Below are positions 1-43,163 of a stretch of DNA of 43,163 nt, piece after piece (the stretch's first letter is position 1; each line of letters opens with the position of its first letter). The DNA lies in the IMG/VR virus record IMGVR_UViG_3300009149_000007, positions 1-43,163 of that record. One strand, given 5' to 3'. The translations under genes were made by a program, and so were the position numbers. The notes under the pieces are model-generated. The model was given only the letters and a program-made list of their open reading frames with translations. It was not told the DNA's origin and did not search any database. The stretch is from a virus.

Positions 1-123
1 GGAACAGGACTTAGGTTGTTTGGCAGAACTGATGGAGCATCAGTAACGGTATCAGATGTGCTTAGGTACAACCAATGGAATTCTGTAGCTTTTACTTGTG
101 ATGGCACAACATCAAAACTATAC
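1..123. repeat. Direct terminal repeat, left copy (identical to 43041-43163)
   Basis: The first 123 bases are repeated exactly as the last 123 bases. The reading frame entering at base 1 is the continuation of the gene that runs off the right end. This is what a circular or circularly permuted genome looks like when a k-mer assembler leaves its overlap at both ends. A true short terminal repeat is possible, but it lies inside a fibre gene rather than at a transcription boundary, which makes an assembly overlap more likely. Confidence 0.97.
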
Positions 124-327
124 GCTAATGATAAGTTGGTAGCTTCTGGGGCAATAGTCACAGGAACGGATGATACTACTGGAACATATATTGGATGTGC
201 TAATAGAGGGACAATAGATTATTACCTAGAAGGAGAAATGGACGCAATTCACCAGTTCCCTTTTGTTATTACTCCAACACAAATAAAAGAACTTTCAAAC
301 CAAATGTTTTCTAACCTAAACGTATGA
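1..327 (+). CDS. Lectin-like fibre protein, C-terminal part (continues from 42075)
   Basis: The frame is open from base 1 to the TGA at 325-327 and is the 3' part of the gene beginning at 42075; the full protein is about 430 residues. This part has the features of a LamG/concanavalin-A-like beta-sandwich: a NQWNSVAFTCDG stretch, then SKLYANDKLV and a late DAIHQFPFVIT strand. Such domains bind carbohydrate in phage fibres, so it is probably a host-recognition protein. The first in-frame ATG in the window is at 16, but it is internal to the real gene. The stop overlaps the next start as ATGA, indicating coupled translation with the following fibre gene. Confidence 0.85.
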   Translation, partial: GTGLRLFGRTDGASVTVSDVLRYNQWNSVAFTCDGTTSKLYANDKLVASGAIVTGTDDTTGTYIGCANRGTIDYYLEGEMDAIHQFPFVITPTQIKELSNQMFSNLNV

Positions 328-2072
328 TAAGAGATATATATCCGCCAAGAGTAGAATTTGACTTCACGAAAGGTTCTTTACAGGACCAGTCTACTAATGG
401 CTATGCTACCACCTTGACACCAGGAGATGCTTATTGGGGCAAGGGGGAGAAAGGTAGACATCTTGTCTTTGGTGGAAACACTGACATCGACCTCGGTAAT
501 GTAGCTGATTTTGATAACGATGAGGTGCAGAGTTTTGCAGCAGTTTTTTCTACAACAGAGACTGGTATCCAGATGATAATGATTAAGTCAGATGGTGCGG
601 TAATCTTCCCAGGCTGGGCTATGTATATAAGTGGAGGACAGATATTTTTTAGAATATATCAAACAACCACTGCTACAGGATTTAGAATATCAACTGACGA
701 CACGTTCAATGATGGAGAAGAACATACTGTTGTTGTAACTTATGGTGGGTTGAATGGATTGAGTAAGGGAGGGGGAAACGTAAAGATTTATGTTGATAAT
801 CAACTTGTTGACACTACCCTTGCGCAGGACGTTGCCTTCACAGTAAGTACTTTAAATTCAGGTAACTGGGTATTGGGAGAAGCTAGTTATGGTTCTCTTT
901 GGTTTGATGGACCAATACGATATGCAGCTCAGTTCGGAGTAGAGTTCACTCCACAAGAGGCTACTCAATTACTTACAGAGTTGAACACAGCTATTCCATA
1001 TAACCTTACAGACGTTAAGAGTGTGGGGAATTATGTAAACATACTTCCTGACGGGAATATGGAAGACACTGGAACTGATACTTATGCCTCCTTTAACAGT
1101 GCCACAGTAACTAAAGAAACTGATTCACCTCATTCTGGAGGTAAGTATTTAAAGATATCCTATAATGGAGTAGCTTCTCCTGGTGCAAGGGTGAATGACC
1201 AAGTACAGGTTGGCAAGACTTATAGGTTTACTGGATGGGCTAAGAGTGATGGAACATGGACACCACAGATAAACGACTTTAGTGGAGTGTTCTGGGAAGG
1301 AACAACTTCAACAGATTGGCAACGCTTTGATGTCATAAAGGAATGGACTAATGCAGGACTAGACTTCATCTTGTATCATAGTGGACAGACTTCAGGATAC
1401 ACAGCATGGGATGATATAAACATATTTGAATGCGAACCAGACGGAACACCTAAATATATGAAGGCTTACATAGCAGATGGTAAAGGTTGGAACGAGAGTG
1501 TGGCTAATGTAACTTCAGGACAAATAGAGAACACTGGCTTTACATTACAAAGTGGGTTTTGGAAAGTGAATGATGAAGATGGTTTTAACAAGAACCTGAC
1601 TTGTGTGTCTAATGGACTTGCAACAAGACCTTCCAGTCAAGTGTACGGAACTTGGGAGTTTGATTTTAAAAGAACTACTAACGCAGACATAGATTATATT
1701 AGTTTTGTTTCTGACAGAATAGGGGCAACAGTAGAGCCTATTGGCTATCACTTACTTGTAACAGATTACGGTGCTACACAAGACACCGTAGCATTAAGAA
1801 GGTCAACAGGGGTTGGAGCTACCCTTCTATTTGTTGGAGAAGCAGGCATTATCACATCAGGAGAGTGGTATAAATTCAGAATAACCAGAGATGCTTCTGG
1901 GGTATTCAAAATCTATATGAAGGGAGCTACTGACGCTGATTATGTTTTACTAACCGCATCAGGTGGTTCTAATCCCTCAACAGACAATACTTATACTATC
2001 TGTACTCACCTCAACCTTGATTTAGACACAGGGAACATTAGAAACTTTAAATTTATCCCTTATATTCAGTAA
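324..2072 (+). CDS. Multidomain LamG/CBM-like fibre or receptor-binding protein
   Basis: This 582-residue protein starts at an ATG overlapping the previous stop (ATGA). Residues about 10-225 look like a LamG/ConA-like jelly roll, with DFTKGSLQDQSTNG near the start, a KIYVDNQLVDTT strand and a PQEATQLLTEL end helix. Residues about 235-375 resemble a galactose-binding or CBM4/9-like module, with LPDGNMEDTG near the start, GKYLKISYNG, and WDDINIFE at the end. A third beta-rich sandwich follows, with GEWYKFRITRDASGVFKIY. Such modules bind glycans. Being one of at least four lectin-like proteins in tandem (39906 round to 2072), it probably helps attach the virion to a surface polysaccharide. The family assignment rests on pattern recognition only. 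Confidence 0.75.
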   Translation: MIRDIYPPRVEFDFTKGSLQDQSTNGYATTLTPGDAYWGKGEKGRHLVFGGNTDIDLGNVADFDNDEVQSFAAVFSTTETGIQMIMIKSDGAVIFPGWAMYISGGQIFFRIYQTTTATGFRISTDDTFNDGEEHTVVVTYGGLNGLSKGGGNVKIYVDNQLVDTTLAQDVAFTVSTLNSGNWVLGEASYGSLWFDGPIRYAAQFGVEFTPQEATQLLTELNTAIPYNLTDVKSVGNYVNILPDGNMEDTGTDTYASFNSATVTKETDSPHSGGKYLKISYNGVASPGARVNDQVQVGKTYRFTGWAKSDGTWTPQINDFSGVFWEGTTSTDWQRFDVIKEWTNAGLDFILYHSGQTSGYTAWDDINIFECEPDGTPKYMKAYIADGKGWNESVANVTSGQIENTGFTLQSGFWKVNDEDGFNKNLTCVSNGLATRPSSQVYGTWEFDFKRTTNADIDYISFVSDRIGATVEPIGYHLLVTDYGATQDTVALRRSTGVGATLLFVGEAGIITSGEWYKFRITRDASGVFKIYMKGATDADYVLLTASGGSNPSTDNTYTICTHLNLDLDTGNIRNFKFIPYIQ

Positions 2073-2081
2073 CTCTTAGAC

Positions 2082-2390
2082 ATGACAAACTCCGATATCC
2101 TAAAAGCAAGACTAGAATCCCACGTTATCCAGAACGACAAGGATATGGCCAACATTATAGGCTCAATGAAAAACATTGCTAGGGATGTTGAGAAGATAAA
2201 GGACAACCACTTATCTCATATCCAGAAAGACATGTCAGAGATGATCATATCAATAACAAAGAACACTGACGGGATTAAGAGATTAGACGACAGGGCAGAC
2301 AGGAGCGAGAAGCTCCAGTGGTATATGCTTGTAACAGGAATCACCACATTATTAGGAATAGTAGTGAATACATATTTAACAGTCACATAG
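2082..2390 (+). CDS. Coiled-coil protein with C-terminal membrane anchor (XhlA-like)
   Basis: The protein has 102 residues. Residues about 1-75 are charged and helical with heptad-like spacing. The C-terminus is a single hydrophobic segment (WYMLVTGITTLLGIVVNTYL). A coiled coil followed by a C-terminal TM is the architecture of XhlA-type hemolysin/holin accessory proteins. The next gene encodes a holin-like protein, which supports a role in lysis. It lies 9 bp after the fibre gene and ends in TAG. It could instead be a membrane-anchored virion or superinfection protein. Confidence 0.55.
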   Translation: MTNSDILKARLESHVIQNDKDMANIIGSMKNIARDVEKIKDNHLSHIQKDMSEMIISITKNTDGIKRLDDRADRSEKLQWYMLVTGITTLLGIVVNTYLTVT

Positions 2391-2458
2391 CATGTCTAGG
2401 TGGACAATAAGCGACACAAGAGTGAAAGGAGTCTAAAAAAATAATTAACCAAATAAAC

Positions 2459-2713
2459 ATGCAAACATTTCTAAACCTGATCGCACAAAGACGTGTATGG
2501 GTACCCTTCCTAGGAATAGTGGTTTTCATTACCACTTCTCTAGGGATAGCATTTGACATCGAGATTCCCGTACTAGCTGACTTACTAACCAATTTTGGAG
2601 TAGCTATTGTGGCTTTAGTACAAGCGGGACTAGCTATCTGGAGTTACCTAGCACCTAAAGTTATTAAAAAATCTAAAAAGAAACAATTATGGCAATACTA
2701 CTTTCAGACTTAA
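2459..2713 (+). CDS. Small two-TM protein, candidate holin
   Basis: The protein has 84 residues. There are two hydrophobic segments (about 14-34 and 38-65) separated by a short acidic turn, then a strongly basic tail (KKSKKK). This is the usual layout of small class II holins. It has a clear TTAACC element 8 nt before the ATG. The 3' end overlaps the start of the head-tail adaptor gene by 25 bp. It follows a coiled-coil/TM protein, as in xhlA-xhlB type pairs. No holin family signature is certain, so the call rests on size, topology and neighbour. Confidence 0.55.
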   Translation: MQTFLNLIAQRRVWVPFLGIVVFITTSLGIAFDIEIPVLADLLTNFGVAIVALVQAGLAIWSYLAPKVIKKSKKKQLWQYYFQT

Positions 2714-3333
2714 GGGACGCATTTGAGACGTATAAATACGATATATCTGATGTAGATAGTGATGCCTTTGTTCAATGGTGTGACTTCGTTAATAGGTTTG
2801 CCTATGAGAAGATCGCAAAGATTGATCCAGAGACATTCCTAGAAACAGATGATTATTCAATCGATGCTAGTCCGAAGACGTTGGCAATGCCGACTGACCT
2901 GTGGACAATTAGTTCACCTAAATTGGGCTTCTACTACTTTGATGCGGCTTCGGTCCTCCATGATGTTAAACTATACGAGACAGGACCTGGGAGCGAACTA
3001 GAGGGCTTTTACAATAGTGGAACAGATTTTATCTTCACAGGTATCACAAATAAGGATTACAAGCTAAAATACTTACCGAAAGCTCCACATTTGACGGATT
3101 TAACTGATTATCTGACTTCAGATGGTACAGTTACAGGAACTCCTATATTCGAAGATAGACATTTAGACTTTTTAATTAAGGTTTTAGATGTTTATTACGA
3201 ACAATGGGACGAAGACCCAGGAGCAGAGAGTTTAGCAGATTTCAGATTTGTGAGAATGTTGAGCGATATGCTTGAGAAATACAGAAAAACACCACATGTA
3301 CTTTATACTTACGATTATTCAACCGAATACTAA
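2689..3333 (+). CDS. Head-tail adaptor-like protein
   Basis: The protein has 214 residues, is acidic and mainly helical at both ends, with a central beta region. The start (AILLSDLRDAFETYKYD) and the C-terminal helix (DFRFVRMLSDMLEKYR) resemble the gp6/gp11-type adaptors that sit below the portal in short-tailed phages. It overlaps the preceding membrane-protein gene and its stop abuts the next start at 3333, so it is translated together with the putative tail hub. The function is inferred from fold-like pattern and position between lysis-like and tail genes. Confidence 0.5.
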   Translation: MAILLSDLRDAFETYKYDISDVDSDAFVQWCDFVNRFAYEKIAKIDPETFLETDDYSIDASPKTLAMPTDLWTISSPKLGFYYFDAASVLHDVKLYETGPGSELEGFYNSGTDFIFTGITNKDYKLKYLPKAPHLTDLTDYLTSDGTVTGTPIFEDRHLDFLIKVLDVYYEQWDEDPGAESLADFRFVRMLSDMLEKYRKTPHVLYTYDYSTEY

Positions 3334-4931
3334 TGACATATACACCTTTATCAATTACGGCACAGAATAGAATGAGTACCCAGGTTTCAACAACTGGTCA
3401 GAAGGGGTTAAACCTTGAAGGATTACCAGAAATGATGAAGCTTGAGTATGCTAAAAAAATAATTAACTATATTCCATATTCGTATGGAATAGGATTAAGA
3501 GGGGGAATAGAAAAGATATTTGAATCAGCTGGTGATGAAGTAATCACTATGCTTGAAAGCTGGACTGACGAATATATTATCTTTGGATATGGAACAACAG
3601 TAGCTAGATACAATATCCCTACAGACACTATAACCATATTGAAAAATGATTTTAGTGTAAACGAGGGATTTGGTGGACTTAAATATGGGGATTACTTCTT
3701 CGTGTATAATGGATACCAAGGAGATAGGATTCACAGAATGGACTTAACTACATTCACGCTTGTAGAGGTAGCAGCAGCACCAGCCTGTGATACATTGATA
3801 GCTATTGGGCCTCGTTTATATGCAGGAGCTACAGACGAAGGGTATGAGTTAGTTAAATACTCTTCTATTGACGATGCTACAAATCCTCCATTCACTAACT
3901 GGACAGTTGGAACAACTGCAACAGATGCAGGAGAAATAAGCTTTAAGAATGCTGGTAGAGTTAGATCTATCGCACCACTAGGGCCTAATATAGTAGTTTT
4001 CAGTGATAATGGATATTATGCTTTCACTATAGACACCATAGACTCCGCAGGAACGCTTAAAAAAGTAGATGTGACACAAGACTATACAGTTGATTTTGGA
4101 GGAGCGAGAGGAGCAGTAACGAGTCCTAAGGGTATCTTCTACCTTAATGAAGGAGGATTATGGCAACTAATACAGGTAGGACAGACAGATGTTCCATATA
4201 GTGAGCAGAAGGTTTTGACTTCAGTACTACTTTCGGATGAATACTTTGATAATATAGACTTCTCTCAGACAGATATAGTATGGGACGATACAAGGAAACT
4301 TTGTTTGATTACCTACGCACAAGATTCAGGTACAAATAATAAGATCTTGGGATACAAAGATAGCGAAGAGATTAAGGGGTTATTTGAAATTGATGGATGG
4401 AGTTTAAATAGATTTATGACATTTGGTGATTCTTTATACGCTTGTAGCTCTGTAGATGGCAGCGTGTATAAATGCTTCAGTGGATGGAATGATGACGGAC
4501 TTGAGATAGGAGCTACTTATACACAGGAGCTTCCATTGAATAGCTTAATGAATAAGCACACACTGTTAAACTTCTATTCTAAGGGGTTTCTTAGTGTTGA
4601 TACTGAGGTAGACATCAACTTTGATATATATGATCGAGATGGAGCACCACAATCGGCTAAGACAATACATAGATGGTCAGCTCAACGTAACGACAATTTA
4701 CAAGATGGATGGGGAACAGCAAACTATGGACAAAGTGCCTGGGGAGGTGATTACGATCTATCTGCAATGGTGGAGAGTTTCGATGGATGTAATCCTAGAA
4801 TAAGGAATGTCCAAAGAGCGTCTGTGAGATTCACAAGTTCTAATCTTGAACCCCATATAATTAACTGGTTCTCCGCTGATATAAAAGACGGAGCTAGAAT
4901 AAGAAGAAGAAAACAAACTAAAATATCTTAA
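3333..4931 (+). CDS. Tail hub or nozzle protein, beta-propeller-like
   Basis: The protein has 532 residues and is built from repeated short beta strands containing aromatic-Gly pairs: IIFGYGTTVARYN, YFFVYNGYQGDRI, VVFSDNGYYAFT, GIFYLNEGGLWQ, DSLYACSSVDGSVYK. This is the pattern of the beta-propeller tail tubular/stabilisation proteins (T7 gp12-like, P22 gp10-like) that follow a small adaptor. The ATG overlaps the adaptor stop codon. The C-terminus is basic (RIRRRKQTK). Position and repeat pattern both support a structural tail role; exact homology is not shown. Confidence 0.6.
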   Translation: MTYTPLSITAQNRMSTQVSTTGQKGLNLEGLPEMMKLEYAKKIINYIPYSYGIGLRGGIEKIFESAGDEVITMLESWTDEYIIFGYGTTVARYNIPTDTITILKNDFSVNEGFGGLKYGDYFFVYNGYQGDRIHRMDLTTFTLVEVAAAPACDTLIAIGPRLYAGATDEGYELVKYSSIDDATNPPFTNWTVGTTATDAGEISFKNAGRVRSIAPLGPNIVVFSDNGYYAFTIDTIDSAGTLKKVDVTQDYTVDFGGARGAVTSPKGIFYLNEGGLWQLIQVGQTDVPYSEQKVLTSVLLSDEYFDNIDFSQTDIVWDDTRKLCLITYAQDSGTNNKILGYKDSEEIKGLFEIDGWSLNRFMTFGDSLYACSSVDGSVYKCFSGWNDDGLEIGATYTQELPLNSLMNKHTLLNFYSKGFLSVDTEVDINFDIYDRDGAPQSAKTIHRWSAQRNDNLQDGWGTANYGQSAWGGDYDLSAMVESFDGCNPRIRNVQRASVRFTSSNLEPHIINWFSADIKDGARIRRRKQTKIS

Positions 4932-4941
4932 TTAAATTAAC

Positions 4942-7683
4942 ATGGCATACACACCAGCAACAATACTTCCAACCATCGCGGAGATGGCTTGGTTCCAATG
5001 GGCACGGCCTGACGCAGAGAATCCTAGATTATCCGCACCAATTAGTGCAAATGCTACTACGATTAAATTCAACTATCCTCCTTTAGACCATGATGGGAAT
5101 GTTGTATCAAAAGCATTTTTAGCAGGAATGAGAAATGAAAACTCTTATGTAGAGTCTATATTGGTTCCAGCAGGAGCTTTAAGTGCAGACGGATTAACAG
5201 CAACAGGAGTAGTGAGGGGAGTAAGACTAGAAGGATTAGACTGGACTACAGGAGATTCAAGTTTGGCAGTACAACACAAATCAGGAGATTCAGTGTTCTG
5301 TCAGATTTCAGGGATTACTCAAATGCTTAATAACGCAGCTTTAAATGGTGAGATCGCAACTGGTGGAACAGAAATTAAGATCGGAGATGGTACAGATTCA
5401 GATGTAACTTTGATTGCAGCTTTAGCTTCAGACACAGGATTTATTAAAAAGAATGCTACATCTGGAAAAGCTCAGTATTCAAATGATGGGGCTGTATGGA
5501 ACGACATTGATGACGTTACAGCTGGAAGTCTTGTAGTAATTACAGGAGCTGATACAACTCCAGGGAATTTGAATAGCAAGGTGGTTGCAGGAACAAACAT
5601 CACATTGAACGTATTAAATCCAGGAGGAAATGAGACCTTAGAGATAGTGGCTGATACAAAGAATACTACCGTAGTTGAACATGAAACATATGACCCAGCT
5701 TACTTAACAGGTGGTTCAAGTGCAGAAGGAACATTTAACAACTGGTTAGCAGTATTAGATGGTGAGTTTGCAATTACAGTGGATGGTGTTGCTTACGACG
5801 TAACAGCTATAGACTTTACTGGAGTAACTTCAATGGCAGATGTTGCTACTTATATACAAACAGCCCTTAGAACTCAAACTACGAGCACTGAGACCGTAGC
5901 ATGGAGTGTTGACCACTTTGTTATTACTTCAGTTGATACTACCTCTTCATCAGCTATGACTGTTACAAGTGCAGTAGGTGGTGGAGTAGGAACAGACATC
6001 TCAGGAGCAGGAGCTTCTAACTGGATGGATGCAGATACTGGTAATGGAGTAGTGACTGATGCAGTGCTAGATGCTACTGCTGATGCAGGGAAAGTAGTTG
6101 CGCTAGATGCAGATGGAAGAGTAGGGCAGACTATCGTCCCTTATATAGAAAAGAGCTTTGAAGACTATCCTCAAGAGGGACTGTTTACGTTAAGAGATAA
6201 TGCAACTGCTACAGATGGATTGATGTACCCTTACGGCAACACAGAGCTTGGAGATGCAACTAGTGACTCAGCACTTGACTCACTTGGATACCTAAGAAGA
6301 AGTGAATATACAATAGACCCAGGAGATTCTTATACTAGGGCTGTTAACCTACCAGGAAACATAGCTAGTACGGTAGAACAGATAACTACATCTGCTTACA
6401 AGCTAGATACACTGGCTGTAGGGTCCGCTGTTAATCTTGGGCCAATAACTGACCAGGAGATTGGATGTGCCACGCAAGGAAAATACCTATTAACAGGAGC
6501 AGACTACACACTAGAACTTTATGAAATTGACGAAACGGATGGGTCTCTTACATATCTTGACAGTGTCTTAATGTCTACGTCGTACAACGTTAAGGCAGTA
6601 GTGTCCACTGGGGCGAAAGATGTATTCTCTGTCATATATACAGACTCAGCGAATACTGAGGCATTGGCAGTCAGTGTAGCTGGGGGCGCTATAGACATTA
6701 CATATTCTACTGAGTATGTAATAGCTACGGCTATTTGGGAATTCTTTGGAAAGCCAATGCTATACGACCAAGAAACTATCTTGTTCCCAGTGATAACAAC
6801 TGGTTATGGAACTGGAACATTTGGAATATGTAAGTTGACCGTAAATCCAACTACAGGAGTGGCCATTGGTGACACTGAAGACTTTTTAACAATGGCTAAC
6901 TCAGGTGATGGCGGTCAGAATTCAATTTCATTACTTGATGATGACAAAATTCTATATTCAGCTGGACAATGGAAAACTGCAGGAAACCTGTTTGATTTAA
7001 AGGCAGCAGTATACACGGTATCAACTGAAACATTTGGAGCAGCGGACACAGTATCTAGCACAGAGGACATGTGCCAGGTTGTAGCCACAAGTACTACGAG
7101 TGGAGGCCTAGTTGCTGAGGCTCACACAGGAGGAGCAGCTGGTAGCATCGTTTACTATCCCCTTACTATTAGTGGGACTACAGTTACATCAGGAGCCGCA
7201 ACGACCTTAACAACAGTTGCGTATTCAAACCTTAACTATAAGCCTCAAATACAAGAGATTAGCCCCTCACTGTCAATGTTGACATGGAAGCAGACTAGTG
7301 ACGCCTTGAACATTGCTTACTTAGAGCATGACACTCCAGCACTGGCACAGAACTCAACCTTAGAGTCAACAGCTGGGGCTGGGGGGGAGCCTTTCCATAT
7401 AACAAAGGCGTTTGGCCCTTACGTATATGCAACTTATGGAGACAGTGACGACAGCAGATGCTACATGAAGCCTATCATTACATCCAAGGATGTTACGGGG
7501 TCACCTGATATAGACCTGTTTGTCAACGACGATAATGTAGCAGCAATTCCTTACGGAATAGACCAAGACACATCAGTCGGTGCTAATGTAGAAGCAGGAG
7601 ACAAGGTTGACATAGAAATTGTAAACAACTCAAGCGATAGAGTAGTGGTAGAGCTTGGAGGTGTTGACTGTGGAGTATACTAA
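4942..7683 (+). CDS. Large tail structural protein
   Basis: The protein has 913 residues. The N-terminus (PTIAEMAWFQWARPD, then VRGVRLEGLDW) resembles an N-terminal virion-attachment module seen in tail proteins of environmental phages. The middle is rich in Thr, Ala, Gly and Asp with beta-sandwich character (EGTFNNWLAVLDGEFAITV, a bacteriophage-type adhesin pattern). Residues about 500-880 repeat short blade-like strands around YTVSTETF and VYATYGDSDDS. It follows the tail hub at 11 bp, with TTAAC directly before the ATG. It is probably a tail needle, spike or appendage protein. No catalytic motif was recognised. Confidence 0.55.
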   Translation: MAYTPATILPTIAEMAWFQWARPDAENPRLSAPISANATTIKFNYPPLDHDGNVVSKAFLAGMRNENSYVESILVPAGALSADGLTATGVVRGVRLEGLDWTTGDSSLAVQHKSGDSVFCQISGITQMLNNAALNGEIATGGTEIKIGDGTDSDVTLIAALASDTGFIKKNATSGKAQYSNDGAVWNDIDDVTAGSLVVITGADTTPGNLNSKVVAGTNITLNVLNPGGNETLEIVADTKNTTVVEHETYDPAYLTGGSSAEGTFNNWLAVLDGEFAITVDGVAYDVTAIDFTGVTSMADVATYIQTALRTQTTSTETVAWSVDHFVITSVDTTSSSAMTVTSAVGGGVGTDISGAGASNWMDADTGNGVVTDAVLDATADAGKVVALDADGRVGQTIVPYIEKSFEDYPQEGLFTLRDNATATDGLMYPYGNTELGDATSDSALDSLGYLRRSEYTIDPGDSYTRAVNLPGNIASTVEQITTSAYKLDTLAVGSAVNLGPITDQEIGCATQGKYLLTGADYTLELYEIDETDGSLTYLDSVLMSTSYNVKAVVSTGAKDVFSVIYTDSANTEALAVSVAGGAIDITYSTEYVIATAIWEFFGKPMLYDQETILFPVITTGYGTGTFGICKLTVNPTTGVAIGDTEDFLTMANSGDGGQNSISLLDDDKILYSAGQWKTAGNLFDLKAAVYTVSTETFGAADTVSSTEDMCQVVATSTTSGGLVAEAHTGGAAGSIVYYPLTISGTTVTSGAATTLTTVAYSNLNYKPQIQEISPSLSMLTWKQTSDALNIAYLEHDTPALAQNSTLESTAGAGGEPFHITKAFGPYVYATYGDSDDSRCYMKPIITSKDVTGSPDIDLFVNDDNVAAIPYGIDQDTSVGANVEAGDKVDIEIVNNSSDRVVVELGGVDCGVY

Positions 7684-7702
7684 AAAATTAACATAATAAC
7701 AT

Positions 7703-10360
7703 ATGGCAATTAAACCTAAATACCACAGCAGGTTTTCGGACGATACTGGAACAATCACCAAGGAGAGCAGGCAAAAAGAGCTCGACAAGATGAAAGCCGC
7801 TGGCTTGAAGCCTGATCCAGTAAAACCACCAACGAAGATTCCAGGAGCAGTGGATTATCCAGGTCCTAGTAACTCAAATGCAGGTAAAACAGTAACGCTG
7901 CAAAGCACAAACACTGGAGACTTCCCTGTCGAAAAGAACATTGGAGGAGCCGTGTTCAGTAGGAACGACAAGAACGACGAGGGAAAGTACACTTATTCAG
8001 CTGGTGTTAACTTTGGAGGCAAGGACTACCAGGTTAGTGAAGAGCTAGCGCAACAGTTTAATGGTAATCTAGTTAAGGCTGCCAAAAGTATGCAGGACGA
8101 AAATAAGACAGAGTTTGAGAAGGTTGTGGATGAAGCAGGAGGACCTACTAAGGAAGAATTGTTGGCTGATGAAGAGGAAGTTAGAACAACTGAAGAGGAG
8201 GCTTGGGGTAAGGTTTGGTACAAGGATTATGAAGACCTAATAGCTACTGGAAAAGAGCTTGGTCTTGATACTTCTTGGATGCCAACATCTCAAAAGGAGT
8301 TTATGGAAATGAGAGAGGATGAGAAGCGAGAAGCTATGAGGTACTTGGAGAAAATGCAGCAGTATCAAGCTGGTGCTGAGAGAGGGGTTATTAGAGATTT
8401 TGAAAAACAAAGCGAGGGGGCGAAGGCTGCAACAATAGCTGGCCTAGCTCAAGGCAGAGAAGGTGTGGTGAGTGCTACATCAGCTACTCTTGGAAAAGAG
8501 TTTGCACAAGAGATGGAAAGCAGAAGAAAAGAATTAGTGAGAACATACGATAATCACGAGATGCAGAGGCAGCAAGCTATGACAGCCCTAAAGAAAGCTC
8601 AGCAAGGTGATGACGCCGAACAAATTGATAGATACCAAGCTAGATTAGATGCAGCAGAAAGAGAGATTGAGAATGACAAGATAAGAATGCTAGAAGCTGC
8701 AAAGATGCAGACTGAACTGGCACTGAACGTAATGGAGACAACTGGAGCAGAGATGAGGGCTAACATGACTTCATTTACTGGAATGGTTGATCAAGGAATG
8801 ACATTTGAACCTTCTCAGATAGTAGGATTGGCTGAGACGTTAAGGATTCCCGCAAGTGTAGCTATGAATTATTATAATGCAGCAGAGACGATCAGGAACG
8901 ACAAATCAATGGATCAACAGACTAAAACGCTTGAATTAGCTGATCTAAAATATGACTTCACTAATAAGATTAACGGAATAAGAAGCGAGGAGGCGATGAA
9001 GGTGAACGACTTTATGACACTGTCTAAAAGCGGAAACTATACTCCATCCCAATTAACCACGCTGGCTACAGCAATGGAAATTCCTAATGAGTTGAACCCA
9101 ATGTATCAAGCTGATTTGAAGCTATCACAGGCAAAAGCTAACATTGAACTAAAGAAGGCTAACGGACAACCAGTTTCTCAGTCTGACTGGGCAACCTATT
9201 ATGAAAACCAGGCTATTAGAGATGAGTTGTATGGCACTGGTGGGGAGGCATATGTCCCTAACAAGCCATTGGAAGGATTAAGCGTGGAATATGTAGGTGG
9301 AGCACTTGTAATTTCTCAAGAAGGCGGATTTAAGGATTATCAATGTGGAGAATTTGTAAACAGGGTGTGGGGATTGTCTAGTGGAGGTAGTGGGGGATTT
9401 GGTGACACCCAGGCAGATAAAAACGGAAAGGTTACTACAAAGGCCAAGGATGTTAACATCAATAACTACCAGCAAATGCTTAAGCCTGGTATGGCATTTA
9501 TTACCAATAACAACCACGTAGGGCTTATTACCCAAATAGGAGATAATGGAGAGATAATGACAATGGAGGCAAACATCGGAGATGGTAATCCTAATATATC
9601 TGACCCCCCTATGCCAAATAGTCGAAACATTAAGGACATGGATCTGGTTGGATATGCCAATCCGCCCAATGCCACTATTGTCGAGGGTGCAAAAACGGTT
9701 AAAACAGATCTGGACTTAAGGGTGGTTAATGCTAGTGCGGGCGAATCAACTCAAACCAGGAAAAGCAATCAAGAGGCATATGACACAGCCTTAAAAACTG
9801 GTGATTCAGAAATTATTGAAAACACTGTGGCCGAAATAGAGAGAAAGAAGTACATCCCAAGAGCAGAAAGAATATATGATGACTATGCTAAAGGGATAGA
9901 GGATTATACGGCAACAAAAACGAAGACCTCTCAAATGGACTCACTGTATCAAGCCTTTCTTGATGATCCATCAGGAAGCAAGACGTTCCTGGACCAGGGG
10001 CTGATTACTGTTTATAACAAGATCTTAGATCCAACGTCTGTAGTAAGGGAGTCTGAGTACAATAGAACTCCTGAGAATCTATCGTTAGTTAACAGGATGC
10101 AAGGTACATATGACCAGCTGTTATCAGGAGGAGCGGGGCTTACTGGAGAAGACAGAAAAGCGGCCGTAGATGCAGCTCATCTTCTTATGGATGGTGCAGA
10201 GAGGAGTTATAATGAAACAATTGACAATGCTGTTAGAAGGGCTGACACTGCTGGAATTCCAGAAGGTTGGATTAAAGGATATCTTGGCCTTGAAGCAGTT
10301 GAAGAAGATTATGAAGTACCAGGATTCTCTAATCTAAATTATCCAACACCAGAAGAATAA
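7703..10360 (+). CDS. Internal virion protein with CHAP/NlpC-like peptidase domain
   Basis: The protein has 885 residues. Residues about 150-500 are long charged helices. Residues about 525-660 form a cysteine-peptidase-like domain: a Cys in YQCGEFVNRVW (C548), a His in ITNNNHVGLI (H605), then an acidic/Asn strand (MTMEANIGDGNPN). This Cys-His-polar order and spacing match CHAP or NlpC/P60 amidase/endopeptidase domains. The C-terminal region is helical again. Short-tailed phages inject large helical proteins carrying a cell-wall hydrolase to cross the envelope. The gene sits in the internal-protein position, next to another giant protein. Confidence 0.7.
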   Translation: MAIKPKYHSRFSDDTGTITKESRQKELDKMKAAGLKPDPVKPPTKIPGAVDYPGPSNSNAGKTVTLQSTNTGDFPVEKNIGGAVFSRNDKNDEGKYTYSAGVNFGGKDYQVSEELAQQFNGNLVKAAKSMQDENKTEFEKVVDEAGGPTKEELLADEEEVRTTEEEAWGKVWYKDYEDLIATGKELGLDTSWMPTSQKEFMEMREDEKREAMRYLEKMQQYQAGAERGVIRDFEKQSEGAKAATIAGLAQGREGVVSATSATLGKEFAQEMESRRKELVRTYDNHEMQRQQAMTALKKAQQGDDAEQIDRYQARLDAAEREIENDKIRMLEAAKMQTELALNVMETTGAEMRANMTSFTGMVDQGMTFEPSQIVGLAETLRIPASVAMNYYNAAETIRNDKSMDQQTKTLELADLKYDFTNKINGIRSEEAMKVNDFMTLSKSGNYTPSQLTTLATAMEIPNELNPMYQADLKLSQAKANIELKKANGQPVSQSDWATYYENQAIRDELYGTGGEAYVPNKPLEGLSVEYVGGALVISQEGGFKDYQCGEFVNRVWGLSSGGSGGFGDTQADKNGKVTTKAKDVNINNYQQMLKPGMAFITNNNHVGLITQIGDNGEIMTMEANIGDGNPNISDPPMPNSRNIKDMDLVGYANPPNATIVEGAKTVKTDLDLRVVNASAGESTQTRKSNQEAYDTALKTGDSEIIENTVAEIERKKYIPRAERIYDDYAKGIEDYTATKTKTSQMDSLYQAFLDDPSGSKTFLDQGLITVYNKILDPTSVVRESEYNRTPENLSLVNRMQGTYDQLLSGGAGLTGEDRKAAVDAAHLLMDGAERSYNETIDNAVRRADTAGIPEGWIKGYLGLEAVEEDYEVPGFSNLNYPTPEE

Positions 10361-10362
10361 CA

Positions 10363-10368
10363 TTAACC
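10363..10368 (+). promoter_or_regulatory. TTAACC translation-start element (example, 11 nt before ATG 10380)
   Basis: The hexamer TTAACC lies in the short A-rich gap before the ATG at 10380, and no GGAG-type Shine-Dalgarno is present. Equivalent hexamers recur before many genes on both strands; see the finding on translation starts. Confidence 0.6.
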
Positions 10369-10379
10369 AATAATAAAAC

Positions 10380-13300
10380 ATGACCAATAGAATAATTTCT
10401 GACTACTTTCAGAATAAAGCTATCCCAAAAGAGCAGAGAATGCAGGTGTATGACGATTTACATTCTGGAAAAGTATCTGAAGAAAAATTAGCTCAAGCAC
10501 TTAAAAAGACTGTCTTGGCGAGCTCTCCTGCTGTCTCAGCGGCCCTTCCTTTTGCAGAAAAGTTTATGGGATCTGAACAGGGGCAAGAACTAGAGGCGAC
10601 TAAGGCCAAGGCCAGGGATGTTGGTGTAGACATAAATGCCAAGAGGGATGAGCTTATTCAGAAAAGAGAAGTAGAGGACAGAGGCTTTATAGACAAGGTT
10701 AAGAATATCCCCTCTGCGGCGATGGAAGGAGCAGAGGAAGGAATTATACAACGAGACAGGATAAAGGCTCAGCAGGCAGAGCTAGAGGCCAAGGGAGAGG
10801 ACTTTGGAACAAGGTTGAGCAACATAGACCCATCTGAATACCCATTGGCACAACAGCCAGCTGCATGGAATGCAAAAATAACTGGATGGATAAAGGATAA
10901 GGTTGACGATTTAGGGACAGAAGCCCTCCCATATAGTAAACCAATTATAGCAGCTTTATATGATCAGTTTGTTGATCCAGCGATTGAGTCTGTTTTAGAA
11001 GCAGAGTTTATTCCAACTGGTAAGCCTGGTGACTGGGTTCAATCTCCAAAGAGTATAGGATCAGACATAGCATCTGTAGCTGGAGCACTTTCTCCAGAGT
11101 ATGTAGACGAAGGATTAAAGGACGTTGGAGCAGACGTGTCCACCTTTATTAAAGAAAATCCAGATGTAGCACTAGAGATAGAAAGAACAGGTGCAACACT
11201 AGACCTTGCTAGACCTATAATCGACGTACTATTGACAAAGGGGCTTTTAAAAAGCCTTCCAGAAATACTAAAAGTGACTGGTGCAGGAGCTAAAGAGGTA
11301 GGAGCTGCGGGGATAGAGGCTTTTGGACCAGCGGTTAAAAAGACTGGTGAAATAGCAAAGTCTACATTAACAAAAACAGTAGAAGTTATAACCAAGCCGA
11401 GATTTGTGGCTACTCGTAACAAGACTGCTGAGTCTATGATGAACTCGCTTGTTAAGGTTGATCCAGCAAGAGGAGCAGAACACTTTTACAAGTTATCTAA
11501 AGGGCAAACAATGGGTAACTTCTTGCTAGAAAGAGACATTATAGGAACTCCAGAGCAAGTAGTAGAACAGCTGGGGGCGAGATTCTCTAAGGTTAAGGAG
11601 GCATTTGACAGCACTATTAGCAGTATTGAAGGAAAGTATAAATTTAAGGTTGCAGATGATATTTTAGAGGAGATGGCGGGAAGATTTGAAAGAACGCTAG
11701 ATAAGAAAAATTTAAAAAGGGTAAAACAATTAAGGGCTAAGTATGATGGAGAGGGGCTAACCATGGCTGAAAACCTAGAAATGAAAAGGCTGTATGAAAG
11801 CAAGGTTAAAACTGGATACTTAAAAGACAATAATAGCGAGCTGGTTGACAGGGCTACTAATTTAGACAATGAGCTTAGAAGGGATTTCATAGATGAGGCT
11901 GAGGCTTCTGGATTTGGGAACGCATCAGATCTTAGTAAAGAGATTCAGCTTACAAGAGCGGCTATGGATTCCATTGAGAGTAAAGCGATAAGAAAATTGG
12001 TAAATAATCAATTCAGCCTTACTGATAATTTACTACTTGTTGGAGGAGCGATAAACCCAAGTTCACTAGCGGTTCTGGGAATTAAGAAGATAACTGGAAC
12101 ACCAGCTATACAAGCCAAAATAATCAGGGCATTGGTTACAAACGACATTAAGATTATGAAGGAAATACCAGGGCTTCCGTTAGAGGTTATATCTACTCAA
12201 AATGCAGCAAAAAGACAAATCCTTTTTGAGAAGTGGCTTGAAGAATCAGGGTTAAAAGGAGTTGCTGAAGGAACAGAACCATTAAAGCTCCCTGCAGGTG
12301 AAACAATCCAGGCAGGACCAGCTGGAGACATATTAGAATCACGAAGCCAACAATTCAGGGAAGGGTCTGGTGTGTTCGATAATCAGCGATCAGTAAATGA
12401 AAGTACGATTCCTAAGACCAGTATAACTAAGAATTCTAACATCGATGACAGTATACCAGCTTTTAATAAGGGCGTAAACCCACCAACTAAAAGCCTAACA
12501 GCTGAAGCTAAGAAGTATAAGAGTGCAGAGGAGTTTTATAACCATTATATGGGTAGTGCTACTCAATATAATGAGTATACTCCTGAATTACGGCTTGGTG
12601 GTACAGAAGGGGGTGTAAAAATAACTGAATTAGGAATAGACCCAGAAGAAACAGTAACTATTTATAGAGGAATAGATGATGTTACTGGGAAAATAAAAAA
12701 GCAGATAAACGATGGCGATTTTGTTACCACAGATTTTGACTCAGCAGCCTCTTATTCTGGTGCAGAAAATGTTGTTAGTAAAGAGGTTAAAGCAAAAGAT
12801 TTGATACTTGAAGACGAAGCTGATTATTTCAAAGAGGACCCATTTTTTATTGGTGCTGAATATATTTATACAACAAAGTATGACGCACCAAAACCATTAT
12901 CAAAATCCCAACTAACAGACATCTGGAACCAGGCTAGGGTAGGAGCTGACTCTTCAGTATTGGCAAAAAGAATAGTAGCTTCTGGAGGTTCTACAAATAA
13001 AATCATAGACAATGTCAAAGTTAAGGAAGGCATAGCCTTTTCTCCTGTAAAGAACACCGAAAGGGTTGTTCCTATACAAAAGCTTGGCATAACTGAGATT
13101 AAGCCACACATTGATAAATACGCCGACGACTTTAAAGACGTTTTGTCCAAAGAAGGAAATGTCCTTGGAGCATGGATGGAGAAAGGAGATTTATACTTAG
13201 ATATATCTAATGTTAGCACTGATCCTGTGACGGCTATAGGAAATGCAAGGGCTTCTAACCAGAAGGCTATATATGACCTTGCGAGCGGACAAACGTTCAG

Positions 13301-14042
13301 GTTGAACACTATGTCAGACGAAGCTATTATCGAGGCTATCAAGAAGTCTGATGGAGGGAAGGTGGCTATGTCAGGAAAGTATGCAGACGAACTGGGAGAC
13401 TTGAGCAAGATTGAGATAAAAGAAACTGGCACAAATAGTTATATTGAAAGCCAGAAAACTAAGTTTAACGCCTTGAGCAAGGAACAAAAGGCTAGGTTTG
13501 TTAGATTTAAGAAGAAGACTGCAGGAGTTTACGAGGAATTCAAGGATGATATTTTAGAAATAGGGTCAAGAAACAATGTAGAAGTTAGTGATCCTAGTTT
13601 TATGAGGAAAAGTGATGGAAGGTCACTTGATAAGATGTTTGAAGAAACAGAGCTTGGTGACATTGTGTGGGATATGAACAGAGGAGCTTATTTAATTAAA
13701 GAGACTCGGGATTTCAACAAGGTTATAAAAGAGATTAAAGAAGCCTTTGATGTTGTTAGAGTAAAAAACAGAATAGGCAATCCTACTTCTGATGGGTATA
13801 GGGATATTTTAGTAAATGTAAGAACTTCAAACGGAACACTGGCAGAAGTACAGTTTATTCCAGAGAGAATAGCTAAGGTGAAAGATAAGCTTCACCCATT
13901 ATACGAAAAAAAGAGAGACGTTTTGACCTCTGAAAGGGTTAAGACCCTTCTTGAGAAAGAGATGAAAAAGAAATATGACGAAGCGTGGAGCAAAACAAGT
14001 GCTATGTTTTCAGACTTGAATGTCTCTGATCTGATTAACTAG
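10380..14042 (+). CDS. Giant virion protein with ART-like and RelA/SpoT-like domains
   Basis: The protein has 1220 residues. Residues 1-720 are mostly helical, as in ejected internal virion proteins. Residues about 730-830 resemble an ADP-ribosyltransferase fold: Arg in VTIYRGIDD, a GDFVTTDFDSAASY strand-helix in the place of the STS motif, and a Glu in GAEYIYTT. A conserved phage module with GAWMEKGDLYLDISNV follows at about 929. Residues about 1029-1190 resemble a RelA/SpoT nucleotidyltransferase-like domain: SDGYRDILVNV, then AEVQF (the E-x-Q pair), then HPLYEKKR. Such polyvalent proteins are delivered with phage DNA to act on the host. Whether either domain is active is unknown. The 3' end overlaps the convergent gene by 33 bp. 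Confidence 0.65.
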   Translation: MTNRIISDYFQNKAIPKEQRMQVYDDLHSGKVSEEKLAQALKKTVLASSPAVSAALPFAEKFMGSEQGQELEATKAKARDVGVDINAKRDELIQKREVEDRGFIDKVKNIPSAAMEGAEEGIIQRDRIKAQQAELEAKGEDFGTRLSNIDPSEYPLAQQPAAWNAKITGWIKDKVDDLGTEALPYSKPIIAALYDQFVDPAIESVLEAEFIPTGKPGDWVQSPKSIGSDIASVAGALSPEYVDEGLKDVGADVSTFIKENPDVALEIERTGATLDLARPIIDVLLTKGLLKSLPEILKVTGAGAKEVGAAGIEAFGPAVKKTGEIAKSTLTKTVEVITKPRFVATRNKTAESMMNSLVKVDPARGAEHFYKLSKGQTMGNFLLERDIIGTPEQVVEQLGARFSKVKEAFDSTISSIEGKYKFKVADDILEEMAGRFERTLDKKNLKRVKQLRAKYDGEGLTMAENLEMKRLYESKVKTGYLKDNNSELVDRATNLDNELRRDFIDEAEASGFGNASDLSKEIQLTRAAMDSIESKAIRKLVNNQFSLTDNLLLVGGAINPSSLAVLGIKKITGTPAIQAKIIRALVTNDIKIMKEIPGLPLEVISTQNAAKRQILFEKWLEESGLKGVAEGTEPLKLPAGETIQAGPAGDILESRSQQFREGSGVFDNQRSVNESTIPKTSITKNSNIDDSIPAFNKGVNPPTKSLTAEAKKYKSAEEFYNHYMGSATQYNEYTPELRLGGTEGGVKITELGIDPEETVTIYRGIDDVTGKIKKQINDGDFVTTDFDSAASYSGAENVVSKEVKAKDLILEDEADYFKEDPFFIGAEYIYTTKYDAPKPLSKSQLTDIWNQARVGADSSVLAKRIVASGGSTNKIIDNVKVKEGIAFSPVKNTERVVPIQKLGITEIKPHIDKYADDFKDVLSKEGNVLGAWMEKGDLYLDISNVSTDPVTAIGNARASNQKAIYDLASGQTFRLNTMSDEAIIEAIKKSDGGKVAMSGKYADELGDLSKIEIKETGTNSYIESQKTKFNALSKEQKARFVRFKKKTAGVYEEFKDDILEIGSRNNVEVSDPSFMRKSDGRSLDKMFEETELGDIVWDMNRGAYLIKETRDFNKVIKEIKEAFDVVRVKNRIGNPTSDGYRDILVNVRTSNGTLAEVQFIPERIAKVKDKLHPLYEKKRDVLTSERVKTLLEKEMKKKYDEAWSKTSAMFSDLNVSDLIN

Positions 14043-14201
14043 ATCACTTGCTTCATCGTCTGACATAACAGCTTGAGACTCTGGAGAAAGTGGAGTTAAA
14101 ACAAACTCGCCTTTGTCGTTCTCATAATACACTTTTCCTTTTTCTATTTTCACTTTTTTAGATTCGTGATCGTCAGTTTTGTAGTAGATACCATCTTCCA
14201 T
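14010..14201 (-). CDS. Small acidic protein of unknown function
   Basis: I chose the ATG at 14201 (MEDGIYYKTDDHESKK...) because an AATAAC element precedes it at the usual distance. The in-frame ATG at 14255 would intrude into the upstream HAD gene. The product has 63 residues, a short beta-rich start and an acidic helical end (PESQAVMSDDEASDL). Its last 33 bases overlap the 3' end of the giant virion gene on the other strand. I do not recognise the family. It is the last gene of the leftward cluster beginning at 15656. Confidence 0.55.
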   Translation of the reverse strand: MEDGIYYKTDDHESKKVKIEKGKVYYENDKGEFVLTPLSPESQAVMSDDEASDLVNQIRDIQV

Positions 14202-14211
14202 TGTATTTGTG

Positions 14212-14562
14212 TTATTGAATGAAATAATTAGTGATTGAATTCCAGTTCCCCTCAAACCTTATTCCTCTGTCGTCTACATAGGCTATCGCTGATGGTTTGT
14301 TGTTGGTAACTTCATCGTAGGGTATCCCATATTTATCGAGCCAATCTTCTATTCTTTTCTTCTTGAGAGACACGTCACCTTCCAGATATGGATTGAGTCT
14401 TACTGTGTAGACAACTATATTATACCCGTCATCTTTAAGTTTTGAAAGAGCCTGTGGGGCTCCCTCTGTAGGAGTCTCGTGAATCTCTCCATTTCCGTAT
14501 GACTGCTTCTTGCAGATTGTGCCGTCGAAATCTATCGATATTGTTTTTTTGTTAGTGGTCAT
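14212..14562 (-). CDS. HAD-superfamily phosphatase-like protein
   Basis: With the start at 14562 (MTTNKK), preceded by a CTAAAC element, the product has 116 residues. It shows the HAD motifs: I, SIDFDGTI with the nucleophilic Asp; II, YTVR (Thr); a lysine-rich stretch (KKKR); and IV, YVDDRG. It is close to the minimal size for a capless HAD hydrolase and resembles small phage HADs related to polynucleotide kinase phosphatase or nucleotidase families. The substrate is not evident. It belongs to the leftward small-gene cluster, and its 3' end lies 10 bp before the start of the next gene. Confidence 0.75.
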   Translation of the reverse strand: MTTNKKTISIDFDGTICKKQSYGNGEIHETPTEGAPQALSKLKDDGYNIVVYTVRLNPYLEGDVSLKKKRIEDWLDKYGIPYDEVTNNKPSAIAYVDDRGIRFEGNWNSITNYFIQ

Positions 14563-14590
14563 AGTGTTTAGCTTAAGAAGTAAATAAAGT

Positions 14591-14761
14591 TTAGGCCGTA
14601 TCAAGTTGCTTCTTCCAGTCATAGTCGAATGTTCCTCCCATGTCTTCTACTACATCACCTCTACACTTGCAGCATACTTTCTCAGGATCATCCTCTGTCC
14701 AATAGGGGCCCATGTCACACTTGGTGCATTTAACCTTGATGGCATCGTGGAATTTTCTCAT
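14591..14761 (-). CDS. Small zinc-ribbon protein
   Basis: This is a 56-residue ORF (starting MRKFHDAIKVKCTKCDMG) with two CxxC knuckles, KCTKC and CCKC, about 20 residues apart, typical of a zinc ribbon. TTTAAC lies 10 nt before its ATG, in keeping with other genes here. It sits tightly between two leftward genes. Small zinc ribbons in phages often bind nucleic acid or modulate host polymerase, but nothing here identifies a partner. Confidence 0.65.
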   Translation of the reverse strand: MRKFHDAIKVKCTKCDMGPYWTEDDPEKVCCKCRGDVVEDMGGTFDYDWKKQLDTA

Positions 14762-14772
14762 AGTAATTGTTG

Positions 14773-14964
14773 TTAAAGGCTAAAATCTTTTTTCATTTTC
14801 TTGTCCATCTCTTTGAACCAGGCTTGAGTCTTCTTTATCTCCTTGCCTAGCTCTTCTTTTGCCTTGGCTTCTTTACAGTGCCGACAGGAATACTTGGTAA
14901 CAAAGCCGTCGATCCAGCCTTTAGACATCATTTCGCCACACTTAGGGCAGTTTGGATTGGTCAT
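14773..14964 (-). CDS. Small zinc-ribbon protein with charged helical tail
   Basis: The protein has 63 residues. It begins NPNCPKCGEMM and continues to YSCRHCKEAK, giving two CxxC pairs of a zinc ribbon, followed by a Lys/Glu-rich helix. The ATG is preceded by ATAACC 9 nt upstream. It lies in the same leftward series as another zinc ribbon (14591-14761), from which it differs in sequence. Function unknown; nucleic-acid or protein binding is plausible. Confidence 0.65.
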   Translation of the reverse strand: MTNPNCPKCGEMMSKGWIDGFVTKYSCRHCKEAKAKEELGKEIKKTQAWFKEMDKKMKKDFSL

Positions 14965-14985
14965 AGTTTTAGTGGTTATTGGTAA

Positions 14986-15441
14986 TTAGTAACGGTCTGA
15001 TTCGTCAGTGTGAGACTCGAAGTAAACAGAGGCTAGTGCGTTAATGATTGTCTCGAGGAGATCGTAGTAGAGAGGCTCAACAAACATATTCCCTGCGTTG
15101 TCCGCAAGGTTGTAATTAAGAGATTTTAATTGTCCAACTAGAACCGTAGAGCCATAAGATTTGTTCTTGTCTGGGTACTCACCGTCTAGCTCTCCTTTTT
15201 CTATAGCTTCTCCATACTGTGAGACATAGGCGAATAGATTAGCTTTGTGCAAGTGGTCAAACATCCACTCGATCAATGAGTCTACTGCTTTTTTTTCGTC
15301 TTCTTCGTGCCTCATTTTCCTCATATAAGCTTCTGAATAAACAATAGAGTGTTTTATCCCGTAGATCCCGTCGGTTGCACAGTCCTTTACTGCTTCCATC
15401 ATGTTTACTATTTCCTGTTTTGAGAAGTTAATTACTGACAT
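14986..15441 (-). CDS. Conserved-looking helical protein of unknown function
   Basis: I chose the ATG at 15441 (MSVINFSKQEIVNMM) because TTAACC lies 9 nt upstream. The frame extends to 15474, but that would overlap the neighbouring gene. The product has 151 residues and is mainly alpha-helical, with a Leu/Ala-rich C-terminal helix (YYDLLETIINALASVYFES). No catalytic motif or membrane segment is visible. It is the second gene from the promoter at 15694-15722, so it is probably expressed early or in mid-infection. Confidence 0.6.
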   Translation of the reverse strand: MSVINFSKQEIVNMMEAVKDCATDGIYGIKHSIVYSEAYMRKMRHEEDEKKAVDSLIEWMFDHLHKANLFAYVSQYGEAIEKGELDGEYPDKNKSYGSTVLVGQLKSLNYNLADNAGNMFVEPLYYDLLETIINALASVYFESHTDESDRY

Positions 15442-15461
15442 AATAAATGGGGTTAAAATAA

Positions 15462-15656
15462 TTAAAGTCCACACTTTTCAGCGTGCATGTCCAAGATTCT
15501 GATCTTTTGAACACCAGTCATTTTCCTGTACTTAGGCATAAACTCCTTGTGGAAGCCGTTTCGTTTCCAGAAGGCAATCATCGCCTTTTCAATCGGCTTG
15601 TACTGGAAGGCCATCATTTTAAACAGCCGATCTCCAGCGGTGGGTTGTGTTCTCAT
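15462..15656 (-). CDS. Small basic protein, first gene of a leftward operon
   Basis: The protein has 64 residues, is rich in Lys/Arg and Met, and has helical character (FKMMAFQYKPIEKAMIAFWKRNGF). CTAACC lies 9 nt before the ATG, and a sigma-70 type promoter is 38 bp upstream. I do not recognise the family. As the first product of a strong promoter it could be a host-takeover protein, but that is inference from position only. Confidence 0.55.
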   Translation of the reverse strand: MRTQPTAGDRLFKMMAFQYKPIEKAMIAFWKRNGFHKEFMPKYRKMTGVQKIRILDMHAEKCGL

Positions 15657-15693
15657 GGTTGTAGTGGTTAGGAACTAATCAAGGAACATCTAT

Positions 15694-15722
15694 ATACTAT
15701 AGGAAAACCAAAACCTTGTCAA
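15694..15722 (-). promoter_or_regulatory. Sigma-70-type promoter for leftward cluster 15656-14010
   Basis: Read on the minus strand: TTGACA (15717-15722), a 17-bp spacer, then TAGTAT (15694-15699). The -35 is a consensus match and the spacing is ideal. It points at the gene starting at 15656, with a leader of about 30 nt. Confidence 0.75.
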
Positions 15723-15730
15723 TAGTTTTT

Positions 15731-15772
15731 TATATAAAAAAGCCTACTATGTACCTTCCTGCTCATAGGCTT
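15731..15772 (-). terminator. Probable rho-independent terminator on minus strand
   Basis: Arms AAGCCTA (15740-15746) and TAGGCTT (15766-15772) pair. On the minus strand the stem is followed by a run of Ts. It would stop leftward transcripts that have run antisense through the lysis island, just upstream of the leftward promoter at 15722. Confidence 0.5.
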
Positions 15773-15796
15773 GCCAATACTTAATTATAAATAAAC

Positions 15797-15825
15797 TTGT
15801 ATATTCTCTTTTTGGGGAGGATAAT
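15797..15825 (+). promoter_or_regulatory. Possible promoter for the rightward lysis-like island
   Basis: TTGTAT (15797-15802), a 17-bp spacer, GATAAT (15820-15825). The -10 is good and the -35 weak. It lies 33 bp before the ATG at 15858, in the only plausible place for a rightward start here. Confidence 0.4.
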
Positions 15826-15857
15826 AATAGGCGGTTCACACTTCTTAACTAATAAAT

Positions 15858-16043
15858 ATGGCAAAAGCAGGACAAATCGGTAAGTTTGTAAGTAAAATGG
15901 CAGGGGTTCCAAGAAGAGCTAGCGCAATGAGAAATATGAAGAAAATAGCTGGTTCAAAGGGATTGCTTCCTGCAAAATGGGGAGGATCAAGCTCTGTTGC
16001 CAAGAAGGTAGCTCCACGCAAGCTTTACAGAGGGAAGGGGTAA
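15858..16043 (+). CDS. Small highly basic protein
   Basis: The protein has 61 residues with about 17 Lys/Arg and almost no acidic residues (GVPRRASAMRNMKKIAGSKG, later PRKLYRGKG). TTAACT lies 7 nt before the ATG. Its composition suggests nucleic-acid binding, or a minor virion or packaged protein. It is the first gene of the rightward island and lies 15 bp before the papain-like protease. No family recognised. Confidence 0.55.
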   Translation: MAKAGQIGKFVSKMAGVPRRASAMRNMKKIAGSKGLLPAKWGGSSSVAKKVAPRKLYRGKG

Positions 16044-16058
16044 TATAACCACAACTAT

Positions 16059-16676
16059 ATGCTGCAAGCCGATCGAATTGATTTCGAACCAGCTAAAGTC
16101 TATAAACAGAAAGGGCCGACATGTTCGGTTCATGCCTTTTTTACAATACTAGCTGAACATGTACAGAATAAGTTTGGGATAGATGTAGAGTTCGACATGT
16201 ACGAAGTGTTTGAAAGGATGGAGAAGGAAAGGAAGTTGCCAGGGAACAGGAAGAGCAGGTACTCATGGCTGATGTGGACGGGGGTATACAGGGGGTATAC
16301 AACTCTAAATGGAGAGGTAGTTTATATCAAAGGATTTGGGAGACTGTACAAGAACACCCCTGCTACATATATGAAGAAACTCCAACTCCACGGCCCTATT
16401 CTTGCAAGACTAAAGATGTATGAAAATGTAGACCTGTCTCCAAAGGGAGATACTATTGAGGTTCCTGACGACCTCGGCGACCCTACTGGTAGCAACCATG
16501 CTATTGCCATGAGGGGTTTCGATAACACAAAAGATGAAAATAAAAATCCAAAAGAGAAGTATGGGCTCCACAACAGCTGGGGTAAAAATAAGTCAGTTAA
16601 GAATATCCCAATGGAAGGATTCCATAGAATCTGTATAGGAGGTTATTCAATTTATGATGTAACAATTGAGGTATGA
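16059..16676 (+). CDS. Papain-like (C1A-type) cysteine protease
   Basis: The protein has 205 residues. It has the papain active-site series in order: Q17 and C22 in QKGPTCSVHAFF (oxyanion-hole Gln and nucleophile), H147 in SNHAIAMRGFD, and N172 in LHNSWGKN (the N-S-W-G motif). The spacing is close to that of mature papain, so this is a catalytic domain without a propeptide or signal peptide. Its stop overlaps the start of an M23 peptidase as ATGA, implying joint use, probably in lysis or envelope degradation. Papain-type enzymes are rare in phages; it could instead cleave host or virion proteins. Family is clear, role inferred. Confidence 0.85.
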   Translation: MLQADRIDFEPAKVYKQKGPTCSVHAFFTILAEHVQNKFGIDVEFDMYEVFERMEKERKLPGNRKSRYSWLMWTGVYRGYTTLNGEVVYIKGFGRLYKNTPATYMKKLQLHGPILARLKMYENVDLSPKGDTIEVPDDLGDPTGSNHAIAMRGFDNTKDENKNPKEKYGLHNSWGKNKSVKNIPMEGFHRICIGGYSIYDVTIEV

Positions 16677-17188
16677 TTATTTCACCAGTGCAGAATTCAG
16701 CAGTACTACAAACTGACTGGATACAGAAGCGGCCAAGAGTATCACAGTGGTTCGGGGCTAACTCCCCTATGTATGAACCTTTCGGAATGAAGGGACACAA
16801 TGGAATAGATTTCGGAGTACCAGTGGGCACACCATTATACGCTCCAATGGATGGAGAGGCTATAGTAAAAGAAGATAAGTTCGGATACGGACTACATGTT
16901 AAGATACGAAACCCTTACAAGAAGCTAGAGTGCGTAATAGGCCATATGAGCTCTTGTTTGTTAAAAGATAAGACTAAGGTGTCTCAAGGACAAATGATTG
17001 GTAAGAGTGGGGATACGGGCTACTCAACAGGGCCTCACGTCCATACTGGGCTAAGAACACTACAGCCAGGAGGAAAAAACATCTGGCTATGGAAGGTTGA
17101 GAATTATGATAATGGATATTTTGGATACTGGGATTTCTCTCCGTATCTGATCACCTACAAAGGGACTATTCAGAATAACAGCTTATAG
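16673..17188 (+). CDS. M23-family zinc endopeptidase, probable endolysin
   Basis: The protein has 171 residues. It carries the LytM/M23 signature: H42 and D46 in GHNGIDFGVPVG, a VIGHMSS His at 91, and the H122-x-H124 pair in GPHVHTGL. M23 enzymes cleave peptide cross-links of peptidoglycan. No signal peptide is visible, so export would need a holin, or the enzyme could be virion-borne. Translation is coupled to the papain-like protease upstream (ATGA overlap). It is followed closely by a strong promoter for a short RNA. Confidence 0.9.
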   Translation: MIISPVQNSAVLQTDWIQKRPRVSQWFGANSPMYEPFGMKGHNGIDFGVPVGTPLYAPMDGEAIVKEDKFGYGLHVKIRNPYKKLECVIGHMSSCLLKDKTKVSQGQMIGKSGDTGYSTGPHVHTGLRTLQPGGKNIWLWKVENYDNGYFGYWDFSPYLITYKGTIQNNSL

Positions 17189-17193
17189 CAAAC

Positions 17194-17222
17194 TTTACAT
17201 ACACTCCTGGGGGTATTATAAT
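17194..17222 (+). promoter_or_regulatory. Strong sigma-70-type promoter reading into a non-coding interval
   Basis: TTTACA (17194-17199), 17 bp, then TATAAT (17217-17222): five of six and six of six consensus bases. It starts 6 bp after the M23 stop and reads rightward toward convergent genes, so it has no protein-coding target on its strand. Confidence 0.75.
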
Positions 17223-17228
17223 CGAGGA

Positions 17229-17356
17229 GACAAAACAAGTTAGAGACATGAGCGTGAACTGGCTATATCCTATGATTACCTGGTATTAGGTCACACAAGA
17301 TGTGAAGGTGCTTGGTATGATAGGACTAGCTGGTTTACTGGACTCAGAGTTTTTTC
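17229..17356 (+). ncRNA. Candidate small structured RNA
   Basis: A transcript from the promoter at 17194-17222 would begin near 17229. Bases 17258-17265 (ACTGGCTA) pair fully with 17327-17334 (TAGCTGGT), allowing two G-U pairs. After a small internal loop, 17268-17273 (TCCTAT) pairs with 17320-17325 (ATAGGA). The enclosed segment can form two small hairpins (ACCT/AGGT and CACA/TGTG). A run of six Ts follows at about 17350-17355. No tRNA T-loop is visible and there is no convincing ORF. A phage small RNA is the simplest reading; an antisense or terminator role is possible because it ends over the convergent HNH gene. Confidence 0.5.
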
Positions 17357-17589
17357 TCTCCGTTGTGAAGTTTTAGGTGGCATGGTGAGCATACGCACAC
17401 CCCGTTCATAGGGTCTTCTCTCATAGCAGGGTTTGCCCCTTGCGTTTCTATGTGATGGCCACAAACATATTGGTTTTTTCCGCTTTCATCAAAGTACATA
17501 GGGTAGTCGAAGTCTTTCTCACACACTCTACAAATGTACATATCTCTTTCACACACCTGTTTGTGAAATTCTTTAAGTTGTTTCTTCAT
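17344..17589 (-). CDS. HNH endonuclease
   Basis: Starting at the ATG at 17589 the product has 81 residues. The frame is open to 17601, but this start gives the smaller overlap with the RuvC-like gene. It has a zinc knuckle CRVC, the HNH core (CGHHIETQG) and a second knuckle with CSPCHLKLHNG, i.e. the compact HNH fold with structural Cys residues. It overlaps the resolvase gene and is the last of the leftward series. Small HNH proteins next to resolvases may process DNA or act as free-standing homing nucleases; neither is shown. Possible antisense overlap with the upstream small RNA at its 3' end. Confidence 0.8.
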   Translation of the reverse strand: MKKQLKEFHKQVCERDMYICRVCEKDFDYPMYFDESGKNQYVCGHHIETQGANPAMREDPMNGVCVCSPCHLKLHNGEKKL

Positions 17590-17980
17590 ACCATTTAGCA
17601 AAGAGCATAGCGTCAGCTATGTCCTGGTTATCTTCATTAAAGTATTCCTTGACCATCTCTTTTTTATTTCCATTGCCTTTGCCCAGCACTATGGCCCTGG
17701 CTGTCCTGTCTGAAACATAGATTGTTGGCATGTCATAGTGCTCTGCTACAAGCTCAATCACTCCATAGAACTTGGAATGACTCTTGACAACAACCTTCTG
17801 TCCAAAAGCCTCTCCGATAATCATTCCCTTGATGAGATGTTTTTTTACAAGGTAGTTTAGTTTTACGAACAGATCTGCCTTTGTTACAAAGGAGTAGTCA
17901 ATCTTGTCTATGAACTTCTTCTCTCTAAGGTCATACACAACCATGGCCCCTTTTTTTCCTACGTCTATTGACAGGATCAT
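17573..17980 (-). CDS. RuvC-like Holliday-junction resolvase
   Basis: The protein has 135 residues with the RNase H-like arrangement: first Asp in ILSIDVGKKGAMVVYD, a Glu in IIGEAFGQ, and a late Asp pair in NQDIADAMLFAKW. This is the acidic triad layout of RuvC-type resolvases, somewhat shorter than bacterial RuvC. It would resolve recombination or replication branches before packaging, fitting with the annealing protein and exonuclease upstream. It overlaps the previous gene by 4 bp (ATG within the stop region) and the HNH gene downstream. Confidence 0.8.
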   Translation of the reverse strand: MILSIDVGKKGAMVVYDLREKKFIDKIDYSFVTKADLFVKLNYLVKKHLIKGMIIGEAFGQKVVVKSHSKFYGVIELVAEHYDMPTIYVSDRTARAIVLGKGNGNKKEMVKEYFNEDNQDIADAMLFAKWYEETT

Positions 17981-18264
17981 TGTGCAAAATTGTTACGGTA
18001 TGCTTGTTCGATGTTTGCCCTGTGTGTTTGATTGTCCTCGGTGTCAAATACATCCATAGCCTGTAGTGACCTGGCTGCTCTAGTGATACTCTCAGCTGGT
18101 ATGTCACCATGCTTAGCCCACATAGCCCGTATAAGGTCGTTTCTACGTTTGATTGACCTTAGATGTGGATTTTCTTTTAAGACGTTGTACACGAGCGTTT
18201 CTGTCTTCTTAAGTTTACGCTCAATCTGTGTTCGTTCCAAGTGGTAGTCTATTGTAGTTTGCAT
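17977..18264 (-). CDS. Helical protein of unknown function beside the resolvase
   Basis: The protein has 95 residues, largely alpha-helical and charged. A central part (ETLVYNVLKENPHLRSIKRR... then SITRAARSLQAM) looks like a helix-turn-helix or winged-helix domain of the kind found in small phage regulators. CTAAACAATC precedes the ATG. Its stop overlaps the resolvase start. It may assist the resolvase or regulate late genes; no direct evidence. Confidence 0.55.
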   Translation of the reverse strand: MQTTIDYHLERTQIERKLKKTETLVYNVLKENPHLRSIKRRNDLIRAMWAKHGDIPAESITRAARSLQAMDVFDTEDNQTHRANIEQAYRNNFAQ

Positions 18265-18270
18265 GATTGT

Positions 18271-19083
18271 TTAGTTAGATGGGCAAGTAAATTTATTGTA
18301 ACTGTTTTTTCTTACATCGTATCCGTAGAACCTAACTCCGCCCTTGTAGGCATTCCAGCACTTCTGCATCTGCCATTCAGGATCAGTAAAGAACCTAGGG
18401 TCATCCACTGTTTTAGAGTGCCAGATTCTATTGAACATGCAGAACCCCCAAGAGTCTTCGTTGCCGTATGCTTTCCTTCCTGGATCCCATAGGCCATTCT
18501 CCTGATTTAGGGTAGTCAGAAAATCTAAATCATTATTAGATATTTCAGCTGCCATTCTTACATACTGCTGCTGGTCTTCTCCAACATCGTTCTTTGTACA
18601 AAGCTCTTTCTTAGGAGGGTCAGGGATGAACACAGCAGTGTCTACCGCAGAGGCAGGAGGCATTTCAGCCTCCGCCTCTAGCGATGCGTTGGGGCTATCC
18701 TCACCACAAGTCCAAAGGACTTTTTCCGATAATCGTTTAACATCATCAGGGGTTAGGGATATATCTTTATTGGCAAATGCAGATAATTTAGCACCTGCTA
18801 AGTCGGATTCTTTATTACATTTTAGAGTCTCTGCTTGAGCAAGCAGTGCTTCTTCATCTTCAATTAAAGGTTTGTGTTTTTCTTTTACAGCAGCTAGTTC
18901 CTGCATTAGCTCTGCGTACCTGTTGCCTAGCGATACTTTGTGTTTAACTACAAGCTCATCTGCTTGCACATAAGCTGCTTCACGTAGTTCTACTGACACT
19001 TTATCAGCGAAAGCATAGAAGTGAACTATTGATCCGAGCATTAGCCCTATTAAAAGGACTGTAAGTGTTTTTAGATATTTCAT
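18271..19083 (-). CDS. Secreted or membrane-anchored lysozyme-fold protein
   Basis: The protein has 270 residues. The N-terminus is a signal peptide or anchor (YLKTLTVLLIGLMLGSIVHF, then AFA). Residues about 45-90 are coiled-coil-like. A Pro/Glu/Ala linker follows at about 138-165. The C-terminal 95 residues resemble a lysozyme or transglycosylase fold, with a candidate catalytic Glu in LNQENGLWDPGRKAYG, DSWGFCMFN, and aromatic-rich helices. It also has several Cys that could form disulfides. The likely site of action is outside the cytoplasmic membrane. TTAACC lies 10 nt before the ATG. It may be a second lysis enzyme (SAR-like) or an early envelope-modifying factor. Confidence 0.65.
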   Translation of the reverse strand: MKYLKTLTVLLIGLMLGSIVHFYAFADKVSVELREAAYVQADELVVKHKVSLGNRYAELMQELAAVKEKHKPLIEDEEALLAQAETLKCNKESDLAGAKLSAFANKDISLTPDDVKRLSEKVLWTCGEDSPNASLEAEAEMPPASAVDTAVFIPDPPKKELCTKNDVGEDQQQYVRMAAEISNNDLDFLTTLNQENGLWDPGRKAYGNEDSWGFCMFNRIWHSKTVDDPRFFTDPEWQMQKCWNAYKGGVRFYGYDVRKNSYNKFTCPSN

Positions 19084-19102
19084 AAGGAATGAGGGTTAAT
19101 TT

Positions 19103-19324
19103 TTATTTCAGATACTTTTGTAGACCTAGAACTATTAGGTAAGGAACACCGTACCCAAGAATTGACATCCACGCACAGGCCAACCAGTACCCAAGGGCTT
19201 CAAATCCGTCATAGAAAAGATCACCAGCCGTGAATGCACACACTATAATAGTTATTACGAAACCTACTACTAGGCTATACCCCACTATTGAAGGTATAAG
19301 ATTGTTAAGTTTTTTTCCCAACAT
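19103..19324 (-). CDS. Small membrane protein (two TM segments)
   Basis: The protein has 73 residues, with hydrophobic segments at about 12-33 (IVGYSLVVGFVITIIVCAF) and 44-68. TTAACC lies 9 nt before the ATG. It is one of three adjacent small membrane proteins (19103-19629) expressed ahead of a secreted lysozyme-like protein. This suggests a membrane-directed cassette (holin/antiholin or superinfection exclusion). No family recognised. Confidence 0.6.
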   Translation of the reverse strand: MLGKKLNNLIPSIVGYSLVVGFVITIIVCAFTAGDLFYDGFEALGYWLACAWMSILGYGVPYLIVLGLQKYLK

Positions 19325-19342
19325 AAATGTTTGGGTTAAGAA

Positions 19343-19462
19343 TTATAAGTGCTTGTAAATAAAGTACAGGGCCACTGTTGCCATCAATGCTCCGAATACA
19401 GCCCAGGTTGCTGGTGTGTATAAGAAGGTTGCGGTAGCTTCAGTCATCACTTCTGTTTCCAT
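19343..19462 (-). CDS. Very small single-TM protein
   Basis: The protein has 39 residues: METEVMTEATATF, then a hydrophobic segment (WAVFGALMATVALYFIY) and KHL. A TTAACC element (9 nt before the ATG) includes the TAA of the preceding gene. Its size and N-out/C-in type charge pattern fit a small pinholin- or toxin-like membrane peptide, but this is only topology. Confidence 0.55.
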   Translation of the reverse strand: METEVMTEATATFLYTPATWAVFGALMATVALYFIYKHL

Positions 19463-19473
19463 ATTTTGGTTGG

Positions 19474-19629
19474 TTAAGAAAAATAATCAAATAACATTTT
19501 TGCAAGAAGAGCTGCGAACATAGCAATTACCACCACGTCTGCAACCCATGCTGGGCTTTTTTTAATCTGGTGCATAATCAGAAGAGCGAACAGGAACCCG
19601 AAGGCTATCGCTAGTAGTACAGTTGTCAT
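19474..19629 (-). CDS. Small two-TM membrane protein, first gene of leftward unit
   Basis: The protein has 51 residues: a hydrophobic segment at about 3-18 (VLLAIAFGFLFALLIM), a short basic turn (HQIKKSP), and a second at about 27-47. This is a hairpin topology like class II or III small holins. It is the first gene after the promoter at 19662-19690, with TTAACC 9 nt before the ATG. Confidence 0.6.
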   Translation of the reverse strand: MTTVLLAIAFGFLFALLIMHQIKKSPAWVADVVVIAMFAALLAKMLFDYFS

Positions 19630-19661
19630 AGATTTTGAGGTTAAATTATAATGACAAACTT

Positions 19662-19690
19662 AGTATATTCTTTTATATAGAAACTGTCAA
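19662..19690 (-). promoter_or_regulatory. Sigma-70-type promoter with shared spacer element
   Basis: Minus strand: TTGACA (19685-19690), 17-bp spacer, TATACT (19662-19667). The spacer contains TTTCTATATAAAAGAA, also present in the promoter at 23936-23964. It drives the unit beginning at 19629. Confidence 0.8.
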
Positions 19691-19693
19691 GCA

Positions 19694-19915
19694 TTATTTT
19701 ACTTTAGTCCTTGTAAACCTCTTTATTCTTTCTATATTCCAGTCTATATCTATTTTATCAATTAGTTCCAGTGCGTATAGTCTAGTCCATTGGTGCACCC
19801 CTGTTATCATGTCCCTTATCCTTTCTAATCTTCTTTCTCTGTGGTTGACTGCATCTTTATCTACCCAGTCAAAGTATTTCTCTAGCTCTGTCCTGGTATC
19901 GTCAGCATCAGTCAT
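19694..19915 (-). CDS. Small charged helical protein, unknown
   Basis: I chose the ATG at 19915 because it overlaps the preceding stop as ATGACTGA, the same coupling used at 20669. The frame is open further, to 19951. The product has 73 residues, rich in Asp, Arg and Glu, and helical (KDAVNHRERRLERIRDMITG). It is the last gene of its transcription unit; the next promoter's -35 lies just beyond its stop. Function unknown. Confidence 0.55.
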   Translation of the reverse strand: MTDADDTRTELEKYFDWVDKDAVNHRERRLERIRDMITGVHQWTRLYALELIDKIDIDWNIERIKRFTRTKVK

Positions 19916-20105
19916 TGTTTCGTTGAACTTTTTGTATCCATTGTTGTGCATTTTCCAGCGCTTGAGTTACTTTTATACAGGTTGCGACCCGAAGGGGCCT
20001 AATAGTTAAATACGGCACGTCTGAATTAGGGTCAACGGTCATAAGTCTACCAACCATTAAATCTTCACACTCCCTATCGTCACAGTATTCGCATTCGTTC
20101 TTCAT
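19908..20105 (-). CDS. Small Cys-rich protein, unknown
   Basis: The ATG at 20105 (MKNECEYCDDREC) follows the leader AACTTTATAAGGATGAA, which is identical to the leader of the gene at 20236. The earlier ATG at 20138 lies inside that gene. The product has 65 residues. The N-terminal C-x2-C-x5-C cluster suggests metal binding. The C-terminal half is helical. No family recognised. Confidence 0.55.
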   Translation of the reverse strand: MKNECEYCDDRECEDLMVGRLMTVDPNSDVPYLTIRPLRVATCIKVTQALENAQQWIQKVQRNND

Positions 20106-20122
20106 CCTTATAAAGTTAAGTG

Positions 20123-20236
20123 TTAAGGCCTTTCCCATAGTTCAGCATTATACAAATCAGCCAAATCCCTAACCGCTTCCAAAAACTCTTCTCTTTCTCT
20201 GCTGTTGACTGGCTCAATGTCAATTGTGATTTTCAT
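20123..20236 (-). CDS. Very small acidic protein, unknown
   Basis: The protein has 37 residues (MKITIDIEPVNSREREEFLE...), beginning with a beta strand followed by an acidic helix. The leader AACTTTATAAGGATGAA repeats at the following gene. It is accepted because it fills the gap between two genes with a good start, but it is too short to assign. Confidence 0.45.
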   Translation of the reverse strand: MKITIDIEPVNSREREEFLEAVRDLADLYNAELWERP

Positions 20237-20246
20237 CCTTATAAAG

Positions 20247-20669
20247 TTATGATTTAATTATTTCATCTCTCCCTCTAACGTGATGGTCCGCAGAGATAGC
20301 ATACTTTGCCCTACTCTTGAACTCGTTAACTATTCCATTTAAAACAGCTCTCATAAATTCATAGTCACGAGCCTCTGCATAGCCAGAGAATTCAAAGACT
20401 GATTGGCCTCCTACTACATCTCCTAGTACGGTGGGGTCATTTATCATTCCGTCTTCCTTCATTTCCATCCTTAATCCTGCACGTATAGCATCTTCAGGAG
20501 TAAGCTGGAACATCATGTCACTCAATACTAGCTGGACTTGCCCTCTACTATCAGGGTCAAGCTGCATGATGGGGTCTTTCTTCTGTGAATAGATTTCAAC
20601 CAGCTCTTGTCCTACTAGTTGTCCCCTTTGTACATTGACTGGGGTGTCAGGGTTTCTTAGTTCAGTCAT
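20247..20669 (-). CDS. Phage protein of unknown function
   Basis: The protein has 140 residues: a mixed helical/beta N-terminal half (GQLVGQELVEIYSQ) and a C-terminal helix (AEARDYEFMRAVLNGIVNEF). It starts at the ATG overlapping the preceding stop (ATGACTGA). There are no membrane segments or catalytic motifs. Its place between recombination genes and small regulators suggests an early or mid-infection role. Confidence 0.55.
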   Translation of the reverse strand: MTELRNPDTPVNVQRGQLVGQELVEIYSQKKDPIMQLDPDSRGQVQLVLSDMMFQLTPEDAIRAGLRMEMKEDGMINDPTVLGDVVGGQSVFEFSGYAEARDYEFMRAVLNGIVNEFKSRAKYAISADHHVRGRDEIIKS

Positions 20670-20820
20670 TTTTGGGTGGTTTAATTAGTAATTCTACGGC
20701 GTTTTGACAGTAAAGGCTCATCTTTTTTATCTGTAGCTTTTTCTTGTTACGGACAATGTGATCCCGATAAGATAGTCTACTTCTTTCGGGTTCGGAACTT
20801 TCTGGTTTTTTTACGTTCAT
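20662..20820 (-). CDS. Small basic protein, unknown
   Basis: The protein has 52 residues, very basic (RDHIVRNKKKLQIKKM), with helical character. TTAACC lies 9 nt before the ATG, and its TGA overlaps the next start (ATGACTGA). It may bind nucleic acid. It lies between a NinB-like protein and an unknown. Confidence 0.5.
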   Translation of the reverse strand: MNVKKPESSEPERSRLSYRDHIVRNKKKLQIKKMSLYCQNAVELLIKPPKND

Positions 20821-20894
20821 AATCGAGGGGGTTAATTATAAACTTGTTGCGAAGGGCTAACCACTACAGAAGTCCCTCCGCAAGAAATCTATAA

Positions 20895-21269
20895 CTACTT
20901 CTTTAGGCTTTTTTGATAAGCCCCTGTCTGTTCCTGTGAAGGGAACGGAACGTGTATACCCATTCTAGTTCCAAGGGCCAGGTTTAGTGCTTCCCAGATT
21001 GTCGTAATTTCCCCTGTTGTCATTTGGGTAGTCGAGTCTTTTCCAGTCATAGCCTTTAGTACAGGCTTAAATATGTTCTCCTTAACGCTTATTGGAGTCA
21101 CTGGTATATCAAGTCTTATGTTTTCCAGTGTTTCTTTTAAGTTGTACCCTGCACCAGTTAACTCCTCTGCAAGTAGCGTAAAGTAAAGGTGCAAGGATGC
21201 GTTCTGAAGTAAACTCCTTTTCTTGTCTTTAATTCCGAAAATCTTATTTACGTCTTCTTCTGATGTCAT
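20895..21269 (-). CDS. NinB-like recombination accessory protein
   Basis: The protein has 124 residues. The KKRSLLQNASLHLYFTLLAEE stretch is the pattern (R-S/T-x-x-Q-N plus amphipathic helix) of NinB/Orf-like phage recombination mediators, which bind SSB and ssDNA. The neighbourhood (SSB-like protein, exonuclease, annealing protein, RuvC) fits such a role. CTAACC lies 7 nt before the ATG. The family match is by motif only. Confidence 0.55.
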   Translation of the reverse strand: MTSEEDVNKIFGIKDKKRSLLQNASLHLYFTLLAEELTGAGYNLKETLENIRLDIPVTPISVKENIFKPVLKAMTGKDSTTQMTTGEITTIWEALNLALGTRMGIHVPFPSQEQTGAYQKSLKK

Positions 21270-21278
21270 GGATTGTGG

Positions 21279-21512
21279 TTAGAATGGAAGTCCACTGTCT
21301 TTTTCTACTTCTTTGGCTGGCTGCTCCTCCTTTGGCTTTGGCGGGAAGGCTACAAGGTTCTGTGTCCCAAGTGGAATTGCTGTCAACTTGATCCCGATGT
21401 TCGTGTCTTTGATAAACATCGTTCCACACTTAGTCCATTTTGTTTTTTTCTCTCCGCCCTTTTCGTATTCTTCTCCATAAAGGACATCCCTGATTTCTTT
21501 GATTTCTGACAT
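21279..21512 (-). CDS. Probable small single-stranded DNA-binding protein
   Basis: The protein has 77 residues. The first 55 are beta-strand rich (KTKWTKCGTMFIKDTNIGIKL), followed by a short Pro/Lys/Glu linker and a C-terminal DSGLPF. The ending matches the acidic, hydrophobic-Pro-Phe tip by which SSBs recruit partner enzymes. The whole is too short for a typical OB fold of about 110 residues, so this is either a minimal SSB or a diverged one. TTAACC is 8 nt before the ATG. Located with exonuclease and annealing genes. Confidence 0.55.
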   Translation of the reverse strand: MSEIKEIRDVLYGEEYEKGGEKKTKWTKCGTMFIKDTNIGIKLTAIPLGTQNLVAFPPKPKEEQPAKEVEKDSGLPF

Positions 21513-21515
21513 GTT

Positions 21516-22511
21516 TTAAAGGTTAATTGTTTTTTCTTTGATATAATTAGAGGTCTTATTAAGCAGCTCTACAACTGCTACGATAATAGCCTTTGCTTCT
21601 TTGCTTTTGACTTCTGGCAGTTCAATCTGGGTTACCATTACCGCTAACAGGTCAAGTTTCTTTTTGTCTGGAGCAAGTGCGGCATCTTTCTCGGCTTTCA
21701 ATCTTGCTTCTTCATCTGCCTTCTCCTGTTCAGCTTTTTCCTTTTCTTTTCTCTCCTCCTCCTCTTTTTTTGCTTTCATTTCTGCTTCAACCTTTTCCAG
21801 TTTTTTACGCTCTTCTTTTAACTTCTTTTCTTGTTCTGCTTCAACCTTTTCTCTTTCGGCTTGAGCCTTTTTTCTCTCCTCCTCAATGGCTTTATCTTTT
21901 TCTTCTGCTTCTTTTTTTAGCTTCTCGTTTTCTTTCCTAATCTCTTCTTGCCTTTTCCGCTCATCCTCCTCTTCTTTCTTTCTTTTGTCTTCTTCTTCTT
22001 TCTCTTTTTGCTTGCGTAACTCAAAACTTTCTTTCGTATTTTTAAGGAAAGTTTTATAATTATCTTCTGGCATTTCAGCCAAATCAACAAACTGATAATC
22101 AGCTTCGCACTTATCAAGCTCCTGTTCCCTTTCTTCCTTTAATTTATTTTTCCGCTCTTGTTCTTTTCTTTCTGCATACTTTTCCTGTTCTGTTAGGTGG
22201 GCTTCAAGTGGTTCTATTTCTGACCTCAAGTATCGAGCTAGGGCGTCTATCGCCTGACACTTCCTCAGCGGCTGTTCTTTCAGCCTCGCTTTTTCTTTGT
22301 CTGCAGCTACCCTTAGCTTTTTAAGACTGAGCCTGTACTCTCTAGCTTTCTCCATTTCTTCAACTTGAGAAACGTCTTCAATCTTAATAGCCATGCACAC
22401 CTGCTTTACCTTCTCAACCTCTGTAAAAAAGGGGGAGAACACTTCTTTCACTTCTGTTGCGTTTTCTACTTGATTCTCTTCAAGTATTACCGCCAACTTG
22501 CTTTCTGACAT
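21516..22511 (-). CDS. Long coiled-coil protein of the recombination cluster
   Basis: The protein has 331 residues. The central ~150 residues are almost continuous Glu/Lys/Arg heptads (long coiled coil). The N-terminal domain (TEVKEVFSPFFTEVEKVKQV) resembles phage proteins with an N-terminal helical domain and rod. The C-terminal globular tail has KEAKAIIVAVVELLNK. It lies directly after the exonuclease gene with TTAACC 8 nt before the ATG. A role in recombination or as a nuclease scaffold is inferred. The repetitive codon composition explains several spurious frames on the other strand. Confidence 0.6.
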   Translation of the reverse strand: MSESKLAVILEENQVENATEVKEVFSPFFTEVEKVKQVCMAIKIEDVSQVEEMEKAREYRLSLKKLRVAADKEKARLKEQPLRKCQAIDALARYLRSEIEPLEAHLTEQEKYAERKEQERKNKLKEEREQELDKCEADYQFVDLAEMPEDNYKTFLKNTKESFELRKQKEKEEEDKRKKEEEDERKRQEEIRKENEKLKKEAEEKDKAIEEERKKAQAEREKVEAEQEKKLKEERKKLEKVEAEMKAKKEEEERKEKEKAEQEKADEEARLKAEKDAALAPDKKKLDLLAVMVTQIELPEVKSKEAKAIIVAVVELLNKTSNYIKEKTINL

Positions 22512-22513
22512 GA

Positions 22514-23110
22514 TTATTTGGTTAATTGATTTTTAATAGCTTTAATCTTTCCTTCTGCCGACTTGAATCCTTCCAAGAGCTTTGCGTGTTTATCTTCGTC
22601 AACAAACACCCTGTGGATAAAGATAGACTTCTCAAAATTGGGGTTATAAGCCACCATATCACACCACTTTCTTCCTGTTATTAGCATTTGCATTTGCATT
22701 TGTGCCATATAGTCGGTACTGATTGCTTTTTCTCCTTCTAAAAGGAATTTAAAGTAGTTCTTGTCGTTTGGGCATTTGATTTCCACAAGTCCATCTTCTC
22801 CCACCAGCCGATCAGGACTACACCCCACAAACTCGTTGTACTCTACGAATCCAACCTTTTCTAACTCTACTCCTACTTCCATTTCATAAGCAGATGCTGC
22901 AAGTTCTTCCAGCTCATTGCCTCTGTCCATATCGGCATTAGAATAATACTCCCTCTCTCCGCTTGAATAATACTCGCTCATAAGCTCTAAAACATAAGTG
23001 TCGAGTCCTTTACCGTTTGTTGCGATTGCGGTGGCGTGAGAGGCTGTAACGCGCCCCTTACGAAGTTCTAGCCACTCAGGTGTTCCCTGTTCAACGTCAT
23101 GTATAATCAT
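22514..23110 (-). CDS. YqaJ/lambda-exonuclease-family DNA exonuclease
   Basis: The protein has 198 residues. The fold is recognisable: GTPEWLELRKGRVTASHA, then DRGNELEELAASAYE, the active-site Asp in GCSPDRLV, the E-x-K pair in LVEIKCP, and MAQMQMQM. These are the signatures of the YqaJ/Red-exo nuclease family, which resects DNA 5' to 3' to make ssDNA for the annealing protein encoded next. Its ATG overlaps the annealing gene's stop (4 bp), so the pair is co-translated. TTAAC precedes the start. Confidence 0.9.
   Translation of the reverse strand: MIIHDVEQGTPEWLELRKGRVTASHATAIATNGKGLDTYVLELMSEYYSSGEREYYSNADMDRGNELEELAASAYEMEVGVELEKVGFVEYNEFVGCSPDRLVGEDGLVEIKCPNDKNYFKFLLEGEKAISTDYMAQMQMQMLITGRKWCDMVAYNPNFEKSIFIHRVFVDEDKHAKLLEGFKSAEGKIKAIKNQLTK
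22520..22525 (-). promoter_or_regulatory. TTAACC translation-start element (example, 8 nt before ATG 22511)
   Basis: On the minus strand TTAACC lies 8 nt before the ATG at 22511 and no purine-rich Shine-Dalgarno is present. It overlaps the end of the upstream exonuclease gene. Confidence 0.6.
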
Positions 23111-23607
23111 TGTTCTTTTGTTAATTGATTTTTCTTGTTCATTATAAGGGCTGCAACCTCTTTACCTTTGCCCTCGTTTTTCTTGTAAAACTCTCTGAGC
23201 TCCTCGATTGTTTTAATCTCTACAAGCTCTGCTTGGATAGTAAGCATTTCCTCCTGTCTCTTTTCTTCTACGTATTCCTGGAACTCTTCCATCTCCTCTG
23301 AACTTGCGATTTCTCCACTTGCCATGTACCCAAGCATTGCTAGTGCCCTACCTACGGCAATTGATTCTACTTTCTCAAATGCCTTTTGCCCTTTATTTTC
23401 TCCGATAGCATGCCCTGATGCCTCTGCTGAACTTTCTTTAGCCTTGTCTTTAAGGATTCTCGCCTTAAACATTATAGTAGTTCCTTCGATAGTAGGAGTT
23501 GTTTCGATTAGTCCGTTTGGACAATCTTCTCTGAACAGTTTTAGCCTGTCTGCAACCTTTGCATAGTCGGCTCCTCCACCGATCTTAATTGTTTGTGTCT
23601 TTTTCAT
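23107..23607 (-). CDS. Single-strand annealing protein (Rad52/Erf-like superfamily)
   Basis: The protein has 166 residues. The order YAKVADRLKLFREDCPNG, IEGTTIMFKARILKD, ASGHAIGENKG, then EKVESIAVGRALAMLGYMA followed by EIASSEEMEEF is the known pattern of phage recombinases annealing ssDNA. It ends in a helical tail. It works with the exonuclease (22514-23110) to anneal resected ends. ATAACC lies 10 nt before the ATG. The exact subfamily (Sak, Erf or other) is not fixed. Confidence 0.8.
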   Translation of the reverse strand: MKKTQTIKIGGGADYAKVADRLKLFREDCPNGLIETTPTIEGTTIMFKARILKDKAKESSAEASGHAIGENKGQKAFEKVESIAVGRALAMLGYMASGEIASSEEMEEFQEYVEEKRQEEMLTIQAELVEIKTIEELREFYKKNEGKGKEVAALIMNKKNQLTKEQ

Positions 23608-23609
23608 GA

Positions 23610-23858
23610 TTAGTTGTGGTTATGTGATGCTTCGTTCATGTTCTCGTAATAAGCCTCTGCACACTCTAGGCAGCAAAACTTATCATCGATACTGTCGTCT
23701 TCAATTCTTTCTTTGCACCAGATACAAACAGGAAGCTTGTGCTTTCTTTCAACCAAAGCCTTAACAGCTTCCAGCTTCTCCTCATGGACATCAAAGTCGG
23801 AGCTTTCCACTTTGTATTCAAGTGTACCGAGCTCTACGGTGGTTACGATTTTCAACAT
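23610..23858 (-). CDS. Small zinc-finger protein, first gene of recombination unit
   Basis: The protein has 82 residues. The N-terminus is a short beta strand segment. The C-terminal half carries CIWCKERI and KFCCLECAEAYYENM, a four-Cys zinc finger of the treble-clef or ribbon kind, ending in a His/Asn-rich tail. The promoter at 23936-23964 is 77 bp upstream and TTAACC is 8 nt before the ATG. As first gene after a strong promoter it is a candidate regulator. Confidence 0.65.
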   Translation of the reverse strand: MLKIVTTVELGTLEYKVESSDFDVHEEKLEAVKALVERKHKLPVCIWCKERIEDDSIDDKFCCLECAEAYYENMNEASHNHN

Positions 23859-23935
23859 AGTATAGTGGTTAAATGTTGTGGCGAGAACGATTACTTACAG
23901 GGCGTATGTTTGCTCTATGAATCACTCTCGAACTC

Positions 23936-23964
23936 ATACTATTCTTTTATATAGAAATAGTCAA
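23936..23964 (-). promoter_or_regulatory. Sigma-70-type promoter for the recombination unit
   Basis: Minus strand: TTGACT (23959-23964), 17-bp spacer, TAGTAT (23936-23941). Spacer and upstream flank are nearly identical to the promoter at 19662-19690, which suggests common regulation. A leader of about 70 nt follows. Confidence 0.8.
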
Positions 23965-23970
23965 GTCTTT

Positions 23971-24114
23971 TTATACTTTAAAGATTCTTTTTTCTGTCTT
24001 TTCGTTTATGGCTAGTCGAATATACTTGGATTGTGAGTACCCGTTTACGTCACAATACTTCTTAAATTCTTCGTGTTCGGTTTTATCGCAACCGAATGTA
24101 ATTAGCGTCTTCAT
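23971..24114 (-). CDS. Small ribbon-helix-helix-like protein
   Basis: The protein has 47 residues: MKTLITFGCDKTEHEEFKKY, then GYSQSKYIRLAINEKTEKRIF. A beta strand followed by a helix and a second helix (SKYIRLAINEK) fits the RHH DNA-binding fold found in small phage and plasmid repressors. It starts 11 bp after the methylase stop and ends 7 bp before the -35 of the next promoter (23959-23964), so autoregulation of that promoter is conceivable. Classification is by pattern only. Confidence 0.5.
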   Translation of the reverse strand: MKTLITFGCDKTEHEEFKKYCDVNGYSQSKYIRLAINEKTEKRIFKV

Positions 24115-24124
24115 TTTTATATGT

Positions 24125-24814
24125 TTAAAATAATACTTCTTGTCTTAATCTTTCTTCCCCAACCTTGCAATAATCTTCTGATAATTCAAATCCTATAAAG
24201 TCTCTGCCTAAATCCTTACACGCCCTTGCTGTTGTCCAGCTTCCCATGAAGGGGTCGCAGATTAGGTCTCCTGGCTAGCTGTAGTTTTCTATTATCCATC
24301 GCATAAGCGCGACTGGTTTTTGAGTGGGGTGGGTCCTAAGCTCGGCTTTATCCTTTGTTCCGTTTATATAGTCTAGGCCAATCCACCCATATTGAAAGTA
24401 TCTGACCGCACTTTTAAAAGAAGTCCATGCGAGTTCGCAGTCTGCAAAGTCAGAATTGTCATTCACTTTTTTGTGCCAAACAATCCAACATGGACTAGGG
24501 GGGAGGTCAAAGTAGTTTCCCCCAAGCACAATCTGGTTCTTGCTCATTCTGAACACCTCGTTAAAGGTTTCTTTTTTTGGAGTAGTTTTGTCCCAAGAGG
24601 TGTCGCCATATGTTTTATTTGCAAAGCCCTTTCGGGCCGTCTTTGTTTCTCCATGCACCCCTCCCTTTGCAACCCCTATCCCATAAGGGGGGTCGGTCAA
24701 AACCAAGTCAATGCTCTTATCGGGTATCAGCTTCATTCCCTCAAGGCAATCCGCTTGGATAATCTGATTTTTCATTTCAGTCCAATGACTAAAATCCTTC
24801 AATGTTTTTACCAT
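24125..24814 (-). CDS. DNA (N4/N6) methyltransferase, beta class, interrupted by one in-frame TAG
   Basis: The frame reads from 24814 through TAG (24275-24277) to TAA (24125-24127): 229 codons with the TAG at codon 180. Before the TAG are the catalytic motif (LTDPPYG) and [19 protein letters not shown]. After it, in the same frame, are [15 protein letters not shown] (the AdoMet-binding F-x-G-x-[GW] region) and [16 protein letters not shown]. This order (DPPY first) is the beta class of phage methylases. A product stopped at the TAG would lack AdoMet binding. The first 26 bp overlap the HNH gene. An internal start at 24775 (MKNQII) is possible. Functional only if the TAG is read through or is an error. 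Confidence 0.75.
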
Positions 24815-25283
24815 GCTTACGTTTATAGTGATAGTTTTTCATGTAATGCTTCCTGCACAATAAGTTGTTGTACTCTTTTTCTCCGCAGATTTTACACACT
24901 CCTTTTTCCTTCCTGTTGTGTTTTCTGCTCAAGGTGTCAATGTCATGTTTTTGTAGTATCATTCGGATAGGATAAGCTGAACACTTGTATTTCTTCTTCA
25001 ACTCGTTTATTGACTTTCCTTTTTCGTATTCTTCACATATTTCAACCTCTGGTAAAAAATGCTGTTTTTTGTATCTGCTCTCTACTCCTATTTTATGCGT
25101 TTTTATATGGATAGACCTGTCTGTTATTTTAAGGTTTTCTATTCTGTTGTCGTGGATATTCCCGTTTTTATGATGCACGAGTTCACTCTCTGATAACCCT
25201 CTCCCCAAGTGTTTTTGCATAATCCATCTGTGCAACCTAACCTGCTTTCCGTTCACCCATTTCGTTTTATAGCTTTTTGGCAT
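24789..25283 (-). CDS. HNH homing-type endonuclease
   Basis: The protein has 164 residues. The N-terminal nuclease ([24 protein letters not shown], then [10 protein letters not shown]) is an HNH_3-type domain. A NUMOD-like helix follows ([11 protein letters not shown]). A C-terminal zinc knuckle pair ([18 protein letters not shown]) completes it. It lies between the true methylase and a 20-residue remnant resembling the methylase N-terminus, which suggests invasion of the methylase gene. TTAATAAAAACACT precedes the ATG. Its last bases overlap the methylase start. Confidence 0.85.
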
Positions 25284-25329
25284 AGTGTTTTTATTAACAC
25301 CGCCATATTACACTTTGTTTAGCATGAGG

Positions 25330-25392
25330 TCAACCGCAAACAACTTGGTTCTTGAGTTCTTGCCAGTCTTTTATGTCTTTTAGGTATTTCAT
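25330..25392 (-). CDS. 20-codon ORF, remnant or copy of methylase N-terminus
   Basis: The ATG at 25392 overlaps the preceding stop as ATGA. The peptide runs MKYLKDIKDWQELKNQVV and then two residues before TGA. It aligns with the methylase start [19 protein letters not shown] at K-x-LKD---W-x-E-x-KNQ, then two hydrophobic residues: about 10 identities in 18. It is probably the original methylase 5' end, cut off when the HNH gene inserted. A leader peptide is the alternative. Confidence 0.5.
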   Translation of the reverse strand: MKYLKDIKDWQELKNQVVCG

Positions 25393-25577
25393 CTAAATGG
25401 TTTAAATGTTTGTTCATACCAGAGCTCATTCTCAAAGAAGTCTTTAGTGTTGTCCGCCATGTTCTGGTGTCGATCCCTGCCTCTAAGAAAAGCCTCTCTG
25501 CATTGATTAAGTCTTTGCACTGGTTTTATCAGCACGTTATAGTCCTCCATTGATATTTGTACGTTTAATCTCTCCAT
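25389..25577 (-). CDS. Small early protein, first leftward gene
   Basis: The protein has 62 residues: MERLNVQISMEDYNVLIKPV, then charged helices (QCREAFLRGRDRHQNMAD) and a Trp-containing end. The -10 box ends only 6 bp before the ATG, so the mRNA would be leaderless or nearly so. Likely among the first phage genes expressed. No family recognised. It overlaps the next ORF by ATGA. Confidence 0.6.
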   Translation of the reverse strand: MERLNVQISMEDYNVLIKPVQRLNQCREAFLRGRDRHQNMADNTKDFFENELWYEQTFKPFR

Positions 25578-25583
25578 GCCTGT

Positions 25584-25612
25584 ACTATATTGTTATATAT
25601 AGGTTGTGTCAA
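25584..25612 (-). promoter_or_regulatory. Leftward early promoter, leaderless arrangement
   Basis: Minus strand: TTGACA (25607-25612), 17 bp, TATAGT (25584-25589). The ATG at 25577 is 6 bp after the -10, so transcription would begin at about the ATG itself. Confidence 0.75.
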
Positions 25613-25759
25613 TATAAATGTTCTTTACAATGTTTAAAATGTTTGTTAGGATTGTGTCAGTTACTAATCGACACCATAAATTAAATCAATTACTGGAACA
25701 CAATTGTAGGCTGCCCACTCCCACTGTTTTTGGTGTCGAACTTCTGACAGTGGGGGTGG
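25604..25759. promoter_or_regulatory. Divergent control region with inverted and direct repeats (operator candidates)
   Basis: Between the two outward promoters lie TTGTGTCA twice (near 25604 and 25652), an inverted pair TCGACACCA (25668-25676)/TGGTGTCGA (25731-25739), and an inverted pair of 13 bp with one mismatch (25715-25727 and 25747-25759, CCACTCCCACTGT and its complement). The last overlaps the -35 of the rightward promoter. These are plausible repressor or activator sites. No repressor gene of lambda type was found. Confidence 0.5.
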
Positions 25760-25771
25760 ATAGTTTATAAT
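25744..25771 (+). promoter_or_regulatory. Rightward early promoter for the replication genes
   Basis: CTGACA (25744-25749), a 16-bp spacer, TATAAT (25766-25771). The ATG at 25780 follows 8 nt after the -10, again predicting a leaderless or almost leaderless mRNA. Confidence 0.65.
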
Positions 25772-25779
25772 TTAAAAAC

Positions 25780-26583
25780 ATGTATACAACCATAATTCAT
25801 CCATTAAGAAAAGCTTTATGCCTGTCTATTCAGGAATACGTTTTGCTTGATACTGTTTATCACCTTTCAAATAATCAAAAATATGGACATTGGTGCATTA
25901 TGAGTAAGAAAAAATTAGCTGATGTCTTAGATGTTAATCCAGATACTATTTACCGCATACTTAAAACGTTAGAAGCAAAAGGCCTAATAGAAAGAGATGA
26001 TGTAACTGGGTACATTAGAACGCTGGATAGCTTTAATGAAATGATAGCTAATAAACATGATTGGCTAATTGGTTTTAAAGGAAAAGAATCGGCTCTGTTA
26101 TCAGGAAAGTTTAACTTAGACTCGGAAAATCCGAGAGGGTCTCGGAAAGTCCGACAAGGGGTCTCGGAAAATCCGAGTCCGACCTCTCGGAAAATCCGAG
26201 ACAATAATACTAATATAAATAATAATAAAAATAATCTTTTGAGTGTGAGCTTTGAAAAGTTTTGGAAAGCTTATCCGAAAAGGAAAAACAAGGCTTCTGC
26301 ATTCAAAGCTTTTCAAAAAGTAAAAGTTCCGCTCGAGGATTTGCTAAAAGCTGTTGAAGTCCAGAAAAATTCTGAAGAATGGAAAAAGCAAGGTGGACAA
26401 TTCATTCCATACCCTGCTTCGTGGCTAAACGGGGGAGCTTGGGAAGATGAAGCTGATATAGCTGTTGAAGCTGCTGAAAATGATTTAATAGCATATTACA
26501 AATCTGTAAACTGCAACGATGCGATGTTTATAAAAAAGCATGGTATAGATGCTCTATCAAAAATAATTAACAAAATCCTATGA
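25780..26583 (+). CDS. Replication initiator, lambda O-like with winged helix
   Basis: The protein has 267 residues. Residues about 10-95 form a helix-turn-helix or winged-helix domain (SIQEYVLLDTVYHLSNN, MSKKKLADVLDVNPDTIYRI, LEAKGLIERDD). A low-complexity linker at about 114-155 is encoded by the repeat region. The C-terminal part (SFEKFWKAYPKRKNKASAF, then IPYPASWLNGGAWEDE) is the conserved helicase-loader end of phage replication proteins. The initiator therefore carries its own origin, as lambda O does. The stop overlaps the helicase start (ATGA). Confidence 0.85.
   Translation: MYTTIIHPLRKALCLSIQEYVLLDTVYHLSNNQKYGHWCIMSKKKLADVLDVNPDTIYRILKTLEAKGLIERDDVTGYIRTLDSFNEMIANKHDWLIGFKGKESALLSGKFNLDSENPRGSRKVRQGVSENPSPTSRKIRDNNTNINNNKNNLLSVSFEKFWKAYPKRKNKASAFKAFQKVKVPLEDLLKAVEVQKNSEEWKKQGGQFIPYPASWLNGGAWEDEADIAVEAAENDLIAYYKSVNCNDAMFIKKHGIDALSKIINKIL
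26121..26238. other. Probable replication origin: four iterons plus AT-rich region
   Basis: Four copies of the 15-mer CTCGGAAAATCCGAG begin at 26121, 26141 (two changes), 26163 and 26186, spaced 20-23 bp, about two helical turns. Each is a near-perfect inverted repeat (CTCGGA/TCCGAG). Bases 26201-26238 are almost all A or T and would melt easily. The array lies inside the initiator gene and is translated there as a linker. This is the arrangement of lambda-type origins. Confidence 0.75.
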
Positions 26584-28331
26584 AATTCCTACAAAACTTT
26601 AGAAACACAGTATTTCAAACATTCAAAGATCGAACAGATGCTGGAGGATATGCAAAGATATTCTTTGAATACGATGAAACCGAATTCAGAAAGCTAAACA
26701 AGTCTGGTTGCGGAATATATTTCACTCCAAACGGATTCAAGGATGGTAGAAAATTAGGAGACCTAGTTTCAATTAACGCAGCATTTGCAGATTTAGATTT
26801 TGCAAAAGAAGGTGACAACATTTCTCAAGAGGAGAACGACAGGCGTCGAACCCTCATCACAAATGCACTTCTGAGCGACAGAATCACGCCTAATTTCATT
26901 TTAAATACGAAAAACGGTGTTCAGCCTATCTGGACACTCGAAGGGGCTGAGATCGACGATAACACACGTCAGAATTGGACATGGCTTATTAAAGGCATTA
27001 TTGAGTGGTCAAAACAATATGGTTGTGCTGGTGATGAAGTTAAGGATTTAACTAGGGTGATAAGGCTTCCAGGTTATTATCACATGAAGGGCGATCCGTT
27101 CATGGTGACCGTTGATGAATACTCTGATGAAAAATACCCTATCTGGTTTATGAGAGAAGCGTTCCCATACGAAGAACCAGAAGCCCCAAAGGTAGAGAAG
27201 CCTAAATATAAAAAAGGCGATGTGGCTAATGAGGTTGATAGATTGGATTTTCAGGAGCTTGTTATCAGGGCTTTTGCAAGTGTTGGCAGGACAGCCTCTT
27301 TTGATGACAAGAAACGATTGATTCTTGATGGTAGGCTGACTGGTACACATCAGGGCAAAACTGGTGATGGAAACTTCTTAGCCAGTTCTAGTCACGAACC
27401 ATTCCAGGGTAATCGAATAACAGTTGTTTCTGATATTCTAGGAGTTACGAACAAAGAAGCTTACAGGTGGATCAAAGAAGAATATGGACTTGATGATGTT
27501 GTGAAGGGGAGGAAAACAGAAAAGGTCGTGAAAGAAGTTTTAACTGAAAATGAAGTTATTGCAGATATAGATGCAGAAGCAAAAGTTTTTACATGGGGAA
27601 CAGAAAACCTCAATTCAAGCATTAGCCCTATTCAGCAACATCATTTTATTATCGTGGCTGGAGACACTGGGGCTGGTAAAACTACATTTTGTTTTGACGT
27701 AGCATGGAAGAACGCAGTTGAAGGAAAGAAGGTTTTGTTTCTATCACTAGAAATGACCGAAAATGAGATATATAATAGGCTCGCCAGGGGCTTTGCTTCA
27801 ATAAAGAAAAATGAATAGAGGAACAGAAAGACGATTGTGGATTCTAAAAAAGAAGCTTATCACAGGAGAATAGGTGAGGTAAAGAGTTTAAAGAATTTAG
27901 TGTTAAGAGGAATGGCTGGAGTAGACGCAACGGTTGAAAATATGTTTGAAATAATCAAGAGCGTTTCTCCTGATATTGTTTTTATAGACAACTTTGATTT
28001 GATACAGAAAGACAATGGTGTTTCTGAATACAATGAGCAAAACAGGGTAGCAAAAGAGCTAATGGATTTCCCAAAGAAAAACGAAATTCCGCTTATAGTT
28101 TTACATCATAAGAAAAAAGGAAAAGAGGTTGGGATTGATTCGATTAGGGGCAGTGGAAAGATAACCCACAACTGCGATAGTGCTCTTATTTGCTCTAGAA
28201 CCTACGACATTGATGCAACACCAATGGAGAATTCTATGTTCGTTGTTAGGCAAGAAAAGGATAGAGACTTTGGACAGCTGTCACTGTGCAATGTTTACTT
28301 TAAGAAAGGAAGTTTTTACGATAATTATTAA
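26580..28331 (+). CDS. AEP-type primase plus DnaB/RecA-type helicase, interrupted by one in-frame TAG
   Basis: The frame is continuous from 26580 to 28331 (584 codons) apart from TAG at 27816-27818 (codon 413). Residues about 40-200 form a RepB-type primase of the archaeo-eukaryotic kind: AFADLDF with two Asp, NGVQPIWTLEG, DLTRVIRLPGYYHMKG. From about 345 is a RecA-like motor: Walker A GDTGAGKTT, the LSLEM element, then after the TAG IVFIDNFDLI (Walker B), LIVLHHKKK and IRGSGKI. The spacing is normal, so the TAG interrupts one helicase domain. A GTG at 27837 could restart translation, but neither half alone would have a complete motor. Confidence 0.8.
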
Positions 28332-28333
28332 CC
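28328..28333 (+). promoter_or_regulatory. TTAACC translation-start element (example, 9 nt before ATG 28343)
   Basis: The hexamer includes the last bases of the helicase stop and lies 9 nt before the ATG at 28343; no Shine-Dalgarno is visible. Confidence 0.6.
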
Positions 28334-28342
28334 AAATATATT

Positions 28343-28624
28343 ATGAAAATCAGATGTAATCGCTGCGAGAAAATCGTAGATGGAATAATAACTCCACAGA
28401 TAGCAAAGTTCACACACGAACTTCAAGCTACAGACAAAAGGATTCCAAAGTATAACGTAATGCTTAGGGCAACGTGCTCAGAATGTGATAGGTACATAAC
28501 ATTTGTTAGTCAAACTTCTGACACAGTAGATGAGGCAAATGAAAACATGACTAATTACTTAAATGACCTTGCCAACCACAATAGCGTTATATATAATAAA
28601 GGTGAAGGTAACCCAAGCCTATGA
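28343..28624 (+). CDS. Small zinc-ribbon protein of the replication module
   Basis: The protein has 93 residues. Two CxxC pairs, CNRCEKI near the start and CSECDRY at about residue 48, form a zinc ribbon. The C-terminal part is an acidic helix (TVDEANENMTNYLNDLA). It has a clear TTAACC start element, and its TGA overlaps the next ATG. It follows the helicase and may bind DNA or a replication protein; function unknown. Confidence 0.65.
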   Translation: MKIRCNRCEKIVDGIITPQIAKFTHELQATDKRIPKYNVMLRATCSECDRYITFVSQTSDTVDEANENMTNYLNDLANHNSVIYNKGEGNPSL

Positions 28625-28833
28625 AAATAATAATCGAACTTGTAGACGACAACTCAGCAGAGGTGAAGATGGAGTCAGGCCAGATTCCAACTATTGAGCA
28701 GGTAGACACTATCGAGCTTGCAATGAATTCTTATTTAGACAGGCTACACAGCGTTGTACTTGAGCAGAAGATTGAGGACATTGTTCTTGGCACATTTAAA
28801 AGTAAGATGGAAAAGGTTCCCGAAGAGAAGTGA
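28621..28833 (+). CDS. Small acidic protein, unknown
   Basis: The protein has 70 residues and begins MKIIIELVDDNSAEVKMESG, a beta hairpin followed by a long helix (VDTIELAMNSYLDRLHSV). It is translationally coupled to the zinc-ribbon gene (ATGA). The DNA just after it forms the structured-RNA candidate. No family recognised. Confidence 0.55.
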   Translation: MKIIIELVDDNSAEVKMESGQIPTIEQVDTIELAMNSYLDRLHSVVLEQKIEDIVLGTFKSKMEKVPEEK

Positions 28834-28858
28834 TCTTTAAAATTATAGTTCCTAGCAC

Positions 28859-28962
28859 CCTCGGAGAGAATCCGAGGAATACATCTTTTCATAGGGATGA
28901 TTCGCCAGAAATGGCGAGATGAGGTCGGTGTATCCCCCTGTTTAGCTTGACTACTCAGGGGG
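28859..28962 (+). ncRNA. Candidate compact structured RNA (four helices)
   Basis: P1: CCTCGGA/TCCGAGG (28859-28865, 28871-28877). P2: ATACATC/GGTGTAT (28879-28885, 28927-28933; one G-U pair). P3 inside P2: TCGCCA-GAAA-TGGCGA (28902-28917), a stem closed by a GNRA tetraloop. P4: CCCCCTG/CAGGGGG (28934-28940, 28956-28962), directly abutting P2. Helices packed end to end with a GNRA loop indicate a folded RNA rather than chance. It lies just before the HNH gene at 28983. It may be a leader, processing site or intron-like relic. No known ribozyme core was recognised. Confidence 0.55.
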
Positions 28963-28982
28963 CAATGCCGTATCATAGGAAT

Positions 28983-29453
28983 ATGAAAACATGTACTTTG
29001 TGTAAAAAAGAGCTTTCGCATGACAACTTCTACAAAGACAAGAGGGGTAGAGACGGCCTGTATTCGAAATGCAAGGGGTGTCATAACCTCAAGAGTGATG
29101 AGACAAAGATGAAGAGGTATTATTCTGATGACGTGTTTAGAAAGAAGGTTCTTGATAGGGCGACGGGGCGGTCACGGACACCAATGGGGAGGGAGTATTA
29201 TCGTCGCAAATATGCGGAGGACGATAGGTATAGAGAAAGGCAGCTCGCAAAGGGTGCGGTTGGAAGAGCGATTACCAAGGGCTTCCTGGTGAAAGGGCCA
29301 TGCTTCATTTGTGGCTGTACAGAAGATGTCCACGCTCATCACAAAGACTATAGAAAAAAACTTAGCGTAGAATGGTTGTGCAGGGGGTGTCATAACGAGT
29401 GGCACAGGAATAATAGCCCTGTATACGATTCTGCTGAGGGTGTTGGGAATTAG
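28983..29453 (+). CDS. HNH endonuclease with N-terminal zinc finger
   Basis: I chose the ATG at 28983 (MKTCTLCKKELSHDNFY); the frame is open back to 28947, inside the RNA helix P4. The product has 156 residues: an N-terminal four-Cys finger (CTLC ... CKGC), a basic helical middle, and a C-terminal HNH core (CFICGCTEDVHAHHKDY, then WLCRGCHNEWHRN). This type is usually a free-standing homing endonuclease. It lies between replication and packaging genes and is preceded by a structured RNA. Confidence 0.8.
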   Translation: MKTCTLCKKELSHDNFYKDKRGRDGLYSKCKGCHNLKSDETKMKRYYSDDVFRKKVLDRATGRSRTPMGREYYRRKYAEDDRYRERQLAKGAVGRAITKGFLVKGPCFICGCTEDVHAHHKDYRKKLSVEWLCRGCHNEWHRNNSPVYDSAEGVGN

Positions 29454-29472
29454 TATATAATCAGTTTATAAT
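29443..29472 (+). promoter_or_regulatory. Possible promoter before the packaging genes
   Basis: TTGGGA (29443-29448), an 18-bp spacer, TATAAT (29467-29472). It lies 20 bp before the small gene at 29492. The -35 is weak, so confidence is modest. Confidence 0.4.
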
Positions 29473-29491
29473 TAAATTTAATTAGTAAATT

Positions 29492-29671
29492 ATGCACAGG
29501 AAAAGGTTTATTGGAGATCCAGCTGGTAATAAGGTTTCCTTTGGAGATCCTACGGGGAATAAGGGTGTCTCTGAGTTATTTACTGTCGGGCCGAATGCAA
29601 CGGCAATAATCGAGAGCACATCCCTGGATAAGACAGAGATGACGGTTAGATTTAAACTTAATAGTAAATAG
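29492..29671 (+). CDS. Small protein with GDPxGNK tandem repeat
   Basis: The protein has 59 residues. Two tandem copies of GDP(A/T)GNK (residues 8-14 and 18-24) precede a short beta segment (TVGPNATAIIESTSL). A possible promoter is just upstream. I do not recognise the family. It is the first of a run of small genes leading to terminase. Confidence 0.5.
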   Translation: MHRKRFIGDPAGNKVSFGDPTGNKGVSELFTVGPNATAIIESTSLDKTEMTVRFKLNSK

Positions 29672-29735
29672 GACAATATAGACAAAACAGCTAACCCTAT
29701 ACACAGGTAAGAAGCTATGTATAAATAAAACAACA

Positions 29736-29876
29736 ATGACAAAATGTGAAGGATGTGAAGATGTGGAAGCCACTTACGAGTGTGTAGATTGTGGACAAAA
29801 GCGTTGTGAGGACTGTGCAGAGGGAGGATACGCAGGATGTGACTGTAGCCCACCACAATTCAAGAAAATTAAATAA
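29736..29876 (+). CDS. Small Cys-rich zinc-binding protein (B-box-like)
   Basis: The protein has 46 residues and 9 Cys, in the series CEGC, ECVDC, RCEDC and GCDC. This resembles a B-box or other cross-braced zinc finger. The longer frame that overlaps this region is the shifted extension of the next gene and is not real. Function unknown; protein-protein or nucleic-acid binding is likely. Confidence 0.6.
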   Translation: MTKCEGCEDVEATYECVDCGQKRCEDCAEGGYAGCDCSPPQFKKIK

Positions 29877-29889
29877 AACAACAAATAAT

Positions 29890-30216
29890 ATGCCTAAGAA
29901 AAAAGTATTAAAAACAGAAGTAGTAGTAGTTGATTACCCAGAAGGCTTAGTCGCCGAGCTAAAGAAGACAGACAAGGCCATTCTTAAAGGTATCAAGAAG
30001 CTAAACAAGGATCTAAACAAACGAGCAGACGAAATGCTTAAGAAGACGTTTGAGTCCGCAGAAGAAGGATCTCCTACTGTAACCAAAGAACAAGTAATGG
30101 AACATCTAGCTACTAGATTCGGACTAATGCCCTACAAAGATTACTATGTAGGAATGGTTAACTTTTCATTTATCCCACAAAAACTTAAACAACTTATAGA
30201 TGCCGAAAAGAACTAG
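29890..30216 (+). CDS. Small Lys-rich helical protein upstream of terminase
   Basis: The protein has 108 residues with the start at 29890 (MPKKKVLKTEVVVVDYPEG); the upstream part of the frame is shadow. Residues about 20-60 are Lys-rich helix (KKTDKAILKGIKKLNKDLNK). The end is mixed (RFGLMPYKDYYVGMVNF). It overlaps the terminase small subunit gene by 17 bp. Function unknown; possibly DNA binding or packaging-associated. Confidence 0.55.
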   Translation: MPKKKVLKTEVVVVDYPEGLVAELKKTDKAILKGIKKLNKDLNKRADEMLKKTFESAEEGSPTVTKEQVMEHLATRFGLMPYKDYYVGMVNFSFIPQKLKQLIDAEKN

Positions 30217-30649
30217 AGAGACACCATTAACAGGAAAAACCAAGTCAGGCGAAATACTATCTGAACAAGAAGAACTCTTCTGTAACCTATATGTCGAACA
30301 GATGGGGAACGGCACTAAGGCTGCTATGGCTGCTTACGGTTCAGACGAGAAACCAGTTAACAAAAACGTAGCTTCCTCAATCTCTTCTGAAAACTTGAGA
30401 AAACCCAAGCTTTTAGAGAGAATACGTGAACTACTAGATCTTGGACCGCTTTCTGATGAATCAGTTGATGCCGAATTAAGCTTCTTAGTTTCACAACAAG
30501 ATGATCTTGCAGCTAAACGTGGTGGACTTGAGATCTACAATAAGCTTAAAGGGCGCTACGAGAAGCATAATACGCAGAAACAGACTAATGTAACCGTGGT
30601 GAATGTGGAGAAGGTTGAGGAGATTAAAAAAGCACTTGAGGATATTTAG
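30200..30649 (+). CDS. Terminase small subunit
   Basis: The protein has 149 residues. The pattern SEQEELFCNLYVEQMGNGTK, then AAMAAYGSD, ASSISSENLRKPKLLERI is the Terminase_2-type small subunit: a helix-turn-helix DNA-recognition domain followed by an oligomerisation helix. It recognises the packaging site for the large subunit. It is separated from the large subunit by one gene. Ends TAG. Confidence 0.85.
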   Translation: MPKRTRETPLTGKTKSGEILSEQEELFCNLYVEQMGNGTKAAMAAYGSDEKPVNKNVASSISSENLRKPKLLERIRELLDLGPLSDESVDAELSFLVSQQDDLAAKRGGLEIYNKLKGRYEKHNTQKQTNVTVVNVEKVEEIKKALEDI

Positions 30650-30731
30650 GGTGAAAAAATGCTGAAATGGCTTATTGACTTGATCCTCTCGACGGAGAAG
30701 GTTACAAACAAGAATAAATGTTCTATAATAA

Positions 30732-31121
30732 ATGAAACTAATAACAGTTCCAGTGTTTACAGAAGAATACAAGATAAGAGTGTTTTTTGGTAACGACGAG
30801 CAGAGGGCAAAGAAGATAGCTAAATATGTACATGACTGGAGTTATGAAGAGGCACTAGGGCACTGTGAGAAAAGCCGAGGGAATGCTTTTAATTCACTTC
30901 CTAGTGGCGACCCACTCATAACGATAGACGAGGGCTTTGGAAAAGAGAGTGTGTTGTCTACGCTTCCTCATGAGGCCGTTCACTGTGCTAAATATATAGC
31001 GGACTTTCTAGGCATAAACGATTCTAGTGGTGAATGGGAAGGGCATATTGTGTCAGCCGTAATGAGGTATTGTACTGGCCATGTATTGAAATTAAAGAAA
31101 TCTAAAAATGAAAAACGCTAA
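30732..31121 (+). CDS. Zincin-like protein between terminase subunits
   Basis: The protein has 129 residues. LPHEAVHCAKYIADFLG carries the HExxH metallopeptidase motif, followed about 17 residues on by a second acidic residue (GEWEGHIVSAVMRY), the layout of zincin or wss-type peptidases. N-terminal beta strands (KIRVFFGNDEQ) precede it. It overlaps the large-terminase start. Similar small metalloprotease-like proteins occur near phage packaging genes, but the role (prohead or host protein cleavage) is unproven. Confidence 0.6.
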   Translation: MKLITVPVFTEEYKIRVFFGNDEQRAKKIAKYVHDWSYEEALGHCEKSRGNAFNSLPSGDPLITIDEGFGKESVLSTLPHEAVHCAKYIADFLGINDSSGEWEGHIVSAVMRYCTGHVLKLKKSKNEKR

Positions 31122-32676
31122 ACAGTACATAGAGAAGATCATACTTGAAGGGTCTCCAGCTGAGAAGATGGAACTGTATGGTTTTGATAGAACAACATCT
31201 GAAGGATTACTACTGAAGAAGTTCAAGATATTTTGTCGTGGCAACTATCCACGATTCTTTCAGTGTAAGTCTGCTGAGTTCCACGATGATATGATTAGGA
31301 ATATGATTAAGTCGTATTACGGAATGAATTTTTTAGATATAGCTGGAAGAGGATTGGCTAAAACGACGATAGCAAAGCTGTTTATCACGTTTGTACTGCT
31401 GAACGACAGAGATCAGTCCAGGAGATACATTAAAGTTTTGACGAAGGATTTCAAGAACTCTAAGCAGATAGTCACTGATGTATACAACTTAACAGTTGAG
31501 GTGAGGGCAATATACGGAGATGTATTTGAGAAGGAAGGAGATCTTAAAAGAGAAGAAACAATGGGAAGCTTCACGATGAAGGACGGAAGGAAGCTTGCAT
31601 CAGGAACAGTTGGTCAGACTCAACGTGGGCACATACAAGACGCCTATAGACCAGATTGGTTAATAGGTGATGATTTGGAAGACAGAGACTCTATTAAGTC
31701 CTCTACGGTGACCCAGGGGATCATAGACAGATGGGAAGAAGCAGTGAATGGACTAGCAAGAGAAGGAAGCTACATGGTGCTGTCTAATTATATCTCTGAT
31801 CAAGGAACTACTCAGCATATCATGGACAAGCCTTCAGTGGAAACTAAAATCTATCCATTGGCAGACTTAGACCTGAAGCCGCTGTGGCCAGAACGTGATA
31901 CTGAAAAGGATATACAAAAGATTAAGGACGATTCAGATGATTTCTGGGGAGAGTACATGTGTGATCCACAAAGATCAGTTAACAAGTTCTTCGACACAGA
32001 GAGGGTTGAGGAAGACATGAGAAAAGCTAGTTTGCCTACAAGAGAAGCGGCTGGAGTTAAATACTGGGCAAGTTATCAATCACATCATAGGTATGGACAA
32101 GGATCGGATCATTCGGAAGGTGTGGGACTTGATTCAAACACATTGGCAGGATTTGATTTCACAACGGGTGAGCTTATTTATACTTATGCTAGTAACGTGA
32201 TTGCACCCGATTTAGCAGCTCATGAGTTCGCTAGGGTAGGAGCAGAGTTTGGGAATTGTATTTATGGGTTCGAGGTTAACCATGAATGTGGAGGAACAGT
32301 GAGGGCTACGCTGAAACAGTTGGGGTATCCAAATCTGTACAAACAGGTCAAGGAAGAGAAGATGCAGACTATACAGACCGAGAACGTTGGATGGAAAACT
32401 ACTAGTGTTACTAAGCGGAATATGTTCATGGAGTTCAGGACAGACTACAATGATGGACTGATCAAGATACACGATGTAGAGGTGCTTAAAGAGATGAAAG
32501 CTTATTCTAATAGTGACTTAGGAGAGAAAACAGTAGGATTGATTACTCGACACTTTGACTTATTGATGGCGGTTATTATTGCTTGGCAGATGAGGGGGCT
32601 GGCTGTTGTTAAAAAGAATAAGGTGGCCTACGGATCGTCTGTTGATAAGTTTTTAGAAGAAACTAGTGATTATTAG
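31108..32676 (+). CDS. Terminase large subunit (packaging ATPase-nuclease)
   Basis: The protein has 522 residues. The N-terminal ATPase has a deviant Walker A (DIAGRGLAKTTIAK) and Walker B with catalytic acids (DWLIGDDLED). The C-terminal nuclease (RNase H-like) has an Asp at AGFDFTTGE, Glu at GFEVNHECGG, and late acidic region DLLMAVIIAWQM. This is the T4/T7-type packaging motor. It sits between the small subunit and portal. The start overlaps the zincin gene by 14 bp. Confidence 0.9.
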   Translation: MKNAKQYIEKIILEGSPAEKMELYGFDRTTSEGLLLKKFKIFCRGNYPRFFQCKSAEFHDDMIRNMIKSYYGMNFLDIAGRGLAKTTIAKLFITFVLLNDRDQSRRYIKVLTKDFKNSKQIVTDVYNLTVEVRAIYGDVFEKEGDLKREETMGSFTMKDGRKLASGTVGQTQRGHIQDAYRPDWLIGDDLEDRDSIKSSTVTQGIIDRWEEAVNGLAREGSYMVLSNYISDQGTTQHIMDKPSVETKIYPLADLDLKPLWPERDTEKDIQKIKDDSDDFWGEYMCDPQRSVNKFFDTERVEEDMRKASLPTREAAGVKYWASYQSHHRYGQGSDHSEGVGLDSNTLAGFDFTTGELIYTYASNVIAPDLAAHEFARVGAEFGNCIYGFEVNHECGGTVRATLKQLGYPNLYKQVKEEKMQTIQTENVGWKTTSVTKRNMFMEFRTDYNDGLIKIHDVEVLKEMKAYSNSDLGEKTVGLITRHFDLLMAVIIAWQMRGLAVVKKNKVAYGSSVDKFLEETSDY

Positions 32677-32705
32677 TTTACGAACAAAAATTAAGGGTTT
32701 ATAAT
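32677..32705 (+). promoter_or_regulatory. Probable promoter before the portal gene
   Basis: TTTACG (32677-32682), 17 bp, TATAAT (32700-32705). It gives a short leader that contains a small inverted repeat (CCACG/CGTGG around 32721-32743) next to the start. Confidence 0.5.
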
Positions 32706-32745
32706 ATATATGAAAGCACTCCACGCGTATTTCTAACACGTGGCT

Positions 32746-34482
32746 ATGGTATATGTGCAAAATATCTCCAAGGATAAGGATGGAATGAATGACAAGTCCG
32801 TTTCTGATTCTTTGTATATGATCTCTCGCGGTTATCAGTATAAGAGTGAGAGAGACGAGAAGAACGATAACATTAGAAGTTTATTCAAGGAAGGTTTTCA
32901 GGTTTCTGATCCGACTGGAACAAGGAAGATAGGATCAAAGGTATTGCAGCAGGTTATTTGGCGATCTAGATCTAAGTTTAAGTTTCTAGACTTCCAGATT
33001 CACGGAGTTAATAAAGAAGGAATCCCTAAAACTCAAGGGACTGAGAAGTTACTGTCGGACGGTGTTAGGACGGTGGCCGACAAAGGGCGACTGATGAGTT
33101 GCTTCAGGGATAAGGGAGGAATGGTGGACAATCTTTCTTTTTACGGAGACGCATTTTTAGAAGTAGGAAAAGACGAAAACAGTTCAACACCAATTGAGTT
33201 CAAGCTGCTCAGAAATGAAAGTGTATATGTTGATGACTATGCCTATGGTATTAGGGGAACACGCCCAGCATACAAGCTGACAACCATATATCAGTATGAT
33301 AAATCAGAGGCATATAAGCTTTTCCCTGAGCTAGAGGAGGCTGGTATATTCGGAAGAGTTCCTGGAAGCTATCAGACAAACAGTACACAAGAAACAGATC
33401 AAGAAGACATATTAGAGATAGCCAAGGCGTATAACATAGTGGATCAAAAAATGGCATTATACGCTGGATCGCAAGCATATAGGATAAAACTTTGGGATGG
33501 AGAAGAATATCCATTTATGAAGATGAAGGAGCCGTATATCCCAGTAAGTCAGTTCATGTGTCAGCCTTCAGTTGACCAGTTTTATAACTACGGAATAGCA
33601 GACATGGTCTACGATCTTGCAGTAATGCAGCGTAGATTGTTCAACGCACAAACTAATCACACATTTGATTCCACTGATCCATTGGCATTCTTAAGTGGTC
33701 CAGAAGGATCAATGGACGACCTTATGGAGAAGATGGCTTACGCTTATAAGATGAGAGCTCAAGGCAAGAAGCCTGTTGTTCCAATGGAATACGGAGCAGG
33801 AGGGGCAGGGGCTAGTCAAATAGGGGTACAGTCGCTACTTACTAATAGCTTGGCTAATGAGTGGCAAATGATGTGGGAAACTTTCGCAAGAGAGATAGCG
33901 AGATTAGGAGTAAATATAGATGATTTAGCACGAGGAGCGAATGTAACAGCTTCTCAAGTAATAGCAGAAGAAGAGTCTAGCAACGCTTTCGTTAAGCAAA
34001 TTATGGAAAATAATGCTAGTGAGACACAGGAGTTGATCGAGATAATAATGGACTCGGTTACTCAGTTTGTGCCTAATTCGAGCAAGGAGCTTTTGCAGCT
34101 TACAACTCGAATACCTAAAGCTGATGGAAGTTTCGCAGAATTACCAAGAGGCTTGACGATGGGGGGATTAAGTGAGGAGTTAAAGAATGGAGAAAACTGG
34201 TGTTACGTGAACTCACGAACAGGAACAATCCCAAGTGATCTAATGAAGATTACACAGATCCAGAGACAACTAGGGGCAACAGCACCAGGAAGTCCAGAGT
34301 ATCAAGAGCTGTATAGGCAGATGGCATACTATAATGATGTTGATTTGGCTGGTAGTGGATCAGGACAGGGCGGACCAGACGCACCACAGCAAGGGGGTGG
34401 AGAGATTCCAGAAGGAGTAGTGGCAGCTGATACAGAACGGATACAGGTAAATCCTAGACAAGCAGTTCCACAACCTATTTAG
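32746..34482 (+). CDS. Portal (head-tail connector) protein
   Basis: I chose the ATG at 32746 because CTAACA lies 8 nt upstream; a GTG at 32740 is an alternative. The product has about 578 residues. The N-terminal half (SRSKFKFLDFQIHG, DNLSFYGDAFLEVG) and central helices (ADMVYDLAVMQRRLFNAQTNHT) fit the portal fold, with a long helical stem (MMWETFAREIARLG, ASETQELIEIIMDSV) and a Gly/Gln-rich C-terminus. It forms the dodecameric DNA channel. It follows the terminase, as usual. Confidence 0.85.
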   Translation: MVYVQNISKDKDGMNDKSVSDSLYMISRGYQYKSERDEKNDNIRSLFKEGFQVSDPTGTRKIGSKVLQQVIWRSRSKFKFLDFQIHGVNKEGIPKTQGTEKLLSDGVRTVADKGRLMSCFRDKGGMVDNLSFYGDAFLEVGKDENSSTPIEFKLLRNESVYVDDYAYGIRGTRPAYKLTTIYQYDKSEAYKLFPELEEAGIFGRVPGSYQTNSTQETDQEDILEIAKAYNIVDQKMALYAGSQAYRIKLWDGEEYPFMKMKEPYIPVSQFMCQPSVDQFYNYGIADMVYDLAVMQRRLFNAQTNHTFDSTDPLAFLSGPEGSMDDLMEKMAYAYKMRAQGKKPVVPMEYGAGGAGASQIGVQSLLTNSLANEWQMMWETFAREIARLGVNIDDLARGANVTASQVIAEEESSNAFVKQIMENNASETQELIEIIMDSVTQFVPNSSKELLQLTTRIPKADGSFAELPRGLTMGGLSEELKNGENWCYVNSRTGTIPSDLMKITQIQRQLGATAPGSPEYQELYRQMAYYNDVDLAGSGSGQGGPDAPQQGGGEIPEGVVAADTERIQVNPRQAVPQPI

Positions 34483-34511
34483 ACTTTCCTGGCATATTTA
34501 ATGTAACTACA

Positions 34512-34868
34512 ATGAAGGTAATAAATAGGATAAAAGGCTGGTTTAAGAAGAAAAAGCCAATAGAGATAGAGGCCGCACTGAAGAAGTATATGAAGAAGAT
34601 GGCGTATAGCAAGATGGAATACGCAAGAGATCTTATAGAGATACCAAGTTTGAAGAATTTCTCAGATATATACGACAAGGACAAGGATAGTTTACTCCTT
34701 GTTATCACAAAACTGGAGCATGAGTTCTTTAAAGAGGGGCCAACACAAAGCGAGATGGCAGCGGTGGAGCAGGTATTAGCGAGGTTATGGATGTTCTTTA
34801 AACAGTGTGATGAGGAATATAAACTGTTTGAGGCACTGAATAAGGCCCAAGCAGTAAAGAAGAAGTAG
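34512..34868 (+). CDS. Small helical protein between portal and scaffold
   Basis: The protein has 118 residues. It is Lys-rich at the start (IKGWFKKKKPIEIEAAL) and then helical throughout, with Lys/Glu pairs (LLLVITKLEHEFFKEG). Found between portal and scaffold, it may be a head-associated or assembly factor. No family recognised. Ends TAG. Confidence 0.6.
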   Translation: MKVINRIKGWFKKKKPIEIEAALKKYMKKMAYSKMEYARDLIEIPSLKNFSDIYDKDKDSLLLVITKLEHEFFKEGPTQSEMAAVEQVLARLWMFFKQCDEEYKLFEALNKAQAVKKK

Positions 34869-34895
34869 ATCATTAACAATTTGTAGTTCGTAGCG

Positions 34896-34925
34896 GCTCA
34901 AAGGCATGTGGAGTGCCCTTTGAGC
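34896..34925 (+). promoter_or_regulatory. Hairpin before the scaffold gene
   Basis: GCTCAAAGG (34896-34904) pairs with CCTTTGAGC (34917-34925), a 9-bp stem with a 12-base loop and no T-run after it. It may mark mRNA processing or slow ribosomes. It lies 43 bp before the scaffold ATG (34968). Confidence 0.4.
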
Positions 34926-34967
34926 TACTATGGCTTACAAAGCCTGATACTTTATAACTTAGGAATT

Positions 34968-35591
34968 ATGCCTAACACAACACATGAGGACAGTGAGCAA
35001 GTTGCCACTGGTTCAGATGAGGTTGCCGAAAAGGTGACTGACATCGAACCTGACGCGAAAGCGCAGCAAACAGATGAGCAGGAGAAAGCACGTCAAGAAG
35101 TCCGAGAAGGAGCAGCTAAGAAATTAGCTAGTAAAATCCTTCTAGGAGAGGCCAAGCTTGAGGATGTTCCATCAGACCAGCAATGGTTAATGGAAGATGT
35201 AAAAGCTCTACTTTCAAAAGCAGCACCCCCAGAAGACGAAATCGACGGAAGGGTAAGAAAAATGCTTGAGAAGGAGAGAGCGGTAGAAGAGCTTGAAATC
35301 ATAAGGGGATACTTGGCGGAAGCTGATATTGATTCCACTACGCAAGCGTCAATCGACGCAGACATCGAATCGTTTATGGACGACGGTCTATCAGAACTTA
35401 AGGCTACTAAAACAGCTTTAAGGCTAAATGGATTGAAGAACACTGATGAAGCGATAAAGGAGCGTAGGCTTAAGGGAATGATGTTCATGCCTGGAGGAGA
35501 AAACAGAAGGCAGACCATTTCTAAGGATAAAAGGACCGCTATAGAAAAGAGATTATCCGAAGACTTACCTAAAGGTTTCAGCGCAGAGTAG
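34968..35591 (+). CDS. Scaffold protein
   Basis: I chose the ATG at 34968 (MPNTTHEDSEQVATG); the 60 bases of open frame before it fall on the hairpin and are unlikely to be coding. The product has 207 residues: an acidic, Gln-rich N-terminus, long charged helices (ARQEVREGAAKKLASKIL), and a basic C-terminal tail (KRTAIEKRLSEDLPKGF). Highly charged helical proteins just before the capsid gene are typical scaffolds, and the basic C-terminal tail would bind capsid. Confidence 0.7.
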   Translation: MPNTTHEDSEQVATGSDEVAEKVTDIEPDAKAQQTDEQEKARQEVREGAAKKLASKILLGEAKLEDVPSDQQWLMEDVKALLSKAAPPEDEIDGRVRKMLEKERAVEELEIIRGYLAEADIDSTTQASIDADIESFMDDGLSELKATKTALRLNGLKNTDEAIKERRLKGMMFMPGGENRRQTISKDKRTAIEKRLSEDLPKGFSAE

Positions 35592-35617
35592 GCTAGATAT
35601 ATTCTAACCTATAAAAC

Positions 35618-36016
35618 ATGGCTTTTACATTAGTAGATGGTGAGCAATTGAGAACAACTCGTGTTCCTATCGCTTCGGCTACGGTTATCCCAGCAGGAGA
35701 TTTCGCTGGAATGACTAACGGGCTTGCAGTAGACGCAGTTGCAGCGACAACAGCTATTGCATGGTGTCCAAAAGGTTCAGCAGCTGGTGAAACAGTTTGT
35801 GAACTAACAGTTGGTAATGACTTCACACTTGAGGGTACAGCAGATGCAGTTTTCGCTATTACTCAAAGAGGAACAGAGGTTGACCTAACAGATGCACAAC
35901 TTATTGATGTGGGATCTTCTGCTACAGACGTTCTAAAAGTAGACATTTCAGAGAACGCTGGAACAGTTGGTTCAGTTTCAGGAGTTACTGTACGTATCAA
36001 CAAACCACTATTCTAA
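35618..36016 (+). CDS. Capsid decoration-like protein
   Basis: The protein has 132 residues, mostly beta strands with frequent Gly, Ala and Val (FAGMTNGLAVDAVAATTAIA, VKVDISENAGTVGSVSGVTV), ending INKPLF. Its size and place between scaffold and major capsid match head decoration proteins that stabilise HK97-type capsids. No motif proves it. Confidence 0.6.
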   Translation: MAFTLVDGEQLRTTRVPIASATVIPAGDFAGMTNGLAVDAVAATTAIAWCPKGSAAGETVCELTVGNDFTLEGTADAVFAITQRGTEVDLTDAQLIDVGSSATDVLKVDISENAGTVGSVSGVTVRINKPLF

Positions 36017-36046
36017 GTGGGAATCATTATTTAACTTAAATCTAAT

Positions 36047-36982
36047 ATGACAACACAAGCAGATTATGCCTTACAGGCGGTAAAAGGAATCAGTCATGTG
36101 TTCAATAATGCTGCTAAAAACAGACTTATGGAATACGCTAAGACTGAACTATTTGATTGGAGAGCTTCATCAGAGATTTCAACTATCTTTACATCAACAG
36201 AATCAATGAGTGGTGTAAAAGAGTTGGCTGAAACTGAGACTCCTCCAACACTATCTCTAGAAGATGGTTACTCTGTAACTCTTACAGAGAAAAGATTTGG
36301 TGGAGGTATTGCTCTTCCAGAAGGAACTTACAGAAGAGCTGGTAAAGATATGACTCTAAAAGTAGACGAATATCTTAAGAACCAAAGAGACACACTATTG
36401 TTAGCTACTACAAACTACATGCTTAACCAGGTGTTCCTAATGCTTAACGAAGCATTTGACAACACATCTGATTATCTAGCACCAGATGGAGTAGAGCTAT
36501 GTGGTACTCACTCATGGGCGTCAGGAGCTACTTTCTCTAATGCAGCAACAGCAGCATTGAGCGAAGCAGCAGTAGACACTGCAGAGATTTACGCAGGAGC
36601 GTTTACTGATGCAGCAGGAATTCCTTACCCACTATCATGGGACACTATCGTAGTTAAGAAAGGATCAGATACAGAGCGAACAGCTATCCGTATCTTTGCT
36701 AAGGAGATCGCTCCAACAGCAGTAGCGGACATCAACGTGTACGAAGGTATGTTGAAAATCGTTTCAACTCCTTACATCACTGCGGCTAACGCAAACTACT
36801 GGTTCCTTATGGATACTACTAAAGGACGAATGCCACTACACGTAGGAGTAGGAGAATATCCAACACTACGTGAACCAATCAAAGATAAGAGTGAGACAAT
36901 CACTACTAACGCGACTGGTTTCTGGAAACAAGGTGTATCTAATATGCCTTACTGCATTTATGGATCAAACGGAACGACTTAG
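36047..36982 (+). CDS. Major capsid protein (HK97-type fold)
   Basis: The protein has 311 residues. It starts with a helical arm, then ELFDWRASSEISTIFTSTES and the beta-rich domains of an HK97-fold capsid protein (SVTLTEKRFGGGIALPEG, TLLLATTNYMLNQVFLMLNEAFD, IVVKKGSDTERTAIRIFAKE). It follows the scaffold and decoration genes, is preceded by TTAAC at the usual distance, and is followed by a terminator-like hairpin, as for highly expressed capsid genes. The codon-level T/A-rich pattern agrees with strong expression. Confidence 0.85.
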   Translation: MTTQADYALQAVKGISHVFNNAAKNRLMEYAKTELFDWRASSEISTIFTSTESMSGVKELAETETPPTLSLEDGYSVTLTEKRFGGGIALPEGTYRRAGKDMTLKVDEYLKNQRDTLLLATTNYMLNQVFLMLNEAFDNTSDYLAPDGVELCGTHSWASGATFSNAATAALSEAAVDTAEIYAGAFTDAAGIPYPLSWDTIVVKKGSDTERTAIRIFAKEIAPTAVADINVYEGMLKIVSTPYITAANANYWFLMDTTKGRMPLHVGVGEYPTLREPIKDKSETITTNATGFWKQGVSNMPYCIYGSNGTT

Positions 36983-36997
36983 TTCAACTAATGCCTT

Positions 36998-37020
36998 GGG
37001 GGTGGGCTTAAACACCCCTT
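36998..37020 (+). terminator. Hairpin after major capsid gene
   Basis: GGGGTG (36999-37004) pairs with CACCCC (37013-37018) and is followed by TT. The stem is strong but the T-run is short, so it may attenuate rather than end transcription. Confidence 0.45.
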
Positions 37021-37063
37021 ACTGGCTAGGCGTAATTCCTTCCACATAATTAACCAAAACATT

Positions 37064-37843
37064 ATGTCACATAAATACGAACATGTTTCAACTGGTAACG
37101 GGTATTGGGTGTCTAACCCAGACGGATCAGGGAGAACACAAGTAATTACTCAAGCAGGAGTAGTTAAAGGAGATATTAAAGATTCCCTTGCAGAGGGGTC
37201 TATCTATGTAGGAGATAACACTGGAATTACTTCAGAGTTCGCTGCAGAGGGAGCTAATAAGTTCCTTATCGGTAATGGTACAACACTTGTATCAGCCGTT
37301 CTTTCTGGAGAAGTTACTAATGTAGCTGGTGCAGTGACAATCAACGCTGATGCTATTACCACAGTGAAGATTCTTGACGACAACGTTACTACAGCAAAGA
37401 TTGCTGACAGTGCCGTAACGCCTGATAAGCAATCTTTCCCTAAGTACAACATTTATCAGGAGACTCTACCTGTTGCTAGTTTTACTGACAACCTAAATAC
37501 GACTGGTCAAATTGACTTATCAACAACTATCCCAGCAGGTTCAATTATGCTGTACGCTATTGTGAACAACATCGTTGGATTTGCAGGAGATACTACTGCA
37601 ACATTTACTATTGGAGATGGTTCAACAGTAGATAGATATAACACTGGAACGCCTAACTGTTTTGCTACAGCGGCTGATGGTGTTGATGTTGGTGCGGTAA
37701 GTGGAACTGCTTGGCATACAGCTGACGCTACACCTCGTGTAACTGTTACTGGTGCTAGTGATTTCGGACTAATAGTAACTGAAGGAAACGGAACTATGGA
37801 TGTAACTCTAGCGTGGATCGATCCACAAGGAGTTGTTGTTTAA
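37064..37843 (+). CDS. Head fibre or structural protein with Gly/Thr-rich repeats
   Basis: The protein has 259 residues. Residues about 40-125 contain short tail-fibre-like repeats (SIYVGDNTGITSEF, FLIGNGTTLVSAVLSGEVT, TTVKILDDNVTTAKIADSAV). The C-terminal 120 residues form a beta-sandwich (TFTIGDGSTVDRYNTG, DVTLAWIDPQG). It probably forms a fibre trimer on the capsid or tail, because it lies among head genes. TTAACC lies 8 nt before the ATG. Confidence 0.65.
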   Translation: MSHKYEHVSTGNGYWVSNPDGSGRTQVITQAGVVKGDIKDSLAEGSIYVGDNTGITSEFAAEGANKFLIGNGTTLVSAVLSGEVTNVAGAVTINADAITTVKILDDNVTTAKIADSAVTPDKQSFPKYNIYQETLPVASFTDNLNTTGQIDLSTTIPAGSIMLYAIVNNIVGFAGDTTATFTIGDGSTVDRYNTGTPNCFATAADGVDVGAVSGTAWHTADATPRVTVTGASDFGLIVTEGNGTMDVTLAWIDPQGVVV

Positions 37844-37858
37844 ACTTAATTGTTTCAC

Positions 37859-37882
37859 AGAGAGGGTAAATTTTACCCTTTC
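37859..37882 (+). terminator. Probable rho-independent terminator after fibre gene
   Basis: GGGTAAA and TTTACCC (about 37864-37878) form a tight stem with a very small loop, followed by TTTCT. It lies 21 bp after the stop of the fibre gene. Confidence 0.5.
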
Positions 37883-37906
37883 TAATGAGATCATTAACTA
37901 AAACAC

Positions 37907-38254
37907 ATGAAACTCAAGCTTGATACAGTGCTGTTAAACCGCGATGGTAGCGAGTTTAAGCAACGAACAAAAATCAAATACCTAGAACCTACAGAGGAAG
38001 GGGAGATAGTTGAGAAGGAAAGATCAGAAGATCAATTGGTTACACTGGGGAGAATGCTAAAAGCAGCTCTTCTTATTAAAGGTGATTCAATGGATGAAGA
38101 ATCTATAATGGAGAAGTATAACCTTTTTCGTAAGATAGAAGAGGTAGATGAAGTTGAAGTTGATGAGAAAGAACTTAAGCTTCTAAAAAAACTAATATGC
38201 AGTCACTACGAGATATTCTTTGTAGGACAAATGATAAATTTATTAACTAAATAA
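37907..38254 (+). CDS. Small acidic protein, possible head completion factor
   Basis: The protein has 115 residues. It starts MKLKLDTVLLNRDGSEFKQ (beta), then has acidic helices (KIEEVDEVEVDEKELKLLKK). TTAAC is 8 nt before the ATG. The position after head genes suggests a virion or assembly role; no family recognised. Confidence 0.55.
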   Translation: MKLKLDTVLLNRDGSEFKQRTKIKYLEPTEEGEIVEKERSEDQLVTLGRMLKAALLIKGDSMDEESIMEKYNLFRKIEEVDEVEVDEKELKLLKKLICSHYEIFFVGQMINLLTK

Positions 38255-38257
38255 ACC

Positions 38258-38494
38258 ATGACTACACAAATCTGGAAAATTGGAGGAAAATCTTATAATA
38301 AAGAGCAACTCCTTGCTATGAGAGCAGCTAAATCAGCTCCTAAGGCTGTAGGTGATCCTCTAGTGAACGAAGAGATGGTAGACGTAACTACACTCAAGTT
38401 CTTAGAATTAAAGTCTTACGCGAAGAGTAAGGGGATGGATGTTAAGACAACTACTAAGAAAGCAGAAATTTTAGATTATTTACAAACTATTTAA
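38258..38494 (+). CDS. Small protein with SAP/HeH-like helical domain
   Basis: The protein has 78 residues. The C-terminal half (TTLKFLELKSYAKSKGMDVK, then KKAEILDYLQ) matches the helix-extended-helix of SAP/HeH/LEM domains that bind DNA or protein. Small HeH proteins occur in phage head operons. TTAAC lies 10 nt before the ATG. Confidence 0.6.
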   Translation: MTTQIWKIGGKSYNKEQLLAMRAAKSAPKAVGDPLVNEEMVDVTTLKFLELKSYAKSKGMDVKTTTKKAEILDYLQTI

Positions 38495-38504
38495 CCTCAA
38501 TAAT

Positions 38505-39887
38505 ATGAGCAATAGCACCAGTTTAAGGAATCAGTACGATGAGATGCTAAGCCCTGCACAACCATTAGCGGTTGATACTGTAGAGGCACAGCTAGTAACA
38601 TCAAAGTCTGAGACCTTGACTTACAACGGTAAAGCAGCTGCTGGAGCCGTCACAATCAATTCCACCAGCATGAAGGCGATCGTATCCGAAGCGGGCGATC
38701 AAGTAGCTTCCTACTGGGGGCTAGACCAGAACAGAGTTTACACAGCGAAAGCTGACAATGATCCATCAAAAGGATCAAACTGGGTAACTTCTCTAACTGA
38801 AACAGCTACAGCAGCAGAAGTTGTAGTTTATGATCCAGACAAAAATCTGGAGAACATGTTCGAGAGTGCAACAGGGACTGTAAAAAGGTTCGTTTTAAAG
38901 GCTACTGATACAAGCGGAGCCGTTCTTTATGGATGGATCTTCGGAGTAGCAGCAAGTTCTGATGTGTACACTATTGATATAGTGAACAACAGACTTACCG
39001 AGACACAGAGTTGGGTTGGTACACTTGGAAGTTTTGATAACACAGCGATTAAGAGTGTTGAAATCTTCCGATATAGCTCATCTTTAGCATTCGGTACTGG
39101 GACAACATTGACCGAAGAGGTTATTTGTCCTAGAGAGTATTCAAAGAAATGGGAAAATCCAATTGTTTTCGCTGAGGCTTTAGACAATGGTCAATACTTT
39201 GTTGACTATATGAGAGGCCGAGTAATCGGTAAGAAGGCTGATGCTACAGCAAGCGAAACAATTACTTATAATATATGGCAGTCATTATCAGGTGGAGGAG
39301 GTGGAATAGCTTCTGATGTAAACCTGGATGAAGTAGCAGGAACAGCAACTAACGTAAATGGAGGAAATCGTGACGCAGGTACACAAACAGTAACTTTAGC
39401 TGACGATGACCCAGCAGTAGTTGACCTAGCTGCAATCGAGCTTTTAAATACTGATATTAAAACAGCAGTAGAGCTTTTGGCTGAGGCTTATAGCTCACTG
39501 GTACAAGGTATTATGACAGCAGAGGTCAATCCTTTGAACATGCAGTTTGTGCCAATCACCCTGATTGACGAAACTAACATCCCGCAGACAAGCGATGAGA
39601 CTGTTTCTTTTTCTCTGGATGGACATAGATATTTTTCTCTACAGGGAGAAACCTCTGGTGCTACGCCTACTGACGTTTTGACCGTAACAGTTGAAGCTAG
39701 TAATGATGGAGTGACTTTTCAGGACATAACAAACGATGCATTTGGAGTAGCTAGTTGGGTAGACACAGACTTCTTTGCCTTATCAGATACACCGCTGGCA
39801 TTTAAGGACGTACGAGTCAGATATACTACTTCAACAGGTGGAGGGAATGATGCTGATCTTACAGTGTATGTAAAGAAAATGTACTAA
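38505..39887 (+). CDS. Structural protein, probable virion or fibre component
   Basis: The protein has 460 residues of beta-rich sequence (SETLTYNGKAAAGAVTINST, DTSGAVLYGWIFGVAASSDV), a short Gly run (SGGGGG) and a C-terminal domain (SFSLDGHRYFSLQGETSG, TVEASNDGVTFQDITNDA) that resembles a phage tail or neck beta-sandwich. TTAACC precedes the ATG by 8 nt. It lies before two further fibre-like proteins. Confidence 0.6.
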   Translation: MSNSTSLRNQYDEMLSPAQPLAVDTVEAQLVTSKSETLTYNGKAAAGAVTINSTSMKAIVSEAGDQVASYWGLDQNRVYTAKADNDPSKGSNWVTSLTETATAAEVVVYDPDKNLENMFESATGTVKRFVLKATDTSGAVLYGWIFGVAASSDVYTIDIVNNRLTETQSWVGTLGSFDNTAIKSVEIFRYSSSLAFGTGTTLTEEVICPREYSKKWENPIVFAEALDNGQYFVDYMRGRVIGKKADATASETITYNIWQSLSGGGGGIASDVNLDEVAGTATNVNGGNRDAGTQTVTLADDDPAVVDLAAIELLNTDIKTAVELLAEAYSSLVQGIMTAEVNPLNMQFVPITLIDETNIPQTSDETVSFSLDGHRYFSLQGETSGATPTDVLTVTVEASNDGVTFQDITNDAFGVASWVDTDFFALSDTPLAFKDVRVRYTTSTGGGNDADLTVYVKKMY

Positions 39888-39905
39888 TACTTAACAACTA
39901 ATAAT

Positions 39906-41744
39906 ATGGCAAATAGAAGTTCATCAATTATAAAAAGTATAGTCACCCCTTCCAAGGTGGCGGGCACACCCACACCAACGGAACAGTTGGTAGATGGTGA
40001 CTTTATAAATCAGAATACAGCTCTTTTCCCAGATGGGTGGGGTGTGTTTGACTTTATAAACGATGGTCCAGCACCTGATGGTAGTTGGGCAAGGAGTACA
40101 GATAGTCAGGCTGGTACTTATGCAATAGAGCTTTTCGCTGAGATTGCTACTGGAGGAGGAGATTTCGTTTCCCCTGCTGTAACAGGGTTCTATGACACAG
40201 CAGTAGCTAACAAAACAATACAGGCTAGGTTCTATGCTAAAGAAAAAGTAGCGGTAGGGACAGTCCAGTATGGAGTAGCTGCGTTCTATTTTGACGGAGC
40301 TAATGATTACGAATGGAACCTAACGGCAGGAGCTTGGATAGTTAAGGGTAGTGGTGATGACAATGTTTATGAAATAGCAGCCCCTACAGGTACATACGCT
40401 CAATACACTAATACACAGAGAACATTACCTGCAGGAGCAACAGAGTTTTGGCTTGACGTTGTGGGAGCAAGTGATACTCAAAGCGATTCACTCCTGGTTG
40501 ATAACCTAGAATGGTTATTAGACGGAGCTGATGTAGCTACTAATGGAACATTTGAAGCATGGACATCGTTTGCTAGTCAGACAGACCCCCTTAATGATTG
40601 GGAGTTCACAGGTGGACAGAATTGGGAATTAGATACCGTAGACCCATCAGGGTCAGACTATATCAACTTCACAACAGACGGTGGTGATGATGTAGTTTCT
40701 ATGTATGTGTGGCAGACTGGGCCTAATGAAAGAGGATATATACTACAGTCAATAACTGGCACACCAGGAACTACAGTAGACCTATCAACCGTAGTGCAGA
40801 CAAAGACAAGTGATTCACAAACTGGATACTTGGTCTTAATAGATGGTCCAGTGATAGGGAAAACAGAAGCATGGGACTTTAATCTCTCTGCATGGGCTGG
40901 AAACTTTGATTCGCCAGTGGTTATGCCTGGTACAGACTATGCAATGACACTTAGTGGTACTGGAAGTTTTGTAAACAACAATGCGGGGAATGTTACAATT
41001 CCAGATAGTGGGACTCTTTACCTTCTCCTCATGTGTGATGATGGGTCAGGAGCAGCTCAATATGCGTATCACTTTAAATTGGCTTCAGCTATTGGCACTA
41101 CACTTGTAGGAGGAAGTGAGTTCGTTGGAGTACATTCAACAAGTGAATCAGATGCAACAGACTTAGTTTCTACTGACTACGCTCTACTTGTAGAGACAAC
41201 AGGAGGAACACCAGCTACAGTCTTTGGAGTAACAGCTGATGGAACTGTTGAAACAAGAGATGATTTCTTAGACTTTAGTGGAAACACTATCGAGGTGGCT
41301 GAACCATTGAGTGGGTCAGAGCCAACAACCAGGAACTACATAGACATCACTGTTCCTTCAATGATAAGAGTTGGGGCTATGGCGATGGTAGGAAGGGCTG
41401 TCATCGATTTTAAATCAGTAGCAGCAACTACAGTATACACAGTTCCAATTGGGTATACCTTCTTACCACAGTTCTATTCCTTATATACTACTACTGCAAC
41501 AGCCCCAAACACAGATTCAACACAAACATTGGGTGGGAATGAAGCCGTTTGGGACGACATCGATTCACCCGCACAACTTCCACCAACCACAGCGGGGAGA
41601 ATTTCTACTCCGTTTACTATGTCAACGTGCGACGCACAGGTAGCGGGTAGCGTTATCAAGTTCAATGTTACAGGAGCAGACACAGGAACTGCCTTAACAG
41701 CAACAGTTTTCCTATACGGAGTCTTATTGCAAGACGTAATTTAA
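39906..41744 (+). CDS. Large carbohydrate-binding-like fibre protein
   Basis: The protein has 612 residues with at least two CBM-like beta-sandwich modules: one beginning QLVDGDFINQNTALFPDGWG, with DSLLVDNLEWLLDG closing it, and a second beginning GADVATNGTFEAWTSFASQ. The end is a beta domain (STPFTMSTCDAQVAGS). The N-D/G-F-E-x-W pattern at the start of each module is typical of CBM4/9-like folds. Such modules bind glycans, giving host recognition or adhesion. TTAAC lies 10 nt before the ATG. Confidence 0.7.
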   Translation: MANRSSSIIKSIVTPSKVAGTPTPTEQLVDGDFINQNTALFPDGWGVFDFINDGPAPDGSWARSTDSQAGTYAIELFAEIATGGGDFVSPAVTGFYDTAVANKTIQARFYAKEKVAVGTVQYGVAAFYFDGANDYEWNLTAGAWIVKGSGDDNVYEIAAPTGTYAQYTNTQRTLPAGATEFWLDVVGASDTQSDSLLVDNLEWLLDGADVATNGTFEAWTSFASQTDPLNDWEFTGGQNWELDTVDPSGSDYINFTTDGGDDVVSMYVWQTGPNERGYILQSITGTPGTTVDLSTVVQTKTSDSQTGYLVLIDGPVIGKTEAWDFNLSAWAGNFDSPVVMPGTDYAMTLSGTGSFVNNNAGNVTIPDSGTLYLLLMCDDGSGAAQYAYHFKLASAIGTTLVGGSEFVGVHSTSESDATDLVSTDYALLVETTGGTPATVFGVTADGTVETRDDFLDFSGNTIEVAEPLSGSEPTTRNYIDITVPSMIRVGAMAMVGRAVIDFKSVAATTVYTVPIGYTFLPQFYSLYTTTATAPNTDSTQTLGGNEAVWDDIDSPAQLPPTTAGRISTPFTMSTCDAQVAGSVIKFNVTGADTGTALTATVFLYGVLLQDVI

Positions 41745-41762
41745 TAAATAACCCATAATAAT

Positions 41763-42071
41763 ATGGAAAATCTAGACAAAGCTCTAAAGAGCAAGACGTT
41801 AGAAGACCTAGTAGCAGTAAAGGAAGCTAAGAAAAGCAACCTTATAGAACCTACTAAGGCAGAAGTCGAATCAATACTTACAGCCCTAAAGGAAGGGAAA
41901 GAGTACAAAGAGATTAAGAAAACAGTTCGTAGAAAGAAGGAAGGTTCAGCTCAAGGATTCTCTTACGGACAAATCAAAGAGATAGACATGGCTCGACACG
42001 CTAAGATAGCAGAGCTTGCACCAGAACCTACTCTTGAAGACGGAGGAAAGATTGTAAACCCTAACTTATAA
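41763..42071 (+). CDS. Small charged helical protein
   Basis: The protein has 102 residues, rich in Lys and Glu (LDKALKSKTLEDLVAVKEAKKS, ALKEGKEYKEIKKTVRRKKEG). It lies between two fibre genes and ends 3 bp before the next start. It could be a fibre chaperone or assembly protein; no motif supports this. TAACCCATAATAAT precedes the ATG. Confidence 0.55.
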   Translation: MENLDKALKSKTLEDLVAVKEAKKSNLIEPTKAEVESILTALKEGKEYKEIKKTVRRKKEGSAQGFSYGQIKEIDMARHAKIAELAPEPTLEDGGKIVNPNL

Positions 42072-42074
42072 GAC

Positions 42075-43163
42075 ATGTTAAAATATCCACAGAGACCGAG
42101 TGAGGACGTTGTGTTTAGAGAGACTTTTATCAACGACGATTATGTTGAAGATAATGGAGGAACTTTTTCTGGTGGATTGACTGCTGATAATGGGATAACC
42201 ACTAATGGTTCTACTCAGCTAGTAAGTTATGGAAACATAAACAACCTAGGCTCTGAAGATTTCTCTTTCAACTTTAAGATTAGCTTTCCGACGGCTGGAA
42301 CACAACAGTATATTTTCTCTAAATGGGAAGACGCAAATAATAGATGGTATGTAAGAAGAGAAGCTGCAGGACAGATTTTTATGTATTGTTTAGTTGGGGG
42401 GGCGGTTAAGATTTCTGCTATTTCAGCTATAGGGATAGCTGATGCAAACACAGAGTACGATATAACTGTGGTAGGAGATTGGTCTGACACCATCAAGTTT
42501 TATATAAATGGGGTAGCATCAGTTGGGTCGGTTACGACTTTTACTAACACAAACCTTGACAACACTGGTCCCTTTGAGATTGGGCGAACAAGCACATCCT
42601 ATGGTAGTTTCACAATGAAGAGCCTTTCAATCAGTAATAGAGCTTTAGTATTAGACGAGACTACTGATATCTACCAAAGAGACACATTCACAGAGATAGA
42701 CGCAAGTAAGGCAGTAATTTCTTTACCTTTGAGAGCTACCTTCGATGACGGTTCAAACATTGTCACAGAGAATATAGGGACAGAAGCTAACGCAATAATG
42801 GGAGATGGTTCTACATTGAACACGATGCCAGAACTGATAAGTCCACATGGAATCATTAACGACGCTCTTATAGTTGGCACATATATGTCAATTCCAGATA
42901 ATGCAAATTTAAGAACTGCTAGTGTATCAGTTTTCGCTTTGGTTAAACCTCAAAGAGACAGTGCTGCAAGAAATACAATAGTTTCAAGCGGTAATCCTGG
43001 TGCTTATGCAACTAACAATTTTGCATTTGAATACATAAATGGAACAGGACTTAGGTTGTTTGGCAGAACTGATGGAGCATCAGTAACGGTATCAGATGTG
43101 CTTAGGTACAACCAATGGAATTCTGTAGCTTTTACTTGTGATGGCACAACATCAAAACTATAC
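42075..43163 (+). CDS. Lectin-like fibre protein, N-terminal part (continues at 124-327)
   Basis: The frame from ATG 42075 (MLKYPQRPSEDVVFRETF) is open to the right edge and continues in frame at 124-327, giving about 430 residues. There are two successive LamG/ConA-like domains: residues about 12-200 (NLGSEDFSFNFKISFPTAGT, TEYDITVVGDWSDTIKFYIN) and about 215-425 (ATFDDGSNIVTENIGTEANA, LRTASVSVFALVKPQR). Such domains bind polysaccharide. It starts 3 bp after the preceding small gene. The interior of this gene contains the assembly overlap. Confidence 0.8.
   Translation, partial: MLKYPQRPSEDVVFRETFINDDYVEDNGGTFSGGLTADNGITTNGSTQLVSYGNINNLGSEDFSFNFKISFPTAGTQQYIFSKWEDANNRWYVRREAAGQIFMYCLVGGAVKISAISAIGIADANTEYDITVVGDWSDTIKFYINGVASVGSVTTFTNTNLDNTGPFEIGRTSTSYGSFTMKSLSISNRALVLDETTDIYQRDTFTEIDASKAVISLPLRATFDDGSNIVTENIGTEANAIMGDGSTLNTMPELISPHGIINDALIVGTYMSIPDNANLRTASVSVFALVKPQRDSAARNTIVSSGNPGAYATNNFAFEYINGTGLRLFGRTDGASVTVSDVLRYNQWNSVAFTCDGTTSKLY
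43041..43163. repeat. Direct terminal repeat, right copy (identical to 1-123)
   Basis: Exact copy of the first 123 bases; see the left copy. Removing one copy gives a circular sequence of 43,040 bp. Confidence 0.97.

Follow-up and report, generated by a model that had tools for sequence, protein, structure and literature searches.

An in-frame TAG within a phage primase-helicase gene probably reflects wrong bases in one metagenomic record

Introduction

How can a phage gene for a replicative helicase bear a stop codon in the middle of its motor domain? The question is raised by a stretch of viral DNA of 43,163 nucleotides (IMG/VR record IMGVR_UViG_3300009149_000007), hereafter the window, in which the frame opened by the ATG at 26580 runs for 412 codons, meets a TAG as codon 413 and then resumes for 170 codons up to the TAA at 28329-28331. 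A previous sequence-only reading left four explanations standing: readthrough, suppression in the early phase of infection, restart at the GTG at 27837 and an assembly error. Comparison with a near-identical record favours the last of them (or, failing that, a private nonsense mutation) and speaks against the other three. The features of the gene are:

26580..28331, plus strand: primase/DnaB-type helicase gene, 583 codons and a TAA, interrupted by TAG in the window record only
27816..27818, plus strand: in-frame TAG, read as TGG (Trp) in the near-identical record

Anatomy of the interrupted helicase

Translated across the TAG, the gene yields 583 residues with a single DnaB-type ATPase domain to which both halves contribute. 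The claim that the TAG splits a RecA-type helicase domain is borne out by domain scores far better for the whole than for its parts: the halves match Pfam DnaB_C with E-values of 1e-10 and 2e-4 and the whole with 1.6e-20 (residues 340-575), and for PHROG 19 the corresponding values are 3.5e-16 and 8.6e-11 against 3.6e-33. The anatomy described earlier also stands, with Walker A (GDTGAGKTT) and the LSLEM element upstream of the TAG and Walker B (IVFIDNFDLIQ) downstream, in the same frame and with normal spacing. The read-through protein thus carries in one chain the RecA-type core, Walker A, Walker B and the later motifs of a DnaB_C member, in the same order as the DnaB-type replicative helicases of phages (PHROG 19, PHROG 239 and Pfam DnaB_C), from which it differs in an N-terminal half weakly matching the primase/polymerase-type PHROG 2478.

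Three differences from a near-identical record

When viral contigs were scanned with the helicase protein, a sole relative emerged, IMGVR_UViG_3300024262_000225, which aligns with the window over its whole length at 99.988% identity; DNA-pattern and protein searches gave no further near-identical viral record, and queries of the collection of bacterial and archaeal genomes with the helicase and the terminase brought up no relative of either. The features that the comparison brings in are:

12289..37087, no strand: stretch common to both records, 24,799 bases, three mismatches, no gaps
27811, plus strand: second G/A difference, AAT (Asn) in the window and AGT (Ser) in the relative, six bases 5' of 27817 and two codons before the TAG
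24125..24814, minus strand: N6/N4 DNA methyltransferase gene, 229 codons and a TAA, interrupted in the window record by a second TAG
24275..24277, minus strand: second in-frame TAG, read as AAG (Lys) in the near-identical record, with Lys in four of four aligned phage homologues

At position 27817 the window has A (TAG) and the relative G (TGG, Trp), so that the helicase of the latter is uninterrupted (locus L001, 6001-7752; DnaB_C E-value 2e-20), and at position 24277 the window has A and the relative T, which on the minus strand turns TAG into AAG (Lys). Two of the three differences therefore create a TAG in the window, and the relative has neither. All three are non-silent, with zero synonymous divergence and no indels, and the lack of synonymous differences and indels argues that both records are effectively one phage, of which the helicase TAG is, judging from this pair, not a fixed feature.

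The methyltransferase is assigned by Pfam PF01555 and PHROG 67, and its domain scores still identify a single gene on either side of the TAG, which removes the AdoMet-binding motif DPFMGSW. That motif (24236-24256, minus strand) reads DPFMGSW in both records, with GSG or GSA in most aligned homologues. Elsewhere in the window, a small protein encoded at 14212-14622 (minus strand), adjoining the structural genes, matches the phosphoheptose isomerase PHROG 1238 (4e-22).

Which of the two records deviates? The alignment with homologues that had been suggested as a check gives Trp at the helicase site in the near-identical record and sense codons, with no stop, in four distant phage helicases, among which Trp is not conserved; two separate homologous genes, the alternative raised at the same time, are not seen, the near-identical relative having one gene. 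Furthermore, in both genes the stop of the window takes away motifs needed for activity. Together with the Lys kept in the methyltransferase homologues, this points to the intact form as the ancestral one, and we infer that the deviating bases lie in the window and not in IMGVR_UViG_3300024262_000225.

Sequence error as the preferred explanation

The explanation that we consider best, and hold to be probable, is that the TAGs are due to wrong bases in the window record, in a thinly covered stretch of its metagenomic assembly. The helicase TAG would then be an isolated substitution in one record, the normal gene of the phage would have a Trp codon at the site and encode an uninterrupted primase-helicase, a second isolated substitution in the same record would have put the TAG into the methyltransferase gene, and no readthrough mechanism would be required. 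Whatever its exact origin, the helicase TAG is very probably not part of the biology of the phage as such.

The spacing of the differences is informative in this regard. Among three random positions, the chance of a pair six bases apart is about 0.0015, so the two G/A changes are probably one local event, for instance one bad read, although a multi-nucleotide mutation would fit as well as a faulty read in thin coverage. The kind of change is less comfortable for a plain error model. About 4% of random single substitutions across the shared stretch give a nonsense codon. Gene boundaries were set by eye for this figure, and two of them were mis-specified (the methyltransferase, placed at 24127 when it should be 24125, and a small gene at 28622-28831), which should shift it little since these are small parts of 24.8 kb. 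Given that one nonsense change had been picked for attention, the chance of another among the other two differences is about 4-8%, which makes the second one mildly surprising under random substitution; put otherwise, two nonsense changes in two or three events is somewhat above what plain error would lead one to expect. Moreover, the comparison rests on one near-identical record, and no specific misassembly mechanism was found, the rest of the window offering the variant k-mers no template of more than 11 bases. A templated change or a misjoin from elsewhere in the window lacks support on the same ground: no match of more than 11 bases includes a variant base.

Editing by a deaminase was also considered. 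APOBEC- and DddA-like deaminases prefer TC; here, the minus-strand C to T changes lie in CC and AC contexts and the intervening TC is left intact, and the third difference (T/A) belongs to another class, all of which makes such editing unlikely. With errors in metagenome contigs and private nonsense variants the locus shares isolated gene-breaking substitutions that are missing from a near-identical independent record; it departs from them in that both gene-breaking events yield TAG and the G/A pair among the three changes is separated by six bases. A literature search for assembly errors giving premature stops in viral contigs yielded nothing.

Real mutations in a defective variant as an unlikely alternative

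Could the substitutions instead be real? The assembled genome would then be a defective variant of the population, with nonsense mutations in helicase and methyltransferase, one that persists only with the aid of helper phages during mixed infection or was sampled by coincidence. The flanking sequence shows no other departure from the intact form, a single multi-nucleotide mutation can produce changes six bases apart, and the phage may be able to do without its methyltransferase. Nonetheless, given the role of DnaB-type helicases, loss of the motor should be lethal, and a genome lacking it should not dominate a consensus. This is the reason for preferring sequence error to real mutation, and we regard the defective variant as unlikely, at roughly the level of a serious minority possibility.

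Readthrough, suppression and recoding

Functional readthrough, in which a suppressor tRNA of the host partly decodes TAG as an amino acid and both genes work, is very improbable. In its favour, one record carries two in-frame TAGs in genes that are otherwise intact, in frame and normally spaced, and a tRNA of the host could conceivably do the decoding. Against it, the TAG sites are occupied in the near-identical record by two distinct sense codons (Trp and Lys), and TAG is a regular terminator: as had been noted from the sequence, it ends many other genes, by our count about 13 of the 42 in the window, the terminase among them. Reading through the TAG at 34866, for example, would extend the protein by about 260 codons, over the gene that follows. 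A six-frame scan for long TAG-joined frames found only two genes interrupted by an in-frame TAG, and the window contains no tRNA gene in its 43 kb (a result that holds for the window only, since the genome may extend beyond this record) and no Rfam match. At the helicase TAG, to which the folding was confined, the 100 nt on the 3' side fold no better than shuffled sequences (z = +0.99), so that a readthrough stem-loop there can be discarded.

Programmed readthrough would be recognised by a stop conserved in close relatives and by a stimulating 3' structure or context; instead, sense codons occupy both sites in a 99.988% identical record, and no such structure or context is found at the helicase TAG. 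Similarly, recoding of TAG goes with rare termination at TAG, a suppressor tRNA of the phage and many conserved genes with in-frame TAGs, none of which is seen here (the tRNA within the window). Known TAG-recoding phages have many in-frame TAGs together with suppressor tRNAs, and in phAss-1, one of them, 41 ORFs contain TAG and the genome encodes three suppressor tRNAs (PMC10607447). The window resembles phAss-1 in having in-frame TAG within phage genes of known function, but it has two of them, no tRNA gene and TAG as a common terminator. The earlier judgement that a global code change is unlikely is thus upheld. Global TAG recoding is rejected in view of how often TAG terminates genes, of the tRNA content and of the uninterrupted genes in the relative, and neither programmed readthrough nor recoding is supported. 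More doubtful still is a situation in which amber alleles of helicase and methyltransferase coexist with intact ones and exchange almost freely with them, the host, or part of it, decoding TAG.

Possible restart downstream of the TAG

Least credible is a two-protein arrangement, with translation ending at the TAG and the C-terminal portion produced from a start of its own. GTG 27837 and later ATGs do share the frame, but none of these starts has TAACC at the usual spacing of this phage, each half of one RecA fold is incomplete (the fragment from GTG 27837 lacks Walker A) and the near-identical relative has one gene. Restart at GTG 27837 or at the later starts is accordingly rejected for want of an initiation motif there.

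The motif itself deserves a comment. TAACC, often as TTAACC, stands about 13 nt upstream of many starts: it begins at a distance of 12-16 nt in 15 of the 42 genes, where about one would be expected (examples are the starts at 10380, 20669, 21269, 22511, 28343, 37064 and 38505), and Shine-Dalgarno-like GGAG/GAGG is nearly absent before gene starts of the window. TTAACC also precedes two of the seven starts in a relative, L009. As TAACC recurs upstream of operon-internal genes, it may be a non-Shine-Dalgarno motif for translation initiation; a literature search for it gave nothing relevant.

Significance

With wrong bases in the record as the preferred explanation, a tempting candidate for stop-codon readthrough in phages is removed. 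The case also offers a cheap test for recoding candidates in general, which is to check a near-identical independent record before recoding is proposed. If, on the other hand, both amber alleles were real and common, the phage would represent a natural amber-suppression system worth study.
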